Of a stretch of DNA of 64,000 bases, positions 1-64,000 are shown piece by piece. The stretch is taken from NCBI RefSeq assembly GCF_009827435.1, contig NZ_WTYM01000038.1:1-64000 (forward strand). The letters are read 5' to 3'. The notes under the pieces are model-generated. The model was given only the letters and a program-made list of their open reading frames with translations. It did no database searches and was not told the DNA's origin. Position 1 is the stretch's first letter. Every line of letters begins with the position of its first letter. Source of the DNA: Croceibacterium salegens. Its GTDB lineage: Bacteria; Pseudomonadota; Alphaproteobacteria; Sphingomonadales; Sphingomonadaceae. A program made the position numbers and the translations under genes.

Positions 1-171
1 TCAGTCAAGGCATCACCCCGCCCTGCACTCAACTCCTTAACTGCAAGTGCATTCGCTCGGACCGGACCATCGCTCCCGACCTTTGGCTTTGGCATGATCC
101 TTGACCTGTCGGAACGGCTTGAGGCTCGGCTGAACTACAGTCTTAAAGGAAGAGCGGCTGGGACCGGCTGA
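1..171 (+). CDS. Possible 3' end of a gene cut by the window edge
   Basis: Frame 1 is open from base 1 to a TGA at 169-171 and gives 56 residues, beginning SVKASPRPAL. The last half (LPTFGFGMILDLSERLEARLNYSL) reads like the end of an outer-membrane barrel or autotransporter, but the chain does not finish on an aromatic residue. Third-position GC is clearly lower than in the following genes, so the frame may be fortuitous or the gene may be foreign. I see no other gene in 172-241 and no strong terminator for the convergent efflux operon. Confidence 0.25.
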   Translation, partial: SVKASPRPALNSLTASAFARTGPSLPTFGFGMILDLSERLEARLNYSLKGRAAGTG

Positions 172-241
172 AAGAATCCAGCGTCAAGGTCGCGTTCAAA
201 TTCTGAAATGTCGCTAGTCGTTATGTCAACTCGCCTACCCG

Positions 242-1438
242 CTATTCGTGACGCAGCGCCTCGATCGGGTCGAGCTGGCTGGCACGGCGGGCCGGGAAGT
301 AACCGAAAATGATCCCGATCAGCGCCGAGATCACGAAGCTCAGCATGTTTATGAACGGGTCGAACACGAACGGCAGGTCCAGTGCGCTCGAAAAGCTGAA
401 CGATAGCGCGAAGCCGAGCAGGATCCCGATCAGCCCGCCGAAGCAGCACAGCACCACGGCCTCGGTCAGGAACTGCATCCGCACCTCGCGGGCCAGCGCG
501 CCGATGGCGAGGCGTATGCCGATCTCGCGGGTGCGCTCTGTCACCGAGACCAGCATGATGTTCATGATCCCCACCCCGCCGACGACGAGGCTGATAGCGG
601 CGATGGCCGAGACCATGATCGTCATCGTCCCGACGGTGCTGGCGACGGTCTCGTTGATTTCCGCGGTGTCGACGATGTCGAAGTCGTTCGCCTGTCCTTC
701 GAGCAGGACGCGCCGTTCGCGCATCAGGTCGACCAGCGCCTGCGTCATCGCCGCGCTCGAGTACTTGGAATCGTACGAGACGACCATGTAGCCGATGTTG
801 TCGTTGCCGGTGAAGCGGCGCTGCACGTTGGTCAGCGGCATGAACACCGAGTTGTCGTCGTCGCCGTTTCCGCCGACCGTGCCGCGCGTCGCATAGACGC
901 CGATGACCTGGCACGAGACGTTGTCGAGCCGCATGCGTTCGCCGATCGGGCTCTGGTTCGAAACGAAGATCTCGTCCTTCACGGTCGGGCCGATGATGCA
1001 GACGTTGGCGCCGGCGGATTCCTCAGCCGGGGTAAACAGCCGCCCATCGTCGAGCTCGATCCCGCGGGCGCTCATGAAGTCGTTGCTGACGCCTTCGACC
1101 TTGCTCTGCCAGTCCTGCCCGTTGTGGATTGCGGTGACGTTCCTCTCTACCTGCCCGGCGACGTCCTTCACGCCGGCGATCTGGTCGCGCACGGCGGCAA
1201 CGTCACGCTCGTCGAAGGGCCGGATCTGGCCGCGATCGGTCTGGATTGGGAAGACGAAGAAGACGTTCGAGCCGAGCGAGCTGATCTGCTCCTCGATATC
1301 GGCGGTCACGCCCTTGCCCAGCGTGACCATGGTGATGACTGCCGCGACGCCGATGATGATGCCCAGCGTCGTCAGGAAGCTGCGCAGGATGTGCCGGCGG
1401 ATTTCGCGCAGGGCGAGCAGGAGTGTCGTGCCCCACAT
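242..1438 (-). CDS. macB: MacB-like ABC transporter permease (FtsX-type)
   Basis: This inner-membrane permease of a tripartite macrolide/lipid-type exporter has 398 residues. An N-terminal helix (about 15-40) is followed by a large periplasmic MacB core domain (about 45-240). Three helices follow at about 275-390, in the FtsX/LolC arrangement; they carry the family motif SVTERTREIGIRLAIGA and end in PIEALRHE. The start is the ATG at 1438, whose TG is shared with the TGA of the upstream ATPase (TGATG), so translation is coupled. It is the last gene of the nodT-macA-ATPase-permease operon. Unlike E. coli MacB, ATPase and permease are separate proteins. The substrate is unknown. Confidence 0.9.
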   Translation of the reverse strand: MWGTTLLLALREIRRHILRSFLTTLGIIIGVAAVITMVTLGKGVTADIEEQISSLGSNVFFVFPIQTDRGQIRPFDERDVAAVRDQIAGVKDVAGQVERNVTAIHNGQDWQSKVEGVSNDFMSARGIELDDGRLFTPAEESAGANVCIIGPTVKDEIFVSNQSPIGERMRLDNVSCQVIGVYATRGTVGGNGDDDNSVFMPLTNVQRRFTGNDNIGYMVVSYDSKYSSAAMTQALVDLMRERRVLLEGQANDFDIVDTAEINETVASTVGTMTIMVSAIAAISLVVGGVGIMNIMLVSVTERTREIGIRLAIGALAREVRMQFLTEAVVLCCFGGLIGILLGFALSFSFSSALDLPFVFDPFINMLSFVISALIGIIFGYFPARRASQLDPIEALRHE

Positions 1439-2157
1439 CAGGCGACTCCCGCCGGGACGCCGTGCCGGTGCCCCTTCTCGATGCGTTCCACCAGCCCGTC
1501 CTTGAAGTGGACGATGGTCCTGGCGAAGTCGGCCATCTCCGGCTCGTGGGTGACCATCAGGATGGTGATGCCGGTCTTGTTGAGTTCGGCGAGGAATTCC
1601 ATGATTTCGATCGAGCGTTCGGAATCGAGGTTGCCGGTCGGCTCGTCTGCCAGCAGGACCTCGGGGTCGGTCACCAGCGCCCGGGCGATGGCGACGCGCT
1701 GCTGCTGGCCGCCGGAAAGCTCTGCCGGGGTGTGGTCGGCCCACGGCACCAGCCCGACACGGTCGAGCGCGCGCAGCGCCGCTTCGCGCCGCTCCTCCTT
1801 CTTCTCGCCCCGATAGATCAGCGGCAGCTCGACATTCTCAACCGCGCTGGTGCGGGCGAGCAGGTTGAAGCCCTGGAACACGAAGCCGAGATAGCGGCGC
1901 CGCAGCAGCGAGCGCTGGTCGCGGGTCAGCGCCTGCACCTCGGTGCCGAGGAAGCGGTAGACGCCGCTGGTCGGTGAATCGAGGCAGCCGAGAATGTTCA
2001 TCGTCGTCGACTTGCCCGACCCCGAAGCCCCCATGACGGCGACGAAGTCTCCGCGCGCAATCGACAGGTCGACGCCGCGCAGCGCCTGGAACGCGGCGGT
2101 TCCCTGGCCGAAGGTTTTGGTAATTCCCTCGAGTTCTATGATCGCTCCGCCGGTCAC
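1438..2157 (-). CDS. MacB/LolD-type ABC transporter ATP-binding protein
   Basis: This 239-residue nucleotide-binding subunit pairs with the FtsX-type permease encoded just downstream. It shows Walker A (GASGSGKST, about 43-51), the Q-loop in FVFQGFN, the signature LSGGQQQRVAIARAL, and Walker B with LLADEPTGNLDS. Length and motifs match the LolD/MacB ATPase family. The start is a GTG overlapping the adaptor stop as GTGA, preceded by GAAGGA at the right distance. It would power a MacAB-TolC type pump together with the adaptor and outer-membrane factor of the same operon. Confidence 0.93.
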   Translation of the reverse strand: MTGGAIIELEGITKTFGQGTAAFQALRGVDLSIARGDFVAVMGASGSGKSTTMNILGCLDSPTSGVYRFLGTEVQALTRDQRSLLRRRYLGFVFQGFNLLARTSAVENVELPLIYRGEKKEERREAALRALDRVGLVPWADHTPAELSGGQQQRVAIARALVTDPEVLLADEPTGNLDSERSIEIMEFLAELNKTGITILMVTHEPEMADFARTIVHFKDGLVERIEKGHRHGVPAGVA

Positions 2158-3464
2158 TTTTCCTTCGCCTTGAGCGAGGTCACGACCTTCATGCCGGTCT
2201 TGAGTTCCTTCGAGGTGACGACAGTGAAGCGGCCATCGCTCTGGCCGGTGACGACTTCGACCGGCTTGAGCTCGTTGTTGTCCTGCAGGACATAGACCGT
2301 CTGCTGGCTGCCACGCCCGATCGTCGCGCGCTCCTTCTCGCGATCGAGGCCGAAGTCGTTGCCGTTGTTGAGCTGCACGCCGCCAGTCGCATCGTCCTTG
2401 GGCGGCTCGAAGCGCAGCGCCCCATTGGGGACGAGCATGCGCTTGCCGGTGCTGTCGGTGGCAATGTTGGCGGTGGCGGTCATGCCCGGCCGCAGCAGCC
2501 CGTCGGCATTGTCCACCGTCAGGCGCGCCTCGTAGATGATCACCGAGTTGCCCTGCTGGCTCGACGACTGCTGCTGCGACGAGGACTGCGCGGTGTTGTT
2601 CGAGGCAAGGTCGACCCGCTCCACGATCGCCGGGAACTTGCGACCCGGATAGGCATCGACCGTGAAATTCGCCTTCTGCCCGGCGCTCACCTGGCCGACG
2701 TCGGCCTCGTCGACCGAGACGCGCAACTGCATCTGCGAGAGGTCTTCGGCGATCACGAACAGGGTCGGCGTGTTGAAGCTCGCCGCCACCGTCTGGCCGG
2801 GTTCGACCTGGCGGGCGAGGACCACGCCCGAGACGGGCGAGCGAATGACCGCGCGATCACGGTTGGTCATCGCCGACGAAAGCTGCGCCTGCGCGCTGGC
2901 AACGCTGGCGCGGGCCGAGGCGATGGCGGCCCGGTCGCGCTTGACGTTGGCTTCGGCCGCTTCGAGCTCAGTCTTCGAGGGGACCTTGCCTTCCGACAGG
3001 CGCCAGACTTCCTGCAAGCGGGCAAGCTGGGCGGTATCGACGTCGAGCGTCGCCGCGGCCTGCGCGACCGAAGCTCGCGCCGAATTGACGTTGGCCTGAC
3101 CCTGGCGGATCTGGTCCTGTATGACGTCGGTGTTGATCAGCGCCAGCACCTGGCCCCGGCTGACCTGGTCGTTCACGTCGACGAGGATGTTGTCGATCCG
3201 GCCGGACACTTCCGAACCAACGTCGACCTGGTTGGTCGGGCGCAGGTTGCCCGTCGCGGTGACCTCGATATCGAGCGAGCGTTCGACCACCGGTTCCGAT
3301 ACGTATTCCTGCTTGTCGTCGCCGCCGCGCAGGAAGACTGCGGCGAGGATAAGAATGACGATGGCCGGCAGCCAGTACTTCATCCAGCGGCGCCAGCGCG
3401 GCTTGGTCTCAGTGCCGAGGAACTCGTCGACCGACTGGGCGTCGAAGTTGGCGGTATCGTTCAT
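2154..3464 (-). CDS. macA: MacA-like periplasmic adaptor (HlyD/RND membrane-fusion family)
   Basis: This 436-residue adaptor links the inner-membrane ABC pump to the outer-membrane factor. A cytoplasmic N-terminus of about 33 residues is followed by one helix (YWLPAIVILILAAVFL), a lipoyl/barrel-sandwich half (EVSGRIDNILVDVNDQV), a long alpha-hairpin rich in Ala/Gln/Arg, the second lipoyl half (SPVSGVVLARQVEPGQTV) and beta-barrel and membrane-proximal domains. A Ser/Gln-rich loop near 285-300 is an unusual low-complexity insertion. The ATG overlaps the nodT stop (ATGA) and the gene's stop overlaps the ATPase start, so the operon is coupled throughout. Confidence 0.9.
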   Translation of the reverse strand: MNDTANFDAQSVDEFLGTETKPRWRRWMKYWLPAIVILILAAVFLRGGDDKQEYVSEPVVERSLDIEVTATGNLRPTNQVDVGSEVSGRIDNILVDVNDQVSRGQVLALINTDVIQDQIRQGQANVNSARASVAQAAATLDVDTAQLARLQEVWRLSEGKVPSKTELEAAEANVKRDRAAIASARASVASAQAQLSSAMTNRDRAVIRSPVSGVVLARQVEPGQTVAASFNTPTLFVIAEDLSQMQLRVSVDEADVGQVSAGQKANFTVDAYPGRKFPAIVERVDLASNNTAQSSSQQQSSSQQGNSVIIYEARLTVDNADGLLRPGMTATANIATDSTGKRMLVPNGALRFEPPKDDATGGVQLNNGNDFGLDREKERATIGRGSQQTVYVLQDNNELKPVEVVTGQSDGRFTVVTSKELKTGMKVVTSLKAKEK

Positions 3465-4876
3465 TGGTCTGTCTCTCGATCGGTAATCGCGGGATAGTCG
3501 GCGGGCGTCCAGCCGCCGCCGAGCGCCTGGGTGAGGCGGACGAAAGCACTGGCGCGTTCGGCCTTGGCGCCGACTTCGGAATTGCGTGCCGACAGCAACT
3601 GGTTCTCGGCGCTGAGCAGCGTACGAAAATCGGTGATGCCGGCCTGGTACTGGCTGCGGGCGAGCAAGGCGGCGTTGGACGCGGCATCGCGCGCCTCGCC
3701 CTGGATCGCCACGCGTTCGCGCGTTGCGCGCATGTCGACGGCGCTGGATTCGACGTCTTCGAGCGCGCCGAGGATGCTCTGCCGCCACGCCGCCAGCGCG
3801 CCGTCGGCCGCGGCCTTGGCGCTGTCGACCTGCGCCTGCGTGCGCCCGCCGTCGAAGATCAGCTGGCTGATCCCGGCGAAGAGACTGCCGGTGATGACGT
3901 CGAGCAATCGACCGACGCTGGTCGCCCCGGTCCCGATGTTGCCGGTCAGCCGGACCAGCGGCAGGAGCTGGGCCTGCGCCACGCCGATGCGCGCGCTGGC
4001 GGCCATGAGCGAGGCCTCGGCGCCGCGCACGTCGGGGCGGCGGCGGAGCACGTCCGCAGGAGCCTCGAAGGCTTCGAGTGCCGGAGGTTCGGGAACGAAG
4101 TCGCTGCCCTGGAGCAGCGCGAGGACGCGTCCGGGCGGCTCGCCGATCAGCGTCGAGATGGCATTGGCGCGCGCCGCGAGGCTGCTTTCGAGCTGTGGAA
4201 TCGTCGCCGCCGTGGCCGCGCGTTGGCTGCGCGCCTGCTCGACATCGAGGCTTGAGACGAGTCCCGCCTGGTTGCGCCAGCGGGCGATCTGCAGGTTGTC
4301 GTCCTGATACTGGAGCGTGTCGCGGGCAATGGCCAGCTGCAGGGCGGTGGCGCGGGCCTGGATGGTGCCCAGCGCGACCTGGCCGACCACCAGCCGCTGG
4401 ATATCGGCGAGCGAGTACCCGGCCGCTTCGAGGTCGGCGCGATTGGCCGCGACGTTGCCCGAGATGCGGCCGAACAGGTCGACTTCCCAGCTCGCATCGG
4501 CACCGAACGTGAAGTTGAAGTCGTCGCTGGCGAAATCGCCGATGTCGCGCTGGATGCCGCCGCTGGCGTTGAGCTGCGGGGCATAGCCGGCCCGCGCCGA
4601 GCGCAACTGCGCGCGGGCCTGATCGAGGCGGGCGGCGCTTTGCGCGATGTCGAGGTTCTGGGCGATGGCCTGCTCGACGAACTCGGTCAGCAAGGGATCG
4701 TTGAGCATCGTCCAGTATTGGGCGACGTCGATGTCGGCCTGCGGCGCCTGCGTTTCGGCCCATGCGGCGGGAAGCTCCAGTCCGCCATTGGCCGGCGGCA
4801 CCGGCGTGGCGCAGGCGGCGAGGCCGAGCAGCAGCGGCATCGCCAGATACGCCTTGCGGTTAGCCTCGAACGCCAC
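3461..4876 (-). CDS. NodT-family outer-membrane efflux lipoprotein (TolC-like)
   Basis: This is the outer-membrane channel of the tripartite pump, 471 residues. The N-terminus carries a lipoprotein signal (MPLLLGLAAC with acylated Cys near residue 20), followed by two OEP repeats with long amphipathic helices. I chose a GTG start at 4876 because AAGGGGG lies 5-6 bases upstream and the lipobox then falls at a normal distance; an in-frame start further upstream would put about 24 extra residues before the signal. It is first in the four-gene operon. A TTAGCC-AAAA-GGCTAA inverted repeat lies 27 bases upstream. Confidence 0.9.
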   Translation of the reverse strand: MAFEANRKAYLAMPLLLGLAACATPVPPANGGLELPAAWAETQAPQADIDVAQYWTMLNDPLLTEFVEQAIAQNLDIAQSAARLDQARAQLRSARAGYAPQLNASGGIQRDIGDFASDDFNFTFGADASWEVDLFGRISGNVAANRADLEAAGYSLADIQRLVVGQVALGTIQARATALQLAIARDTLQYQDDNLQIARWRNQAGLVSSLDVEQARSQRAATAATIPQLESSLAARANAISTLIGEPPGRVLALLQGSDFVPEPPALEAFEAPADVLRRRPDVRGAEASLMAASARIGVAQAQLLPLVRLTGNIGTGATSVGRLLDVITGSLFAGISQLIFDGGRTQAQVDSAKAAADGALAAWRQSILGALEDVESSAVDMRATRERVAIQGEARDAASNAALLARSQYQAGITDFRTLLSAENQLLSARNSEVGAKAERASAFVRLTQALGGGWTPADYPAITDRETDQ

Positions 4877-4902
4877 TGAAACCCCCTTGCGGTCTACATC
4901 AA

Positions 4903-4918
4903 TTAGCCAAAAGGCTAA
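4903..4918. promoter_or_regulatory. Inverted repeat upstream of the efflux operon, possible operator
   Basis: TTAGCC and GGCTAA are exact inverted copies separated by AAAA, 27 bases ahead of the nodT start codon. The position suits a repressor site or a leader hairpin. A MarR-family gene lies just upstream, and related TAGCC/GGCTA half-sites occur in its own leader around 6305-6347. A link to that regulator is inference only. Confidence 0.35.
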
Positions 4919-5060
4919 CAGAATTGCCCGCCGTCCCCAAGCAGGCAATTGTAAGAATTGGTCGCGACGGATGTCCCGGACGCGTCTCTTGCGTGTTAGG
5001 AAGGTAATACAGCAATCCGCCTGCGCAAGATGCGCCGGACGAAATGTCCATGTTTATCGA

Positions 5061-5783
5061 CTAGCGGCGGGGAGCGTATCCGGGCAGTGCGGCGACTGCC
5101 GGGCGTTCGGCCATGCGCGCCAGCCAGGCGGTGATCGCCGGGGCGGCGTCGGCGTTGCACGCCTCGGGCAGGACCCGCGGCAGCGCCGAGGCCATCGAGT
5201 ACCACTTGATGTCGGCCAGCGTGTAGTCGGCCCCCATCAGCCACTCGCGCCCGTCATCGAGTAGCGTGTCGAGCCGCGCGATGCAGTTGTCGAGCCGGCG
5301 CCGGGCGTCGGCCAGTTCGGCTTCGGAAAATCCCGTTTCGGAAATTTTCGCCCATTTCAGGCGGACCTCCTCGTTCGGCATTTTGGCGAGGCGCTGCGCC
5401 ATCACCGCCTTGTCGATCTTTGAAGCGGAAGGGGCTGCGCCGTGCGCGCCGAGAACCGTCAGCGCCGGGCAGAAATACTCGTCGACGTATTTGGTCAGCA
5501 CGCGCATCTCGGCCCGCCGCCACGGATCGGACGGGCGCAACGGCGGGTCCGGCAGGATGTCCTCGAGATATTCGTTGATGACGGTCGATTCGCGCACGAT
5601 CAGGCCGTCGTGGACCAGCACGGGCACCATGCCCTCAGGGTTTACGGCCCGGAAGGCCGGGTCGTGGTGCTCCCACCTGCTGCTGTCGAGAACGCGGTTT
5701 TCGAAGTCCGCGCCCTTTTCGAGCAGGCACAGCAATGGGGTGAGCGAGTTCGCGACCGGCCCGAAATGGTAGAGGGTCAGCAA
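5061..5783 (-). CDS. Glutathione S-transferase, LigF-like (beta-etherase clade)
   Basis: This 240-residue cytosolic GST has an N-terminal thioredoxin fold (LTLYHFGPVANSLTPL, cis-Pro in EGMVPVL near residue 54, ESTVINEYLED) and an all-helical C-terminal domain. The stretch PWRRAEMRVLTKYVDEYFCP resembles LigF, the glutathione-dependent beta-aryl-ether cleaving enzyme of sphingomonads. That supports an etherase-like or dehalogenase-like role, but the substrate cannot be read from sequence. The start is a TTG at 5783, two bases after the marR stop, so the two genes form one operon. A general stress GST is the alternative. Confidence 0.85.
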   Translation of the reverse strand: MLTLYHFGPVANSLTPLLCLLEKGADFENRVLDSSRWEHHDPAFRAVNPEGMVPVLVHDGLIVRESTVINEYLEDILPDPPLRPSDPWRRAEMRVLTKYVDEYFCPALTVLGAHGAAPSASKIDKAVMAQRLAKMPNEEVRLKWAKISETGFSEAELADARRRLDNCIARLDTLLDDGREWLMGADYTLADIKWYSMASALPRVLPEACNADAAPAITAWLARMAERPAVAALPGYAPRR

Positions 5784-5785
5784 GG

Positions 5786-6280
5786 TCAGGTGCCTGCCTG
5801 CTGTTCCCTGTCGAGCATCGCCTCCGCGCGGCTGATCATTACCTCGGTAACCTCGATGACGGTGGCGAGGGCGCCGCCGTCTATCCCGTCGGTCAGACCG
5901 AGGTCGCGGTCGACCGCGAGTTTGATCATCTTGCCGTGCAGCAGCTTTCCATCATCCGAGAGATCGATCTCGATCTCGGGACCGCCGGGCTTGCGCTCAC
6001 GCGTGACAAGGCCGCGCGCGACCATGCCCTTGACCGCGCGGCTGAGCTGGCCGCGGTCCTGTACGAGCGCGTCGGCCAAGCCGTTGAGCGACAGCGGTGC
6101 GGTGTAACCTAGCTGGACCATGATGCGCCATTCGATCTCCGACAGGTCGAACAGCCGCTTCTGCGCCAGGAGCCCGCTCCGGCGCAGCAACGCGAACAGG
6201 TGGATCATCTTCATGCTGACCAGACCCCGTAGTTCCGCGTTTCTCGCGGCCGAGTTCGGGCCACCTTCGTCCTTGCTCAT
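5786..6280 (-). CDS. MarR-family transcriptional regulator
   Basis: This is a 164-residue winged-helix repressor. The core runs from about 35 to 120 (LFDLSEIEWRIMVQLGY, then the recognition helix region LNGLADALVQDRGQLSRAVKGMVARGLVTRER and a wing with PGGPEIEIDLSDDG). The ATG at 6280 (MSKDEGG) follows GGGGGAG and is preferred over an upstream in-frame start that would add 16 basic residues. It is cotranscribed with the LigF-like GST and lies ahead of the efflux operon on the same strand. The likely role is control of the GST and pump in response to a phenolic ligand, which is typical of the family. Confidence 0.88.
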   Translation of the reverse strand: MSKDEGGPNSAARNAELRGLVSMKMIHLFALLRRSGLLAQKRLFDLSEIEWRIMVQLGYTAPLSLNGLADALVQDRGQLSRAVKGMVARGLVTRERKPGGPEIEIDLSDDGKLLHGKMIKLAVDRDLGLTDGIDGGALATVIEVTEVMISRAEAMLDREQQAGT

Positions 6281-6469
6281 GTAACTTCTACTCCCCCTTT
6301 CCCTCCTAGCCCGTATTGCTCGCGTCAAAAAGTCCTTTCACGCTAGGCGTCCTTTCGAGTGGGAGAGGAAAAGCGCGCGATTTCACCGGCAAAACGGCCT
6401 TCGTTATCGATGCCGCATCCTGAAGGGGCGCCCCCGAAATGTTAACCATATTGCCGTATCGCGCGGGCC

Positions 6470-7732
6470 ATGCGTGCGAAACCGATCACGACCTTGCCGG
6501 CCGCCATCACGGCGCTTGTCTTGCTCGCCTGCCCGAGCTGGGCCTGCGCGCAGGACGGCATCATCGGTCCCGAGGCGATTTCGGCGGATTTCGACCTGCG
6601 CGCCAGCGCCACCGGCGGTGAGACCGGCTGGCTCGATGGCGGATACGGCAAGCTCTACGAAGGCGGCGACGACGGCGATACCCAGGCCCGCCTGCGCCTC
6701 GCCTATGCCGACCTCGTCTGGGAGCCGCGTTTCAGCTTCAACCTGAGCGGCAAGGCGAGCCTGACCTACCAGGACCGCAGCCACCCCGCGGTGGACCTCA
6801 ACGAGGCCTACCTCGAATGGCGCTCCAACCCGGCCCCGACCCGCTTCGGCCTGCGCGCCGGGGCGATGTGGCCGCCGGTCTCGCAGGAGCACGGCGGCGG
6901 CGCCTGGCTGGTCGAGGACAGCATCACGCCCTCGGCGGCGAACAGCTGGATCGGCGAGGAGGTCAAGGTGCTGGCGGTCGAGGGCACCGTCGAACGCCGG
7001 TTCGGCGAACACCGGCTCAAGCTGACCGGCGCCGGCTTCCTGCACAACGACATCTCCGGCACCCTGCTGTTCTACCGCGGCTGGGCGCTCGACGACTTTC
7101 GCGCGACGGTCCACAACTACAACCCGTTGCCGCCGCTCGCGCCCGCGGCACAGCCCTACCAGGTGCGCCAGTCGAACTCGTTCTGGGAACTCGACGACCG
7201 CGCCGGCTATTACGCGCGGATCGACTACACCCCGCCGTTGCCGTTCACGCTCAATCTGTTCCGCTACGACAACCTCGGCGACCACGTCAGCCGCCGCGAC
7301 AACCAGATCCAGTGGCATACGCGGTTCTGGAACGCCGGCATTGCCGCCGCGCTGGGCGACAGCACCACCGCCAAGGCGCAGGTCTTGTGGGGCAACACGC
7401 TGGCCGGTCCCGAGACGCCGTTCGGCATCCCGGGCGACGCCGATTTCACTGCCGCCTACCTCCTCCTCGGCCGCGAGTTCGGCAGCGGAAAGGTGACGCT
7501 GCGCGGCGACTGGTTCGAGGTGCACGACAACACCTTCGTCGCCAGCAACGACAACAACGAATACGGCTGGGCGGCGATGGTCGCCTACAAGCGCCCGCTG
7601 GCCGACTTCCTCACCCTGCTGGTCGAACTGCAGCACGTGTCGAGCGACCGTCCGGGCCGCCAGCTCTACGGCGGCATTCCCGCCGAGCAGGCGCAGACCT
7701 CGCTGCAGACCTCGCTGCGGTTCGGGTTCTGA
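6470..7732 (+). CDS. Putative outer-membrane beta-barrel protein
   Basis: This 420-residue exported protein has a signal peptide (about 1-27, ending SWACAQ). The rest is rich in alternating aromatic/polar beta-strands and Gly, and the chain ends SLRFGF with a terminal Phe, as expected for an outer-membrane barrel handled by BAM. No named family is certain. The repeated pattern (LRLAYADLVWEP, YLEWRSNPAPTRFGLRAG) resembles phosphate-porin-like or DcaP-like barrels. It begins a three-gene operon with a cupredoxin-like protein (14-base gap) and a GGDEF-EAL protein, suggesting a shared envelope-sensing task. Confidence 0.75.
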   Translation: MRAKPITTLPAAITALVLLACPSWACAQDGIIGPEAISADFDLRASATGGETGWLDGGYGKLYEGGDDGDTQARLRLAYADLVWEPRFSFNLSGKASLTYQDRSHPAVDLNEAYLEWRSNPAPTRFGLRAGAMWPPVSQEHGGGAWLVEDSITPSAANSWIGEEVKVLAVEGTVERRFGEHRLKLTGAGFLHNDISGTLLFYRGWALDDFRATVHNYNPLPPLAPAAQPYQVRQSNSFWELDDRAGYYARIDYTPPLPFTLNLFRYDNLGDHVSRRDNQIQWHTRFWNAGIAAALGDSTTAKAQVLWGNTLAGPETPFGIPGDADFTAAYLLLGREFGSGKVTLRGDWFEVHDNTFVASNDNNEYGWAAMVAYKRPLADFLTLLVELQHVSSDRPGRQLYGGIPAEQAQTSLQTSLRFGF

Positions 7733-7746
7733 GCAGAGCGCGCCCC

Positions 7747-8373
7747 ATGATCGCTCGCATCATCGCCCGTTTCGCCGCGGCCCTCTCCGCACTGGCGCTC
7801 GCCGGTGCGGCGCAGGCCGCCGACATCACCGTCACCGTAACCGACGACAGCGGCCGCCCGGTGCCCGACGCCGTGGTGATCGCCGACGTTCCCGGCGCCA
7901 AGGTCCCGCCCAAGGGCGTGTTCCGCATCGACCAGAAGGACACCGCCTTCGTGCCCTTCATGCTGGTCGTGCCGGTCGGCTCGCGGGTCGAGTTCGCCAA
8001 CCTCGATCCCTTCCGCCACCACGTCTACTCGTTCTCGCCGGGCAACAAGTTCGAGCTCAAGCTGTTCGGCAAGGGCGAGGTCCGCTCGGCGGTGCTGGGC
8101 ACCGTCGGCACAGTCGCGATCGGCTGCAATATCCACGACACCATGCAGGCGTTCGTGAGGGTGGTCGACACCCCCTACGCCCTGCGCACCGACGACAGGG
8201 GTCGAGCGGTGCTCAAGGGCGTTCCGGCCTCGGCACGGACCCTGCGCGTGTGGCACCCGCGGCTGCGCGCACCGGGCAACGAACTCAAGCTGGCGATCAA
8301 TCCTGCGGGCAACCTGTCGCTGCCGGTCAAGGTCAAGCTGCGCCGCCCGGCGCCGATGAGCCACGACTATTGA
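7747..8373 (+). CDS. Cupredoxin-like periplasmic protein (methylamine-utilization-like)
   Basis: This 208-residue secreted protein has a signal peptide ending AGAAQA near residue 22. A carboxypeptidase-regulatory-like strand region (DDSGRPVPDAVVIADV) is followed by a plastocyanin-like fold. Candidate type-1 copper ligands are the His in DPFRHHVYSF and the Cys, His and Met of GCNIHDTMQAF (C-x2-H-x2-M). Homologues are often labelled methylamine utilization protein without evidence for that pathway. The gene sits between the barrel protein and the GGDEF-EAL gene, whose ATG follows its stop by one base. It may be an electron or copper carrier that reports to the c-di-GMP protein. Confidence 0.8.
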   Translation: MIARIIARFAAALSALALAGAAQAADITVTVTDDSGRPVPDAVVIADVPGAKVPPKGVFRIDQKDTAFVPFMLVVPVGSRVEFANLDPFRHHVYSFSPGNKFELKLFGKGEVRSAVLGTVGTVAIGCNIHDTMQAFVRVVDTPYALRTDDRGRAVLKGVPASARTLRVWHPRLRAPGNELKLAINPAGNLSLPVKVKLRRPAPMSHDY

Positions 8374-8374
8374 G

Positions 8375-10720
8375 ATGATCCGCTTCGCCTCGCTGCAATC
8401 GCGCATGACCGCGCTGTACCTGGCCGCCTTCGGGCTGGTCATGCTGCTGGTCGCGGTGAGCATGCAGTGGGCGATCGCAAGTTCGGCCGAGGACAAGGTT
8501 CGCAGCGAGCTCGAATCGAGCTCCAAGGTGATCGACCGGATCTGGTCGATGCGCACGCAGGAACTGCAGAGCGTCGCCGGGCCGCTGGCGCTCGACTTCG
8601 GTTTCCGCGAGGCGGTGGCGAGCGACGATACCGCCACGATCCGCTCGGCGCTCGGCAACATCGCCTCGCGCATCGACCTGCCCAACGCCTTCATCGTCAA
8701 GTACGACGGCAGCGTCGTCGGCATGCGGCCGGAACAGGATTCGTCCTACAACGAGGAGCTGTGGGACCGGCTCGATTCAGGCTGGCATTCGGGCGCGCTG
8801 CGCATCGGCGATACGACCTACCAGGCGGTCGCCGCGGAAATCCGCGCCCCCGGGCTGATCGGCTGGCTGGTGCTCGGCCGCAAGCTCGATGCCGGAGAGA
8901 TGCGCGACATCAGCCGGCTTTCCGCGATCCCGGTCAGCGTCTCGGTGGTGCGGCGGACCGAGGCGGGTCGCTGGGTTTACGACAGGGACGGCCGTCCGGT
9001 CGCTGACAGGAACCTTGCCGCGCTGCTCGCCCGGCTCGAAGAAATCGGTGCGGCGAGCGGCCAGACCTCGCAGCGGATGGGCGGCACCATGGTGCTGGCC
9101 CGCGCGCTGGGCGAATCCGACGGCGTGGCGACGACGGCGATGATGCTCGACTTCTCGATCGACGATGCGCTGGCCGAATACGACGGGTTGCGGCTCGCGG
9201 TACTGCTGTCGGGCCTGCTCGGCCTCCTCGTCATGGCCTTCGCCAGCGCCTCGCTGGCCCGGCGCATCGTGCGGCCCATTGTCGCGCTCGAAAAGGCCGC
9301 GCAGGCGCTCGAGCGCGGCGAAGCGCGTTCGCTGCCGGTGCTGTCGAGCGACGAGATCGGCAAGCTCACCGGCAGCTTCAACGCCATGGCCGAGGAGATC
9401 GTCACCCGCGAGACCCGTATCCGCCACATGGCCTATCACGACGGCCTGACCGACCTGCCCAACCGGGCGCGGCTGCGCGAGGAGATCGACCATCGGCTGG
9501 CGGCGCTCGAAGGTGGCGGCAGCGAACCCTTCGCGCTGCTGTTCCTCGACCTCGACAACTTCAAGATCACCAACGACACGCTCGGCCACCGTGTCGGCGA
9601 CCAGCTATTGAAGCTCGTCGCAAGGCGGCTCGTCGAACTCGACGACAGAACCTTCGTGGCGCGCACGGGGGGCGACGAATTCTGCCTCATCGTGGCCGGA
9701 CAGGACGTCCGCCTGCGCGCCGCGCAAATCGCTGCAATGGCCATCGAGCAGGTCAACGAACCCGCCTCGGTCGAAGGGCATTTCCTGCGCGCCGCGGTGA
9801 GCATCGGCAGTTCCGAAGCGCCGGAAGATTCGACCAGCGCCGAAGACCTGATCAAGCACGCCGACCTTGCGCTGCATGCCGCCAAGGCCGCCGGGCGCGG
9901 CCGCTACCGCCGCTTCACCGCCGATCTCGACACCAACGCGCACAAGCGCCGGTCGATCGAGGTCGACCTGCACAACGCGGTCAAGAACGGCGAGTTCGAG
10001 CTCTACTTCCAGCCGCTGTTCAACCTCGCGAAGAACCGCTTCTCCGCCTTCGAAGCGCTGATCCGCTGGAACCACCCGAAGAAGGGCCTCGTCTCGCCGG
10101 TCGATTTCATCCCGGTCGCCGAGGATACAGGGCTGATCGTGCCGATCGGCGAATGGGTCCTCAAGGAAGCCTGCCGCCAGGCCGCGACCTGGCCCGAGGA
10201 CATCCGCGTGGCGGTCAACTTCTCGACCGTGCAGTTCGCCCAGAGCGGCCTCGTCAACATGGTGTTCCAGACGCTGGCCACCTCGGGCCTCGCCCCCGAC
10301 CGGCTCGAGATCGAGATTACCGAATCGCTGTTCCTCGAAAACACCGGGAGCGTGCGCGAGGTCCTCCACGGCCTGAAGAACGTCGGCGTGCGCATCGCGC
10401 TCGACGATTTCGGCACCGGCTTCTCCTCGCTCAGCTACCTGCGCAAATTTCCGTTCGACAAGATCAAGATCGACCGCTCGTTCATCATCGAGCTGCTGCA
10501 GGAAGACGAGGCGGGCGCGGTGGTCAAGGCCATCACCGACCTCGCCGCCGCGCTACACATGGAAACCACCGCCGAGGGCGTCGAGGAACCCGAACAGGTC
10601 GAAGCCCTGCGCGCCTTCGGCTGCACCACGCTGCAGGGCTACCTGTTCTCGAAACCGATCCCGGCGAGCGAAGCCGCGAAGCTGGTCAACGGCGAAGCAG
10701 CGGCCGAGCTGCGCGCCTGA
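8375..10720 (+). CDS. Membrane-bound diguanylate cyclase/phosphodiesterase (HAMP-GGDEF-EAL)
   Basis: This 781-residue c-di-GMP enzyme has a TM helix (about 10-30), a periplasmic sensor (about 35-265), a second TM (about 275-295), HAMP, a GGDEF domain with intact GGDEF near residue 434, and an EAL domain with EALIRW near 558. The EAL catalytic set looks complete (VNFS, EITES, LDDFGTG, IKIDRSF, TAEGVE, LQGYLFSKP). I see no RxxD inhibitory site at the usual place before GGDEF. Both activities are therefore possible. The gene is operonic with the barrel and cupredoxin-like proteins, so the periplasmic domain may sense copper or redox state through the cupredoxin. Confidence 0.93.
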   Translation: MIRFASLQSRMTALYLAAFGLVMLLVAVSMQWAIASSAEDKVRSELESSSKVIDRIWSMRTQELQSVAGPLALDFGFREAVASDDTATIRSALGNIASRIDLPNAFIVKYDGSVVGMRPEQDSSYNEELWDRLDSGWHSGALRIGDTTYQAVAAEIRAPGLIGWLVLGRKLDAGEMRDISRLSAIPVSVSVVRRTEAGRWVYDRDGRPVADRNLAALLARLEEIGAASGQTSQRMGGTMVLARALGESDGVATTAMMLDFSIDDALAEYDGLRLAVLLSGLLGLLVMAFASASLARRIVRPIVALEKAAQALERGEARSLPVLSSDEIGKLTGSFNAMAEEIVTRETRIRHMAYHDGLTDLPNRARLREEIDHRLAALEGGGSEPFALLFLDLDNFKITNDTLGHRVGDQLLKLVARRLVELDDRTFVARTGGDEFCLIVAGQDVRLRAAQIAAMAIEQVNEPASVEGHFLRAAVSIGSSEAPEDSTSAEDLIKHADLALHAAKAAGRGRYRRFTADLDTNAHKRRSIEVDLHNAVKNGEFELYFQPLFNLAKNRFSAFEALIRWNHPKKGLVSPVDFIPVAEDTGLIVPIGEWVLKEACRQAATWPEDIRVAVNFSTVQFAQSGLVNMVFQTLATSGLAPDRLEIEITESLFLENTGSVREVLHGLKNVGVRIALDDFGTGFSSLSYLRKFPFDKIKIDRSFIIELLQEDEAGAVVKAITDLAAALHMETTAEGVEEPEQVEALRAFGCTTLQGYLFSKPIPASEAAKLVNGEAAAELRA

Positions 10721-10735
10721 ATCCCTTGCCGCAGC

Positions 10736-12085
10736 TCAGTTCGCCTCGGCGGCTTCCTCGGCGTTGAGCCGCTCGACCTCGGCGCGGAAGGGCTTGAGGC
10801 CGAGCCATGTGACGACGAGCGATGCCGGCAGGAATACCACGTGGAGCAGCACGATCGACCATCGGAGGTCGTCGGGCGAGGTGAAGATGACGTCGGTCGT
10901 CAGCCCGGTGACGTAGGGCGCGAGACCCACGCCGACGACGGTGTAGATGAACAGGTACAGCGTCATGATCTGCCCGCGGATCTGGTTGGGCGAGATCGCC
11001 AGCATGACCGCGTTGAGCATCGGCCCGCTCATTCCCAAAGTGAGGTAGATGACGCCGTTGAAGGCCAGCGACAGCTCGGGCGTGGGCGTCAGCGGCATCA
11101 TGATCGAGAACGGGATCGCGGCCAGCCGGGTGTAGAGGATCACGCGGTAGGCGCCGGCGGGGTCGCCGCGGTTCTGGAACCACTCGGCCCACTTCGCCCC
11201 GAGGAAGAGCCCGGTAAGCATGAGAGGGATCGAGATGATCCCCGAAGCGATGCCGTAGGTCGCCGGCGACCAGCCATAGGTCCGCTCGAAGAACGCCGCG
11301 CCCCAGGCCCGCCCGCCGACGTCGAGCGAACCGATGGTCAGTCCGATGAACATCGGTCCGAACACCGCGAAGCGCAGCCACAGGTACCTCAACGTGGTGC
11401 GGAGGCCCGCCTTTTCGGTGCGCAAGGTGAGGTTGCGGCGCGGCGGTTCCTTGACCGAAAGCAGGAGCAGCGAGACCAGCAGGCCGGGCAGGCCGACGCC
11501 GAGCAGCACTGCCTGCCAGGGGCGCAGCACGCCGACCAGCGGTAGGTCGGGCGAGCCGACCGGCGCGACCAGCCAGATCATCGCCCCGCCGAGCAGCAGC
11601 GACAGCCCGCTCCCGGCGACGGTGCCGAGTTGCAGCGTCGCCACCGCGCGCGGCAGTCGCTCGCGCGGGAAGCTGTCGGCGACCATCGAATAGGCGGTCG
11701 GCCCGTTGACCGACTCCCCCGCGCCGACGACGACGCGGGCGACGAACAGCTGGCTGAAGCTGGCGGCGAGGCCGGAGGCGGCGGTGGCGAGGCTCCACAC
11801 CACCAGCCCGCCCATGACGATCCACTTGCGTGTCCAGCGGTCGATGTAGCGCGAGAAGGGCACGGCCACGAGCGCGTAGAAGATCGCCTGCGTCGGGCCG
11901 AGCAGCAGCCCGGCCTCGGAATCGGTCAGGTCGAAGTCTGTCTTGATCTGCTGGATCAGCAGCCCGAGGATGTTCTGGTCGAGCAGCGCGAAGGTGGTGA
12001 TGACGGCGAGGACGCCGACCGTGTACCAGGCCTGGCGCGGCGTGGGATACTCGCTTGCCCCCGGCGTCGCGGCTTCGCTTGCCAT
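10736..12085 (-). CDS. MFS transporter, Spinster-like
   Basis: This 449-residue permease has about 12 hydrophobic helices, the motif-A-like loop FSRYIDRWTRKWIVMGG after TM2, and an early DQNILGLLIQQIKTDFDLTDSEAGLLLG segment typical of Spinster/Spns-like MFS proteins of proteobacteria. The ATG follows a strong GGAGGGGGAGAGG. It is the last gene of the 13-gene minus-strand block and could import the block's substrate. The 3' end is convergent with the GGDEF-EAL gene, only 15 bases apart. Confidence 0.88.
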   Translation of the reverse strand: MASEAATPGASEYPTPRQAWYTVGVLAVITTFALLDQNILGLLIQQIKTDFDLTDSEAGLLLGPTQAIFYALVAVPFSRYIDRWTRKWIVMGGLVVWSLATAASGLAASFSQLFVARVVVGAGESVNGPTAYSMVADSFPRERLPRAVATLQLGTVAGSGLSLLLGGAMIWLVAPVGSPDLPLVGVLRPWQAVLLGVGLPGLLVSLLLLSVKEPPRRNLTLRTEKAGLRTTLRYLWLRFAVFGPMFIGLTIGSLDVGGRAWGAAFFERTYGWSPATYGIASGIISIPLMLTGLFLGAKWAEWFQNRGDPAGAYRVILYTRLAAIPFSIMMPLTPTPELSLAFNGVIYLTLGMSGPMLNAVMLAISPNQIRGQIMTLYLFIYTVVGVGLAPYVTGLTTDVIFTSPDDLRWSIVLLHVVFLPASLVVTWLGLKPFRAEVERLNAEEAAEAN

Positions 12086-12131
12086 TGCTGCCCTCTCCCC
12101 CTCCGACTGCGTTTGCTAGCGCACTTCCCTG

Positions 12132-12851
12132 TTATCCCCAACGCCCCGGTTCGGGCCCCATGACCGCGACCGGGAACAGGTCTTCCTTCAGCGCCGCGAC
12201 CGACGGGCGCGCGGCGACCCGCTCCATCCAGTCGTCGATCTCGCGCGGGTAGCGGATCCCGAGCATGGCGAACTGGAACAGGTGCGGGAACACCGCGATG
12301 TCGCCGATCGTGAAGGTGTCGCCGCACAGCCATTCGTTGCCGGCGAGGTCGTCGGCGAGGCGGTCGCCGGCCTTGACCAACGCGTTGGTCGAGACAGCAA
12401 GCTGCTCGGGGCCGAAGCCCTCCATCGCCCGCTGCCATAGTTGCGCGCGTTCCGGCAGGAGCCGCTCCAGCCCCGCCCTGGCGTGCCCGGGCACCTTCCC
12501 CTTCAGCGCCGCCCACCGCGCGATCGCCAGGTGCGACGCGATATGGGTCTCGACATACTTGCCCCACTTGCTGGCAAGATACCGCTCCCGCGGATCGCCC
12601 CCGGCCAGCACCGTCCCCGGATGCACTTCATCAAGATACTGCAGGATCGCAAAGCTATCGAACAACAACCGCCCCCCGTCCCGCAAGGTCGGCACCATCC
12701 CGTGACAGTTGACCTCGAGGTATTCGGGCGAGTGCTGCTCGTAGGCGACCAGGTCGAGCTTATGCAGCTGGTGCTCGATGTCCTTTTCGGCGAGGACGAT
12801 GCGCACGGCGGTCGAATGCGGCGAACCCGGCGCATAGTAGAGCGTGATCAT
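12132..12851 (-). CDS. Glutathione S-transferase family protein
   Basis: This 239-residue GST has a thioredoxin-like N-domain (LYYAPGSPHSTAVRIVLAEKDIEH, cis-Pro in GMVPTLRDGG, FDSFAILQYLDE) and a helical C-domain with the family segment GDTFTIGDIAVFPHLFQF. The Ser in the PGSPHS segment is the candidate for activating glutathione. The ATG overlaps the stop of the preceding GST by the ATGA arrangement, so both are made together. The pair lies between the DUF6152 cluster and the MFS gene. Its substrate is unknown. Confidence 0.85.
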   Translation of the reverse strand: MITLYYAPGSPHSTAVRIVLAEKDIEHQLHKLDLVAYEQHSPEYLEVNCHGMVPTLRDGGRLLFDSFAILQYLDEVHPGTVLAGGDPRERYLASKWGKYVETHIASHLAIARWAALKGKVPGHARAGLERLLPERAQLWQRAMEGFGPEQLAVSTNALVKAGDRLADDLAGNEWLCGDTFTIGDIAVFPHLFQFAMLGIRYPREIDDWMERVAARPSVAALKEDLFPVAVMGPEPGRWG

Positions 12852-13630
12852 CGGACGGTGGCCTCGCTAACGCTCAGCTGCTGGCGAATTTCGGCGGCGC
12901 GCTGGCCGATGAAGCCGCGGCCGATGCGGAACGCGGCCTGCAGGGCAGGCCGTTCGTGACAGCGCCGCAACCAGCGCAGCAAGTTGGGCGTTTTGCTTTC
13001 GTTGACCTCCGCGGGCCGCGCCTGCGACAGGCCGTAGAACGTCGCGAATACACCGATGTCGGCGAGCGAAAATTCCTCGCCTGCCAGCCAAGGGTGCCGT
13101 TCGAGGATCGCGTCGAAGCGCCCGATCGCCTCGGCCACGCGGCGTTCGGACTCGGCGATTTCTTCCTCGGAGGTCGACTGGAACATCAGCTTTTCCCAGG
13201 CTGTCCGGCGTTCCGGGAGGGGGATACGGTCGAGCTGAGCGCGAAGTTCGGCGGGGTCCTGGCCGACGAATCGCGGTGCCGCCAGCCGGTTCGAGGCGAT
13301 CATCGCCAGCGATGGGGCGACAACGTTGTCCATGTAACGCATGAGGATGCGCATTTCCCAGCGACGAAAGGGGTCCTCAGGTCGCAGCGACGGGCCTTCG
13401 AAAACCTCGTCGATGTATTCCATCGCCGGGGTGCTCTCGGTCATGACGAAGCCGTCATGGACTATGGCCGGGATCGTACCGTCGGGGTTGATGGCGAGGA
13501 ATTCGGGCGAGAAATGCTCGTGCGCGCCCATGTCCACGTAGTGATGGGTGAACGGGACACCCTTCTCGGAGAGGCAGAACAGCGGCTTTCCCGAATTCGC
13601 ATTCGGTTCCCAGGTATAGACTTCTATCAT
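12848..13630 (-). CDS. Glutathione S-transferase, LigE/LigF-like
   Basis: This 260-residue GST has an N-domain (VYTWEPNANSGKPLFCL, DGTIPAIVHDG, ESTPAMEYIDE) close in pattern to the LigF-like protein at 5061-5783. It shares the RPEDPFRRWEMRILMRYMD block seen in beta-etherase relatives. The C-domain carries the expected FSLADIGVFATFYGL segment. The start is ATG at 13630. A short upstream gap (80 bases) separates it from the secreted protein gene, and it could hold a promoter (TTGACG near 13694). It probably acts on an electrophile or ether made by the oxidases of this block. Confidence 0.85.
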   Translation of the reverse strand: MIEVYTWEPNANSGKPLFCLSEKGVPFTHHYVDMGAHEHFSPEFLAINPDGTIPAIVHDGFVMTESTPAMEYIDEVFEGPSLRPEDPFRRWEMRILMRYMDNVVAPSLAMIASNRLAAPRFVGQDPAELRAQLDRIPLPERRTAWEKLMFQSTSEEEIAESERRVAEAIGRFDAILERHPWLAGEEFSLADIGVFATFYGLSQARPAEVNESKTPNLLRWLRRCHERPALQAAFRIGRGFIGQRAAEIRQQLSVSEATVR

Positions 13631-13710
13631 TGTCTTCCCGGCTCGTGCCGACGTGACCCGGGAAGTTCGCTATCGTGCCGTCTTGCTAACGTCAATCAAT
13701 TGCATTTAAG

Positions 13711-14508
13711 TCATTCAAATAGCGTATGACCGTTCTCGTCAACCGGGTTTCGATCATTCTGCGAGCACTGGAATTCGAGCAACTTCCCGTAGCGATCGCG
13801 CCGATAGCGCGTGGTCACCTTGAACGGAGCTTCGAGCGCCTCGGGATCGTCCATGGTCATCTCGTTGACCAGCACGTCGGCATCGGCAGGGTCGAGGTGG
13901 ATACGCTCGACGAGGTGGAACTGCTCCGAGTGCGGGATGCCGGTGTCGATCTCCAGATCGCCCGAGATGCCCACCGTGTCGACCACCAAAGTATCGCCCT
14001 CCCAATGGCCGATCGAATCCCCCATGAATCCGGGATCGTGGTCCGGGTCATGCTCGCGACCATCGGTCCAGATCGTGCGCGTCTGCATCCACGCTTCCTG
14101 GTTGATGGTCACCCGGCCCGGCGCGAAGATGAACTCGTAGGGGTACTGCGCGAGACGCATGATGCGCGGCATGCCCGGCGGGCTGCAGTTGGAGCGCGCC
14201 CGCGGCACCACGCCGTCGTTTTCCTGCACTTGCTGGCGGAAATCCTCGAGTTGCTTGGCGTATTCGGCCTTGAGCTGGGGTCTCGGTGGTGGCGGGTCGC
14301 CCGGTTTCGGCAATGCAAAGGTGACGAACCAGATGCCGCCCCAATCGGGCAGAGCATCGAGTTCGGCGTAGTGTCCCTTGGGATTGGCCGAGCCCGCGCC
14401 TTCGGCAATGCCGTCCGGCGGCGGTGACTTGGTCGGCGCACCCAGTTGCGCGGCGGCCGGGGCGGCAAGTGCGACAGCCGCCACGGCGGCAACGGTCCAG
14501 ACCCGCAT
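13711..14508 (-). CDS. Secreted protein, paralogue of 15282-16196 (A2)
   Basis: This 265-residue exported protein of unknown function has a signal peptide (about 1-21, ending APAAAQ). It shares with the 304-residue protein upstream the core SIGHWEGDTLVVDT, preceded by a FxGD/YNGE turn and followed by EQFHLVERI and an RYRRDRY segment. Two CPPGMP-like segments (CSPPGMPRIM here) are also common to both. Its ATG shares bases with the stop of the DUF6152 gene (TGATG). The fold is probably beta-rich and periplasmic. Families with this core are common near DUF6152 genes in sphingomonads, but no activity is known to me. Confidence 0.8.
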   Translation of the reverse strand: MRVWTVAAVAAVALAAPAAAQLGAPTKSPPPDGIAEGAGSANPKGHYAELDALPDWGGIWFVTFALPKPGDPPPPRPQLKAEYAKQLEDFRQQVQENDGVVPRARSNCSPPGMPRIMRLAQYPYEFIFAPGRVTINQEAWMQTRTIWTDGREHDPDHDPGFMGDSIGHWEGDTLVVDTVGISGDLEIDTGIPHSEQFHLVERIHLDPADADVLVNEMTMDDPEALEAPFKVTTRYRRDRYGKLLEFQCSQNDRNPVDENGHTLFE

Positions 14509-14876
14509 CAGCCGACGTCGCCCAGCGTCGACCCGTCCGAAAGCTTGACCCCGACGTAGGAACCGCCCTTGGCCCCCGTACGAAGCGGATGAACGTAGAG
14601 CGTCACCTTGTCGCCCGGCTTGAGCGAGGAACGCTTCCACCCCTCCTGCACCAGGTTGTTGGGGCTGGTCATCTCGATCGCCCAGTTCTCGACACCTTCC
14701 GGCGCCTTGACGTCGACGAGGATGAAGCTGTGCGGGTTCTGCCACTTGAACTTGGTCACCGTGGCATCGAGCGCGATTGTCTTCCTCATGTCGAACATCG
14801 AATAGGAATGGTGCGCCGCCGCCGGCCCCGCGATCAGCGCCAGTGCCGGGAGCAGCAGCTTGCCAAGCGTGTTCAT
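14508..14876 (-). CDS. DUF6152-family secreted protein (D2)
   Basis: This 122-residue periplasmic protein has a signal peptide ending GPAAA, so the mature chain is predicted to begin HHSYSMFD. Conserved blocks shared with the neighbouring copy are NPHSFI, SPNNL, GWKRSSLKPGDKVTL and HPLRTG. The fold is likely a small beta-barrel (OB or CopC-like). An N-terminal His next to a conserved NPH motif would suit a copper site, which is inference. The ATG at 14876 follows GGAGAGG. It is translationally coupled to the downstream A2 gene. Confidence 0.85.
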   Translation of the reverse strand: MNTLGKLLLPALALIAGPAAAHHSYSMFDMRKTIALDATVTKFKWQNPHSFILVDVKAPEGVENWAIEMTSPNNLVQEGWKRSSLKPGDKVTLYVHPLRTGAKGGSYVGVKLSDGSTLGDVG

Positions 14877-14893
14877 TGTTGCCTCTCCAGTTC

Positions 14894-15292
14894 TCATAGC
14901 TTCGGCACGTTGACCGGCTCGCCGTTCTTCGGAAGACCCGAATCGAGCACCGTGCCGTCGGCCTTCTTCAGATCGAGGAACAGCCCGCCAGGCTGCCCGC
15001 TGCGCAGGGGATTCATCCGCAAGGTGATCTTGTCGCCGGCCTTGAGCGAGGAACGCAGCCAGCCCTGCCGCTTCAGGTTGTTCGGGCTGTTGAGTTCGAG
15101 CGACCAATGCTTTCCGCCCGGCACGTCCATCTCGATGAAGGCGTGCGGGTTGGTCCACTGGAAATCGGTCACGGTGCCTTCCAGCGTCATGATCTTCTTC
15201 TGGTCGAACATCGCAAAGCTGTGGTGCGCCAGCGCCGGCGCTGCGGCCAGCAGCGCGGCCGCGCCAGCCAGGGCCCATCGGCTAATTGTCAT
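14894..15292 (-). CDS. DUF6152-family secreted protein (D1)
   Basis: This 132-residue paralogue of D2 lies directly upstream. The signal peptide ends AAAPALA, leaving HHSFAMFD at the predicted mature N-terminus. Shared blocks are WTNPHAFIEMDV, LNSPNNL, GWLRSSLKAGDKITL and NPLRSG. The start ATG lies inside the last codons of the preceding secreted-protein gene (11-base overlap). The tandem D1-D2 pair flanked by A1 and A2 shows a duplicated, mirrored secreted module. Confidence 0.86.
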   Translation of the reverse strand: MTISRWALAGAAALLAAAPALAHHSFAMFDQKKIMTLEGTVTDFQWTNPHAFIEMDVPGGKHWSLELNSPNNLKRQGWLRSSLKAGDKITLRMNPLRSGQPGGLFLDLKKADGTVLDSGLPKNGEPVNVPKL

Positions 15293-16196
15293 CGTTGACC
15301 CCCTCGATCTCGCTCTGGCCGCGTTCTTTCGCCGCCTCGCTGCCGAGCGCGGTGCCGGGCAGGTTCTCGTTGTACTGCAGGATGCAGTGGCTCTCATTGA
15401 TGTCGGTGTAGTCGGCGCGGTCGAAACGCTTGGTAGAACGCCATTCGCCTTCCCACATCGTCGGATCGGTCATGATGTATTCGATCTGCATGACCTTGCC
15501 ACCCGCGGGCATGGTGATGCGTTCGACCATCGCGAACTGGTCGTCGATCGGGATGCCCTGGTCGATGTAGTGGTTGTCCGGCTCGAAATAGCGGGTGTCG
15601 ACGACCAGCGTATCGCCTTCCCAGTGGCCGATCGATTCACCGTTGTAGCTCGGCACGACGATGTCCGGGTCGGTGTGTTCGCGCCCGTCGAGGAAGATCG
15701 TGCGGACCGCATTGTTGAAGCCGGAAATCATGTAGATCGCGGTTGGCAACTGGATGAAGGCATGCGGCCAGACACGCGTCATGATCATCGGCATGCCCGG
15801 CGGGAAGCACTGGCCGATCGCATCGCGATAAGTCTCGTTGCGCGCGGCGTACTTCGGCGCCTCGATCAACGCCTCGCGCCCCTCGGCATAGAACTTTGGA
15901 TAGGGCGGGCCAAACATGAACTTGGCGAAGCCCTCGTGCAGGTCGATAAACCAGGTCCCGGTCACATCGAACGGCGGCTTGGGGCGGGCCTTGTTGAGAT
16001 TCTCCGGCGCCAGCGCACCGAGGTACCCCGGATGCTTGGGCACCATTTCGCTGTAGCGCTCGGGCGGAATCGGCGTCAGCGGACGCACCACGTTGGGCTG
16101 CGCCGGCAGGTCGCCCTCGGCGGGGTATGCGTCCTGCGCCAACGCGGGCGCTGCAAGCCCTGCTGCGAGGATCGCCATGGTAACCAGATGCCGCAA
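15282..16196 (-). CDS. Secreted protein, paralogue of 13711-14508 (A1)
   Basis: This 304-residue exported protein of unknown function has a signal peptide ending AAPALAQ. It shares SIGHWEGDTLVVDT, CFPPGMPMIM and DQFAMVERI with A2 but has a longer N-terminal part (YLGALAPENLNKARPKPPFDVTGTWF). The start is taken as TTG at 16196 because AGGGAG sits six bases ahead; an ATG six codons later has no ribosome site. It opens the A1-D1-D2-A2 set, 64 bases after the hydrolase gene, and overlaps D1 by 11 bases. Confidence 0.8.
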   Translation of the reverse strand: MRHLVTMAILAAGLAAPALAQDAYPAEGDLPAQPNVVRPLTPIPPERYSEMVPKHPGYLGALAPENLNKARPKPPFDVTGTWFIDLHEGFAKFMFGPPYPKFYAEGREALIEAPKYAARNETYRDAIGQCFPPGMPMIMTRVWPHAFIQLPTAIYMISGFNNAVRTIFLDGREHTDPDIVVPSYNGESIGHWEGDTLVVDTRYFEPDNHYIDQGIPIDDQFAMVERITMPAGGKVMQIEYIMTDPTMWEGEWRSTKRFDRADYTDINESHCILQYNENLPGTALGSEAAKERGQSEIEGVNDDN

Positions 16197-16260
16197 GACC
16201 CTCTCCCTTCCGCGACCTTTTTGACTTTCTCACATGGCTTAGCGCTGAATACCGCGCCTG

Positions 16261-17349
16261 TCAGCCCAAATCCTTCTCCAGCAACCACTCTTCGATCACA
16301 TTGGCGACCTCGTCGCTATTGCTTTCGAGCTGCATGGCATGGCCGTTACCTTGCACACCGCGCTCCTCGAGCCGGACGTGTTCGGCGGCGACCCCGGCCT
16401 GGCGCAGAAACGCGACGATCGCATGGTTGTCCGCCGCCATCCACGAAGCCTCGGCGGTCACGACGACGACCGGGAAACCCGAAGCGAGATTGGGCAGGCG
16501 CCGCGCCGGTTCGGCCTGCACCTTGTAGGCAACCAGCCCTTCGCCAGGCGACGGGCGGTCCTCGCTCGCCAGTTCCTCGCCTTCGGCCAGTGGCGGGTCG
16601 TAGGTGAGCGGCGCGCGTGTAATGCCGTAGGGCAAAGGGCCGCTGATTGCCTGGAACGGCGGGCCGAGCGGCTCGGCGGCCACCAGCCCTTTGACAAGCT
16701 CCGGCCGGATATCGGCGATGAGCCAGCCGGGCGGACCGCCGGCCGAATGGCTGAGCAGGATCGCCGGGCCAATGCGGTCGAGCAGTTCGGCCCCGGCGCG
16801 CTGGGCATCGGCCTGCCACTGCGCCACGTCGGCCAGCGTCGGCCCCGTCCCGGCGAGGAACGAGAGGAACGCTGGGTCGTCCATCTTGCCCGTCCCCGGC
16901 CATTTGTCGTGCAGCGAGGCCTGCGGATAGTTGTCGTCGAAGTCCTGCGGCCGAGTGAACAGGCGCTCGAGGAACACGGTCGGTCCTGGCCCAGCCATCT
17001 CACCCTGAAAGGCGGGCTGGAACGGGCTGCGGCCGTGCTGTGGGCGGTCGACCACGTAAACCGCCCAGCCACGCCGGACAAACCAGTGGACCCAACCTTC
17101 GCGCCCGTCCGCCGTGCCAAGAAAATCGGTGCCCTGCCCCCCGCCGCCATGGATCATCACGATCGGCCATGGGTGGCGAAGGTCCCTGGGGATCCAGTAC
17201 TCGTTGTACTGCTGCCCACGCATGGCCTTGCCGGCCACCGGGTGGTCGATCAGTTCGCCCCCGGTCCAGAAGAAGCCTTGAGCCGCCAATTCGAGAGGAT
17301 CGGCCTTGCCCGCCGCATGGAGCGCGACCGGGCGATAGTCACGCCCCAT
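16261..17349 (-). CDS. Alpha/beta-fold hydrolase (esterase-like)
   Basis: This 362-residue serine hydrolase shows the oxyanion-hole region VMIHGGGGQGTDF near residue 66, the nucleophile elbow SHSAGG near 203 (S-x-S-x-G instead of the classic G-x-S-x-G), and the His-containing GNGHAMQLES near the C-terminus. A long lid region with Trp/Pro separates strand and elbow. No signal peptide is seen. The ATG shares bases with the stop of the FAD monooxygenase gene (TGATG), so hydroxylation and ester or ring hydrolysis are probably linked steps in one pathway. Confidence 0.85.
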   Translation of the reverse strand: MGRDYRPVALHAAGKADPLELAAQGFFWTGGELIDHPVAGKAMRGQQYNEYWIPRDLRHPWPIVMIHGGGGQGTDFLGTADGREGWVHWFVRRGWAVYVVDRPQHGRSPFQPAFQGEMAGPGPTVFLERLFTRPQDFDDNYPQASLHDKWPGTGKMDDPAFLSFLAGTGPTLADVAQWQADAQRAGAELLDRIGPAILLSHSAGGPPGWLIADIRPELVKGLVAAEPLGPPFQAISGPLPYGITRAPLTYDPPLAEGEELASEDRPSPGEGLVAYKVQAEPARRLPNLASGFPVVVVTAEASWMAADNHAIVAFLRQAGVAAEHVRLEERGVQGNGHAMQLESNSDEVANVIEEWLLEKDLG

Positions 17350-18602
17350 CAGTGGATCTGCCCTTGCCGACCGGCAATGTCGATCGCCACCCCCGGAGTC
17401 GGATCGGCGTCCTTCCAGCGCGAGCCGGAACGCAGCACGTTACCGATCACCTTGTAGGCGAACAGCATCAGCAGCGCGCCGGACTCGGGATCTTCCTTCA
17501 GCGCCTTGATCGCCGCGAGGTCCTTCCGGCGCTGCTCGAGGTCCTTCTCCTGCAGCATGCGCTTGTTCTCTGTCGCCGCCGGGGAGACGATGTCCCAGAA
17601 TATCCGCCGCCGCTCGTCGGAGAAGCGGTCGAGGATTTCCTCGCCTTCCTCGCCGCGGATTACCGCGCCGAGCACGTCAGCCAGCACCACGCCGGTCCAA
17701 ACTCCTGAAGTCAGGCCAAGCCCGCCGCATGGGTTGGTCGCATGCGCCGCATCTCCGGCCAGCAGGACATGGCCCTTGTGCAGCGTTTCCGCTGCGCGCT
17801 GGTGCAGCATGTAGGGGCTGGAGGAGACAATTTCGTAGTCCCTGCTCCCCTGCATGAACCACTCGTAGCGGTCGTGAATCCGCTCCTCGTAGGTGTCGAG
17901 CGGGAGGCTCGCGTCCTCCATGTAGGTGCAGCGCCATAGTCCGTCGCGGTCGAGTTGGGCGATCACCGCCATGTTGACCGGGTCGCAGACGAAATTGGCC
18001 TGCTGGTACCCGATTTTGCGGAAGTCGAACTTCACGTTGGTGGCGACGAAACGCTCGGGCCAGGTGTGGCCTTCGAACTCGATGCCCGCGAGCCGTCGCA
18101 CCGTGCTGCGCGCGCCGTCCGCGCCGATCAGCCATGTGGCCGAGAAGGTCTTCTCGCCGTCGGCAGTGCTGGCAGCGACGGTAACGCCGTCCTCACCGTC
18201 GACGATGGCGGCCACCTCGTGATCGAAAAGCACTTCGACTCCGAGCTTCACCGCATGTTCCATCGCCACCCGGGCGACGTCGTGTTGGCCGGCGTGGAGC
18301 TGGTAGTCGTAGGGAATGCCCTCGACCGGCTCGGTAGTGACCACCGAAGAATAGCCGAATTCTGGCACGTGGGTGCCGAAGTCGCGGTTCTGGAAACCGA
18401 TGGCGTTGAGCTCGCCGAGAAGGCCCAGTTCCTCGAGGATGATGAGCGTGGAGGGGAAATAGACCGCGGCGCGCGGCGAATTGATGATCTCCGGCTCGCG
18501 TTCGAGCACGGTGACCGAGGCCCCGCCTTGCGCCAGCGCCAGCGCGGTCAGCATCCCGACCGGCCCGGCCCCAACCACGATTACGTCCTTGCTCTCGCCC
18601 AT
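17349..18602 (-). CDS. FAD-dependent aromatic-type monooxygenase (PHBH fold)
   Basis: This 417-residue group A flavin hydroxylase has an N-terminal Rossmann motif VVGAGPVGML, the DG motif in GADGARSTVRR (about residue 160) and the GD motif GDAAHATNPCGGLGL (about 280). It resembles the MhpA/PheA-like hydroxylases acting on phenolic acids, but lacks their C-terminal thioredoxin-like domain. It uses NAD(P)H and O2. It is coupled to the downstream hydrolase and lies 69 bases after the ThDP enzyme gene. The substrate is unknown. Confidence 0.88.
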   Translation of the reverse strand: MGESKDVIVVGAGPVGMLTALALAQGGASVTVLEREPEIINSPRAAVYFPSTLIILEELGLLGELNAIGFQNRDFGTHVPEFGYSSVVTTEPVEGIPYDYQLHAGQHDVARVAMEHAVKLGVEVLFDHEVAAIVDGEDGVTVAASTADGEKTFSATWLIGADGARSTVRRLAGIEFEGHTWPERFVATNVKFDFRKIGYQQANFVCDPVNMAVIAQLDRDGLWRCTYMEDASLPLDTYEERIHDRYEWFMQGSRDYEIVSSSPYMLHQRAAETLHKGHVLLAGDAAHATNPCGGLGLTSGVWTGVVLADVLGAVIRGEEGEEILDRFSDERRRIFWDIVSPAATENKRMLQEKDLEQRRKDLAAIKALKEDPESGALLMLFAYKVIGNVLRSGSRWKDADPTPGVAIDIAGRQGQIH

Positions 18603-18671
18603 CGCCTCGACTCTCCTTGGAGCGGGAGTCCTATCGGCTCATTTGATTCACGCAAAGGCGAATGCTGCGCA

Positions 18672-20345
18672 TCATCCGCGCGAAATCACGGTTTCCTGCT
18701 CGGTGATGAATTCGACCAGCGCCGGTTGGCCGGCCTCGGTCGCGGCGATAGCCCTACGCAGCGCCGGGACGATCTCGTCTGCCTCGGTCACCCGCTCACC
18801 GTGGCATCCGAGCGAGCGCGTGAACATCGCGTAATCGCCGCTGATGTCGGTGGCGCGATACTTTGCCGTGGCCTCCGGCATGATCGGGATTTCGATCGCC
18901 ATCGCCGCATTGTTGAGCAGGATCGAGAGGATCGGGATGTTCTCGCGCGCGGCGGTCTCGAGGTCTGTGCCGGTGAAGCCGATCGCAGCATCGCCCCAGA
19001 CGTTGATGCACAGTTTATCGGGGCAAGTGAGCTTGGCGCCCATGGCGAGGCCGAGGCCGTAGCCGAGCTGGGTCGACTTGCCCCAGCCGATGTAGCCATG
19101 CGGGGTGGTGGACTTCCAGAACGGCACGAGCTGGTCGCGCGGGGAGCCGGCGTCGTGGGTGATGATCGTGTTGTCGACGTCGACGGTGTCGTAGAGTTCG
19201 CGCAGCACGCGGTAGGGCGAGAGCGGGCTAGTATTCTGATTACGCTTGGTTTCCCACTTCGCCAGCCAGTCGCGTTCGCAGTCCTTGATCGCCTGCGCCA
19301 CCGGCGCGGCATCGCGCGGTTTGGGTTCGCGCCGCTTCGCTTCATCGAGCATGGCCGCCAGCGTCAGCTTGGCATCGCCGACCAGCGCCAACTCGCTCGG
19401 CACCGACTTGTCGATGTCGAGCGGGTCGAGAGTTGCGTGAATCAAGCGCTTCATCGGGGGGATGGACAGTCCGAACGGCGTCGCAGTGAAGCTGCATCCG
19501 ATGCCGAACAGCACGTCGCACTCGGCCAGCCACTTCGCCACGCAGCCGTTGATGCCGTTGCCGCCCGAACCGAGCGCCAGCGGGTGGGTCTCGTCGAACG
19601 TCGACTTGCCGGGCAGGCTGGTCATCACGGGGATAGCCAAGTGCTCGGCCAGCGCCTGCAATTCGACATAGGCTTCCGACCAGTGCACGCCTTGACCCGC
19701 GTAGATCGCGGGATTCTTCGCGCTCATCAGCACATCGAGCGCGGCGGAGACGCTCTCGGCGGATGGCTGCGAGGTCACTACCTTTCCCGGCACATAGCCC
19801 AAGTCGCCCTCGTAAGGCTTGTCGAGCACGTCGTAGGGAAGTTCGGTCACCACCGGCTGCGGGCGTCCGTTGCGCAGCATCGAGAAGGCGCGGCGCAGCA
19901 CGGGCACGACATCGCCGCCGCTGGTCAGCGGCTCAGCGTGCTTGGCGTAGCTCGCCATCGAGCGGGTCGAGTTGAAGTTGTACGGCACGTACATCTGCGA
20001 CAGCGCGTAACCCTGCGGCATCACCAGCACCGGCACGCTCTCGGCAAAGGCCTGCGCCACGCCGCCCATCGCGTTCTCCGCGCCGGGGCCCTGTTGCATC
20101 ACGAAGACGCCCATCTGGCCGCCCTTGCTCATCCGGCTCATCGCGTCGGCCATGTGCAGGCCGGTGCGTTCCTGCCGCACGATCACGGTGCGGATGTCGA
20201 TCCGCGCCGCCGCCTCGAGGATCTGGTTGCGCGGATAGCCGAAGACGATCTCCACGCCCTCGCGCTTGAGCACCGCTGCGATGGCATCGGCCACCGTGCC
20301 ATTGGCATGCACTTGCTGGTCGGCCTTGCCGCTGCCTTGTCTCAT
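18672..20345 (-). CDS. Thiamine-diphosphate-dependent enzyme (acetolactate synthase/decarboxylase superfamily)
   Basis: This 557-residue ThDP enzyme has an N-terminal PYR domain with the activating Glu in RQERTGLHMADAMSR, a middle domain, and a C-terminal PP domain with the cofactor motif WGDAAIGFTGTDLETAA...LLNN. Overall pattern fits the poorly characterized thiamine pyrophosphate-requiring group near benzoylformate decarboxylase and acetolactate synthase. The start is ATG 20345 beside a 13-base gap from HupE. Clustering with an FAD hydroxylase and hydrolase suggests a 2-keto acid lyase or ligase step. Confidence 0.88.
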   Translation of the reverse strand: MRQGSGKADQQVHANGTVADAIAAVLKREGVEIVFGYPRNQILEAAARIDIRTVIVRQERTGLHMADAMSRMSKGGQMGVFVMQQGPGAENAMGGVAQAFAESVPVLVMPQGYALSQMYVPYNFNSTRSMASYAKHAEPLTSGGDVVPVLRRAFSMLRNGRPQPVVTELPYDVLDKPYEGDLGYVPGKVVTSQPSAESVSAALDVLMSAKNPAIYAGQGVHWSEAYVELQALAEHLAIPVMTSLPGKSTFDETHPLALGSGGNGINGCVAKWLAECDVLFGIGCSFTATPFGLSIPPMKRLIHATLDPLDIDKSVPSELALVGDAKLTLAAMLDEAKRREPKPRDAAPVAQAIKDCERDWLAKWETKRNQNTSPLSPYRVLRELYDTVDVDNTIITHDAGSPRDQLVPFWKSTTPHGYIGWGKSTQLGYGLGLAMGAKLTCPDKLCINVWGDAAIGFTGTDLETAARENIPILSILLNNAAMAIEIPIMPEATAKYRATDISGDYAMFTRSLGCHGERVTEADEIVPALRRAIAATEAGQPALVEFITEQETVISRG

Positions 20346-20358
20346 CTACTCATCCCTA

Positions 20359-21333
20359 TCAGGCGATCCGCTCGAACATCCAGTAGCTGGCGAGGATGCC
20401 CACCGCATAGGCGGCAATTCCCTGCACGCGCTGCGGATGTCCCAGCGCGGGCAGTCGGGCAAGCCCGTGCAGCACGGCGAAGACCACAGCGGCGAACGCG
20501 ACCTGCCCCAGTTCGATGCCGAGGTTGAAGGCCAGCAGCGCGGTCACCAGCCCTTCTTTCGGCAGGCCGATCTGGCCGAGCACCGCGGCAAAGCCGAAAC
20601 CGTGCAGCAGCCCGAAGCTCATCGCCACGAACACCGGCCTGCGCCAGGTCAGCGTATCGCGCGGGCCCTTGGCGATCTCGACCGCGAGGAAGACGATCGA
20701 CAGCGCGATCACCGCCTCGACAGCGCCGGGCGGGAAGGTAACGAGACCGAGCGCGGCGAGCGCCAGGGTGATCGAATGCGAAATCGTGAACCCGGTGATC
20801 GTCACCGCGGTGCGCCGCCAGGTCCGGGCGATGAAGATCAGCCCGGCGACGAACAGCAGGTGGTCGATGCCGGTCCAGATGTGCTCCACGCCGAGCCTGA
20901 GGAAGCGCAGGAACAGGTTCTCGTCGGCTGGTTTGGCCGGAATGGCGACGGTGAGTTCGCCGGGCTGGGCAAGGATCGTCTCCTCCTCCTCGCGAGCAGG
21001 GTGGAGCCGGACGATCGTCGCCAGCGGCGGGGCACCGCGCGGATAGGCGAGCGTGATGGACTTTCCTGCGAGCGACGCGCTGCAGGTGAAACGCACACCG
21101 CCCCAATACCCGAGTTCGTCGCTCCATCGTCGGCTCGGCCCGAGCGGCTCACAGCCCTCGGGTACACCGACTTCGGGCACCATGTAGGCGGCAAGGTTGG
21201 CCGGTACACGCCAGCGCATGTCCCATTCGCCCGGCTTTCCCTCGTCGAGGGTCAGCGCAAGCGGTCGGTTGTCGTCGGCCCGCGCCGCCGCTGGAACCAG
21301 CGCCAGCAGCAGCGCAAGGCACAGCATCCGCAT
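20359..21333 (-). CDS. HupE/UreJ-family membrane protein with periplasmic N-domain
   Basis: This 324-residue protein has a signal peptide (about 1-19), a periplasmic beta-domain (20-165) and about six helices starting after LGVEHIWTGIDHLLF. The His/Asp of GVEHIWTGIDHLLFV and the His of TGFTISHSITLAL are typical of HupE/UreJ proteins, which are linked to nickel or other metal handling. No urease or hydrogenase gene is present here. The ATG shares bases with the PPIase stop (TGATG). It forms a conserved-looking trio with PPIase and DUF3604. Confidence 0.87.
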   Translation of the reverse strand: MRMLCLALLLALVPAAARADDNRPLALTLDEGKPGEWDMRWRVPANLAAYMVPEVGVPEGCEPLGPSRRWSDELGYWGGVRFTCSASLAGKSITLAYPRGAPPLATIVRLHPAREEEETILAQPGELTVAIPAKPADENLFLRFLRLGVEHIWTGIDHLLFVAGLIFIARTWRRTAVTITGFTISHSITLALAALGLVTFPPGAVEAVIALSIVFLAVEIAKGPRDTLTWRRPVFVAMSFGLLHGFGFAAVLGQIGLPKEGLVTALLAFNLGIELGQVAFAAVVFAVLHGLARLPALGHPQRVQGIAAYAVGILASYWMFERIA

Positions 21334-22172
21334 CACCGCGTGCGCACCTCGTAGCGGTCGAGCAAGTCGCCCACCGCCTGCGTGGTGACCGCATTGCGCT
21401 TCGCCGCCAGCGCATCCTCGCGCACCCGGTCTTCGATATCGGCGAGCGCGGGAACCTTGGCGGGAGTCAGTTCGCGCAGCAGCACGAGGTGCCAGCCGTG
21501 ATCGGACTGGACCGGGCCCTGCCATCCGGTGCCGGGATTCAGGCCAAGCAGGGCCTGCACGAAGCCGATGCCGAACTGGGCTGCCAGTTCCTCGGTGCCG
21601 GCATCGGCATAGTTGGCCTGGTAAAGGAACCGGTCGCCGTATTCCTCGGCGCCTGCGTCCTTGCGCAGGACTGCCAGGGCCGCCTCGGCGCGCGCCCTGG
21701 CGTCAGGGCCTGCGAAGAACAGGTGGCCGAAACTGGCCGAACCCGGATCGGCATAGGCTTCCTTGTTGTCTTCGTAGAACTTGCGCACCTCGGCATCGCT
21801 GACCGCAAGATCGCCCGAAGCCTCTTGGGTCAGGACCTGACGCATCTGCTGGATCGTGCGCAGGCGCACCACGCCATCGATGGTGTCGAGGCCGAGCGCC
21901 CGTCCTTCGCGCCACAACGCCTCGTCGGCAGCGGCCTCCTCGACCAGCTTCTCCTTGTCGGCGGCCGGCATAGCCCGCAGCGCGCGCAGGGCCGCCTCCC
22001 GGTCGGTCGCGCCGGTCTGCTGCAGGAGCCGCGTCGCCAGCGCATCGTCGTCGACGACGATGACGTGCCCGGCTTCGGGCGCGGGCGAGAACAGCGAGGC
22101 GCCGAAATAGAGCAGCGCGCCGGCAATCAGGAAATGGACAAGCGGTTCGCGCAGCCAGGCGGGTGCCTTCAC
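21333..22172 (-). CDS. Membrane-anchored parvulin-like peptidyl-prolyl isomerase
   Basis: This 279-residue protein has an N-terminal helix (PLVHFLIAGALLYFGASLF), a SurA-N-like helical region, and a C-terminal parvulin-like segment (SASFGHLFF, GPVQSDHGWHLVLL). A GTG start overlaps the DUF3604 stop (GTGA). It probably faces the periplasm and may help fold the HupE-like N-domain or the DUF3604 partner encoded beside it. Confidence 0.85.
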   Translation of the reverse strand: MKAPAWLREPLVHFLIAGALLYFGASLFSPAPEAGHVIVVDDDALATRLLQQTGATDREAALRALRAMPAADKEKLVEEAAADEALWREGRALGLDTIDGVVRLRTIQQMRQVLTQEASGDLAVSDAEVRKFYEDNKEAYADPGSASFGHLFFAGPDARARAEAALAVLRKDAGAEEYGDRFLYQANYADAGTEELAAQFGIGFVQALLGLNPGTGWQGPVQSDHGWHLVLLRELTPAKVPALADIEDRVREDALAAKRNAVTTQAVGDLLDRYEVRTR

Positions 22173-24070
22173 GGAGTGTACCAGACCGGCGAAGACCAGG
22201 CGCGCTCCTGTATCGTGGTGGGCAGCTTCAGTGTCGCCGGGTCGATGTTGAGCGCCAGCGCGTCATAGACGTGGTGGCGGATCGTCGGCACCTGCAGGAC
22301 GCGCACGTAGTAGAAGGCACGCTGTTTGGGATCGAACTCGGGATCGCTCCAGAAGGTCGCCAGCTCGCTCGCCCCGGCGTTCCAGTCGTTGCGCCAGTGG
22401 ACCTTGTCGACCGGGTCGGCGACGGCGGGCAGCTTGCCGTTGGCACCGATCCGACGGTCGCCCGACCATACGACGTCGAAGACCTTCTCGTGCGTCTTGC
22501 CCGCGGAATCCACCCAGCCCTTGATCACCTGCACGCGGTCGAGCCCGGCGTTCATCGGGTCCTTCTCGGCACGGATGACGAAGCGCGGGGCAACGCCGGT
22601 CGAGGGAGCAAGCTGACCGCCCATCGGCACGCCCTTGCGATAGCCGATCGTACCGAAATCGGCGGCCTTCTCGTCGCCCGCGGCAAAGCCGTATCCCGCG
22701 AACAGGCGCACGCGCATGCGCGGGCCGCTGGTGGCGTAGACCTCGCGGCGGCGGAACGCGTCGAACACGCCCTGGCGCGTATTTTCGTCAGCCCATGCCC
22801 CGGTCAGCCCGGCCGCCGACATCTCCGCCGCCGGGAAGATGATTGGCACCTTGTCGGGTCCGAGCCGGTCCTTGGGCAGGTAATCCTCGGCGAGCTTGCC
22901 TAGGAAGTTCTTTTCGTCGACCGAGACGAGGCCGGTGTGACTGTCGGTCGCCCCGCCCATGCCGTAGCGGAACGGGTTGACCCCGATGCGCTGTTCCTCC
23001 GCCAGACCGCGCAGCAGCGCGCCGCGGACGTAGGAACCGGCAGACACTTCGGTCGGCACCCCGGTCAGCAGCATATTGCGCAGTTCGTACCCGGCGAACT
23101 CGTCGGTCGACGAAAGCTCGGGGTGGGTCTCGGACGTGCCTTTGTACTGCGTGACCTCGGTCACCGGCTCCCACGCCTGGCGCTTGCGCGCATAGTCGGC
23201 AGTAAACGGATTGCCGTCGCTGTCGGTGAGCTCGAACATGCGCCCGTCGCTGAGGTTGGCGTTGTGCGGCATGGCGATGAAATCGGCCCCAGTGCGATCA
23301 CGGGTCTGTTCAAGGAAGTTCCACAAGTCCTCGGGCCGCTCGCTCATCCAGTTGGCGAAAGGCGAGAACTTGGTGGCGACGTCGCCGCCGACGTTGGTGA
23401 AGACGACACGGTGCAGGTTGCGCAGCGCGGGCGCGCTGGTCCATTCCCAGCCGATCAGGGCGGTGAACTTGCCCGGCTCGTTGTACCTCTCGGCGGCGTC
23501 GATCTGGCCCTGCCAGCTGTCGTGCAACACCTCGTCGGTGTGGAAGGTATCGGCGTATTCCTTGCGCTCCTGGGGCGTCAGGTTGCTCCCGCCCATGGCG
23601 GAGGTGGTCAGCGCACGCGCGCCGGAAGCCTCGTACAATTGACGCAACCGCTTGCCGATCGGCAGCTTGAGCAAACGCGGGTCGTTGTCCTGGATGCGCG
23701 AGTTGATCGACAGGTTTACCGCATGGTCGGAGACGACGAGGAAATCGAGCGGGCGGTCGATCCGCACCCGCTGCTGCGTGCGCGGGAACACCACCGGGTA
23801 GCCTTTGGCAAAGCGATAGGCGGTGTCGATGTCGGTCGCGTTGCCCGATCCGAAGGCGTCAACCGAATTGCGCGTGTGCAGGTGGGTGTCGCCCCACAGC
23901 AGCATGCGGTCCTGCGTCGGCGCGGGGACGCGGGTCGAACCCGCCAGTTCGACCTTGAGCGGCCGGTCATCGGGCGCGGGTGCCTGCTGGGCGCATCCGG
24001 ACAGCGCCAACGCTGCTGCACAGACGCCGCCCGCGAGGATGCGAAGCTCCGCTCGGCTGCCGATTCTCAT
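22169..24070 (-). CDS. DUF3604 lipoprotein (PHP-like metal-binding fold)
   Basis: This 633-residue protein has a lipobox (AALALSGC, Cys near 26), then LLWGDTHLHTRNSVDAF with the paired His typical of PHP-like metallohydrolases, plus VVSDHAVNL and MPHNANLSDG as further candidate metal ligands. DUF3604 is widespread in marine bacteria next to HupE and PPIase genes; its reaction is unknown. The start is ATG 24070 after GGGGGAGGGCAAGG. It is the first gene of the 13-gene block, and the intergenic palindrome at 24164 lies about 95 bases upstream. Confidence 0.88.
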   Translation of the reverse strand: MRIGSRAELRILAGGVCAAALALSGCAQQAPAPDDRPLKVELAGSTRVPAPTQDRMLLWGDTHLHTRNSVDAFGSGNATDIDTAYRFAKGYPVVFPRTQQRVRIDRPLDFLVVSDHAVNLSINSRIQDNDPRLLKLPIGKRLRQLYEASGARALTTSAMGGSNLTPQERKEYADTFHTDEVLHDSWQGQIDAAERYNEPGKFTALIGWEWTSAPALRNLHRVVFTNVGGDVATKFSPFANWMSERPEDLWNFLEQTRDRTGADFIAMPHNANLSDGRMFELTDSDGNPFTADYARKRQAWEPVTEVTQYKGTSETHPELSSTDEFAGYELRNMLLTGVPTEVSAGSYVRGALLRGLAEEQRIGVNPFRYGMGGATDSHTGLVSVDEKNFLGKLAEDYLPKDRLGPDKVPIIFPAAEMSAAGLTGAWADENTRQGVFDAFRRREVYATSGPRMRVRLFAGYGFAAGDEKAADFGTIGYRKGVPMGGQLAPSTGVAPRFVIRAEKDPMNAGLDRVQVIKGWVDSAGKTHEKVFDVVWSGDRRIGANGKLPAVADPVDKVHWRNDWNAGASELATFWSDPEFDPKQRAFYYVRVLQVPTIRHHVYDALALNIDPATLKLPTTIQERAWSSPVWYTP

Positions 24071-24163
24071 GTCCTTGCCCTCCCCCGGAGCAGTGCCGCT
24101 CCATTGGTCCGTACAATGTCACCTCGCCCCGGCGCTGTGAAGTACGGGCCTGCCTATCGGCAT

Positions 24164-24181
24164 GATAACCGTCCGGTTATC
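24164..24181. promoter_or_regulatory. Perfect palindrome between divergent genes, probable operator
   Basis: GATAACCG and CGGTTATC are exact inverted copies separated by TC. The site lies midway in the 172-base region between divergent genes (DUF3604 lipoprotein start 24070, MBL hydrolase start 24243). The size and symmetry match TetR-family operators. No TetR gene is in the window, so the regulator would be encoded elsewhere. If real, it could control both the 13-gene block and the hydrolase. Confidence 0.6.
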
Positions 24182-24242
24182 GCTTTGCAGGCTTCCGCCG
24201 CGCCCGCTGTTGGGGCACGATGGCGGCAAGGGAGAGACGACG

Positions 24243-25133
24243 ATGCAACCGATTCAACTCGGCCGGATGCGGATTCACAAGGTCCACGAGATGGACAGCC
24301 CGGTGCCGCTGCTCGGCCAGCTGCCCGGCGTCACCGGTGCGGACATGAAGCGGCTGCTGACCTGGTACGACCAGCCCGACGAGGTCAACGCCGATCCCGA
24401 AACCAGCCTGATGACCTTCTCGGTCCACTCATGGGTCATCGAGATCGACGGCCGGACCGTGCTGATCGACACTTGCGACGGCAACGACAAGCATCGCCTG
24501 ATCCCCGAGGTCAGCAACCTCAACACCGACTACCTCGGCAACCTGCGCCGCGCCGGGTTCGAGCCGGGCGACATCGACCTCGTCATGTGCACACACCTGC
24601 ACTTCGACCATGTCGGCTGGAACACCCGGCTGGAGAACGGCAAGTGGGTGCCGACCTTCGAAAACGCCCGCTACCTGTTCGGCAAGCGCGACTACGAATA
24701 CTTCAAGACCCAGCCCGAGAGCGAGATCGTCCACCTCGAGGCCTTCCTCGATTCGATCGTGCCGATCATGGAAGCGGGCAAGGGCGAGCTGGTCGACGAG
24801 GACCACGTCGCGCTGGGCGAAATCGCCGACGGGGTGTGGATGGAACCGGCGTTCGGCCATTCGCCCGGCTGCTGCACGATCTCCGCACAGGCGGGCGGCG
24901 CGCCGGCGCTGTTCTGGGGCGACGTGATCCACCACCCGGTCCAGCTGATCCGCCACGACCTGCCCTTCGCCTTCGACACCGACGGGGTCATGGCCAGCAA
25001 GACCCGCAAGCGCACGATGGAGCGCGCGGCGGACGACGACCTGCTGTGCTTCCCGGCGCATTTCCGCCGCACCAGCGCCGGACGCGTGTTGCGTGATGGC
25101 GATGCCTTCAAATACGAGTGGCTGCCCGGCTGA
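24243..25133 (+). CDS. MBL-fold metallo-hydrolase (quorum-quenching lactonase-like)
   Basis: This 296-residue metallo-beta-lactamase-fold enzyme has the zinc motif THLHFDHVGW near residue 118, a further His in FGHSPGCC, the bridging Asp in FWGDVIHHP and a C-terminal FPAHF His. This matches the AiiA-like/MBL lactonase-hydrolase group. No signal peptide is visible, so it is cytosolic. The ATG at 24243 follows GGGAGAGACG. It is divergent from the 13-gene block and shares the palindrome between them, so it may open a lactone or ester in the same pathway. Confidence 0.88.
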   Translation: MQPIQLGRMRIHKVHEMDSPVPLLGQLPGVTGADMKRLLTWYDQPDEVNADPETSLMTFSVHSWVIEIDGRTVLIDTCDGNDKHRLIPEVSNLNTDYLGNLRRAGFEPGDIDLVMCTHLHFDHVGWNTRLENGKWVPTFENARYLFGKRDYEYFKTQPESEIVHLEAFLDSIVPIMEAGKGELVDEDHVALGEIADGVWMEPAFGHSPGCCTISAQAGGAPALFWGDVIHHPVQLIRHDLPFAFDTDGVMASKTRKRTMERAADDDLLCFPAHFRRTSAGRVLRDGDAFKYEWLPG

Positions 25134-25177
25134 AACCCCTACTTGATTGCAGCTGAAACCGGGTCCAAGGGGCGGCG

Positions 25178-28100
25178 ATGCCCCCCTCCCCGATCGACCG
25201 CACCGCGCTGCGTCATGCCTTCCGCATGGACGAAGAAGCCTGCATCACCGAGCGCCTGCGCCAGGCCTCCGCCGCCAGCGCCCTGCAGGGTGAAGCCGCC
25301 GCGCTCGCCGGCAAGCTGATTGCCGGCGCGCGCAAGCGCAAGGCAGCCGGGCTCGACGCCTTCCTCAACAGCTACGGCCTCGCCACCGAGGAAGGCATCG
25401 CGCTGATGTGCCTCGCCGAAGCGCTGCTGCGCGTGCCCGACGCCGGGACCGCCGACGCGCTGATCCACGACAAGCTCGCCGGGATCGACTGGGGCGAGCA
25501 CCTCGGCGGCAGCTCCTCGACTTTCGTCAACGCCGCAACCTTCTCGCTGATGCTGACCGGCGAGGTCCTGCGCGGCGGCAAGGCGACCGAGCTCGGCATG
25601 GGCAAGGCGGTGCAGCGCGCCATCGGCCGGCTCGGCGAACCCGTCATCCGCAAGGCAACGCTGCAGGCGATGCGCATCCTCGGCGGGCAGTTCGTGTTCG
25701 GCCGGACCATCGACGAGGCGCTCAAGCGCGCCGCGCCCGAGCGCAAGGAAGGGCTGGTGCACAGCTTCGACATGCTCGGCGAGGCGGCGATGACCTTCGC
25801 CGATGCGGAGCGCTACCGCGCCAGTTACGAAGCGGCGATCCGCCGGTTGGCGCGCGAGGCCAAGGGTGGTTTCCGCCAGAGCCCGGGCATCTCGGTCAAG
25901 CTCTCGGCGCTCTATCCGAAGTACGATTTCTACCATGCCGATGCCGCAAAGGCGGCGCTGGTGCCGATGGTCCGCGAGCTCGCCATGCTGGCGCGCGAGG
26001 TGGACATCCACTTCACCATCGACGCTGAAGAGGCCGACCGGCTCGAACTGTCGATGGACATCATCGAGGCGCTGGTCGCCGACGACGGCCTGTTCGCGGG
26101 CGGCTGGGGCGGCTTCGGCCTCGCCCTCCAGGCCTACCAGAAGCGCGCGCTGCCGCTGGTCGACTGGACCATCGCGCTGGCCCGCAAGCACAACCGCCGC
26201 CTGATGGTCCGGCTGGTCAAGGGCGCCTACTGGGACACCGAGATCAAGCTGACACAGGTGAACGGGCTGCGCGACTACCCGGTATTCACCCGAAAGGTGG
26301 CGACCGACGTTTCCTACCTCGCCTGCGCGGCGCGGATGCTGCAGGCCGAGGACGCGATCTACCCGGCCTTCGCCACGCACAACGCCTACACCATCGGCGC
26401 GATCAAGGCGCTCGCCGGTAACAAGGAATTTGAATTCCAGCGGCTGCACGGGATGGGCGAGGACGTCTACGAAGTGCTCGCCGAACAGGAGAAGAAGGTC
26501 GGCCAGACCCAGACGCGCGTGCGGATCTATGCGCCGGTCGGCGGGCACAAGGACCTGCTTGCCTACCTCGTGCGGCGGCTGCTTGAAAACGGCGCCAATT
26601 CCTCGTTCGTGAACCGCATGGCCGATGCCGAAGTGCCGGTGGCGGAACTGACCACCGACCCGGTCAAGGACCTCGCCGCGCTCACCCCCCTGCGCAACCC
26701 GTCGATCCCGCTACCTGCGGACCTCTTCCCGGGACGCCTCAACAGCGCGGGCGTCGACCTCGCCGACCCGCTGGTGCGCGAGCCGCTACTCGACGCGCTC
26801 GCCTCGATGGCCGGGCGGCAATGGGAGGCCGGGCCGACGCTCGGCAAGGGCACCAAGGCCCCGCCGATCATCAGCCCGCAGGACGACAACGCGATCGTCG
26901 GCGCCTGCCGCGACGCGACCCGCGCCGACGTCGACCTCGCATTCGACAAGGCGGTGGCGATCCAGCCGGGTTGGGACGCACTGGGCGGCCCCTCGCGCGC
27001 CGAGCTGCTCGAAGAGGCAGCGCGGCTCTACGAAGCGCACACCACCGAATTTATCAGCCTGTGCATGCGCGAGGCGGGCAAGACGCTGCTCGATTCCGTG
27101 CTCGAAGTGCGCGAGGCGGTCGACTTCCTGCGCTACTATGCCGAGCAGGCGCGGCGCGAGTTCGGGCGGCCGCACCTGCTGCCCGGGCCGACCGGCGAGG
27201 ACAATTACCTCAAGCTCCACGGCCGCGGCGTGTTCGTGACCATCAGCCCGTGGAACTTCCCGCTGGCGATTTTCACCGGCATGGCCTCGGCCGCGCTGGC
27301 GGCGGGTAACAGCGTGCTCGCCAAGCCCGCCGAGCAGACCCCGCTGATCGCCGCGCTGGCGGTGAGGCTGTGCCACGAAGCGGGCATCCCGGCCGAGGCG
27401 TTCCAGCTCGTCACCGGCGGAGCCAAGGTCGGCGCCATGCTGACCGGCGACGAGCGGCTTGCCGGGGTCGCCTTCACCGGCTCGACCGAGACCAGCCAGG
27501 CCATCAACCGCACCCTCGCCGCGCGACGCGGCGGGGTGGTGCCGATGATCGCCGAGACCGGCGGGCAGAACGTGATGATCGTCGACAGCTCCGCACTGCC
27601 CGAGCAGGTCACCCGCGACGTGCTCGCCAGCGCCTTCCAGTCGGCGGGTCAGCGGTGCAGCGCGCTGCGCGTGCTCTACCTGCAGGACGAGGTGGCGGAT
27701 TCGATGCTGGAGATGATTCGTGGCGGGTTCGAGGCGCTCGAAATCGGCGATCCGGCGGCGCTGGAAACCGATGTCGGCCCGGTCATCGACGAGGAGGCGC
27801 AGGCCAATCTCGAGAAGCATATCGCGTCAATGAAGCGCTCGAAACACCCCGTTTGGCGTCGGAAACTGCCCAAAGCAGCAAAGCTCGGCAGCTTCGTTTC
27901 GCCGACGATCATCGAAATCGGCTCGATCCGCGAGCTCGAGAAGGAAAACTTCGGCCCGGTCCTCCACGTCGCGCGCTGGAAGGCGGGCGAACTCGACCGG
28001 GTGATCGCCGACATCAACTCGACCGGCTACGGCCTGACGCTCGGCCTGCACAGCCGCATCGACGCGGTGCGCCGCCACGTCGAGGCCAACACCCGCGTCG

Positions 28101-28291
28101 GCAACCTCTACGTCAACCGCAACCAGATCGGCGCGGTGGTCGGCAGCCAGCCGTTCGGCGGCGAGGGGCTGTCGGGCACCGGCCCCAAGGCCGGCGGCCC
28201 GCACTACCTCTACCGCTTCGCGACGGAGCGGGTGACGACGGTCGACACCACGGCGGCCGGCGGCAACGCCAGCCTGCTCGCCGGCGGCTAG
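25178..28291 (+). CDS. putA: Bifunctional proline dehydrogenase / L-glutamate-semialdehyde dehydrogenase
   Basis: This 1037-residue enzyme oxidizes proline to glutamate in two steps. The PRODH barrel (about 150-460) includes RLVKGAYWDTEIK and FATHNAYT; the P5C dehydrogenase half (about 530-1020) has PWNFPLAIFTG, FTGSTETSQ, the Glu of AETGGQN and the catalytic Cys827 in SAGQRCSALR. There is no ribbon-helix-helix domain at the N-terminus, so unlike E. coli PutA it should not repress its own gene. The length fits the short type A PutA. No adjacent regulator or proline permease was found. Confidence 0.96.
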   Translation: MPPSPIDRTALRHAFRMDEEACITERLRQASAASALQGEAAALAGKLIAGARKRKAAGLDAFLNSYGLATEEGIALMCLAEALLRVPDAGTADALIHDKLAGIDWGEHLGGSSSTFVNAATFSLMLTGEVLRGGKATELGMGKAVQRAIGRLGEPVIRKATLQAMRILGGQFVFGRTIDEALKRAAPERKEGLVHSFDMLGEAAMTFADAERYRASYEAAIRRLAREAKGGFRQSPGISVKLSALYPKYDFYHADAAKAALVPMVRELAMLAREVDIHFTIDAEEADRLELSMDIIEALVADDGLFAGGWGGFGLALQAYQKRALPLVDWTIALARKHNRRLMVRLVKGAYWDTEIKLTQVNGLRDYPVFTRKVATDVSYLACAARMLQAEDAIYPAFATHNAYTIGAIKALAGNKEFEFQRLHGMGEDVYEVLAEQEKKVGQTQTRVRIYAPVGGHKDLLAYLVRRLLENGANSSFVNRMADAEVPVAELTTDPVKDLAALTPLRNPSIPLPADLFPGRLNSAGVDLADPLVREPLLDALASMAGRQWEAGPTLGKGTKAPPIISPQDDNAIVGACRDATRADVDLAFDKAVAIQPGWDALGGPSRAELLEEAARLYEAHTTEFISLCMREAGKTLLDSVLEVREAVDFLRYYAEQARREFGRPHLLPGPTGEDNYLKLHGRGVFVTISPWNFPLAIFTGMASAALAAGNSVLAKPAEQTPLIAALAVRLCHEAGIPAEAFQLVTGGAKVGAMLTGDERLAGVAFTGSTETSQAINRTLAARRGGVVPMIAETGGQNVMIVDSSALPEQVTRDVLASAFQSAGQRCSALRVLYLQDEVADSMLEMIRGGFEALEIGDPAALETDVGPVIDEEAQANLEKHIASMKRSKHPVWRRKLPKAAKLGSFVSPTIIEIGSIRELEKENFGPVLHVARWKAGELDRVIADINSTGYGLTLGLHSRIDAVRRHVEANTRVGNLYVNRNQIGAVVGSQPFGGEGLSGTGPKAGGPHYLYRFATERVTTVDTTAAGGNASLLAGG

Positions 28292-28304
28292 GGCCTAGCC
28301 GCCG
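28282..28304. terminator. Hairpin spanning both stop codons of convergent genes
   Basis: CGGCGGCTA and TAGCCGCCG are exact inverted arms around a GGGCC loop. The left arm contains the putA stop (TAG 28289-28291) and the right side contains the G8-gene stop (28295-28297 read on the minus strand). It is a compact bidirectional stem-loop in a three-base gap. It lacks a T-tract on either side, so it may protect 3' ends rather than act as a classic terminator. Confidence 0.5.
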
Positions 28305-30880
28305 AGGCCTTCTCCCCGGCTGACATCGAGCGAGGCCTGCGCGCGCAGCGTGCCGACCTGCACGACGACGGGACCGTCGGCGGTGGCGTCTTCGACCACC
28401 AGCTTGGCCCACAACGTGTTGCCGTCCTTGAACCAGGCGGTGGTGTCCGAAGCGCGCATCGCGTCGAGGCTCGCCGCCTGTGTAGTCCCCGCGGGCGGCG
28501 TGAAGCCGGGAAGTTCGAAGATGACCCACGAGCCCCTGTCCATTTCGCGCAGGTGCAGCGCGAGGTCGTTGCGCGCCGTGACCACCTTGATCTGGGCGCC
28601 GCTGGGAAGGGTGGTCTCGCCGTTGTATTCGAAGCGCTTGCCGTTGCGCTCGAGCACCACGGGGTCGGTGGCGGGAGCCCCGAACTCCGGAAAATCCTTG
28701 GTGTTGCCGATGCTGAGGCGGCCCATGTCGCCCTTGCAGATGGCAGCGCCCCAGGTCGCCCTGGTTTCGCAGGTGTCTTCCGCCGATGCGATGCCGTTGT
28801 CGATCACGACATAGGCGCCCGGAACTCCGCTGAGGGAGCCGTCCATGTCGTGAATCGTCGCGCTCCGGTACGCGGCGCGGCCGGCGAAGTCGGAGGACCA
28901 GCGGCGTTGCATTTCCGGGAAATGGACCGGCTGGGCGTTGACGAACTTCACGCCCTCGACCCGGTTTTCCGTGCTCATCCCGAAACTGGTGAACAGCAGG
29001 TACGAGATCGCGCCGGCCTCGCGAAGCTGGTTGGGCTCGTAATTGACGAAGGTCGTGTTCACGACGTCGTGGCGATAGTCGTAGTATTCGTATCCGCGGA
29101 TCGGGAAGTCCGCCGTCACGTGCGGCAGGGTGCGACCGTAGGCCACTTCCGCCGGCGTCGAGGGATTGCCGATGTTGTCGCTCTCGCCCACGAACAGCGA
29201 ATCCTGGACCCGCGAGGTGTAGGGCGCCACGCCGTAACCGCCCGAGGCATGGGTGAAGCCGATGGCGTTGTCGGCCAGCTTCAGGTTGGTGAACAGGTGG
29301 TACTCGCCGCGACCCCAGATGGCGCCGTTGCGGTTCTTGTAGGCGGTGTAGCTGTCGATGACCGAGGGGATCGCCCCGCTCGCCGTGTTGGTCGGGTCGG
29401 CATAGGCGGTGTGCCCGGCGCCCCCGACGTTGAACGTGCCGTTGGGTGAAGGGCCACGATCGAACATCAGGGCATCGAAGTTGGAGTGGGCGACGTTGCC
29501 CTTGAACTCGCGCAGCGGCATGCGGCGCGGCCAGACGTTCTCGGTGCCTTCCTTGCCCTCGTGCGCCCCCGTCGGATGTTGTGGCAGGGCTATCCAGAAC
29601 CCGATCGCATCCGATCCGGCGGCGACGTTGTCGCGATAGACGTTGTCCGGATTGGTGATCCAGAACGTCGCCGCGGTGTTGTCCGAGGGGATCAGGATAT
29701 GGTCGGACTGCTGGCCCTTGCTGCCCCGCGCCGCGTCGGTGAGGTTGGTGGGCTCGCACGGCAGCGTCGGATGACACTTGGTCTGGATGCCGAGGTTGTG
29801 GACGAACTGGTTGCCGGTCTCGACCGCGTCTTCGAGGAAGAAGCAGTGGCCTACGGTGTTGTAGGTCACGTTGTTTTCGATCCGCAGGTTGTTCGTGCCG
29901 TGCACGGTCACGCAGCGGCTGTAGGTGTCGTGGATCGCGGCGTTCCTGATGTACTGGCCGGCGCCTTCGCCGATGATGTGCCAGTGGATCGGGTAGCGCG
30001 CGAGGTGCATGTTCTGGCCCATGCGCGAAAGCTCGACGCCCGAGACGTACATCTTGGAGCCGGCCATCGCCATGATGTGCCCGCCGAAGTAATCGGTATC
30101 GGCATCGTCCGACGCCTGGATCCTGATGTTGCGGGTCAGCAGGCCGACTTCGCCGCGCTCGTCGACGCCGAAGGTGATCTCGCCGAAGTGCATGTACTCG
30201 AGCGGCTTGTCGAGCGTCAGGCGGTCGCCGCAGATCGCGGCAACGGTGCGCCGTACCGCCTGCCGCGGATCGAAGTCGGTCGAGGCGAGGACGATTTCGT
30301 CGCCCTTGCGCCAGCCCGAGGCGTCGAGCACCTCGATTTCGCTGCTGCCGGACTTCGCGGTCTTCGCCAGCTTGGTCCAGGTGTGCTCGCGGTCGCCGTG
30401 AAGGTTGAGCGTTCCGCGCAGCATCATTATGCCGCGGTCGCCCATGGTGTTGATGTCCTCGTCGCGGACGTTGTCGGTCAGCGTGATCGAGGCCTGGTGG
30501 GTGTGGGGCCTGGCCTCGCTGCCGATCTGGAGTTCGCCGCCGGGCAGGTAGATCCACTCGGTCTCGAGCGCGAGATCGCGGTCGTCGGCAAAGCGGAGCT
30601 TGCCGTTCACGGTCAGGCTGCGCAGCGCAGGCGGGCTGACGTCGAGGACGACCTCCATGTCGCGCGCGATGGTCACCGCGTCGCCCTTGGCCGGGACCTT
30701 GCCGTCGGGCCAGGTCGCCGGATCGGACCAACGCCCCGTCTTCATCGCGACCGGCGCGGCATCGGCGGCTGCTGCACCGTGATCGTGGCTTTCCTGCGCC
30801 GCGGCCTCCGCGCTCATGCCGAGCAGGAGGGCGGCAGGTAGAAGCAAGGACACAAGGAATGAGCGAGCATTGCTACGCAT
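28295..30880 (-). CDS. Secreted G8-domain, parallel beta-helix protein (CEMIP/TMEM2-like)
   Basis: This 861-residue exported protein has a signal peptide (about 1-29, ending AEAAAQ), then a G8 domain (about 46-160) with TGRWSDPATWPDGKVPAKGD and LPGGELQIGSE. A long right-handed beta-helix region follows, with repeated turns such as YPIHWHIIGEGAGQYIRNAAIHDTYSRC and NNLRIENNVTYNTVGHCFFLEDAVE. This is the architecture of animal CEMIP/TMEM2 and PKHD1L1, some of which degrade hyaluronan. A polysaccharide-acting role is therefore possible. The start at 30880 follows GAGGGGA. Confidence 0.85.
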   Translation of the reverse strand: MRSNARSFLVSLLLPAALLLGMSAEAAAQESHDHGAAAADAAPVAMKTGRWSDPATWPDGKVPAKGDAVTIARDMEVVLDVSPPALRSLTVNGKLRFADDRDLALETEWIYLPGGELQIGSEARPHTHQASITLTDNVRDEDINTMGDRGIMMLRGTLNLHGDREHTWTKLAKTAKSGSSEIEVLDASGWRKGDEIVLASTDFDPRQAVRRTVAAICGDRLTLDKPLEYMHFGEITFGVDERGEVGLLTRNIRIQASDDADTDYFGGHIMAMAGSKMYVSGVELSRMGQNMHLARYPIHWHIIGEGAGQYIRNAAIHDTYSRCVTVHGTNNLRIENNVTYNTVGHCFFLEDAVETGNQFVHNLGIQTKCHPTLPCEPTNLTDAARGSKGQQSDHILIPSDNTAATFWITNPDNVYRDNVAAGSDAIGFWIALPQHPTGAHEGKEGTENVWPRRMPLREFKGNVAHSNFDALMFDRGPSPNGTFNVGGAGHTAYADPTNTASGAIPSVIDSYTAYKNRNGAIWGRGEYHLFTNLKLADNAIGFTHASGGYGVAPYTSRVQDSLFVGESDNIGNPSTPAEVAYGRTLPHVTADFPIRGYEYYDYRHDVVNTTFVNYEPNQLREAGAISYLLFTSFGMSTENRVEGVKFVNAQPVHFPEMQRRWSSDFAGRAAYRSATIHDMDGSLSGVPGAYVVIDNGIASAEDTCETRATWGAAICKGDMGRLSIGNTKDFPEFGAPATDPVVLERNGKRFEYNGETTLPSGAQIKVVTARNDLALHLREMDRGSWVIFELPGFTPPAGTTQAASLDAMRASDTTAWFKDGNTLWAKLVVEDATADGPVVVQVGTLRAQASLDVSRGEGLGG

Positions 30881-31087
30881 GAAACAGATCCCCTCGTTCA
30901 CGACCGGGCGTGCCGGTCTTGTCTTTGCACGCAGCATTGCGAGGGTTTTTGTACTTGGCAAGTCAGAACCCGCGGAGCTCGGGCGACGCGTATCTTCGAG
31001 GTACAAACGAGACCGAAATCTCATGGCCCAATTGCAGACATCGGCGCTTTGCCAGCCGCTGCATGGGTTCAAGCGACGCGATCCAGA

Positions 31088-31864
31088 TTATTTGTCCGCC
31101 AGGGGCACCGCAGCGGTTCCGAAATTGCCGAGTTTGTAGATGGTGAGATTCGAAACTCCGAACTGAAACTCCTGAAACGGTTCCTTTTCGCGCGCTTCCA
31201 GCCACGCCAAGGGCGCTGTTCCCGTCGTCACGTGCGGATTGTAGTTCTCGCCGGTCTGGCTCTGCGCGAAGGTATCGACATATTCGAAAAGATAGGGATC
31301 GAACGCCACTCCGTCAGGATCGGGAGCGAATGCCGACTGATCGCCACCGGATCTGCGATACGGTGCCAAGGCCTGGATCACCTTCGCTTGTAACTCCAGG
31401 ATAGCCGGCGTCGGAGCAATGGTTATGCCTTGCAGGCCCATTTCCCCGCTCGGAATATGGTAGAGACCGTTTGCAGTCATCTTTAACGCGTCGAGATTCA
31501 ACGAACCTGCGAGCGCTTCGACGGCATCGACCACCGCGCCGAGATCCTGTTCGCGGACATACTGTTGAACCAACGTGATATGCGGACGATGCGTGGCGTC
31601 GAGCGTGAATCCCTCCGGCATCTGTTCGCGTAGTCTGGCATTCCACTCACCGGCTGCACTCAGCATGGTCTGATCCGGTTCGAGCAAGACGTCTATCGCG
31701 ACCAGGCGATCAGCTGCTTCGTTCACCTCATTCTCTCCGTTTGCCGCTTGATAGGCCGAATCCGTGGTCCCTTCAGGTTCCTGCCCGCTGCATCCGGCCA
31801 GAACCACTGTGGGAACAACCAGCGCCATGAGCGCGGCACGATACAGGCGGGTAAGGGTGGCCAC
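31088..31864 (-). CDS. Lipoprotein with 2H-phosphoesterase (2'-5' RNA ligase-like) fold
   Basis: This 258-residue protein has a lipobox (VVPTVVLAGC) and an exported 2H domain. The two H-x-T motifs are HITL in THRPHITLVQQY and HVTT in YNPHVTTGTA, so both catalytic His are present. 2H enzymes are normally cytosolic RNA or cyclic-nucleotide phosphoesterases, which makes an envelope-anchored copy odd. A GTG start is chosen because GAGGAGG lies five bases ahead. Base composition is about 50% GC in the parts I counted, well below neighbours, so it is probably acquired. Confidence 0.75.
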   Translation of the reverse strand: MATLTRLYRAALMALVVPTVVLAGCSGQEPEGTTDSAYQAANGENEVNEAADRLVAIDVLLEPDQTMLSAAGEWNARLREQMPEGFTLDATHRPHITLVQQYVREQDLGAVVDAVEALAGSLNLDALKMTANGLYHIPSGEMGLQGITIAPTPAILELQAKVIQALAPYRRSGGDQSAFAPDPDGVAFDPYLFEYVDTFAQSQTGENYNPHVTTGTAPLAWLEAREKEPFQEFQFGVSNLTIYKLGNFGTAAVPLADK

Positions 31865-32111
31865 GTGAACCTCCTCGATCGTTTCAGGCTTCAGCGCCGG
31901 CTCGATTGTGGCGCGCAACCCTGAGAGTTCAAATGCCAAGGCTAGCCATGTCTGGTGGTGTCAAAAATCGGAAGAATTACCGATTTCGGGCTTGGCCCAA
32001 ATCAGGTGTCACGTCCGCTATCCACCCAATTCCGGACCGAAACGATACTGCGAAGGGGATATTCCTTCCCGATAGCTTGCCCCCCTGCCCGCCATCGGGA
32101 ATCCCTCACCC

Positions 32112-32666
<555 letters not shown>

Positions 32667-32817
32667 CCGTGCGGTGCAAGGATGACGCACAGCCGGAGGC
32701 TTTTCGAACTCTTCGAGCCGACGCGTGAGGCAGTCTCCCAAGCGAGCACGCTAGGCGGTTTGAGGGCCATGTCGCGCACTAGTCGACGGACTGCGATTAC
32801 CCCTCCACCGGCGTCGC

Positions 32818-34800
32818 TCAGGGCAGCGCGAACTTGACCACGAAGCGCACGTTGCGCCCAGGCATCACGACAAGGTCCTTGTTGAGCGCGGCGGCGTTGC
32901 GGGCGACCTCGTTGGCGAGGTTCTGCCCGATCACCGCGAATTCGATCCCCGGCTGGCTGGCGAACGGGCGCCAAGATACCTGCGCACCGATGTCGTAGTA
33001 CCCCGGGGTCGGCGTGTCGTAGGCCCCGGCCTTGTCCTGCGGCGCGACCCTCGTCACGCTGAACCCGGCATCGAAACGGTCGCTTTCCCAGTCGAGCCCG
33101 CCTCCGATCCGCCAGGGCGGGATGCGCGGGACGTTGTTGCCGTCATCGAGCGTGGCGCGGGTGTAGTCTCCAAGGAGGTTGGCCTCGAGCTTGCCTGAGG
33201 GTGCGTCGAGCAGAGCATAGCTTGCCTTGCCCTCGACCCCGCGGAAGTGCGCGCCCTGCTGGCGGTAGAACATCTCCCGGAAGTCGCCATCGGGGGCGGT
33301 GGTGCACAGACCGTCCTCGTCGCAGGTACGGCCGGTCAGGTCGCCGTAGATGAAGCGCTTGAACCAGCTCGAATAGACGCTTCCTTCGAACTGGAACGCG
33401 CCGGAACGGACGCGCAGCGAGGCTTCGAGCGAGTTGGCGCGTTCGATCTGCAAGTCCGGATCGCCGAACTCGAAGGTGCCGGGCCCATCGTGCGGGCCGC
33501 GTGCGAAAAGCTCGGTGATGCCCGGCGCGCGGCCGGTGCCGGAGAACAGCAGGCCGACTTTGACCTCGTCACTCACTTCGTACAATGCGCCGATCGCACC
33601 GCTGAGCGGAGTGAAGCTGCGGCTCGTGGCGATGCCGGAAACGGGTGTGCCGATTTCGTCGACGTTCTCCACACGCCCGCTCACTTCGACGTGCAGCCGG
33701 TACATCGGCTCCATGTCGACGAAGACGTAACCGGCCACGCTCTCGGTGGTCGTCGGTAGCAGGTAGCTGCTCGCCTCGCCGAGCGCGGCGAAGTCGCGGT
33801 GCTGGTATTCGGCGCCGAAAGCGGCGTTGGCGAGCATGTCGATCGGGTTGAGCAGCAGCTCGGCGCGGACGTCGTATTCCGTGTTGGTGAAGGTCGCGAC
33901 GGGCTCGCCGCCGTCGATTTCCGAATGGCGGTAGTCGGCATAGCTTCCGTCGAGGCTCAGCGCCTTGAGCAGCCCCGAACCCAGCGCGAACGACGAGCGC
34001 GTCAGCACCTTGGTCTGGGTCATGTCGATGAAGCTGGTCTCGCCCGGGATGCCGTACTTGGCATCGTACTGCTCGATCGCCGCGCCGACATGGCTGTCGC
34101 CGCCGCCGAAGAAGTACGATCCGCCGAAGGCTTCGCCGTGGCCGCGGAACCACGAATTGTCCTGCGTGCCGAGCGGGGTCTCGTAATCGCCGGTGTCGCG
34201 CACGAAGGCATCGGCGTGGAGCGCGATATTGCCGAGCGCGGCATCGACCAGCCCCGAGCCCTGCCAGGCATCGTCGACCGTGCCATAGCTTCCGGTCACC
34301 TCGCCCGAGAGTGGAGCGCCAGGAAGCTGCATCGGCACGCGGTCGTTGATCGCGTTGACCACGCCGCCGATGGCCTGGCTGCCGTAGCGCAGCGTCGCCG
34401 CGCCGCGCACGACCTCGATGCGGCGCGCGGCGAGCGGGTCGATCGGAACGCCGTGGTCGGGGCCGACATCGGACACGTCCGATACGCTTGTGCCGTTCTC
34501 GAGAAGGCGAACGCGGTTCGAATCCATGCCGCGAATGACCGGGCGGCTCGCGCCCGAGGCGAAACCGGTGCCGGAGACTCCCGGCACTTTCGACAGCGCA
34601 TCGGCGATCGACGCGCCGCCGCTCTTGAGGATGTCGTCGCTGTCGACCGACGAGGTGATCGCCGGCGTATCGTCGGACTCGTGGCCGAACGGCGAGGCGG
34701 TTACGAAGATCTCGTCTTCGCCGCCGGACTGGTCTTGCGCGGCAGCGATCTGGGGATGAAGCGCGGCGGCGGCCACACCGGCGAGAAACAGGAAACGCAT
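32818..34800 (-). CDS. TonB-dependent receptor, ZnuD-like
   Basis: This 660-residue outer-membrane receptor has a signal peptide (about 1-21), a plug domain (about 45-150: SIADALSKVPGVSGTGF, PVIRGMDSNRVRLLENG, IEVVRGAATLRYGSQAIGGVVN) and a 22-strand barrel ending FVVKFALP. The segment TGRAPGITELFARGPHDG with following FEFGDPDLQIERAN is typical of the ZnuD zinc-uptake family, but iron-chelate or other metal transport cannot be excluded. A small CxxC membrane protein is encoded 98 bases upstream on the same strand, as is usual for metal receptors. Confidence 0.9.
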   Translation of the reverse strand: MRFLFLAGVAAAALHPQIAAAQDQSGGEDEIFVTASPFGHESDDTPAITSSVDSDDILKSGGASIADALSKVPGVSGTGFASGASRPVIRGMDSNRVRLLENGTSVSDVSDVGPDHGVPIDPLAARRIEVVRGAATLRYGSQAIGGVVNAINDRVPMQLPGAPLSGEVTGSYGTVDDAWQGSGLVDAALGNIALHADAFVRDTGDYETPLGTQDNSWFRGHGEAFGGSYFFGGGDSHVGAAIEQYDAKYGIPGETSFIDMTQTKVLTRSSFALGSGLLKALSLDGSYADYRHSEIDGGEPVATFTNTEYDVRAELLLNPIDMLANAAFGAEYQHRDFAALGEASSYLLPTTTESVAGYVFVDMEPMYRLHVEVSGRVENVDEIGTPVSGIATSRSFTPLSGAIGALYEVSDEVKVGLLFSGTGRAPGITELFARGPHDGPGTFEFGDPDLQIERANSLEASLRVRSGAFQFEGSVYSSWFKRFIYGDLTGRTCDEDGLCTTAPDGDFREMFYRQQGAHFRGVEGKASYALLDAPSGKLEANLLGDYTRATLDDGNNVPRIPPWRIGGGLDWESDRFDAGFSVTRVAPQDKAGAYDTPTPGYYDIGAQVSWRPFASQPGIEFAVIGQNLANEVARNAAALNKDLVVMPGRNVRFVVKFALP

Positions 34801-34863
34801 CTATGAAAACTCCGGATCGAGCGGCGCCCCGGCCGCGCCAAGGCGTGCCGGTGCCGCTGGGAC

Positions 34864-34882
34864 GAAGGCCGCGAGGGCCTTC
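34864..34882. promoter_or_regulatory. Hairpin between the small CxxC gene and the TonB receptor gene
   Basis: GAAGGCC and GGCCTTC are exact inverted arms around GCGAG, within the 98-base gap. In the minus-strand transcript it would lie after the stop of the small gene and ahead of the receptor ribosome site. It has no T-tract and could lower read-through or protect the RNA. Confidence 0.3.
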
Positions 34883-34898
34883 CGCTAGGGGATCGGAG

Positions 34899-35255
34899 TT
34901 ATTGCGGTGGTGCGCGGCCGAACCAGCCGCGCGGCGGCTGGCGCAGCGACCATTCGGCCATCGCTGCGATTCCGCCCCACACCAGAACGAGCGGAAGCGG
35001 GAGGACGAAGGTGGCGGCCGGCTGGACGTAACTGCCCGCCATCGCCGCTTCCCAGCACTGCAAGCAGTACTCGGTCGCCGGGGTAGTGGAATCGGTGGTC
35101 GCGGCTGCATGCCGGTCTGCCGCGTCCACCAGTACCGCTGTCCGCGCTTGGGCTGCGGCCGGGTGGATGTGCGACTGGACGAAAACGCACTGCACGAGAA
35201 GCGCCGCGCAGACGAGCGCGCGCCAGAAGTGCGACCTTGCGTTACAATGTATCAT
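34899..35255 (-). CDS. Small membrane protein with CxxC, DUF2946-like
   Basis: This 118-residue protein has an N-terminal hydrophobic segment (ALVCAALLVQCVFV) followed by HIHP, a CLQCWEAAMAG motif in the middle and a second hydrophobic stretch (FVLPLPLVLVWGGIAAMAEW). Spacing and the CxxC resemble DUF2946 proteins, which often precede genes for metal transport. The start ATG follows GGCGGGGCAA. It probably forms an operon with the ZnuD-like receptor. The metal and function are unknown. Confidence 0.65.
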   Translation of the reverse strand: MIHCNARSHFWRALVCAALLVQCVFVQSHIHPAAAQARTAVLVDAADRHAAATTDSTTPATEYCLQCWEAAMAGSYVQPAATFVLPLPLVLVWGGIAAMAEWSLRQPPRGWFGRAPPQ

Positions 35256-35333
35256 TTGCCCCGCCCTTGCCGCCTGACCCGCCCGGGCGAAAGCAGCGGT
35301 GAGCCGGGTTGCCCCGGAATTGCGGCGAGCCGA

Positions 35334-36131
35334 TCAGCCCTGCGCGGCCTTTCGTTCGGCAAGGGCTTTGTCGAGGTCGTCGTCGAGTTCGTAGTAGTTG
35401 CCGGAAAGCAGGTCGTACTTGCCGGATACGAGCGCCAGCACGCGGTCGGCGCAGCGGGCGAGATCGTCGTCGGCGCCCGGCTCGTTCTCGCGGTGCCGGA
35501 GCCGCTCGACCATGCCGGTGAGGTGCTTCTGCGCCGCCGGGTCTTCCATCGTGTCGCGCGCCAGTTGGGTGAAGACGAAGCCCGGATCGATCGCGAAGAC
35601 CGCGACGCCCGTTCCGTCCAGTTCGGCAGCGGCTTCGGCGACGATGCGGTTCTGCGCGATCTTGCCGGTGCAATAGGCCGAGAGATTGGGCGCGACGATC
35701 CGCGCCGCCTTGGCCGAGACGCATACCGCGTGCCCACGCCCGCGCTCGATCATGCCCGGCAGCAGCCGGTTGAGCAGCAGCATCGGCGCGCGAATGTGCA
35801 CCGCCTGCGCTTGCCACCACTGTTCGGGATCGACTTCCCACAACGGGCCGAAGGGCCCCGGAACTCCGGCGTTGGAAACAAGGATGTCGATTGCGCCGAG
35901 TTCACTCGAAACGGTAGCTATCGCGCTGTCGACCGAGCGCGGGTCGGTCACATCGCACGGTACCGCCAGCGCTGCCGGACCGATCACCGCGGCAACTTCC
36001 CCGATCTCGCCCGCCGAGCGCGCCAGCAGCGCGACCTTGGCGCCTTCCGCCGAGAACCGTTCGGCTATCGCCCGGCCAAACCCGCGCCCGGCGCCGGTGA
36101 CCATCGCGACGTGTCCATCGAGCATACTCAT
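35334..36131 (-). CDS. Short-chain dehydrogenase/reductase
   Basis: This 265-residue cytosolic NAD(P)-dependent oxidoreductase has the cofactor motif TGAGRGFGRA (about 12-21), NAG in LVSNAGVPGPFG, the active-site Ser in VCVSAKAARI and YCTGK (Tyr and Lys four apart). The length fits the classical SDR class. The start is ATG 36131. A small gap separates it from the CxxC-protein gene, and its promoter region abuts tRNA-Gly. The substrate is unknown. Confidence 0.92.
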   Translation of the reverse strand: MSMLDGHVAMVTGAGRGFGRAIAERFSAEGAKVALLARSAGEIGEVAAVIGPAALAVPCDVTDPRSVDSAIATVSSELGAIDILVSNAGVPGPFGPLWEVDPEQWWQAQAVHIRAPMLLLNRLLPGMIERGRGHAVCVSAKAARIVAPNLSAYCTGKIAQNRIVAEAAAELDGTGVAVFAIDPGFVFTQLARDTMEDPAAQKHLTGMVERLRHRENEPGADDDLARCADRVLALVSGKYDLLSGNYYELDDDLDKALAERKAAQG

Positions 36132-36208
36132 TCAGAACTCTCCTCTGCGCGCGAGCGCTATCGCCCGCATGGCGCGGTGTCGAGACAGACTTCGATCGTG
36201 AAGGAAAA

Positions 36209-36283
36209 TGGAGCGGGCGAGGCGATTCGAACGCCCGACCCTCACCTTGGCAAGGTGATGCTCTACCCCTGAGCTACGCCCGC
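36209..36283 (-). tRNA. tRNA-Gly (anticodon GCC)
   Basis: On the minus strand the acceptor arms GCGGGCG and CGCCCGC pair exactly. The D-arm GCTC...GAGC, an anticodon stem TCACC/GGTGA with loop TTGCCAA (anticodon GCC) and a T-arm with GTTCGAATC complete the cloverleaf. The discriminator is T and the 3' CCA is encoded (36211-36209). The tRNA is 75 bases long. It sits between the SDR gene and the thioredoxin gene with no sign of an integration repeat. Confidence 0.97.
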
Positions 36284-36468
36284 TCACTGGCGTTCCGGAA
36301 GCGTGTGCCTCCGTGGGAAGGCGCGCGGTTAGCAGCCGACTTGCGCCCCGGCAAGAGGAAATCGCGCGCTTTTGCCCGCCCCTTGCTCCGCGCACGCGCG
36401 CCCTTCACAATGCGGCGCGAAGGCCCACATTGGGCCCGCGAAATCTTAGCTGCAGCAGGAGCACTCTT

Positions 36469-37392
36469 TTGGCGAGCATGGGCCTCAACATCGACGAGCA
36501 GAAGGCGGTCGAACGCTTCCAGAAGGCCGTCGTCGCGCCTTCGCAGGACAAGCTCGTCGTGCTCGATTTCTGGGCCGAATGGTGCGGGCCGTGCAAGGCG
36601 CTCGCCCCGGTGCTGGAGAAGGTTTGCGGCGAATACGCCGACAAGGGCGTGGTCCTCGCCAAGCTCGACGTCGACCAGGAACAGTTCATTGCCAGCCAGT
36701 TCCAGGTCCGCTCGATCCCGACAGTCTATGCAATCTTCCAAGGGCAGCCGGTCGCCGACCTGACGCCGATGCGCAGCGAATCGCAGTTGAAGCAGGCGCT
36801 CGACCAGCTCCTCGCGCAGCTGCCGGTGAAGGCCGGTGCCCCGGGCAATGGCGATCCGGCACAACCCGACATCTCGAACCTCGTTGCCATGGGCGAGCAG
36901 GTTCTGGCCGAAGGCGACGGCGAACGCGCCGCCTCGATCTTCGAGCAGATCGCCGCCATGGCCCCCGATGAGCCCGGCGTGCAGTCTGGCCTGATCCGCG
37001 CGCTCGTCGCCGCGGGCCGCACCGAGGACGCGAAGGCGGCCTATGCCGCATTGTCCGTGGAGATGCAGAACGACCCGCTGGTTCACCAGGCGCACAGCGC
37101 GATCGAACTCGCCGCCACGCATGTCGATCAGGGCGAGCTCGACGCCCTGCGCAAGGCTGCCGCCGAGCGCCCGTCCGATGCGCAGGCGCAGTTCGACTTC
37201 GCCCAGGCGGCCTTCGCCGCGGGCGAACGCGATACCGCGGCGGACACGCTGCTCAAGCTGACCGAAACCCAGCCCGAATGGGAAGACGGGGCGGCCAAGG
37301 CCAAGCTGCTGCAGATCTTCGAGGCGGTCGGGCTGGAAGACCCGTGGGTCGCCGCCCAGCGCCGCCGGCTTTCGTTGCTCCTGTTCGGATGA
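36469..37392 (+). CDS. Thioredoxin-TPR co-chaperone (CnoX/YbbN-like)
   Basis: This 307-residue protein has an N-terminal thioredoxin domain (about 10-115) with an intact WCGPC site in FWAEWCGPCKALAP and cis-Pro in VRSIPTVYAI. A C-terminal TPR-like region (about 135-300) with four helical pairs follows, as in YbbN/CnoX, which protects proteins during oxidative stress. The E. coli CnoX site has lost one Cys, whereas here both remain, so redox activity is likely. I prefer TTG 36469 over ATG 36478 because AGGAG lies seven bases before it. Its stop overlaps the next start (ATGA). Confidence 0.9.
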   Translation: MASMGLNIDEQKAVERFQKAVVAPSQDKLVVLDFWAEWCGPCKALAPVLEKVCGEYADKGVVLAKLDVDQEQFIASQFQVRSIPTVYAIFQGQPVADLTPMRSESQLKQALDQLLAQLPVKAGAPGNGDPAQPDISNLVAMGEQVLAEGDGERAASIFEQIAAMAPDEPGVQSGLIRALVAAGRTEDAKAAYAALSVEMQNDPLVHQAHSAIELAATHVDQGELDALRKAAAERPSDAQAQFDFAQAAFAAGERDTAADTLLKLTETQPEWEDGAAKAKLLQIFEAVGLEDPWVAAQRRRLSLLLFG

Positions 37393-38003
37393 CGGCAGAG
37401 CGGCTCTCGATCTTCCCGCTGCACGGGGTCATCCTGTTCCCCGGGCTGCAATTGCCGCTGCACATCTTCGAGCCGCGCTACCGCGCGTTGGTCGGCAGCG
37501 CGCTGGCGAAAGATCGGCGTATCGCGATGATTCAGCCCCAATCCGACCGCGAGGGCGCACCGCTCTTCGCGATGGGCTGCGTCGGCCGCATCGACGACGT
37601 GGAGGTGCTCGAGGACGGGCGTTACAACATCGTTCTCGAAGGCGAGGCGCGTTTCCGCCTGCTGCGCGAGGTCGACGTCTCGACCCCATTCCGCCAGGTC
37701 GATGCCGAGCTGATCCGCGATCCTGAGTTCGAGACATTGAGCGCGGTCGAACGGGCGGGTTTCGAACGCGAGGCGCGGACCTTCTCCGACCACCAGGGCT
37801 ATTCGGTCGACTGGGGCTCGGTCGCGCAGCTCGACGACGAATCGCTGATCAACGGCGTTGCCCAGATCGCCCCCTTCGACGCCGCTGCCAAGCAGGCCCT
37901 GCTCGAAGCCGGCACCATCGCCGAACGCTGCGAACTGCTGATCCAGCTGATGCAGTTCTTCGGCCGCAGCGACCCCGACGAGGGGCGGGTGACGATGCAA
38001 TGA
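37389..38003 (+). CDS. LonN-domain (peptidase S16 N-terminal-like) protein
   Basis: This 204-residue protein consists of the Lon N-terminal substrate-binding domain (LSIFPLHGVILFPGLQLPLHIFEPRYRAL, GCVGRIDDVEVLEDGRYNIVLEGEARFRL) plus a helical tail. There is no ATPase or protease part. Stand-alone LonN proteins are common in Alphaproteobacteria. Coupling to the thioredoxin-TPR gene by an ATGA overlap points to a joint protein quality role. Confidence 0.9.
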   Translation: MTAERLSIFPLHGVILFPGLQLPLHIFEPRYRALVGSALAKDRRIAMIQPQSDREGAPLFAMGCVGRIDDVEVLEDGRYNIVLEGEARFRLLREVDVSTPFRQVDAELIRDPEFETLSAVERAGFEREARTFSDHQGYSVDWGSVAQLDDESLINGVAQIAPFDAAAKQALLEAGTIAERCELLIQLMQFFGRSDPDEGRVTMQ

Positions 38004-38005
38004 TG

Positions 38006-38139
38006 GTTCCTCCCCGGCACGAGGAGGTGGCAGGCGCCGAAGGCGGCTGACCGAGGGGACTCTCCCCACACGCCAGCGCCAGTTGAGAGTCCCCACCACC
38101 ATCCTGCGGATGGTCCCCCTCCCCCTACCGGGGAGGAAC
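38006..38139. repeat. Nested palindromic intergenic element
   Basis: The outer arms GTTCCTCCCCGG (38006-38017) and CCGGGGAGGAAC (38128-38139) are exact inverted copies. An inner stem GGGGACTCTC (38055-38064) pairs with GAGAGTCCCC (38085-38094). The element fills nearly the entire gap between the converging LonN and MarC genes; its right arm ends on the base before the MarC stop. It looks like the dispersed palindromic repeats common in sphingomonads. It may end transcription in both directions. Confidence 0.7.
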
Positions 38140-38772
38140 TTACACCCCGAAACTGCCCTTCAGGCCGTCGATCACATACTGCGCGGCCAACGCGGCGAGC
38201 AGCACGCCGAGCAGGCGGGTGATCACCGCTTCGACCCGCGCGCCGAACAGTTTCATCAGCGGGCTCGCGGCGATGAGCGCCAACAGGGTGAGCACCAAGA
38301 CCGCGGCGAGCGCGGCGAGCACGGTGAGCGTGCCCTCGAGCCCCTGCGCGGTACTCTCCAGCAACATGACCGAGGCGATCGCGCCCGGGCCGGCGAGCAT
38401 CGGCATGGCCATCGGGAATACCGAGACGTCCTCGACCTCGGGCCCCTCGTGCTCGGCGATGACTTTCTCGGCGCGCTGCTCGCGGCGCTGGGTGCGCCTT
38501 TCGAACACCATGTCGAGCGCAATGAGGAACAGCATCAGCCCTCCGGCGAGGCGGAAGGAGTCGAGCTCGATGTGCAATGCGCCGAGCAGGTCCTCGCCGA
38601 ACAGCGCGAAAACCACCAGGATCAGCCCCGCGATCAGCGTCGCGCGGATCGCCATGCTGCGCTGCTGCGCCGGACTCGCACCGTGGGTCAGGCCGGCATA
38701 GATCGGCGCGCAACCCGGCGGGTCTATTACCACGAAGAGCGTGATGAAGGCCGAGAGGAACAGGTCGAGCAT
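38140..38772 (-). CDS. MarC-family integral membrane protein
   Basis: This 210-residue protein has six hydrophobic helices and the family signatures FITLFVVIDPPGCAPIYAGLT at the N-terminus and MPMLAGPGAIASVMLL in the middle. MarC/NAAT proteins have unclear function; neutral amino-acid export has been proposed for some. The ATG at 38772 is 5 bases after the stop of the NTF2-like gene. It ends the argB-yggT-folD-hyp-marC run seen in related genomes. Confidence 0.92.
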   Translation of the reverse strand: MLDLFLSAFITLFVVIDPPGCAPIYAGLTHGASPAQQRSMAIRATLIAGLILVVFALFGEDLLGALHIELDSFRLAGGLMLFLIALDMVFERRTQRREQRAEKVIAEHEGPEVEDVSVFPMAMPMLAGPGAIASVMLLESTAQGLEGTLTVLAALAAVLVLTLLALIAASPLMKLFGARVEAVITRLLGVLLAALAAQYVIDGLKGSFGV

Positions 38773-38777
38773 CAGCC

Positions 38778-39464
38778 CTATTCTGCCGGGACGTTTTCCG
38801 CGATCGGCCGCTGCATCTGCTGGCCGTCCCAGTATTCGAAGGCATAGTAGCGGCTTCCGTCGGCCTCGACGCGGGTGATCCAGCGCAAGGTCTTGTCGGT
38901 GGACTCGCCGTAGATCATCTTGGTGTCGCCGGTCGGAACCGAAAGCGTGGGCGCCGTTATCGCGTCCTTGTTCTCGCAGCTTCCCACTTCGGCCTTGATG
39001 AATTCGCCCGCCGGGATCGGAGCGTCGCCGTTGCCGCCCTGGTCGAGCACCCACTTGTATTCGCCGTTCCGTTGCCGCTTCCACACCGTGCTGAACCAGC
39101 CGGTGCCGCTCGGCCTTTGCCACGCGCCTTCAGTGATCGCGTACTCGCCGTCACAGCTCGACCACACGGCATGGGGCTGCCAGGTGACGGCCTGCGCCGG
39201 CTCTTCCTGGCTCTTGAGCCAATTGTTGGCTTCGACAGGCTGAGGAACGAACATCTGCGCGTCCTTGTCGGCATATTCGCGAAACGCAGCCCACTGGCCC
39301 TTTTCCTGCGCCAAGCGGGCGAAGGCGAGTTCGGTAGCGATGACTTCGCTGGGATTGGCGACCGGCCGCAGGTCGCGGGACCTGCCGCCCGACCCGCACC
39401 AGGCCGGTGCGCCGATGCAGGCGCAGGCGCCGGCGAGCAGGGCGAGGGCGGCGATTCTACGCAT
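38778..39464 (-). CDS. Exported NTF2-like (DUF4440-type) protein
   Basis: This 228-residue protein has a signal sequence (RRIAALALLAGACAC; the LAGAC could be a lipobox). An NTF2-like half follows (TELAFARLAQEKGQWAAFREYADKDAQMF ... GEYAITEGAWQRPSGTGWFSTVWKRQRNGEYKWVLDQG), then a beta-rich tail (KMIYGESTDKTLRWITRVEADGSRYYAFEYWDG). The function is unknown. The ATG shares bases with the folD stop (TGATG), and marC follows after 5 bases. Confidence 0.75.
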   Translation of the reverse strand: MRRIAALALLAGACACIGAPAWCGSGGRSRDLRPVANPSEVIATELAFARLAQEKGQWAAFREYADKDAQMFVPQPVEANNWLKSQEEPAQAVTWQPHAVWSSCDGEYAITEGAWQRPSGTGWFSTVWKRQRNGEYKWVLDQGGNGDAPIPAGEFIKAEVGSCENKDAITAPTLSVPTGDTKMIYGESTDKTLRWITRVEADGSRYYAFEYWDGQQMQRPIAENVPAE

Positions 39465-40354
39465 CACAGGGCATCCTTCGGCAATTCGATGCCCTCGCGG
39501 CGATAGGCCGAGACGAGCGTGTTCCGGAGCAGCACGGCGATGGTCATCGGCCCGACACCGCCCGGCACCGGGGTAATGGCCCCGGCGACCTTGCTGGCCG
39601 ATGAAAACTCGACGTCGCCGACCAGCCGCTTGACCTCGCCGACCGCGCCGACGCGGTTTATGCCGACGTCGATCACCGTCGCGCCCGGCTTTATCCAGTC
39701 GCCCTTGACCATCTCCGGCTGTCCCACCGCCGCGACGACGATGTCGGCGCGGTGAACGACTTCGGGCAGGTCGCGGGTGCGGCTGTGCGCGACGGTCACC
39801 GTGCAGTTCTCGTCGGCGAGCAGGCGCGCCATCGGCCGGCCGACGATGTTCGAACGGCCGATCACCACAGCCTCGAGCCCGCTCATGTCGCCGAGCGTAT
39901 CCTTGAGCAGCATGACGCAACCCAACGGCGTGCATGGCACGAAGCCGTCCTGCCCCACGGCGAGGCGCCCGGCGTTGACGATGTGGAAGCCGTCGACGTC
40001 CTTGTCGGGATCGATGGTATCGATCACCTTCTGGTCGTCGAGACCCCTGGGCAGCGGCAACTGGACGAGGATGCCGTCGACCGCCGGATCGGCGTTGAGC
40101 TCCACGACCTTGGCGAGCAGCGTCGCTTCGCTGGCGTCGGCGGGCAAGCGGTATTCCCAGGAATTCATCCCCGCCGCCTCGGTCGCCTTGCCTTTGGAGC
40201 GGACGTAGATCTCGCTCGCCGGGTCTTCGCCGACCAGCACCACGGCGAGGCCGGCCTTGCGGCCGGCCTTCGCTTCGAATGCAGCAGCGTAAGTGCCGAC
40301 CGTGTCGCGCAGGCCCGCAGCGAAGGCCTTCCCGTCGATCAGCGCGGCGCTCAT
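39464..40354 (-). CDS. folD: Methylenetetrahydrofolate dehydrogenase / cyclohydrolase
   Basis: This 296-residue bifunctional enzyme interconverts methylene-, methenyl- and formyl-tetrahydrofolate. It shows the substrate-site region [16 protein letters not shown] with the catalytic Lys, [27 protein letters not shown], the NADP motif [17 protein letters not shown] and [15 protein letters not shown]. The ATG at 40354 is two bases after the yggT stop, so these genes are cotranscribed. Length is typical. Confidence 0.97.
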
Positions 40355-40356
40355 CG

Positions 40357-40632
40357 TTAGGCGATTCCCTGCAGCAGGATCATCAGGATCTGCAGGCCGA
40401 CGACGAGCACCAGCGGAGAGAAGTCGATGGCGCCGGTTTCCGGCATGATCCGCCGGATCGGTCCGAGCACCGGCTCAAGCAACGAGTTGATGGAGCGATA
40501 GACCTGGACGAGGAACTGGTTCGAGGAATTGACCACGTTGAAGGCAAACAGCAAGCCGATGATGAATTGAACGATCACCAGCATGACGACGATGTTCGTC
40601 AGGAGGGCGATGATCTGGATAAGCGCGTACAT
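40357..40632 (-). CDS. YggT-family membrane protein
   Basis: This 91-residue protein has two hydrophobic helices ([22 protein letters not shown] and [14 protein letters not shown]) separated by the conserved [12 protein letters not shown] block typical of YggT. The family has been linked to osmotic shock tolerance and division-site or cofactor functions, none certain. It is placed between argB and folD, as commonly found in Sphingomonadales. Confidence 0.92.
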
Positions 40633-40688
40633 CGGGGGCCTTTCGGTAGAATTACCGGTGTATCGTTAGACTAAGACAGTGGCAGGCT

Positions 40689-41591
40689 TCAAGCGTTAGC
40701 GCCCTTGCGGATCAGGGTACCGGCGCCGCGACTGGTGAAGAACTCCAGAAGCATGGCGTGGCCGACCCGCCCGTCGAGCACCACCGCCGCCTCGCAGCCG
40801 CCCTCGACCGCGTGGATGCAGGTCTCCAGCTTGGGTATCATGCCGCCGCTGATCGTACCGTCGGCCTTGAGCTTCTCGATGTCGGCCGGGGTCAGGTCGG
40901 TGAGCAGGTTGCCCTGCTTGTCGAGCACACCGGTCACGTCGGTCAGCAGGAACAGCCGCGCCGCGCCGAGTGCCGCGGCGATGGCGCCGGCCATGGTGTC
41001 GGCGTTGATGTTGTAGGTGTGACCGTCCGCGCCCGCGGCGATCGGGGCGACGACCGGAATCATCCCGGCCTTGCTGGCGGTTTCGAGGATCGTCGTGTCG
41101 ATCGTCTGCGGCTCTCCGACGAAGCCCAGGTCGACGACCTTTTCGATATTGCTGTCCGGGTCCTTGGAGGTACGGGTCACCTTGCTGGCGGTGACCAGCC
41201 CGGCGTCCTTGCCCGAAATGCCCAGCGCCTTGCCGCCCGACTGCGCCAGCCAGCCGACGATTTCCTTGTTTATCGCCCCCGACAGGACCATCTCCGCAAC
41301 TTCCGCGGTCTGCTTGTCGGTCACCCTCAGACCGTCGACGAAGGTGCTCTCCACCCCCATCTTCTTGAGCATTGCGCCAATCTGTGGTCCGCCGCCGTGC
41401 ACCACCACCGGGTTGATGCCGACCGCCTTCAACAGCACGATGTCCTGTGCGAAATCCTGCGCCGCCTCGGGATCGCCCATCGCGTGGCCGCCGTACTTCA
41501 CCACGAAGGTGCAGCCGGCATAGCGCTGGAAATAGGGCAGCGCCTCAATCAGCGTCTCGGCCTTGGCGAGCATCTGCTTGTCCTGGCTCAC
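40689..41591 (-). CDS. argB: Acetylglutamate kinase
   Basis: This 300-residue enzyme carries out the second step of arginine synthesis, phosphorylating N-acetylglutamate. It shows [21 protein letters not shown], the regulatory and substrate regions ITKEIVGWL-like [22 protein letters not shown], and a C-terminal [18 protein letters not shown] lobe. GTG 41591 (MSQDKQML) is preferred because GGAAGGA sits eight bases ahead; a TTG 21 bases upstream overlaps that ribosome site. The arginine-sensitive type usually has an N-terminal helix, which is present here. Confidence 0.95.
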
Positions 41592-42053
41592 GCTAGAAAT
41601 CCTTCCCGGCAACCCTCGGTTTCGTGGGGCGCGGCTTTAGCCGCTCGGTCCCGGCCTGCCTAGCACAAGTATTCGACCCGAATAACGCCCCAAAGAGACT
41701 GCTTCCTGATGCGCCGGCGCCTGATGAGCTCACTTCGGGTCGGCGCTTCGGCGGCGCGGCCCGCCGCATGGCCGGGAGCCGGATTGCGCCAGCGGCGTCT
41801 TGGGTGGGAGAGCACCTGACGGAGCCTTCCCGAACCGGCCTGGACCTCCTTCCCCCTCACCGTGGCCGGTTTCGAGGGTCGCACGGGGCGGCGGCAGCGT
41901 CGCCGCCCCAAATGCCCATCCCGGCAAACCCCCGGCCGGCGCGCAATCGTTAACGCGTTGACAACCAAGTCCCGCTATTTCCGGCATCAGAACCTGTCCG
42001 CCGGCCAGCGCGCCACACGGGCGCGCACCGCAGGACGGGACCGGGAGGCCGCC
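41592..42053. other. Intergenic region with a 9-bp stem-loop, no supported gene
   Basis: Open frames here (for example 41660-41968 on the minus strand) are Arg-rich and lack ribosome sites, so I call none. The clear structure is a stem of GGGGCGGCG (41885-41893) and CGCCGCCCC (41901-41909) with a seven-base loop, lacking a T-tract. The argB promoter and the start of the tiny gene at 42054 should also lie here. Confidence 0.5.
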
Positions 42054-42206
42054 ATGGCCAACACGAACGATCGCTTCGAAGACGACTGCTGCGGCCGTCG
42101 CTCCGGCACCGACCGCAGGGTCCTGAAGGTGCAGATTGCGCACCCCGAGCGCCGCCGCGCCGAACGCCGTTCGGGCAGCGACCGCCGCAACGAACCGCGC
42201 GCCTGA
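42054..42206 (+). CDS. Small Arg-rich protein, 50 residues
   Basis: The ATG at 42054 follows GGGAGG at six bases. The product is strongly charged, with paired Cys (DDCCGRRSGTDRR) and a repeated RRSGTDRR / ERRSGSDRR motif. Such tails are seen in short PilZ-adjacent or nucleic-acid-binding proteins, but no family can be assigned. Good spacing and the internal repeat favour a real gene. It ends three bases from the convergent small membrane protein gene. Confidence 0.5.
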   Translation: MANTNDRFEDDCCGRRSGTDRRVLKVQIAHPERRRAERRSGSDRRNEPRA

Positions 42207-42208
42207 TA

Positions 42209-42412
42209 CTAACCGCCTGAACCGCCCGACCGGTTGCCCTGCTTGCTCTCGTCGAGCGCCCAGGGATTGACGTGCTTGGGATGCGCTGCCGCGACCTGCG
42301 CGTCGGTCGTCTCCTGCGAGGGCACCGTGCAGTAGGCTGTCAGACAAACCCCGGCCGCCCACCAGAGCGCCTTCCAGCGGCTGCGAAACACGTTCTGGTA
42401 CTTGTTGAACAT
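42209..42412 (-). CDS. Small membrane protein, 67 residues
   Basis: It starts MFNKYQNVFRSRWKALWWAAG and has one helix (LWWAAGVCLTAYCTV) followed by a polar C-terminus containing HPKHVNPWALDE. I recognise no named domain. An N-terminal basic Trp-rich stretch suggests a membrane-anchored protein with the C-terminus outside. The ATG at 42412 is chosen over an upstream in-frame start because the hydrophobic segment then follows a normal N-terminus. Confidence 0.5.
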   Translation of the reverse strand: MFNKYQNVFRSRWKALWWAAGVCLTAYCTVPSQETTDAQVAAAHPKHVNPWALDESKQGNRSGGSGG

Positions 42413-42597
42413 GGCGCGAGCATAGCGCCACACGGTTAAGGCCGGGTTCGCGACCCGGGTTTCCTGAACGCCAGCTAAACCCTTGATGAACGGTCACGGA
42501 TCGTCCCTGCGGCGAGGCGATCCGGCGCATCCTCGGGAGCCGAAGTGCTCCCTTGCGCGTCCAAGGGGTCCCAAATCGGGAGCAAGGACCCAAGATC

Positions 42598-43017
42598 ATG
42601 AAAACGTTTTACACCGCCGCAATCGCCCTCGCCCTCGGCGCCACGGCCACGGCCGCCGACGCGCAGCTTGCGGGCGCCCTCGGCGGGCAGGCCGAAGGCG
42701 CTATCGGACAGGCCACCTCGGTTGAAGGAGCCGCCGGCGCGCAAGGCTCCGTCGAGGCCCAGTTGCCCGATGCTCGCCCGACCGTGGAACAGACCCAGCA
42801 GCGCGTGACCACGACCGCCGAGCAGGCCTCCGACACGGCCAGCGCCGAAGCCGCCGACAAGACCGCAAAGGCCGAGAGCGCCGTGCGCAGCGGCGAAGCG
42901 AAGGCCGAAGCTACCCACGTCCACGCCGGCGGCAGCACAGACGCCGGGGCCAGCGCAGAGGCGCCGGGCACCCACGTCTCGGCCGAAGCACAAGCGGGGG
43001 CACACGCCGGCAACTGA
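42598..43017 (+). CDS. Secreted Ala/Glu-rich low-complexity protein
   Basis: This 139-residue protein has a signal peptide (about 1-22, ending ATAADAQ). The remainder is Ala, Gly, Glu and Thr-rich (TTTAEQASDTASAEAADKTAKAES) and probably disordered or helical, ending AHAGN. Composition is typical of stress- or LEA-like periplasmic proteins, but no domain is recognised. The ATG at 42598 lies 3 bases beyond AAGAT, and no strong ribosome site is seen. Confidence 0.6.
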   Translation: MKTFYTAAIALALGATATAADAQLAGALGGQAEGAIGQATSVEGAAGAQGSVEAQLPDARPTVEQTQQRVTTTAEQASDTASAEAADKTAKAESAVRSGEAKAEATHVHAGGSTDAGASAEAPGTHVSAEAQAGAHAGN

Positions 43018-43071
43018 CCGGCACCAGGGCTTCCGCGGCGCAGACCTCCCTGGGCGACCGCGGACCCCGAG

Positions 43072-43091
43072 GGTGGCAGGCAACTGCCGCC
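43072..43091. terminator. Weak stem-loop after the Ala-rich gene
   Basis: GGTGGCAG and CTGCCGCC form an eight-pair stem with one G-T wobble and a GCAA loop, followed by CTCTTTG. It lies between the convergent Ala-rich gene and the 48-residue gene and could end either. The T-rich tail is short. Confidence 0.35.
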
Positions 43092-43110
43092 CTCTTTGCG
43101 TCCGATGCGC

Positions 43111-43257
43111 TCAGGCGTCCTGCCCCGAGGCGAGCGTACGCTGGAGCACCGCGGCACGTTCCCGCTCGGCGGTCATGTCCCGTTCGGGATGCGCCTTGAT
43201 CTCGGCGAGCAGCGTTTCGAGTTCGCGCTCGCGGTCGGCGCGGGTGGTGGCTTGCAT
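43111..43257 (-). CDS. Small charged coiled-coil-like protein, 48 residues
   Basis: The ATG at 43257 follows a strong AGGAGAGG, six bases away. The sequence is a single amphipathic, highly charged helix with heptad-like spacing (ADRERELETLLAEIKAHPERD). No family is recognised. A GGAAC-N17-CGTC element at 43287-43312 reads toward it, consistent with general-stress control. Confidence 0.55.
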   Translation of the reverse strand: MQATTRADRERELETLLAEIKAHPERDMTAERERAAVLQRTLASGQDA

Positions 43258-43286
43258 GATGTCCTCTCCTTGTCTGCCACTCACCC

Positions 43287-43312
43287 GACGCGGGAAGCCC
43301 GATGCGGGTTCC
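43287..43312 (-). promoter_or_regulatory. EcfG-like promoter upstream of the 48-residue gene
   Basis: On the minus strand GGAAC (43312-43308) is followed after 17 bases by CGTC (43290-43287). This differs from the EcfG consensus GGAAC-N16/17-CGTT by one base. It ends 30 bases before the ATG at 43257. It lies just after the YjhX-family stop. Confidence 0.4.
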
Positions 43313-43316
43313 CATT

Positions 43317-43571
43317 TTACCGATTGTCCAGTTGCGCACGCACCGCCGCCAGCCCGGCACGGGTGATGCGGTAGGGCTGGCCGTCCATGCTCATGATGAA
43401 CCCGCGCTTCTTGAGGCGCTTGAAGGTCGCAAGCCGGCAGTCGACGAGGCGATAGCCGTCGCGGGTATAGCACTCGGCGTCGAGGAACTTGGTGTGGTCC
43501 TTGAGGACCGCAATATGCCCACCCTGCGCGAGGGCGTGGAGCGTCCGTTGCTCCGGTTTCGAAATGTTCAT
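43317..43571 (-). CDS. YjhX-family protein (UPF0386)
   Basis: This 84-residue protein matches the E. coli YjhX pattern throughout: [42 protein letters not shown] and a conserved [20 protein letters not shown] ending. E. coli YjhX was described as a toxin with YjhQ as its partner. No YjhQ-like acetyltransferase is beside it (the GNAT gene at 62904 is far away). The fold predicts a winged helix. The start is ATG 43571. Confidence 0.9.
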
Positions 43572-43837
43572 TGGGTGTGATCCGTATTCGCTGGATGAGC
43601 GCGCGACGGCGCTCTTGCGGAAGGGCCTCGCCCCCCCGGCGATCTGGACATCCCGCCGGCTTACCCGGCGGCGTCCGTCAGCGGATCACAATTCCTGACA
43701 TAAATTCCTGGGGCAGGCCGGTAGCGGAAGAGAGGCGGCAGGGGAAGAGTCGGCATGGCCGTTTGCGAATCCTGCTTCCGTCGGCACACGGTTTGCGGCA
43801 GGTCTAGCCCTGCGGGATAGCAGGGGAGCATCGCGTC

Positions 43838-44281
43838 ATGGATACTGCTGATGAAGCGCTTAATTCACTCGTTTCGGAGTGTAATTCCGTTGCGAACAAG
43901 TCGACGCTGCATGGAAGGCGCTATTACTTCTTTTCCTACCTGCTGATGGTGCTGTCGGTCGCCGGCAGCATCCTCGCGGGCGGGCTGGCGCTGTGGGGCG
44001 AATTCGACAAGGCGGTGATCGGCACGGTGGCGCTGCTGCCGGCATTGGCGGCCACGGTGGCCGGGCAGCTGCGGCTGGTCGAGAAGGCCAATTGGCACTA
44101 CCGCCGCCGCAACCGCATGCGCGAGCTGGGGCGGGACTTCGCCCTGATGCGCGCTCGCGGTGCAAACCTCGACACCCTCGAGGAAGCCAATCGCAAGATG
44201 ACGATGGCCGAGGCGCGGATGGAGCACGAGTGGGTGCAGACCAACTCCTTCCATTTCGACACCGACCAGGCCGCAAGCTAA
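43838..44281 (+). CDS. SLATT-like two-TM protein
   Basis: This 147-residue protein has a short helical N-terminus, two close TM helices (YYFFSYLLMVLSVAGSILAGGLALW and AVIGTVALLPALAATVAGQLRL), then WHYRRRNRMRELGRDFALMRARGANLD and a charged helical tail. The arrangement matches the SLATT/DUF4231 domain group, whose members act as membrane effectors in CBASS-like and SMODS systems. No nucleotide cyclase or TIR/SLOG partner is adjacent. The start is ATG 43838. Confidence 0.6.
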   Translation: MDTADEALNSLVSECNSVANKSTLHGRRYYFFSYLLMVLSVAGSILAGGLALWGEFDKAVIGTVALLPALAATVAGQLRLVEKANWHYRRRNRMRELGRDFALMRARGANLDTLEEANRKMTMAEARMEHEWVQTNSFHFDTDQAAS

Positions 44282-44436
44282 CCGCAAAAGGTCGTTCCGC
44301 CTTGCACCGGAAGCGTGGTCGGACGGCATGATGGTGTCGCGCAGTCGGCCAGCCGCGCGAATTGCCTTGGCGACGGTGCCGGAAGCGCCCGAATGTGCTA
44401 TGGGAGTCGCGACCTCGACAGGACAGGGGATGCGCC

Positions 44437-44892
44437 ATGGACAAGGCCCGGATGCTCCAGACGATCGACGCGATCTACGCTGCGAGGAAGAAGCGCGACG
44501 TGCCGGGAATGCTGGCCCTGATGGCCGACGGTGCGACGTTCCGCTTTGCCGGCGAGGGCGCGATGGAAGGCGCCTTTGCGACCAGCGGGGCGATGCCGTT
44601 CCACGAAGCCATAAGCTCGCTCGACAGCACCGTCGACATGACCGGGGTCGAGAACGTGACCACCCTCGTCGACGGCAACCGCGTCGCCGCGATCTGGAAT
44701 TGCGACGTGCGGTTCCCCGGCCGCGAGGCCTTCACCACGCAGATCTTCAACCTGTGGACCTTCGCCGAGGACGGCCGGATCAGCGACCTGACCGAGTTCG
44801 TCGACACCGCCAAGCTGGCCGGCGAACTCGCCGCGGTCGGGGCCGGTGTGCAGCTTGAACCCGACATGGCGAGCGAGGCCGAGCCCGGCTAG
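44437..44892 (+). CDS. SnoaL-like (NTF2 fold) protein
   Basis: This 151-residue small protein begins MDKARMLQTIDAIYAARKKRDVPGMLALMADGATFRF, a typical SnoaL/NTF2-like start, and has the beta-rich second half GNRVAAIWNCDVRFPGREAFTTQIFNLWTFAEDGRISDL. These domains bind polyketide, steroid or other hydrophobic ligands, or serve as stable scaffolds. No pathway partner is adjacent. The ATG at 44437 follows a weak GGGGA. Confidence 0.8.
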   Translation: MDKARMLQTIDAIYAARKKRDVPGMLALMADGATFRFAGEGAMEGAFATSGAMPFHEAISSLDSTVDMTGVENVTTLVDGNRVAAIWNCDVRFPGREAFTTQIFNLWTFAEDGRISDLTEFVDTAKLAGELAAVGAGVQLEPDMASEAEPG

Positions 44893-44952
44893 GCGGCCGC
44901 TTCCGCTGGCAGTTCGCGGTCATGGCGGTGCGCATGATTCTACATTGACAAA

Positions 44953-45082
44953 GGGCCCACCCCTAACCCCTCCCGTAAGCGGGAGGGGAACCATTGCGGC
45001 CGAACTCCCCTCCCGCCTGCGGGAGGGGCTGGGGGTGGGCTTCTTCTCCCCTCCCGCGTGCGGGAGGGGCCGGGGGTGGGCC
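44953..45082. repeat. Cluster of three GC-rich hairpins (REP-like)
   Basis: Outer arms GGCCCACCCC (44954-44963) and GGGGTGGGCC (45073-45082) are inverted copies. Inside are three stem-loops built from CCCCTCCCG(C) and (G)CGGGAGGGG, at 44967-44988, 45007-45028 and 45048-45069, about 40 bases apart. This is most of the 346-base gap between the SnoaL-like and DUF4870-like genes; no gene is seen in it. It is a mobile or dispersed palindrome cluster rather than a CRISPR array, because the spacers are short and not distinct. Confidence 0.7.
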
Positions 45083-45112
45083 AGCCCCCCCTACGGATCA
45101 ACAAATCCTCTC

Positions 45113-45164
45113 CCTCGCCTCCGGCCGGTTCGACGGCGCGGGGCGGAGAGATTATTGGCGGTGA
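45113..45164. repeat. Left copy of a 52-bp degenerate direct repeat
   Basis: This copy aligns with 45873-45924 at 43 of 52 positions by hand count. Both contain CTCCGGCCGGTTCGACGGC and TATTGGCG. The pair flank the DUF4870-like membrane gene at 45239-45667 about 760 bases apart. Confidence 0.7.
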
Positions 45165-45238
45165 GCTGGCGCGTGGCCCCGTGCAGGTGCTTTCCATTCG
45201 GGTGCGGAGGCCGTAGCCGGGATCGAAGGGGGGTACGC

Positions 45239-45667
45239 ATGGACGAGAGCAACGACGAAGCAAGGCGCAAGGACTGGACCTTCCAGCTCAACCCGCCGAC
45301 GATCGTGTGCCTGTTCTACCTGATGACCTGGTTCGCCGGGGTGACGGCGATCGTCGGGGTGATCCTGGCCTATGTATTCCGCCGCACCGAGAGCGAGGAA
45401 AGCTGGGAGCGCTCGCACTACGATTTCCATATCCGCACCTTCTGGATGGCGGCGTTCGGCCTGTCCGCCTGCATCGCTGGCTTCTTCGCGATGATCTTCG
45501 GCGTGCCCGATCCGGATAGCGACGACTGGCGCTTGCTGGCGGGCATGGTCGCCTGCTTCGGGGTCGGGCTGCTGCTGGTCTTGCTCCTGCTGGTGCGCTG
45601 CGCCTTCGCCCTGATCAACGCCCAGCGCGCCCTGCCGATGCCCAATCCGCGGACATGGTGGGTCTGA
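45239..45667 (+). CDS. Four-helix membrane protein, DUF4870-like
   Basis: This 142-residue protein has helices around 18-44 (PTIVCLFYLMTWFAGVTAIVGVILAYVF), 66-88 and 99-128. The segment WERSHYDFHIRTFW between helices 1 and 2 is typical of DUF4870/Tic20-like proteins in sphingomonads. Function is unknown. The ATG at 45239 follows GGGGGGT. It lies between the two copies of the 52-bp repeat. Confidence 0.75.
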   Translation: MDESNDEARRKDWTFQLNPPTIVCLFYLMTWFAGVTAIVGVILAYVFRRTESEESWERSHYDFHIRTFWMAAFGLSACIAGFFAMIFGVPDPDSDDWRLLAGMVACFGVGLLLVLLLLVRCAFALINAQRALPMPNPRTWWV

Positions 45668-45872
45668 ATTCCATCTCCCGAGCGCGCGCCGAATGGACCG
45701 CGGCGCCATTCCGGTCGAATTGAGCGAAGCACGGTCCGCGACCAGCGGACCGGAAGGCCGAACGGCCGCCGCGCCTTTGCGCGGAAGCCAAGCCGGGCGG
45801 ATGCCCGGCGCCCGGCGCTTGAGGACGCCAACAAGGAGAGCGCGGCTCAGGAAAGAGATTTCAGGAAGTGCA
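45668..45872. other. Intergenic stretch with small inverted repeats, no gene
   Basis: It holds GGTCCGC-GACCA-GCGGACC (45733-45751) and several shorter GC-rich inverted repeats. No frame here has a ribosome site and a protein-like composition. The right end runs into the second copy of the 52-bp repeat. Confidence 0.5.
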
Positions 45873-45924
45873 GCCTCACCTCCGGCCGGTTCGACGGCTC
45901 GGAGCGGCGGGACTATTGGCGATA
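45873..45924. repeat. Right copy of a 52-bp degenerate direct repeat
   Basis: This copy pairs with 45113-45164. Immediately to its right base composition drops to about 48% GC and the truncated Panacea-domain gene begins, so the repeat marks one edge of an inserted segment. Confidence 0.7.
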
Positions 45925-45967
45925 GGACTAGTGATTCCAGATCAAGAGCGACGCTGCGTCTATGTAC

Positions 45968-46255
45968 TCAATCGCGAGAGGATGTGCTCCCCCTCTCTGC
46001 AAACTTGTTTATCGGCTTCTTTCCAAACTCCTTAAATGCGTCACGTACCACTTTGACAACTGGCCAATATTCCCAAGCCTCAACAGGCTGACGAATAAGT
46101 GGGGCACCCTTTGAAACCAAGTACCATCCGTGAGCAAAAAAGACGATCTTGAGCAGGCTCATCTGAGTCAACTCAAGCCGGGAGTTTATCGCCAGCTTTA
46201 TTATGTGATTGCTGACCTCCCGAGCATCATAAGGGGGCACCGAAGCTTCAGACAT
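45968..46255 (-). pseudogene. Truncated Panacea-domain (DUF4065, SocA-like) antitoxin gene
   Basis: The frame gives 95 residues. YDAREVSNHIIKLAINSRLELTQMSLLKIVFFAHGWYLVSKGAPLIRQPVEAWEYWPV matches the front half of the Panacea domain, which is usually about 150-180 residues. The tail after NKFAE (RGSTSSRD) no longer fits, so the second half is missing through a frameshift or deletion. A hand count of 46021-46200 gives about 48% GC (86 of 180), unlike its neighbours. Its ATG lies three bases after the nrdB stop and uses GGAGTGAGGG spanning that stop. No toxin gene is adjacent. Confidence 0.65.
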
Positions 46256-46258
46256 CCC

Positions 46259-47329
46259 TCACTCCGCCGCCACACTCCCAGCACCACCCGCAGCATCATC
46301 CCCGAACAACCCCGGGCCGTCGTCCTCGGCTTCTTCCTCGTTCGCGGCCCTGGCTTTCTGGCGCTTGTCGAAGGTCGACCAGACGTCGTTCCAGTTCCCC
46401 TTGGTCGCGGCCTTCGAGTATTCGGTGGCACGGGTTTCGAAGAAGTTGGCGTGCTCCACGCCGTTGAGCAGCGGGGCGAGCCATGGGAGGGGGTGGTCGT
46501 CGACCATGTAGATCGCCGGCAGGCCGAGCTGGCCGAGCCGCCAGTCGGCGATGTAGCGGATGTACTTCTTGATCTCCTTCGCCGTCATGCCCGGCACCGG
46601 GCCGGCCTCGAAGGCGAGGTCGATGAAGTTGTCTTCCAGCCGCACGGTCTTCTGGCAGATGTCGATGATGTCTTCCTTGACCGCCTTGGTCAGGCAGTCG
46701 CGTTCCTTGCAGAAGGCGTGGAACAGGCGGGTGATGCCTTCGCAGTGCAGGCTCTCGTCGCGCACCGACCAGCTGACGATCTGGCCCATGCCCTTCATCT
46801 TGTTGAAGCGCGGGAAGTTCATCAGCATGGCGAAGCTGGCGAAGAGCTGAAGCCCTTCGGTGAAGCCGCCGAACGCGGCGAGCGTGCGGGCGATGTCCTC
46901 GTCGGTGTCGACGCCGAACTGCTGCAGGTAGTCGTGCTTGTCCTTCATCTCGGCATATTCGAGGAACATGCCGTATTCGCTTTCGGGCATGCCGATCGTG
47001 TCGAGCAGGTGGCTGTAGGCGGCGATGTGCACCGTCTCCATGTTGGAGAAGGCGGCGAGCATCATCTTGATCTCGGTCGGCTTGAACACGCGGCCGTACT
47101 TTTCGTGGTAGCAATCCTGCACCTCGACGTCGGCCTGGGTGAAGAAGCGAAAGATCTGCGTGAGCAGGTTGCGCTCGTGATCGGACAGCTTCTGCGCCCA
47201 GTCGCGGCAGTCCTCGCCCAGCGGGACTTCCTCGGGCATCCAGTGGATCTGCTGTTGCCGCTTCCAGAACTCGAAAGCCCAAGGGTATTCAAAGGGCTTG
47301 TAGGTCTTGCGGGCTTCAAGCAGCGGCAT
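46259..47329 (-). CDS. nrdB: Ribonucleoside-diphosphate reductase, class I, beta subunit
   Basis: This 356-residue radical-generating subunit keeps the metal-site set by alignment: Asp67, Glu98 and His101 in SNMETVHIAAYSHLL, Glu158, Glu192 and His195 in DESLHCEG, and the radical Tyr105. The C-terminal tail is acidic and Ala/Gly-rich (EEEAEDDGPGLFGDDAA), as needed for binding NrdA. It lies downstream of nrdA on the same strand but separated by about 2 kb. The ATG at 47329 opens MPLLEARKTYKPFEYP. Confidence 0.95.
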   Translation of the reverse strand: MPLLEARKTYKPFEYPWAFEFWKRQQQIHWMPEEVPLGEDCRDWAQKLSDHERNLLTQIFRFFTQADVEVQDCYHEKYGRVFKPTEIKMMLAAFSNMETVHIAAYSHLLDTIGMPESEYGMFLEYAEMKDKHDYLQQFGVDTDEDIARTLAAFGGFTEGLQLFASFAMLMNFPRFNKMKGMGQIVSWSVRDESLHCEGITRLFHAFCKERDCLTKAVKEDIIDICQKTVRLEDNFIDLAFEAGPVPGMTAKEIKKYIRYIADWRLGQLGLPAIYMVDDHPLPWLAPLLNGVEHANFFETRATEYSKAATKGNWNDVWSTFDKRQKARAANEEEAEDDGPGLFGDDAAGGAGSVAAE

Positions 47330-47576
47330 CTGGTATCTCCGGTTCGCGTCGCACCCCCATATATAGCGATGGGAGCGGCATTAGGGAATCGGCTGCGGAA
47401 ACCTGGCGTGTTTCCGCGCGACTCAAGCTTTGCACGCTATGCCCGCGCGGGCGCGAGGCGAAGCGCGGCCCGGCTCGCGATTGGGGATAACGGGCGCATG
47501 GGCAGGGGCGTTCGTCGCAAAGCGCGGAACCGGGTGCAGGCGATGGCGGTTCAGGGGTTCGAAGGAGTTCGGCCCG

Positions 47577-47792
47577 ATGTGGCATCACCTACCGCAACAA
47601 CAGCAACAGGGCGCCCAGATCAGGAAGCGCGAAGAGCCCGCGCCGCCGCCGCCCGACGGCCTCAAGGAAGCCCACGCCGGCGGCGAAAAGGGCAAGCCCA
47701 CAGCACGCGACGCGACCGGCGTGAAGCAGGAGGGCTATTCCGAAGAGAGCGGCGACGAGGCGGTGAAGAAGGAGCGTATGCCGCCGCAATAG
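47577..47792 (+). CDS. Possible small Gln/Pro-rich protein, 71 residues
   Basis: The ATG at 47577 follows AAGGAG at about ten bases and opens MWHHLPQQQQQGAQIRKREE. The rest is charged and Pro-rich and ends KKERMPPQ. An opposite-strand frame (47589-47789) also exists but is hydrophobic and lacks a ribosome site. No family is recognised. It could be translated or be an accident of composition. Confidence 0.4.
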   Translation: MWHHLPQQQQQGAQIRKREEPAPPPPDGLKEAHAGGEKGKPTARDATGVKQEGYSEESGDEAVKKERMPPQ

Positions 47793-47804
47793 TGGCGGGA
47801 CGGG

Positions 47805-48308
47805 TCAGAAGAGCCAAAGGAGCAGGGGAAGCACAACGCCGATTGCGGCGAAGAACAGCACTGCCGCCGGACTCGAATCGGAATCCGCCAGAGACTTGTC
47901 GAATTCCGGCTCGCCAACCATCGAGCCGTGCCGACCTTGATCGACGTAGACCTTGTAGGCTGCCACCAACGCGACAGCCGCGCCCGCGAGTTCGACGTTG
48001 TTCAAGTAGTCACTACCGCCCGCCAGTGCCCATCCCAACACTGCGAAGATTGCAGCCATCCTCACCGCGTTCGACAGGAAGGAACGCAGCCATTCGCTGA
48101 TGGTACCGCGATCCGGATCCTCACTCAGCAGCGCACGGTCCGGCGGATTGGCCGTGTGGAGCGGTTCGCCGCCGGAAAAACTGCGCACGAAGACGTCGGC
48201 GAGTTTGTCCCACGAGAACATGAAAGCGAGGACGACGCCGGCGGCACCCCCGGTCAGCCAGGCAGGCCAGTGGCCGATGATCGGCAGTTGCAGGTACCAG
48301 TCCGGCAT
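47805..48308 (-). CDS. Four-TM membrane protein of unknown function
   Basis: This 167-residue protein starts MPDWYLQLPIIGHWP and has helices at about 13-34, 81-99, 105-123 and 146-166, plus a polar loop (GEPLHTANPPDRALLSEDPDRGTISEWLRSF). ATG 48308 is chosen over a start 12 codons upstream. No homologue family is recognised. It lies in the stretch between nrdA and nrdB on the same strand. Confidence 0.6.
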   Translation of the reverse strand: MPDWYLQLPIIGHWPAWLTGGAAGVVLAFMFSWDKLADVFVRSFSGGEPLHTANPPDRALLSEDPDRGTISEWLRSFLSNAVRMAAIFAVLGWALAGGSDYLNNVELAGAAVALVAAYKVYVDQGRHGSMVGEPEFDKSLADSDSSPAAVLFFAAIGVVLPLLLWLF

Positions 48309-48366
48309 CGGACGGCAGCCTATTTCGGATTTTCGCGGAGGCAAGCCCCTGCGCTAAAGGCAGAAA

Positions 48367-48729
48367 CTAGTTCTTGCGCTGCTTGATCGGCGGGGCCTTG
48401 TCGGTCCGCTTTTCGGCCCAGGCGCGGTAGCGGCGGCTGACGTCGAGCGCGACGAGGATCGGGGTCGACCACAGCCAGGTCAGCAGCGCGGCCTCGACCC
48501 ACTTGCGGGTTTCCGGCAGGCGCATCGAGCAGGTGTAGACCTCGAAAATGCCCTTCGGCGTGCAGGTTGAGGGCCAGTAGGCGTTCCTCAGCAGGTAGAC
48601 GCCGAGAAGGATCCACCCGAGCTGGGTGATGTACATGACAATGTACCGCGACAGGCCGAGGTCGGCGGTGCCGTGGTACTTGTTCGCGCGGATGACTGGT
48701 ACGCCCATAGGCGCAGGCATAGGTGGCAT
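48367..48729 (-). CDS. Two-TM membrane protein of unknown function
   Basis: This 120-residue protein has helices LSRYIVMYITQLGWILLGVYLL and VEAALLTWLWSTPILVALDV joined by a loop with two Cys (STCTPKGIFEVYTCSM), and a basic tail (KRTDKAPPIKQRKN). Three in-frame ATG codons occur in the first 8 residues, so the start is uncertain. It sits between nrdA and nrdB. No family is recognised. Confidence 0.6.
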   Translation of the reverse strand: MPPMPAPMGVPVIRANKYHGTADLGLSRYIVMYITQLGWILLGVYLLRNAYWPSTCTPKGIFEVYTCSMRLPETRKWVEAALLTWLWSTPILVALDVSRRYRAWAEKRTDKAPPIKQRKN

Positions 48730-48781
48730 TGGTTAAGAATTTGCCACCGCCGGCGAATTTGCGGTGCAGCTCAGCCGCTTG

Positions 48782-49303
48782 TCAGGCACTCTCTCCGCAG
48801 CGCAGGAGTTCGCGATAGGCGGCATCCGCGCCGGAAAGGTCGAACGCGCCAAGGTCGGTGTTGCCGATCTTCACGTTGACGTTCTTCGAGCCGGTCACTG
48901 CCTTGGCAAGGTCACCGCTGTGCTCGGTGCCCCAGTCGCCGACGATGCCATCGACGCCGACGCCCATGCTGGAAAACGTCGCCCGCTCGCTGAGCCACTG
49001 CGAATACTGCACCTGGCCGTCGAAGTTGAATTCGAGCGATGCGGTATCGCCTTCGCGGGCGCGCAGGTCCTTCCAGCCCCGGCCCGCGGCGAGCATTTCG
49101 AGCCGGCCTTCGCTGGCGTGCCACAGCAGCGCCAGCGTAACGGTGCTTTCGCCCGAGCCGAAGATCGCGCTCATCATGCAGGCGTCGGGGGCGGTGCGCC
49201 CGACCTCCCAGCTACCGACGGTGCGGGCCTGTGTCGGGCCCGCCACCAGCGCCGCCGCGGCGGCCGCGGCAAGTACCGGAATTCCAAGTCTAAGAGCCAT
49301 CAT
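48782..49303 (-). CDS. Exported protein of unknown function
   Basis: This 173-residue protein has a signal peptide (MALRLGIPVLAAAAAAALVAGPTQA). The mature part contains WEVGRTAPDACMMSAIFG, which is typical of small secreted sphingomonad proteins, and a C-terminal GADAAYRELLRCG with Cys near both ends. The start ATG at 49303 follows GGGAGAGG; a second ATG is adjacent. The nrdA stop lies 80 bases upstream. Confidence 0.65.
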   Translation of the reverse strand: MMALRLGIPVLAAAAAAALVAGPTQARTVGSWEVGRTAPDACMMSAIFGSGESTVTLALLWHASEGRLEMLAAGRGWKDLRAREGDTASLEFNFDGQVQYSQWLSERATFSSMGVGVDGIVGDWGTEHSGDLAKAVTGSKNVNVKIGNTDLGAFDLSGADAAYRELLRCGESA

Positions 49304-49383
49304 GCCTCTCCCGATGCAGAGTTCTCGGGAGCGAACATACGCCAGCTTGGCCGCAGGGCAAATACCTCGGGGTTCCTGCGCGG

Positions 49384-51396
49384 TTACTGGCAGGCGAGGC
49401 ACTCGTCGTAGTCGGTGGTCGGCAGTTCGTACTTCGCCGCCTCGGCGGTGTTGTCGGCCTCGACCCCGCCGGCGAACCCGGCGCGCTGCACCGACTTCGA
49501 GCGCAGGTAGTAGAGCGACTTGATGCCCTTCTCCCAGGCCTGGAAGTGCAGCATCATCAGGTCCCACTTGTCGACGTCGGCCGGGATGAAGAGGTTGAGG
49601 CTTTGCGCCTGGTCGATGAACGGCGCGCGGTCGGCGGCGAATTCGAGCAGCCAGCGCTGGTCGATCTCGAAGCTGGTCTTGAACGCGGCCTTTTCTTCCG
49701 GCGAGAGGAAGTCGAGGTGCTGGACCGACCCGCCCTTCTCGAGGATCGAGTTCCACACCGCGGTCGAATCCTTGCTCTTCTCTCGCAGGAGCTTTTCGAG
49801 GTACGGGTTCTTGACCACGAAGCTGCCCGACAGGGTCTTGTGGGTGTAGATGTTGGCCGGGATCGGCTCGATGCAGGCACTGGTGCCGCCGCAGATGATG
49901 CTGATCGACGCGGTCGGGGCGATCGCCATCTTGCAGCTGAAACGCTCCATCGCGCCTATGTCCTCGGCATCCGGGCAGGCGCCGCGCTCTTCTGCCAGCA
50001 TCATCGATGCCTCGTTGGCCTTGGCGTTGATGTGCTTGAACATCTTCAGGTTCCAGACCTTAGCCATCGGGCTTTCGAAGCCGATGCCCTTGGACTGCAG
50101 GAACGAGTGGAAGCCCATTACGCCCATGCCGACGCTGCGCTCGCGCATGGCAGAGTACTTGGCCCGCGCCATCTCTTCGGGCGCGCGGTCGATGTAGTCC
50201 TGCAGCACGTTGTCGAGGAAGCGCATGACGTCCTCGATGAACTGCTTGTCGGTGTTCCACTGGTCCCAGGTCTCGAGGTTGAGCGAGCTGAGGCAGCACA
50301 CCGCCGTGCGATCGTTGCCGAGGTGGTCGACGCCGGTCGGCAGGGTGATTTCCGAGCACAGGTTCGAGGTCGAGACCTTGAGGCCGAGCTCGCGGTGGTG
50401 CGCCGGCATCATCCGGTTCACCGTATCGGAGAAGACGATGTAGGGCTCGCCGGTGGCGAGGCGGGTTTCGACCAGCTTCTGGAACAGGCTGCGGGCATCG
50501 ACCTCGCCGCGCACGCTGCCGTCCTTCGGGCTCTTGAGCGCGAACTTCTCCCCGGCGCGGACCGCTTCCATGAACTCGTCGGTCAGCAGCACGCCGTGGT
50601 GCAGGTTGAGGGCCTTGCGGTTGAAGTCGCCCGACGGCTTGCGGATCTCGAGGAACTCTTCGATCTCGGGGTGCGAGACGTCGAGGTAGCAGGCCGCCGA
50701 GCCGCGCCGCAGCGAGCCCTGCGAAATCGCCAGCGTGAGCGAGTCCATGACCCGCACGAACGGAATGATGCCGCTGGTCTTGCCGTTGAGGCCGACCGGC
50801 TCGCCGATACCGCGGACCTGGCCCCAATAAGTGCCGATGCCGCCGCCGCGGCTGGCCAGCCAGACGTTCTCGTTCCACGTCCCGACGATGCCCTCGAGGC
50901 TGTCGGACACCGAGTTGAGGTAGCAGCTGATCGGCAGGCCGCGTCCCGTGCCGCCGTTCGACAGCACCGGGGTGGCAGGCATGAACCACAGCTTCGAGAT
51001 GTAGTCGTAGAGCCGCTGTGCGTGCTCGGCGTCGTCGGCATAGGCGTCGGCGACGCGGGCGAACAGGTCCTGGTAGTCTTCGCCGGGCAGCAGGTAGCGG
51101 TCGGTAAGGGTTTCCTTGCCGAAATCGGTCAGCAGCTCGTCACGCGAGGAATCAGTCACGACGGCGAAACGGCGCGGCCGGACCGACTTCGAATCGTCGA
51201 CTGGCGCGGCCATCGCCTTGGCGGCTTCGGCCATGGCTTCCGCCGCGGCCTGCTCGATCACCAGCGAATCGCTTCCGGCGTCCTTCTTTTCCATGTTCAC
51301 CGCCTTGTTCGGGGATTGCCTGGCGACCTTTTCCGTTGATTCGAGTTCCAGCTCGCCAAGACTCATTGCCGCGTCATCCCCGTTTCGAAATTCCAT
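49384..51396 (-). CDS. nrdA: Ribonucleoside-diphosphate reductase, class I, alpha subunit
   Basis: This 670-residue catalytic subunit makes dNDPs. It shows Cys158 in GLPISCYLNS, the N-x-C-x-E site NLCSE (345-349), Cys367/368 in AVCCLSSLN, and a C-terminal redox tail ending DYDECLACQ. The N-terminus is a low-complexity stretch of about 70 residues and there is no ATP-cone, so overall dATP feedback is probably absent or works otherwise. An NrdR-box-like palindrome lies about 250 bases upstream. It shares strand with nrdB. Confidence 0.95.
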   Translation of the reverse strand: MEFRNGDDAAMSLGELELESTEKVARQSPNKAVNMEKKDAGSDSLVIEQAAAEAMAEAAKAMAAPVDDSKSVRPRRFAVVTDSSRDELLTDFGKETLTDRYLLPGEDYQDLFARVADAYADDAEHAQRLYDYISKLWFMPATPVLSNGGTGRGLPISCYLNSVSDSLEGIVGTWNENVWLASRGGGIGTYWGQVRGIGEPVGLNGKTSGIIPFVRVMDSLTLAISQGSLRRGSAACYLDVSHPEIEEFLEIRKPSGDFNRKALNLHHGVLLTDEFMEAVRAGEKFALKSPKDGSVRGEVDARSLFQKLVETRLATGEPYIVFSDTVNRMMPAHHRELGLKVSTSNLCSEITLPTGVDHLGNDRTAVCCLSSLNLETWDQWNTDKQFIEDVMRFLDNVLQDYIDRAPEEMARAKYSAMRERSVGMGVMGFHSFLQSKGIGFESPMAKVWNLKMFKHINAKANEASMMLAEERGACPDAEDIGAMERFSCKMAIAPTASISIICGGTSACIEPIPANIYTHKTLSGSFVVKNPYLEKLLREKSKDSTAVWNSILEKGGSVQHLDFLSPEEKAAFKTSFEIDQRWLLEFAADRAPFIDQAQSLNLFIPADVDKWDLMMLHFQAWEKGIKSLYYLRSKSVQRAGFAGGVEADNTAEAAKYELPTTDYDECLACQ

Positions 51397-51893
51397 TGCT
51401 CGCAGTCCCCCGATGCCACCTAAACCGCGACTCCCGGCGGAGCGCGATGTTCCATGTATGTTCGAATCGCGAGAGCGAAACCCTACCCTAGCAATCCGAG
51501 CCGAAAAGCGGACAAAAACTTATCCCCCGCCTGTCCCCAGTCGCGCTTGCAAGGCCCTTCCGCAGACCCGAATCCGCCCTCTGTGCGCACCGTTTGGCTG
51601 CACCTGCGGAATCTAGGTCTTGTGGGTGTGCCCCGCAATCGAACCACTAGCCATAGTGATTCAATGCCGAATCCGGTTCAAGAGGGTTAAGCATTGATTG
51701 ACGGGCTTTTCCCGGCCCGCCGGCAGGTGTCTTGCATCCGTCATACAGTGCGACGCGCGGGGAAAGCTGGGCTCGCGCGAGGCGCAAGAGTCAAAATGAG
51801 TTCTCCAAAATTTTTTTTGTCCCCGGCCGGCTTTGAATCAATCGAATCCGTGGCCGGAATATTGGAATCCGGCGGCCCCGCTCGGCGCAACAA
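51397..51893. other. Promoter region of nrdA, no gene
   Basis: This 497-base gap precedes nrdA on the minus strand. It holds the NrdR-like palindrome described separately and an A4T8 run (51807-51818) that is likely bent DNA. No open frame has support. Confidence 0.5.
51610..51661. promoter_or_regulatory. NrdR-box-like palindrome upstream of nrdA
   Basis: CACTA-GCCA-TAGTG (51645-51658) fits the family pattern of NrdR boxes (inverted CACTA arms about an AT-rich centre). A weaker second copy sharing CTAG and TnGTG lies at 51610-51625. Centre spacing is about 34 bases, a little off the usual three-turn distance. NrdR commonly represses nrd genes through paired boxes. Confidence 0.45.
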
Positions 51894-52487
51894 TCAGTCC
51901 GCCAGGCAGGCTCCCGGATCGTCGGCCCGGCGCCGCGCGATCGCATTCTGGGCCGGACCCGGCGCAATCTTCGAAACGACGCACGGCTGGGGCCCGAGGC
52001 GAATCGCCAGCAGGTAGGACGTCTCGGGCCCGGGGTAGGGTTGCTCGGCGACATCGTAGCGAACGATCAGCGCGTCGGGACCGAACGGATCGCCGACCGG
52101 CCCGCGCCACTCGGCGGTGTCACCGATCGAGCTGAATCCGCCCCCACCGATTCGCGTGAGCCCGAGAGGCGATTCCGAACCGTCGGGATCGATGATCGAA
52201 AGTTCGATGCGCTCGTCGGAGTCGTTGACGCGCAACGAGTAACCTGCGGGCCCGTCACAACGCATCTCGACTTCTGGCAATTCCTCGTTTTCCTCGCGCA
52301 CCACCTGGCAATCGGCGACAGAAGTGTAGCGCCACGCGCGGCTCCCCTCCGTGCCTGAAACCTCGTCGGCCACCAGCGCCGGACCTGGCGTATCGGTGGC
52401 GTCGGGCCCTGGCGCTGCCTGTTCCTCGCCGCGCGAACAGGCGGCGATGAGCGCGGCGAGCACGAAGGCGATCGAGACGCGAACCAC
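51894..52487 (-). CDS. Lipoprotein of unknown function
   Basis: This 197-residue protein has a lipobox (IAFVLAALIAAC) followed by an acidic Pro/Ala-rich linker and a beta-rich domain (VADEVSGTEGSRAWRYTSVADC, VEMRCDGPAGYSLRVND, ERIELSIIDPDG). Four Cys in the mature part could form two disulfides. The start is a GTG at 52487; a longer frame upstream would place too much polar sequence before the signal. No family is recognised. Confidence 0.6.
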   Translation of the reverse strand: MVRVSIAFVLAALIAACSRGEEQAAPGPDATDTPGPALVADEVSGTEGSRAWRYTSVADCQVVREENEELPEVEMRCDGPAGYSLRVNDSDERIELSIIDPDGSESPLGLTRIGGGGFSSIGDTAEWRGPVGDPFGPDALIVRYDVAEQPYPGPETSYLLAIRLGPQPCVVSKIAPGPAQNAIARRRADDPGACLAD

Positions 52488-52581
52488 ACCCCCACAATGC
52501 GCGACCGGCCGGGCAGGTCCTTTTGCTTGCGCCGGCGCAGGCCGACGATAAGGTCGCGCCGTCTGGTCGGGGGAGCAGCAG

Positions 52582-52827
52582 ATGATCAATGTCGTCTCCG
52601 CAATTTTCGCAGGTCTCTTCGTAGGCGCACTGGCGCGCTGGTTCTATCCCGGCGTCGTGGCGATGGACTGGATCGAGACGATCGCGCTCGGCATCGGCGG
52701 TTCGCTTATCGCCGGCCTGCTCGCCAGCCGCGGCCGCCGCGACTTCCAGCGCGCGGGGTGCCTCGCCAGCGTGCTCGGGGCGATGGCATTGATCTTCATT
52801 GGCAGGGCACTCGGCTTCCACCTCTGA
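52582..52827 (+). CDS. GlsB/YeaQ/YmgE-family stress membrane protein
   Basis: This 81-residue protein has three hydrophobic segments and begins MINVVSAIFAGLFVGALARWFYPG, the typical transglycosylase-associated (YeaQ) signature. The central IALGIGGSLIAGLLA and the C-terminal LGAMALIFIGRAL complete the domain. The ATG at 52582 follows GGGGGAGCAGCAG. YeaQ members are general-stress induced. No EcfG-type element was found just upstream. Confidence 0.85.
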   Translation: MINVVSAIFAGLFVGALARWFYPGVVAMDWIETIALGIGGSLIAGLLASRGRRDFQRAGCLASVLGAMALIFIGRALGFHL

Positions 52828-52868
52828 CGGCGCCGGGTAGGGAAATTCGCCCTGCGTTACGCTAAACA

Positions 52869-53507
52869 GTGCCGGCAATGACAGGAACGCGCAGTGGCAG
52901 GCCGCCGCATGACGACCAGCTGACGCCGGCCGAATGGGCGGTGGTCGAGTTCGTGCGGCACGGGCTGACCAACCGTCAGATCGCGGAGCGGCGGGGTGTC
53001 AGCCTCGATGCGGTCAAGTTCCACGTCGCCAACGCGCTCGGCAAGCTCGGAATGGCGAGCCGCGCCGAACTGCGCCGCTGGGACGGCATCCGCCGCGATA
53101 GCGCACTGGGTGGAAAGGAACGGACGATGGCGGGTGATGCGAAGCTGGGGCCAATCGGGCAGGTCGCCCGCACGGCGTCGGACATCGCGGCAGCGGAGGC
53201 GTGGTATCGCGACGTGCTCGGCCTGCCGCACCTGTTCACCTTCGGCGAACTGGCCTTCTTCGACTGCGGTGGCACACGGCTCTACCTGCAGCAAGGACAG
53301 CCGGGGCCGGAATCGATCCTCTACTTCCGCGTCGGCGACATCCACGCGGCGCATGGCGAACTGGCCGCGCGGGGGGCCGAATTCGTCTCCGCACCTCACA
53401 TGATTCACCTCCATGCCGACGGTACAGAGGAATGGATGGCGTTCTTCAACGATCCCGATGGGCGCCCGCTCGCCCTGATGGCTCAGGCGGCGGCTTCTGC
53501 GGGCTGA
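52869..53507 (+). CDS. LuxR-type HTH fused to a VOC (glyoxalase-like) domain
   Basis: This 212-residue fusion has residues 17-70 (TPAEWAVVEFVRHGLTNRQIAERRGVSLDAVKFHVANALGKL) as a LuxR-type helix-turn-helix. Residues about 95-205 form a VOC domain (VARTASDIAAAEAWYRDVLGLPHLFTFGELAFFDCGGTRLYL ... MAFFNDPDGRPLAL), with a His/Glu pattern typical of the fold but not clearly a glyoxalase. It is probably a ligand-responsive regulator, the VOC half being the sensor. The start is GTG 52869 or ATG 52878. It ends inside the BVMO gene (25-base tail overlap). Confidence 0.8.
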   Translation: MPAMTGTRSGRPPHDDQLTPAEWAVVEFVRHGLTNRQIAERRGVSLDAVKFHVANALGKLGMASRAELRRWDGIRRDSALGGKERTMAGDAKLGPIGQVARTASDIAAAEAWYRDVLGLPHLFTFGELAFFDCGGTRLYLQQGQPGPESILYFRVGDIHAAHGELAARGAEFVSAPHMIHLHADGTEEWMAFFNDPDGRPLALMAQAAASAG

Positions 53508-55156
53508 GGGGTGCGCAGCACGGCCATGAAGTCGGGCAGCGGGGCGGCTTCCGCGCCGTCGATGGCAAACCCGGCATAGTCGCCCGCGGTCACCGCATCG
53601 CAGATCTTCCGATACCCCGGCACCCCGCCGATATAGGCCATGAAGGTGCGCGGTTTTCCAGCGATGTTGGCGCCGGTGTACCAGCTCTTGCCGTCGGGAT
53701 AGACCGTCGGCGCGGCGACTGCGGCGCCGTGTTCGAGCCAGTCCTCCTGCGCCGCCGGGTCGGCCTCGATGACACCGGCCCCGCGTTCGCGCAGGGCCTC
53801 GATGCAGCCGGCGATCCAGTCGACGTGCTGCTCGATCGAGACAAGCATGTTCGACAGCACCGAGGGGCTCCCTGGCCCGGTGACGAGGAACAGGTTGGGG
53901 AAACCCGCGACCATCAGCCCGAGGTAGGCGACCGGCCCGTCGGCCCATTCGTCTTTCAGCGTCCGCCCGCCGCGCCCGGTGATGGCGATCTTCGCCAGCG
54001 TCCCGGTCATCGCGTCGAACCCGGTGGCGAGCACCAGCGCGTCGCACGGGTAGGCCTGTTTCGCCGTGACCACGCCTTCGCTTGAAATCCGCTCGATCGG
54101 CTCAGCCTTGAGACCGACCAGCGTCACGTTGTCGCGGTTGAAAGTTTCGAAGTAGCCGGTGTCGATGCACATCCGTTTCGAGCCGACCGGGTGGTCGTCG
54201 GGGCACAGCAGTTCGGCGGTGGCCGGGTTCTTGACCGTGGCGCGGATCTTGCCACGCACGAATTCGGCCAGCGTCTCGTTGCCGTCGCGGTCGAACAGCA
54301 GGTCGGGGAAGGAGCCGAGCAGTCCGAGCCCGCCGCGCTCCCAACCTTCCTCGTAGGCCGCTTCGCGCTCGTCGTCGCCGACCGACATCGAGGGCACCAT
54401 GCGCGGCTCGCCCGAGGGCAGCGCGCCGAAATAGCCCTGCAGCTGCTTGCGCCTTAGGTCCTTGTAGTTGGCCTTGAAGTGTTCTTCGTACGCCTCGCTC
54501 ATCGGTTGGTTGCGCGCCGGGGCGACGTAGTTGGCGGTGCGCTGGAAGACGGTGAGCTGCGCGGCCTGCCGGGCGATGACCGGGATCGACTGGATCGCGC
54601 TCGACCCGGTGCCGATTACGCACACCGCCTTTCCGGTGAAGTCGACACCTTCGTGCGGCCACAGCCCGGTCTGGTAGACCGGTCCGGCGAAGCCATCGAG
54701 GCCGGGAATGTCGGGGCGGTTGACGGTCGAGAGGCAGCCGGTCGCCATCACGCAGTACTGCGCCCGCACCTCCTCGCCCTTGTCGGTTGTGACCAGCCAG
54801 GTGCCGTTCGCTTCGCCGAAGGTCGCTGAGGTCACGCGGGTCGAGAAGCTGATGTCGCGGCGCAGGTCGAACCGGTCGGCCACGTGGCGCGCGTAGCTGA
54901 GGATTTCCGGCTGTGTCGCGTAGCGCTCGGTCCACGACCATTCCTGTTCGAGGTCTTCGTCGAACGAGAAGGAGTATTCCATGCTCTCGACGTCGCAGCG
55001 CGCGCCGGGATAGCGGTTCCAGTACCAGGTCCCGCCGACATCGTGCCCAGCCTCGAAGACCCGGACGATCAGGCCCAATCCGCGCAGCTTGTGCAGCATG
55101 TAGAGGCCGCCGAACCCGGCGCCGACCACCACTGCATCGACCTCAGTTCTTTCCAC
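53483..55156 (-). CDS. Baeyer-Villiger-type flavin monooxygenase
   Basis: This 557-residue FAD/NADPH enzyme has an N-terminal FAD motif VVGAGFGGLYM, DVGGTWYWNRYPGARCDVES, the second dinucleotide motif CVIGTGSSAIQS and DALVLATGFDAMTG. The BVMO fingerprint FxGxxxHxxxW(P/D) appears as F156-A-G-P-V-Y-Q-T-G-L-W166-P, so the conserved His is a Gln. Everything else matches cyclohexanone/phenylacetone monooxygenases. GTG 55156 follows GAGAGGAAG. It lies beside a POT transporter gene (36-base gap). It may have altered activity or oxidize another substrate. Confidence 0.88.
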   Translation of the reverse strand: MERTEVDAVVVGAGFGGLYMLHKLRGLGLIVRVFEAGHDVGGTWYWNRYPGARCDVESMEYSFSFDEDLEQEWSWTERYATQPEILSYARHVADRFDLRRDISFSTRVTSATFGEANGTWLVTTDKGEEVRAQYCVMATGCLSTVNRPDIPGLDGFAGPVYQTGLWPHEGVDFTGKAVCVIGTGSSAIQSIPVIARQAAQLTVFQRTANYVAPARNQPMSEAYEEHFKANYKDLRRKQLQGYFGALPSGEPRMVPSMSVGDDEREAAYEEGWERGGLGLLGSFPDLLFDRDGNETLAEFVRGKIRATVKNPATAELLCPDDHPVGSKRMCIDTGYFETFNRDNVTLVGLKAEPIERISSEGVVTAKQAYPCDALVLATGFDAMTGTLAKIAITGRGGRTLKDEWADGPVAYLGLMVAGFPNLFLVTGPGSPSVLSNMLVSIEQHVDWIAGCIEALRERGAGVIEADPAAQEDWLEHGAAVAAPTVYPDGKSWYTGANIAGKPRTFMAYIGGVPGYRKICDAVTAGDYAGFAIDGAEAAPLPDFMAVLRTPQPAEAAA

Positions 55157-55191
55157 CGCGGCTTCCTCTCCGCCGGCGATTATGACACCGC

Positions 55192-56553
55192 TCAGGCCTC
55201 CGCGTCGAGGGCGTCCATCCTTCGCCGCAGCATCGGGCCGAGCACGGCCAGCAGGACCGCCCCGGCAAGGCACATCGCGGCGTGGATCAGCCAGAACTGC
55301 CAGTGCGGCATCTGCTCGTAGAACCTCCCGAGCCAGCCGACGACGATGCCGGAAATGAACAGCGCGAGATAGGCGGCCGCGACCGCCATCGCGTTGACCC
55401 CCGCCGGCGCGCGGCGCGAGACCATCGCCAGCACCGTCGGCCAGCTGAACATGAAGGCGACGCCGGACAGGAAGTAGGAAATGAGCGGCCAGATCACCGA
55501 GGCCTTGCCCGCGTCGCCTGCCTGCCATGCCCCCGCCGCCAGCGCTAAGACCGACAGCGCCATGACCACCGAACCCTGCGCCATCTTGCCGGTGTCGTGC
55601 GGCTCGGTGCCGCGCTTGCCCTGCCAGCTCCACAGAGCGACCAGCACCGGCGCGATGAGGATCGAGGCGAACGGGTCCTCGGAGTTGAACCAGGCCGCGG
55701 GCATGACGCCGAACGGGGTCGAGAGGTCGACGCTTTCCGCCACCCATATCATCCCGACGTTTGCGCCCTGGTCGTAGGGCAGGATCCAGAACAGGTTGAG
55801 CGCGACGATGAGGAACACGAGACCGAGCATGCGCCAGTTGGCCGGTTGCACCGCCCCGCCCGCCTCACGCATTGCGCGCGGCCGGTCGTCGGCGAAATGG
55901 CGCCAGCCAGCTAGGTAGACCGCTCCAGCAAGGAGCATCATCACCGCCGCCAGCCCGAACCCGAAGTGCCAGCCGTAGACTTGCGCGAGCAGGCCGCAAA
56001 GCAGCGGCCCGAGCGTCGCGCCGATGTTGATGCCGGTCGAGAAGATCGTGAAGCCGCGCGTCCGCCGCGCCTCGTCGTCGTGCGGATAGAGGTGCCCGAC
56101 CTGCGCCGCGACATTGCCCTTGAGGCAGCCCGACCCGAGCACCAGCAGCAGCAGGGCGAGCAGGAAACTGGCGTCGAACGACATCGACAGGTGCCCGGCG
56201 GTCATCAGCGCGATGCCGATCAGCACCGTCTTCTTCGCCCCAAGCCAGCGGTCGGCGATGATCCCGCCGAACAGCGGAGTAAAATAGACGAAGCCGGCGT
56301 AGAGCCCGAAGGTCTGGCTGGCGAAGGCGGTCGTGGTGAGCGGTCCGAACACGCCTTCGACCACGGCGCGAAAACCTTCCATCCCGGCGACCTTCTCGAT
56401 CCTCCCGGGCAGGAGCAGTTCCTGCACCATGTAGAGCACGAGCAGCCCGCGCATGCCGTAAAACGAGAATCTCTCCCACGCCTCGGTCATGGAGAGGAAT
56501 ACCAGCCCCTTGGGGTGGCCCAGGAACAGCGACCGATCGACCTCTGGCTTCAT
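55192..56553 (-). CDS. Peptide MFS transporter (POT/PTR2)
   Basis: This 453-residue proton-coupled oligopeptide transporter shows the POT signature ERFSFYGMRGLLVLYM and FVYFTPLFGGIIADRWLGAKKT, with TFSTGINIGATLGP-like region FTIFSTGINIGATLGPLLCG. The GxxGxRP-like and second POT signature are consistent. It has about 12 to 14 helices. The start is ATG 56553. It precedes the BVMO gene on the same strand. Confidence 0.93.
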   Translation of the reverse strand: MKPEVDRSLFLGHPKGLVFLSMTEAWERFSFYGMRGLLVLYMVQELLLPGRIEKVAGMEGFRAVVEGVFGPLTTTAFASQTFGLYAGFVYFTPLFGGIIADRWLGAKKTVLIGIALMTAGHLSMSFDASFLLALLLLVLGSGCLKGNVAAQVGHLYPHDDEARRTRGFTIFSTGINIGATLGPLLCGLLAQVYGWHFGFGLAAVMMLLAGAVYLAGWRHFADDRPRAMREAGGAVQPANWRMLGLVFLIVALNLFWILPYDQGANVGMIWVAESVDLSTPFGVMPAAWFNSEDPFASILIAPVLVALWSWQGKRGTEPHDTGKMAQGSVVMALSVLALAAGAWQAGDAGKASVIWPLISYFLSGVAFMFSWPTVLAMVSRRAPAGVNAMAVAAAYLALFISGIVVGWLGRFYEQMPHWQFWLIHAAMCLAGAVLLAVLGPMLRRRMDALDAEA

Positions 56554-56658
56554 GCTCGCCCCCCGGCAGTTTGGGCGGAGACTAGGGGCGGCAGGACGTC
56601 TGTCAATTCGCCCCGCACGGCGATACACGGGTGCGAGATTCCCATGGGAGAATGGACA

Positions 56659-56958
56659 ATGGCTGGATACGTAATCGCGCAATACCGCGTGACGAACCCC
56701 GAAGGCATGCAGGAATACGCCGGCAAGGTCTTGCCGACGCTGCAGGCCCACGGCGCGGAAGTGGTGGTGGTCGACCACGGCGCGACCGTGCTCGAAGGCG
56801 ACACCCCGCCGACCACGATCGTGCTCAAGTTCCCTTCGGTCGAGGCGGCGAGCGCCTGGTACAACTCGCCCGAATACAGCGCGATCAAGCACCTGCGGAT
56901 CGACAATTCCGACATGGCGCGGATGGTTGTCGCCAAGGGCTTCTCGCCCCCGGTCTGA
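56659..56958 (+). CDS. DUF1330 protein
   Basis: This 99-residue dimeric ferredoxin-like alpha/beta-barrel protein has AGYVIAQYRVTNPEGMQEYAGKVLPTLQAHGAEVVVVDHG and FPSVEAASAWYNSPEYSAIKHLR, typical of DUF1330. The start is ATG 56659, preceded by GGGAG nine bases ahead; an ATG at 56644 is possible. The end is seven bases from the convergent MgtC/DUF4010 gene stop. Confidence 0.9.
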   Translation: MAGYVIAQYRVTNPEGMQEYAGKVLPTLQAHGAEVVVVDHGATVLEGDTPPTTIVLKFPSVEAASAWYNSPEYSAIKHLRIDNSDMARMVVAKGFSPPV

Positions 56959-56965
56959 TCGCCCC

Positions 56966-58291
56966 TCAGCCGAAGATCGAAATGGCTCGCCAGGCCAGAA
57001 TCACCAGCAGGACGGCGAGGCTCGCGCATAGCGCCAGGCTTGCCTTCCGCCCGGCGGTCCAGCCGGCATTGGCGACGACGATCGCCGCCTTGAACGCCAT
57101 GTTGACCGCCACAGTGCCCGCAAGCGCCAGTGCGGCGGTCTCCAGCGGCACCGAATCGCTGGGCAAGGTGGAGTAGGCCACCAGCGCGGCATCGACATCG
57201 AAGCTGCCGGCCAGGAACAGCGATACCGCGCTGCCCATCTCGCCGTATTCGACCTGCGCCCAGCGAACCAGCAACGAAGCCGCCGCCACCAGCAACAGGA
57301 AGGTGAGGGCGGGCACGATCTCGAACGGCTTCTTCGAAAGCTCGGTCGCGGTGCCCGTCGCCTCGCGTTCGCTTCGCCAGACGAGGGCGACGACGGCAAA
57401 GGCGACGATGGCGGGCGGGCCGAGCACTTCGGCGAATTCGAGCGCGACCCGCGGGGCGAGGATAACCGCGAGCAGCATGACCCGCAGGTACATGACCCCG
57501 CTGGCCAGCGCGATGCCGGTGGCGAAGGGACCGGCGTCCCCCTCCTTCAGGCGACCAGCGAAGGCGGCGGTCACCGCGGTCGACGAATAGGCGCCGCCGA
57601 TGACCGCCATCGTCAGGGTCCCGCGCTTCTGCCCGACCAGCCGGGCGGCGACGTAACCGGCGATCGAAAAGCCGGTCACGAGCACGACGACGAGCCACAG
57701 CCGGAACGGGTTCCAGGCGTCGTAGGGCCCGTAGTTCGCGTCGGGCAGGAACGGCAGTACGCCCCCCGCGATGACGGCAAAGCGGGCGATGGCGCGCAAT
57801 TCCTGTTCGGAAAGCGCTGCGAGAAACCCCTGCGTCTGCCGCCGCAGCGCCAGGACCAGAGTCACGAACGCCGCCGAAGCCATCGCCAGCGCTGCATAGC
57901 CAGCCCCCGCCAGCAGTCCGATGCACAGGGTAAGCAACGCGGCGACCATGGTCGTCGCGTCGCGCTTTTCCTTCTCGGTGCGGCCGCGCAGGAAGGCGCT
58001 GAGCAGAAGCGCCAGCGCACCGGCCAACAGGATTGCGGCGAGCAGGACGGAATAGGTCAGGCCGAGAACGCCGATAATGCCGCCGATCGCGCCGATCAGC
58101 GTGAACGTGCGGATCCCGGCGACACGCATGCCCTCGGCCTCGTCCCGCTGGCGCCAGCCGCGCTCGATCCCGACCAGCAGGCCCGCCGTGACCGCTACCG
58201 CCAGCGAGAGCGCCAGGTCGGGCTCGGTCACCATGGTGCCGTAACGATCGGTCAGGGTCAGGCCCGAGCCCGCGGCCGCAGACAGGTTCAC
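56966..58291 (-). CDS. MgtC/SapB and DUF4010-family membrane protein
   Basis: This 441-residue inner-membrane protein starts with the MgtC-like motif LAVAVTAGLLVGIERGWRQRD (about 27-50), followed by about 12 helices; the C-terminal half is the DUF4010 domain. Family members are linked to metal/phosphate homeostasis or transport. GTG 58291 overlaps the nadB stop (GTGA); an ATG 19 codons later (MVTEPDLALS) is the alternative. I favour the coupled GTG but cannot settle it. Confidence 0.88.
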   Translation of the reverse strand: MNLSAAAGSGLTLTDRYGTMVTEPDLALSLAVAVTAGLLVGIERGWRQRDEAEGMRVAGIRTFTLIGAIGGIIGVLGLTYSVLLAAILLAGALALLLSAFLRGRTEKEKRDATTMVAALLTLCIGLLAGAGYAALAMASAAFVTLVLALRRQTQGFLAALSEQELRAIARFAVIAGGVLPFLPDANYGPYDAWNPFRLWLVVVLVTGFSIAGYVAARLVGQKRGTLTMAVIGGAYSSTAVTAAFAGRLKEGDAGPFATGIALASGVMYLRVMLLAVILAPRVALEFAEVLGPPAIVAFAVVALVWRSEREATGTATELSKKPFEIVPALTFLLLVAAASLLVRWAQVEYGEMGSAVSLFLAGSFDVDAALVAYSTLPSDSVPLETAALALAGTVAVNMAFKAAIVVANAGWTAGRKASLALCASLAVLLVILAWRAISIFG

Positions 58292-59874
58292 GGAACCAGG
58301 ACCGTGTCCCGCGCAACCGCGTCCGTGGTGGGATAGTCGAGCGTGTAATGCAGCCCGCGGCTTTCGTGGCGCCGCAAGGCGCTCTGTACGATGAGGTCGG
58401 CGCACTGCTGCAGGTTGCGCAGTTCGATCAAGTCGGTGGTCACGCGGAAATGGCCGTAATAGTCCTCGATCTCGCCCGAGAGCAGGGCGATGCGGTGCGC
58501 GGCGCGTTCGAGCCGCTTGGTGGTTCGCACGATTCCGACATAGTTCCACATGAAGCGGCGGATCTCGGTCCAGTTCTGCTTGATGACCACTTCCTCGTCG
58601 GAATCGGTCACCCGACTTTCGTCCCATTCGCGGATCGGCGGGGGCGCATCGAGCTTGTCCCAGCAGCCGAGAATGTCCTGCGCCGCGGCTTCGCCGAACA
58701 CGAAGCATTCGAGCAGGCTGTTCGAGGCGAGGCGGTTGGCGCCGTGCAGTCCGCTCTCGGTGCACTCGCCCGCCGCCCATAAGCCCGGCAGGTCGGTGCG
58801 CGCATCGAGCTCGATGAGAATGCCGCCGCAGGTGTAGTGCTGTGCCGGGACCACCGGGATCGGCTCCCTGGTCATGTCGATGCCGAGGCCGAGCAGCTTT
58901 TCGTGAATCGTCGGGAAGTGCTCCCTCACGAACTCTGGCGGCTGGTGGCTGATGTCGAGGTGGACGTAGTCGAGGCCGTAGCGCTTGATCTGGTCGTCGT
59001 TCGCGCGGGCAACGATGTCGCGCGGGGCCAGCTCCATCCGCTCGGGATCGTAGCGCTCCATGTAGCGTTCGCCGGTCACCGGATTGATCAGCCGCCCGCC
59101 CTCGCCGCGGACCGCCTCGGTGATGAGGAAGTTCTTGACCTCGAGATTGTAGAGGCAGGTCGGGTGGAACTGCATCATCTCCATGTTCGAGACGCGCGCA
59201 CCGGCGCGCCAGGCCATCGCGATGCCGTCCCCCGTCGCCCCGCGCGGCGCGGTCGAGAACTGGTAGACGCGCCCCGCCCCGCCCGAGGCCATTACCGTGG
59301 CGCGCGCAGTGTAGGCCTCGACCCGGCCCGTCGCGGTATCGAGCGCGTAGGCGCCCCAGACCCGTCCCGAGCCGGAGAAGCGCTCCTCGTTCTTGCCGGT
59401 GATCAGGTCGATGCAGGTGTGATCGGGCAGCAGCGTGATGTTGGGATTTTCCTCCGCGGCCTTGAGCAGGGCAGCCTGCACCGCCCAGCCGGTAGCATCA
59501 TTGACGTGGACGATGCGGCGGTGGCTGTGCCCGCCCTCACGGGTCAGGTGGAGGTTGGGGCCGTCGGTGTTGAACGGCACGCCGAGTTCGACCAGCCGCT
59601 CGATTGCCGCCGGCGCGCGTTCGATGACGTACTCGACCGTCTCGCGCCGATTGAGCCCGGCCCCGGCGATCATCGTGTCGCGGATATGTTCCTCGAAAGT
59701 GTCGCCGGCATCGAGCACCGCGGCAATCCCGCCCTGCGCCCAGGCGGTCGAGCCCGAGGTCAGAGGGCCCTTGGCGAGCACCGTCACCTTGTGCCGCGTC
59801 GCCAACGAGAGCGCCGCGGTCAGTCCCGCCGCGCCCGAGCCGATGACGAGGATGTCGGTTGCCGTGCCTGTCAT
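58288..59874 (-). CDS. nadB: L-aspartate oxidase
   Basis: This 528-residue FAD enzyme carries out the first step of NAD synthesis, oxidizing aspartate to iminoaspartate. It shows ILVIGSGAAGLTAAL, GSTAWAQGGIAAVLD, the active-site region TREGGHSHRRIVHVND, MEMMQFHPTCLYN, VVPAQHYTCGGILIE and GANRLASNSLLECFVFG. The ATG at 59874 is preferred over frames further upstream. No nadA or nadC is adjacent. It may be cotranscribed with the MgtC-like gene. Confidence 0.95.
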   Translation of the reverse strand: MTGTATDILVIGSGAAGLTAALSLATRHKVTVLAKGPLTSGSTAWAQGGIAAVLDAGDTFEEHIRDTMIAGAGLNRRETVEYVIERAPAAIERLVELGVPFNTDGPNLHLTREGGHSHRRIVHVNDATGWAVQAALLKAAEENPNITLLPDHTCIDLITGKNEERFSGSGRVWGAYALDTATGRVEAYTARATVMASGGAGRVYQFSTAPRGATGDGIAMAWRAGARVSNMEMMQFHPTCLYNLEVKNFLITEAVRGEGGRLINPVTGERYMERYDPERMELAPRDIVARANDDQIKRYGLDYVHLDISHQPPEFVREHFPTIHEKLLGLGIDMTREPIPVVPAQHYTCGGILIELDARTDLPGLWAAGECTESGLHGANRLASNSLLECFVFGEAAAQDILGCWDKLDAPPPIREWDESRVTDSDEEVVIKQNWTEIRRFMWNYVGIVRTTKRLERAAHRIALLSGEIEDYYGHFRVTTDLIELRNLQQCADLIVQSALRRHESRGLHYTLDYPTTDAVARDTVLVP

Positions 59875-59913
59875 GGCGCCGTCATGGCGCTGCAAAGGCA
59901 CGTCGGCAAGCGC

Positions 59914-60864
59914 TCAGACTGCTTCGGAGACGCCACTGGTAAGCTGCACGAACACGTCCTCGAGGTCGGCCTCCCGGGTCGAGACATCCTCGATGGCAAA
60001 CCCCGCCCCCTGCAGCCGGGCGAGCACCTGCCCGGCGCTGACCTCGGACTTGTCGAAGGTGATGGCGAGGCTGCGCTCGCCGGTCTTCTCGCACCTGTGG
60101 AATGCCGGGTCGCTCGGCAGGTCGCCGATGTCCTTGTCGAGCGTCACTTCGACCACCTTCTCGCCCATCATCCCGACCAGTTCGCGGGTCGGCTTGTTGG
60201 CGATAAGTTCACCATGATTGATGATCGCGATGCGGTCGCACAGTTCTTCGGCTTCCTCGAGGTAGTGCGTGGTCAGAACCACCGTGACGCCCTCGGCGTT
60301 CAGCTCGCCGACGAGTTCCCAAAGCTGGCGGCGCAGTTCGACGTCGACACCCGCTGTCGGCTCGTCGAGGACGAGGATCGGCGGGGAGTGGACCATCGCC
60401 TTGGCGATCAGCAGGCGACGCTTCATGCCGCCCGAAAGCGTGCGCGAATAGGCGTTGCGCTTGTCTTCGAGGTGGACCGCGCGGAGCAGTTCCTCCGAGC
60501 GGCGCAGGTGCTTGGCCACGCCATACATCCCGCCCTGGTTTTCCAGCACTTCGAACGGGGTGAAGAAGGGGTCGAAGACGATTTCCTGCGGCACGATGCC
60601 GATGTTCAGCTTGGCGTTGCGGTGGTCGCGGTCGATGTCGTGACCCCAGATCTCGATCGTGCCGCTGGTCTTGTTGACCAGCCCGGCCATGATGTTGATC
60701 AGCGTCGACTTGCCCGCACCGTTGGGGCCGAGCAGCCCGAAGATGCCGCCTTCGGGCACGTCGAAGCTGACTCCCTTGAGCGCCAGCTTGGGCGGCGCGC
60801 CGGGCGATCCGGCATATTCCTTGACGAGGTCGCGGATGGCGATGGCGGGTGCGGTGTCGCTCAT
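59914..60864 (-). CDS. ABC-2-type transporter ATP-binding protein (orphan)
   Basis: This 316-residue ATPase has Walker A GPNGAGKST near 43, TLSGGMKRRLLIAKAM signature, Walker B ILVLDEPTAGVDVELRRQLW and a D-loop/H-loop region VVLTTHYLEEAEELCD, plus a C-terminal beta-domain. It resembles the YadG/DrrA exporter group. No permease is adjacent in this window; the nadB gene follows at 39 bases. The start is ATG 60864. Confidence 0.92.
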   Translation of the reverse strand: MSDTAPAIAIRDLVKEYAGSPGAPPKLALKGVSFDVPEGGIFGLLGPNGAGKSTLINIMAGLVNKTSGTIEIWGHDIDRDHRNAKLNIGIVPQEIVFDPFFTPFEVLENQGGMYGVAKHLRRSEELLRAVHLEDKRNAYSRTLSGGMKRRLLIAKAMVHSPPILVLDEPTAGVDVELRRQLWELVGELNAEGVTVVLTTHYLEEAEELCDRIAIINHGELIANKPTRELVGMMGEKVVEVTLDKDIGDLPSDPAFHRCEKTGERSLAITFDKSEVSAGQVLARLQGAGFAIEDVSTREADLEDVFVQLTSGVSEAV

Positions 60865-60976
60865 TCCGCCGCCTTTAGAGGGCGCCGGCCCACGGCGTAA
60901 AGCAGTCGTTTGTTACCTTCGCTTTAACCATAACAAGCAACCATCCCCTATCGCCTGTTGCGATAAACAGGACGCA

Positions 60977-61582
60977 ATGGGACCTGTAACACTCCGCCTG
61001 CCATGCCTGCCGGCACGCTGCACGCGCGCGCTTTTCGCGCTCGGTGCCGCGTTGGTGTGCATGCTGGCCCCTGTGCAGGCGATGGCTCAGTCGGTCGACG
61101 GCGATACCGCGACGGCCAGGACCCAGGTTGCCATCATGACCCCGGGATCGATCGCCAAGACCGCCGACATGGCCTTCGGCTCGATCGTCCAGCCTAATGC
61201 GCCGGGCACCGTCGTCCTGACACCGGCAAACAGCGCGACCTGCACCGCCTCCTCTGGCCTCGTTCGCACCGGCGTGTGCCGCGCGGCCCGTTTCAGCATC
61301 TATGGCAAGCGCAACTGGACCATAAGGATCAAGGATATCACCGGTGGCAGCGTTTCCCTGAGTTCGCCCCTGGGTGACACCATGCAGATGGACGGCGTGA
61401 CGATTGCCACCTCCGGAATGACCGCTATTTCCGGTGGCCCGGGCTGGAACCTCGGCCGGTACCGGATCGACACCGACAACGGGATCACCGAGTTCTGGCT
61501 TGGCGGCACCCTGCACGTCGGCGCGGCGCAGCCGGCGGGTGTCTACCGCGGCACCGTAACCATCCAGGTGCAGTTCAACTGA
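60977..61582 (+). CDS. DUF4402 secreted protein
   Basis: This 201-residue exported protein has a signal peptide ending VQAMAQ (about residue 38 after a long n-region). A beta-rich domain follows ([70 protein letters not shown]), typical of DUF4402, a fimbria- or surface-like family frequent in sphingomonads. The start is ATG 60977 after AGGA. It stands alone in its strand orientation. Confidence 0.8.
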
Positions 61583-61625
61583 AGTCCTGTTGCGCGCGGC
61601 AGCGCTTCGCGATAACGGCGGGGAC

Positions 61626-61886
61626 GTGGAAAACGCACCCGAAATCACCGTGACCAAAACCCGCCGCGTCTCTTGCGATGGCGCCGGCGCCATCCGCGGC
61701 GGCACCGGTTATCGTCCCGCTGCGCTCGGCCACCCGCGCGTCTGGCTCGAAATCGACGAGAAGGGCTACGTCGATTGCGGCTATTGCGATCGCCGTTTCG
61801 TGCTCGAGGGGAATGCAGCGGAACACGGGATCCACGAAGTCTCGCCGGGCGACCTGCCGTCCCCCGGCGACGCGAGTGTCGCCTGA
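61626..61886 (+). CDS. Zinc-finger (zf-CHCC, NDUFS6-like) protein
   Basis: This 86-residue small protein has [15 protein letters not shown] and [12 protein letters not shown], giving a C...H...C-x2-C pattern of the NDUFS6/zf-CHCC family, an accessory protein of complex I in mitochondria and Alphaproteobacteria. The start is taken as GTG 61626 after GGCGGGG. The final part is less conserved. The function is most likely in NADH dehydrogenase assembly or Zn binding. Confidence 0.85.
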
Positions 61887-61947
61887 GCCGGGCAGTCAGC
61901 CATTGTTCACCTGCCCGGGCGCACGTTTCGCGGACAGGAGACAAGCC

Positions 61948-62349
61948 ATGAAGACCATCATTTCCTGCATCGTCGGCGCTGCAATGGCGTTCGGCGCGAT
62001 TTCGCCTGCAATCGCCAAAGATCGAACGGCGAAGGGCGAGGAACGGCTGGCGAAACTGATCGAAGGCCGCACCGCGGGTGAGCCGGTAAGCTGCATCAAC
62101 ACCTACAGCACCGACAACCCGGAGATCATCGACAGGGTCGCCATGGTCTACAAGCACGGCAAGACGATTTACGTCGCCCGGCCGGTGCACCCCGACCAGC
62201 TCGACACCTCGGACATACTGGTCATGAACCGCTTCAGCTCGAGCCAGATCTGTGTGCAGGACCGCATGCACACGGTCGATCGTTCGAGCGGCATGACGAC
62301 GGGAGTCGTCTTCCTGACCGAGTTCGTGCCTTACACCAAGGAAGGCTGA
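61948..62349 (+). CDS. Small secreted protein of unknown function
   Basis: This 133-residue protein has a signal peptide ending AISPAIAK, then SCINTYSTDNPEIIDRVAMVYKHGKTIYVARP and a C-terminal QICVQDRMHTVD with two Cys. The ATG at 61948 follows CAGGAGACAAGCC. No domain is recognised. It lies downstream of the zf-CHCC gene after 61 bases and may be cotranscribed. Confidence 0.7.
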   Translation: MKTIISCIVGAAMAFGAISPAIAKDRTAKGEERLAKLIEGRTAGEPVSCINTYSTDNPEIIDRVAMVYKHGKTIYVARPVHPDQLDTSDILVMNRFSSSQICVQDRMHTVDRSSGMTTGVVFLTEFVPYTKEG

Positions 62350-62556
62350 CCGCTTGGCGGTAAGCCCGCCGGGCGATCGAATTCCAACTATAATTTCATG
62401 TCGATTCAACGCCCGAATTGCGGAATGTGCCGTAATTCGTTCTGTTGCTCATCCAACCTACAAGCCCAACTGATCGCCTGAGCCGAAAATAATGCCGTCA
62501 TCGTCCGAGGCTTGCGGTCGTTAGGTGAAGCGTTTACACAATCACGCGATTTTCCG

Positions 62557-62581
62557 GGAACGCCTGGGCCGGTGCGCCGTT
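62557..62581 (+). promoter_or_regulatory. EcfG-type (general stress) promoter
   Basis: GGAAC (62557-62561), then 16 bases, then CGTT (62578-62581). This matches the EcfG consensus GGAAC-N16/17-CGTT of alphaproteobacterial general stress sigma factors. The start codon of the small secreted protein is 37 bases downstream. The sequence match is exact; use by EcfG is inferred. Confidence 0.75.
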
Positions 62582-62618
62582 CTGGGGGGCACACGATAGA
62601 TTTCTAAGGGAGACACAA

Positions 62619-62852
62619 ATGAAGTTTACCAAGACCACCTTGACGAGCTTGGTCGTGGCAGCTGGCCTTGTAGCCGCACCGCTCACCGCACAGGCTGCCG
62701 AAGCGCGTCAGCCTTCGGCTGTTTCGCAGAGTGAACAGGTGTCTGGGGGTGGGTTCCTTGCCTTCGCCGGCCTCATCGCCGCAGCGATCGGTCTCATCAT
62801 TGTATTGACGGACGACGGCTTCGACGCCAGCGACCTCCCCGCCAGCCCCTAG
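62619..62852 (+). CDS. Small secreted or membrane protein, 77 residues, stress-promoter linked
   Basis: The ATG at 62619 follows AGGGAGACACAA. The sequence has a signal peptide ending LTAQAAEA, then a hydrophobic segment (GGGFLAFAGLIAAAIGLIIVL) and an acidic end (DDGFDASDLPASP). It belongs to short proteins common in Erythrobacteraceae without a named domain. A strong terminator follows at 62876. EcfG-type control suggests induction under stress. Confidence 0.65.
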   Translation: MKFTKTTLTSLVVAAGLVAAPLTAQAAEARQPSAVSQSEQVSGGGFLAFAGLIAAAIGLIIVLTDDGFDASDLPASP

Positions 62853-62875
62853 GCCGCAGCTGAAGGACGAATTCG

Positions 62876-62904
62876 AAAAGGGCCGCAATCGAGCGGCCCT
62901 TTTT
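62876..62904. terminator. Strong intrinsic terminator
   Basis: An 11-pair stem (AAAAGGGCCGC with GCGGCCCTTTT) and a six-base loop are followed by TTTTT on the plus strand, and matching A runs make it work on the other strand too. It lies after the small secreted gene and at the end of the GNAT gene, so it probably serves both. Confidence 0.9.
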
Positions 62905-63341
62905 CATTCCCGCCCGAGTTCGCGCGACAAGCGCACGCTGGTTTTCTCGTATCCGACCTTTTCGTAGAATGCGTGGGCCCGTTCGCGGGCGAGGGCGCTG
63001 GTCACCTCGATGACCTGGCAACCGGCATCGAGCAGGTGCCGCTCGGCCGCCGCGACCAGTTCCGCCCCGATGCCCAACCCGCGCATGCGGTCCTCGACCA
63101 CCATCATCGAAATACGCCCAACCGGCGCCGGACGATGGATCACCCGCATGAGCGAAGTGCTCAGGCAGCCGACCACACGACCGTCGCGCTCGGCAACGAA
63201 CACCGCGCGCCCCTCTTCTGTCATCTGCGGAAGGCGCGCGGCAACTTCGTCGGCCGTCACCTCATAGCCGAGCTGGACGAGCAGTCGGGCCAGCGCCGGG
63301 CTGTCACCAGGCGCGGCGTGACGGATCAGGCTTTCGCCCAA
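62904..63341 (-). CDS. GNAT-family N-acetyltransferase
   Basis: This 145-residue protein has the GNAT core with the acetyl-CoA motif MMVVEDRMRGLGIGAELVAAAERHL (R-x2-G-x-G/A) and the C-terminal VTSALARERAHAFYEKVGYEKTSVRLSREL. The acceptor is unknown. The start is uncertain: I use TTG 63341, giving MGESLIRHAAPGDSP, which overlaps the upstream gene by 16 bases; a CTG four codons later is also possible. The stop lies in the shared terminator. Confidence 0.8.
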   Translation of the reverse strand: MGESLIRHAAPGDSPALARLLVQLGYEVTADEVAARLPQMTEEGRAVFVAERDGRVVGCLSTSLMRVIHRPAPVGRISMMVVEDRMRGLGIGAELVAAAERHLLDAGCQVIEVTSALARERAHAFYEKVGYEKTSVRLSRELGRE

Positions 63342-64000
63342 GAGCTGCAGCTGTCGGCCTGGCCGCCCTGCCTGGTGCAGAGCTCCGCCATCTCGGTGCG
63401 CAGGCCGTCGAGCACTTCGCTGCCGCCGTTCGCCGCCGCCCATTCGGAGAGCGTCTTGCCCCACTTGTCGATCTTGACGCGGGTGCGCTGGAAGTAGCCG
63501 TCCTGGTTCTTTGCCAGCTCGCCGAGCACGGCCTGCGCACTGGTTTCGACCGCCTTCTTGTCTTGCGGCGTCAGGCGCATGACGTAGCCCGACCACGAAA
63601 TCGCCCATTGCACGCGCGTGGCCGGACCCTGCGAGGCCTCGTAGGCCTTTTGCGCCCAGTCGATCGCCTCGGCGGACTTGCCCTGCTCTTCGGCGAAGTC
63701 GGCGAGGCTGCTCATGTAGTAGTAGGGCGATTCGGACTTCTCGAGTTCGGCCAGCAGGATCTTGCGCCCGCCCTCGATGTCGCCGGCATCCTTCAGCCGG
63801 TAGGCGGCATCGTCCATCACCGATTGCCGCTGCTGCTTGTCCTTGGCGTTGGCGTCGGCCCACTTGGCCCGCTTGCGGACCTTGGCAAGGACGTCCGCCG
63901 GTACCTTGCCGCCGTCGGCCTTGGCCAGCGTGATGTCGATGTTCACCGCGTCGACCCGGTCGGTGAGCGAGAGACCGTCGGCGGCGAATATCGTGTCGCC
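63326..64000 (-). CDS. Partial gene, TPR-like protein (possibly C-terminal part of a thioredoxin-family protein)
   Basis: The frame is open to the right edge, so the start is missing; 224 codons are present. The C-terminus has helical pairs of the TPR type (YRLKDAGDIEGGRKILLAELEKSESPYYYMSSLADFAEEQGKSAEAIDWAQKAYEASQG) and a Cys-containing end (ELCTRQGGQADSCSSW). Similar helical tails follow thioredoxin domains in some sphingomonad disulfide-handling proteins, which the missing half would decide. Its stop overlaps the GNAT start. Confidence 0.65.
   Translation of the reverse strand, partial: GDTIFAADGLSLTDRVDAVNIDITLAKADGGKVPADVLAKVRKRAKWADANAKDKQQRQSVMDDAAYRLKDAGDIEGGRKILLAELEKSESPYYYMSSLADFAEEQGKSAEAIDWAQKAYEASQGPATRVQWAISWSGYVMRLTPQDKKAVETSAQAVLGELAKNQDGYFQRTRVKIDKWGKTLSEWAAANGGSEVLDGLRTEMAELCTRQGGQADSCSSWAKA

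Follow-up and report, generated by a model that had tools for sequence, protein, structure and literature searches.

Among the closest described systems to the locus reported here is the beta-aryl ether pathway of Sphingobium SYK-6 and Novosphingobium (LigDEFG, HpvZ/HpvY), and Altererythrobacter on lignin expresses ligE/ligF and lsd (PMC8027834). Two steps of lignin catabolism remain poorly known, namely the passage of lignin-derived oligomers through the bacterial envelope and the fate of the side chain after beta-ether cleavage. Other points of comparison are the N-terminal-histidine metalloproteins DUF4198, DUF6702, and Ang-1/2, which were found by signal strapping and of which DUF4198 and the anglerases are metal-capture proteins (PMC12537917), the fatty-acid/retinol-binding proteins (calycins), and the flavoenzymes PnpA (p-nitrophenol 4-monooxygenase) and HspB (6-hydroxy-3-succinoylpyridine 3-monooxygenase). 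The window, a stretch of 64,000 nucleotides from Croceibacterium salegens, contains the following features.

24243..25133, plus strand: divergent MBL-fold hydrolase, OPHC2/MPH/lactonase class (PF00753; OPHC2 2e-18)
24164-24181, no strand: inverted repeat GATAACCG-TC-CGGTTATC, possible operator, unique in the genome
22169..24070, minus strand: DUF3604 lipoprotein-like protein, PHP-like HxH motifs read by eye (PF12228 3e-212)
21333..22172, minus strand: PpiC-type PPIase, Rotamase_2 (PF13145 4e-19)
20359..21333, minus strand: HupE/UreJ_2 protein with periplasmic N-terminal domain (PF13795 1.6e-46)
18672..20345, minus strand: ThDP enzyme, NCBIfam NF004807 (750 bits, cut-off 607)
17349..18602, minus strand: FAD monooxygenase (FMO), PnpA/HspB group (PnpA 2.9e-80, HspB 6.5e-77, next 1e-28)
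16261..17349, minus strand: alpha/beta hydrolase (ABH), like esterase 1qlw (11 of 299 genomes have an orthologue, often next to FMO)
15282..16196, minus strand: A1, secreted A-family protein, predicted FABP/calycin-like barrel (AF2 pLDDT 87; CRBP1 Z 9.3)
14894..15292, minus strand: D1, DUF6152, mature chain from 15226 starting HHS (PF19649 1.8e-34)
15095..15226, minus strand: predicted metal site of D1, formed by His1 and His2 (15221-15226), His28 (15143-15145), and Glu44 (15095-15097)
14508..14876, minus strand: D2, DUF6152, mature chain from 14813 starting HHS (PF19649 6e-33)
13711..14508, minus strand: A2, secreted A-family protein homologous to A1
12848..13630, minus strand: GST a, LigF-like (best PDB match LigF 1.2e-37, next 2e-18)
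12132..12851, minus strand: GST b, GST_N_3/GST_C_2, with no clear single best PDB relative
10736..12085, minus strand: MFS transporter (Pfam MFS_1 1.5e-35; syntenic in G003, CRAIB_MAG2, and Porphyrobacter BIN49)

The initial annotation had described thirteen minus-strand genes at 10736-24070, with gaps no longer than about 80 bp, and an MBL gene divergent from them, and all 14 open reading frames (ORFs) were recovered where it had placed them. From DUF3604 downward, successive genes overlap by 4 bp (DUF3604/PPIase) and 1 bp (PPIase/HupE), are spaced by 13 bp (HupE/ThDP) and 69 bp (ThDP/FMO), overlap by 1 bp (FMO/ABH), are spaced by 64 bp (ABH/A1), overlap by 11 bp (A1/D1), are spaced by 17 bp (D1/D2), overlap by 1 bp (D2/A2), are spaced by 80 bp (A2/GST a), overlap by 4 bp (GST a/GST b), and are spaced by 46 bp (GST b/MFS). 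No terminator-like site was found on the minus strand of the block by a scan that itself finds no more than chance. The domain searches agreed with the earlier assignments for MFS, the two GSTs, the two DUF6152 proteins, the alpha/beta hydrolase, FAD_binding_3, the ThDP enzyme, HupE_UreJ_2, Rotamase_2, DUF3604, and MBL, and A1 and A2, which had been described as of unknown function, matched no Pfam or NCBIfam model. The MBL gene most likely starts at 24243 and not at 24162, since the ATG at 24162 lies at the palindrome and an orthologue aligns from 24243.

A conserved neighborhood in related genomes, which the annotation had named as a check, was found. All 14 genes are syntenic in the congeneric genome G003 (74-94% identity, except DUF3604 at 71%), and 11 of the 14 are syntenic in CRAIB_MAG2; because the order is kept in this way, a chance neighborhood is untenable. 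As our ORF caller occasionally picks antisense ORFs, statements about gene neighbors rest on tblastn or Pfam matches. The kept order supports one conserved co-directional neighborhood with an envelope and a cytosolic stage, as originally proposed, the latter acting on aromatics; the claim that all 14 genes form one pathway is not supported. The three genes lacking from CRAIB_MAG2 are DUF3604, PPIase, and HupE, which are also missing from the corresponding place in C. soli; given that CRAIB_MAG2 retains everything else, the triad is a separable insert. It stands alone at most sampled DUF3604 loci and has a second copy elsewhere in the C. salegens genome. Across 299 genomes, DUF3604 co-occurs with DUF6152 in 4 (7.9 expected) and with LigE in 10 (11.6 expected); it is statistically independent of both and was rejected as a core part. 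Our literature search found one paper that names DUF3604, in passing. The HupE protein resembles the Ang-1-HupE/UreJ_2 anglerases in having an N-terminal periplasmic domain ahead of HupE_UreJ_2, but its mature start is DDNRP, with no N-terminal His, whereas its paralogue at C53 has one (HEIRPAYL). MBL, ThDP, FMO, and ABH lie on one contig of C. soli and the A-D part on another, and MBL adjoins ThDP in G001 and G002. The block has been put together from at least four modules.

The D proteins belong to DUF6152, a family named in no paper that our literature search found. Every complete copy has a signal peptide that ends immediately ahead of His-His; with cleavage judged by motif, HHS follows directly in most of 117 (of 122) DUF6152 proteins, 109 of the 117 with an AxA-like site before it, and in 20 of 20 members of an independent set. 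Residues N26-P27-H28 and E44 are invariant among 88 aligned sequences, so that the proteins share with N-terminal-His metalloproteins both the mature N-terminal His and a second conserved internal His (H28). The AF2 model of D1 is an OB fold (pLDDT 90). DUF6152 is therefore predicted to bear an N-terminal-histidine site on an OB fold for a presumptive metal. CusF-like OB proteins are absent from the fold lists, which does not exclude likeness. The placement of His directly after the signal peptide and the additional conserved His/Glu residues are shared with the proteins found by signal strapping, but DUF6152 lies outside the four classes of that study and differs from them in its predicted OB fold, stricter His-His, A partner, and many copies (PMC12537917).

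The predicted barrel of A1 (residues 52-248) gave a Foldseek match with E 1e-4 and probability 1.00, and aligned with CRBP1 at Z 9.3 over 120 residues, which may reflect a shared arrangement only. The A family is predicted to be a FABP/calycin-like barrel that could hold a putative hydrophobic ligand; unlike the calycins, A proteins are secreted, have two invariant or nearly invariant Cys residues and an N-terminal helical extension, and are only 8-19% identical to them. A D gene lies within 500 bp of 123 of the 140 A genes, and A was present at 20 of 20 independent loci picked by D alone. The pairs number as many as about 19-20 diverged copies in one genome and have different neighbors. TonB receptors accompany about 20 quartet (A-D-D-A) loci, and MarR accompanies 14; a TonB receptor is lacking from the block in the window but present in the operons of CRAIB_MAG2 and BIN49. 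Non-quartet pairs instead neighbor SGL proteins and PQQ dehydrogenases (7 of 124 flanking proteins, compared with at most 1 of 124 in controls), so an uptake role is perhaps not general. A general association of the pairs with RPE65 (lignostilbene oxygenase type), suggested by the C. salegens genome and gamma loci, was dropped when 20 independent pair loci gave no enrichment.

Among the cytosolic enzymes, GST a has LigF as its closest solved relative, well above other GSTs, and is a candidate LigF-type beta-etherase, which would cleave beta-ethers with glutathione. LigF-like GSTs can have other activities. The nearest relatives of FMO are PnpA and HspB, flavoenzymes of the same group and similar short length; it is a candidate para ipso-hydroxylase of their kind, located in another kind of operon. 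In G018 and G192, orthologues of FMO-ABH (76-79%) are accompanied by PQQ dehydrogenases and are 4-6 kb away from a beta-etherase of the LigE family (4yam 1.5e-103). The ThDP enzyme, for which no close relative was found in viral contigs, has an orthologue that adjoins an A-D pair in G017.

LigE was found in 23 of the 25 genomes with at least two DUF6152 copies, compared with 14 of the other 274; at the genus level, the counts are 9 of 9 and 5 of 87. This association is lineage-structured and may mark lifestyle rather than function. The C. salegens genome itself encodes a LigE (G000:C15:33750-34571, 70% to a LigE-family protein of L128), on a different contig from the block, and gives five matches to LigB-type extradiol dioxygenases, four of them typed as the protocatechuate/gallate class. 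Neither a ring-cleavage enzyme nor LigD nor a TonB receptor is encoded in the block, which, like the separate contig of LigE, weighs against a lignin-type pathway there. The locus thus shares with the beta-aryl ether pathway a LigF-like GST within the operon, and the genome shares LigE and the protocatechuate/gallate-class dioxygenases; the block adds the PnpA/HspB-like FMO, ABH, ThDP, and the A-D pairs, none of which, to our knowledge, is part of that pathway. A link to glycerate kinase/hydroxypyruvate reductase was also considered and dropped, as such look-alike genes flank LigE even without FMO-ABH.

We propose, with a probability of roughly one half, that the block is a modular operon for the uptake and catabolism of phenylpropanoid phenols that derive from lignin or are similar to such phenols, the substrate, metal, and order of reactions being putative. 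The periplasmic A barrels would hold an aromatic ligand, and their D partners, through the His-His site, would assist in capture or oxidation. Entry would be by way of a TonB receptor, as encoded in the operons of relatives, and the MFS carrier. In the cytosol, GST a would reductively open an ether bond, FMO would hydroxylate the ring carbon that carries the para side chain, expelling the chain, ABH and MBL would hydrolyze ester or lactone intermediates, and ThDP would act on the short aldehyde or 2-oxo acid set free. The DUF3604-PPIase-HupE triad would be a module of its own, a secreted-metalloenzyme system that was inserted at the promoter end. A bolder extension, which we consider unlikely, is that A-D is a new type of secreted pair, in which an OB-fold protein with a mononuclear metal (copper) is joined by a barrel that binds the ligand. 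Such a pair would bind or oxidize phenols from lignin outside the cytoplasm and would have multiplied, with copies specific to particular substrates, in bacteria that carry beta-etherases. The pair is unstudied, can occur up to some 20 times in a genome, and is strongly associated with LigE, and DUF6152 offers a specific, testable predicted metal site at its extreme N-terminus.

A tentative alternative, which we judge somewhat unlikely, is that the operon breaks down a phenol, ester, or lactone of non-lignin origin (e.g., coumarin-like, terpenoid, or polyketide phenols), with the GST step as detoxification. In its favor are the MBL enzyme, from a class that includes dihydrocoumarinase, the esterase-like ABH, the lack of LigD in the block, and the presence of FMO-ABH in G122, where a VanA-type Rieske oxygenase and an iron-containing alcohol dehydrogenase are close by; the proximity and co-occurrence of LigE and the LigF-like character of GST a argue against it. 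The A-D pairs might instead handle metal, capturing copper or another metal for, or delivering it to, periplasmic enzymes such as PQQ dehydrogenases, and have no part in a substrate-specific pathway. The His-His terminus with H28 and E44, the PQQ dehydrogenases near non-quartet pairs, and the metal capture by DUF4198 and anglerases point that way, but we find it unlikely: about 19-20 diverged copies beside varied genes better suit substrate specificity, and the predicted A barrel is a hydrophobic-ligand fold. That there is no single system, only four modules adjacent by chance or merely sharing a promoter, appears improbable. The modules are found separately in C. soli, C. xixiisoli, Alteraurantiacibacter, and other genomes, but G002 and G003 both keep ten co-directional genes as one group (66-94% identity), and both ThDP (G017) and GST-GST-TonB receptor-MFS (BIN49) recur beside A-D genes in other genera.

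The palindrome between the block and MBL had been called perfect; its 8-base arms are, but they enclose a 2-base center, TC. It was rejected as a general operator of the core, since CRAIB_MAG2 and C. soli have no such palindrome between MBL and ThDP. In G003, both arms are altered yet still palindromic.

The block in the window consists of a phenol-catabolic core, at most eleven genes in size, and an inserted DUF3604 module, and the proposal in the initial annotation that all 14 genes form one pathway was therefore too wide. Its observation of a 13-gene co-directional run with a divergent MBL-fold hydrolase gene was borne out, and its domain assignments match the Pfam and NCBIfam results. The features of the region are as follows.

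~7720-8373, plus strand: secreted cupredoxin-like stretch (HHVYSF...CNIHD, read by eye), the downstream part of ORF 6817-8373, immediately preceding a GGDEF-EAL protein
10736-24070, minus strand: 13 genes from DUF3604 (start 24070) to the MFS carrier (stop 10736), neighbouring genes overlapping or lying no more than 80 bases apart
24164-24181: palindrome with perfect 8-base arms and a 2-base centre, occurring once in the genome
24243-25133, divergent from the run: MBL-fold hydrolase gene, the start of which is probably 24243
25178-28291, plus strand: PutA (proline utilisation)
28295-31072, minus strand, beside putA: secreted G8 and CEMIP beta-helix protein (PF10162, PF24606), domains that are also found together in the animal CEMIP hyaluronidase

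In a congeneric genome (G003), the palindrome position reads GATAACCAGCTGGTTATT, with both arms changed and the central 16 bases still palindromic. Because the MBL gene adjoins putA here and also in C. soli, Croceibacterium CRAIB_MAG2, and locus L095, it may be part of a long-standing MBL-putA neighbourhood.

The same congeneric genome carries all 14 genes in the same order, plus one additional DUF3604 copy. CRAIB_MAG2 (L035/L048) encodes the MBL hydrolase, the ThDP enzyme, the FAD monooxygenase (FMO), the alpha/beta hydrolase (ABH), the secreted proteins A1, D1, D2, and A2, both GSTs (a and b), a TonB receptor, and the MFS carrier, and DUF3604-PPIase-HupE is absent from its block. In C. soli, MBL-ThDP-FMO-ABH and A1-D1-D2-A2 lie on separate contigs; Porphyrobacter BIN49 has A1-D1-D2-A2-GST-GST-TonB receptor-MFS, with MBL-ThDP-FMO-ABH missing, and in a further genome (G017) a ThDP orthologue (78%) adjoins a D-A pair. 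Of 12 DUF3604 loci sampled, 8 had the DUF3604-PPIase-HupE triad without other block genes, and DUF3604, found in 94 of the 299 genomes of the family, is independent of both DUF6152 and LigE; we therefore interpret the triad as most probably a separate module that was inserted. A second triad is present in the window genome on contig C53 (L115:4042-7808), and there the first HupE residue past the signal peptide is His (HEIRPAYL), which is the Ang-1 pattern, whereas the window HupE lacks an N-terminal His. In G003 and in genome G018 the triad starts with two DUF3604 genes in tandem (L033:1316-4875 and L156:4972-8561), and among the copies seen from outside the genus, that of G018 is the closest to the window triad (65/47/56%).

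The FMO is nearest to PnpA (3e-80) and HspB (7e-77), with the next match at 1e-28; these two enzymes hydroxylate the ring at the carbon that carries a leaving group para to the hydroxyl. LigF is the nearest relative of GST a, the ABH is esterase-like, the MBL hydrolase falls in the OPHC2/MPH/lactonase class, and the ThDP enzyme matches NF004807 (NCBIfam). ABH orthologues were found in 11 of 299 genomes; in two of these (G018 and G192) they accompany an FMO, are flanked by PQQ dehydrogenases, and lie 4-6 kb from a LigE-family beta-etherase, and in another genome (G122) a VanA-type Rieske oxygenase and an iron-containing alcohol dehydrogenase are encoded near FMO-ABH relatives. The window genome encodes LigE on contig C15 and has five LigB-type extradiol dioxygenase matches, of which the four that were typed are all of the protocatechuate/gallate class. 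Expression of ligE, ligF, and lsd genes on lignin is documented for relatives of this group (PMC8027834), and what becomes of beta-O-4 monomers has been called not fully elucidated (PMC11837543). The homologies, the proximity to LigE, the extradiol dioxygenases, and the expression on lignin in relatives thus support lignin-type phenols as the substrate class; the order of reactions in the block is one that we infer.

LigE was detected (E <= 1e-70) in 23 of the 25 genomes with at least two DUF6152 matches (E <= 1e-15) versus 14 of the 274 others, kinship being ignored, and the two genomes without it are both incomplete (73% and 87%). At the genus level, again ignoring kinship, LigE accompanied multiple DUF6152 in 9/9 versus 5/87 others, and DUF3604, used as a control in the same genomes, showed no association. 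Five LigE regions (L127, L128, L149, L150, and L152) share a repeated periplasmic-oxidation set of two to three PQQ dehydrogenases, short cytochrome-like proteins, and a HupE-like protein.

The part of the block of lasting interest is the pair formed by the A proteins, of which A1 and A2 matched no Pfam or NCBIfam model, and the DUF6152 proteins (D). Among the fetched loci, a D gene lies within 500 bp for 123 of 140 A proteins, and A was present in 20/20 further loci picked by DUF6152 match alone. Searching with A1 resulted in 58 loci, which range from Erythrobacteraceae to Gammaproteobacteria MAGs and with few exceptions hold A1-D1-D2-A2 or parts of it; TonB receptors occur in about 20 of them, and 14 have MarR regulators. 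The window genome has 19 A and 20 DUF6152 matches, which are not a firm copy number: several pairs lie at contig ends (C18, C24, C25, C26, C36, and C55), with identical DUF6152 scores at the ends of C25/C26 and of C36/C55, suggesting that near-identical copies may break the assembly. The A1 model is a predicted barrel (pLDDT 87) that matches FABP/CRBP (Foldseek E 1e-4; versus CRBP1, Z 9.3, rmsd 3.0, 120 aligned), and Cys110 is invariant and Cys251 nearly so. As FABP/CRBP-like barrels bind hydrophobic ligands, such a role for A would fit the predicted barrel, but having a fold in common does not establish a function.

An alternative is that A-D pairs deliver metal to periplasmic enzymes, which we consider unlikely. 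Its main support is the flanks of 20 pairs outside the A1-D1-D2-A2 quartet, where 124 proteins included seven PQQ dehydrogenases, six SGL, and three SnoaL proteins; none of these was among the families listed for 124 control proteins, that is, at most one member each. This flanking-gene content supports a link of the non-quartet pairs to extracytoplasmic oxidation. 

Metal binding has been shown for proteins with His directly after the signal peptide, namely DUF4198, DUF6702, and anglerases, but DUF6152 is not among them (PMC12537917). HHS occurs in 117 of 122 D sequences, and in 109 of those 117 an AxA-like signal-peptidase site immediately precedes it; the five D sequences lacking HHS are two incomplete copies and three starting HHA or HHG. 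In an independent set, HHS and NPH were present in 20/20, and in 19/20 (the exception being L174) HHS directly followed a signal-peptide-like stretch and preceded the usual D sequence. The sole invariant positions in 88 aligned mature D sequences are H1, H2, S3, N26, P27, H28, E44, and G64, the invariance of H1-S3 being partly by choice because rows had to contain HHS, a condition that leaves the other positions unaffected. DUF6152 is predicted to adopt an OB fold (AlphaFold2, pLDDT 90; PriB/SSB, Z 8-8.7), and the topology of this model would put H28 and E44 at one end of the barrel.
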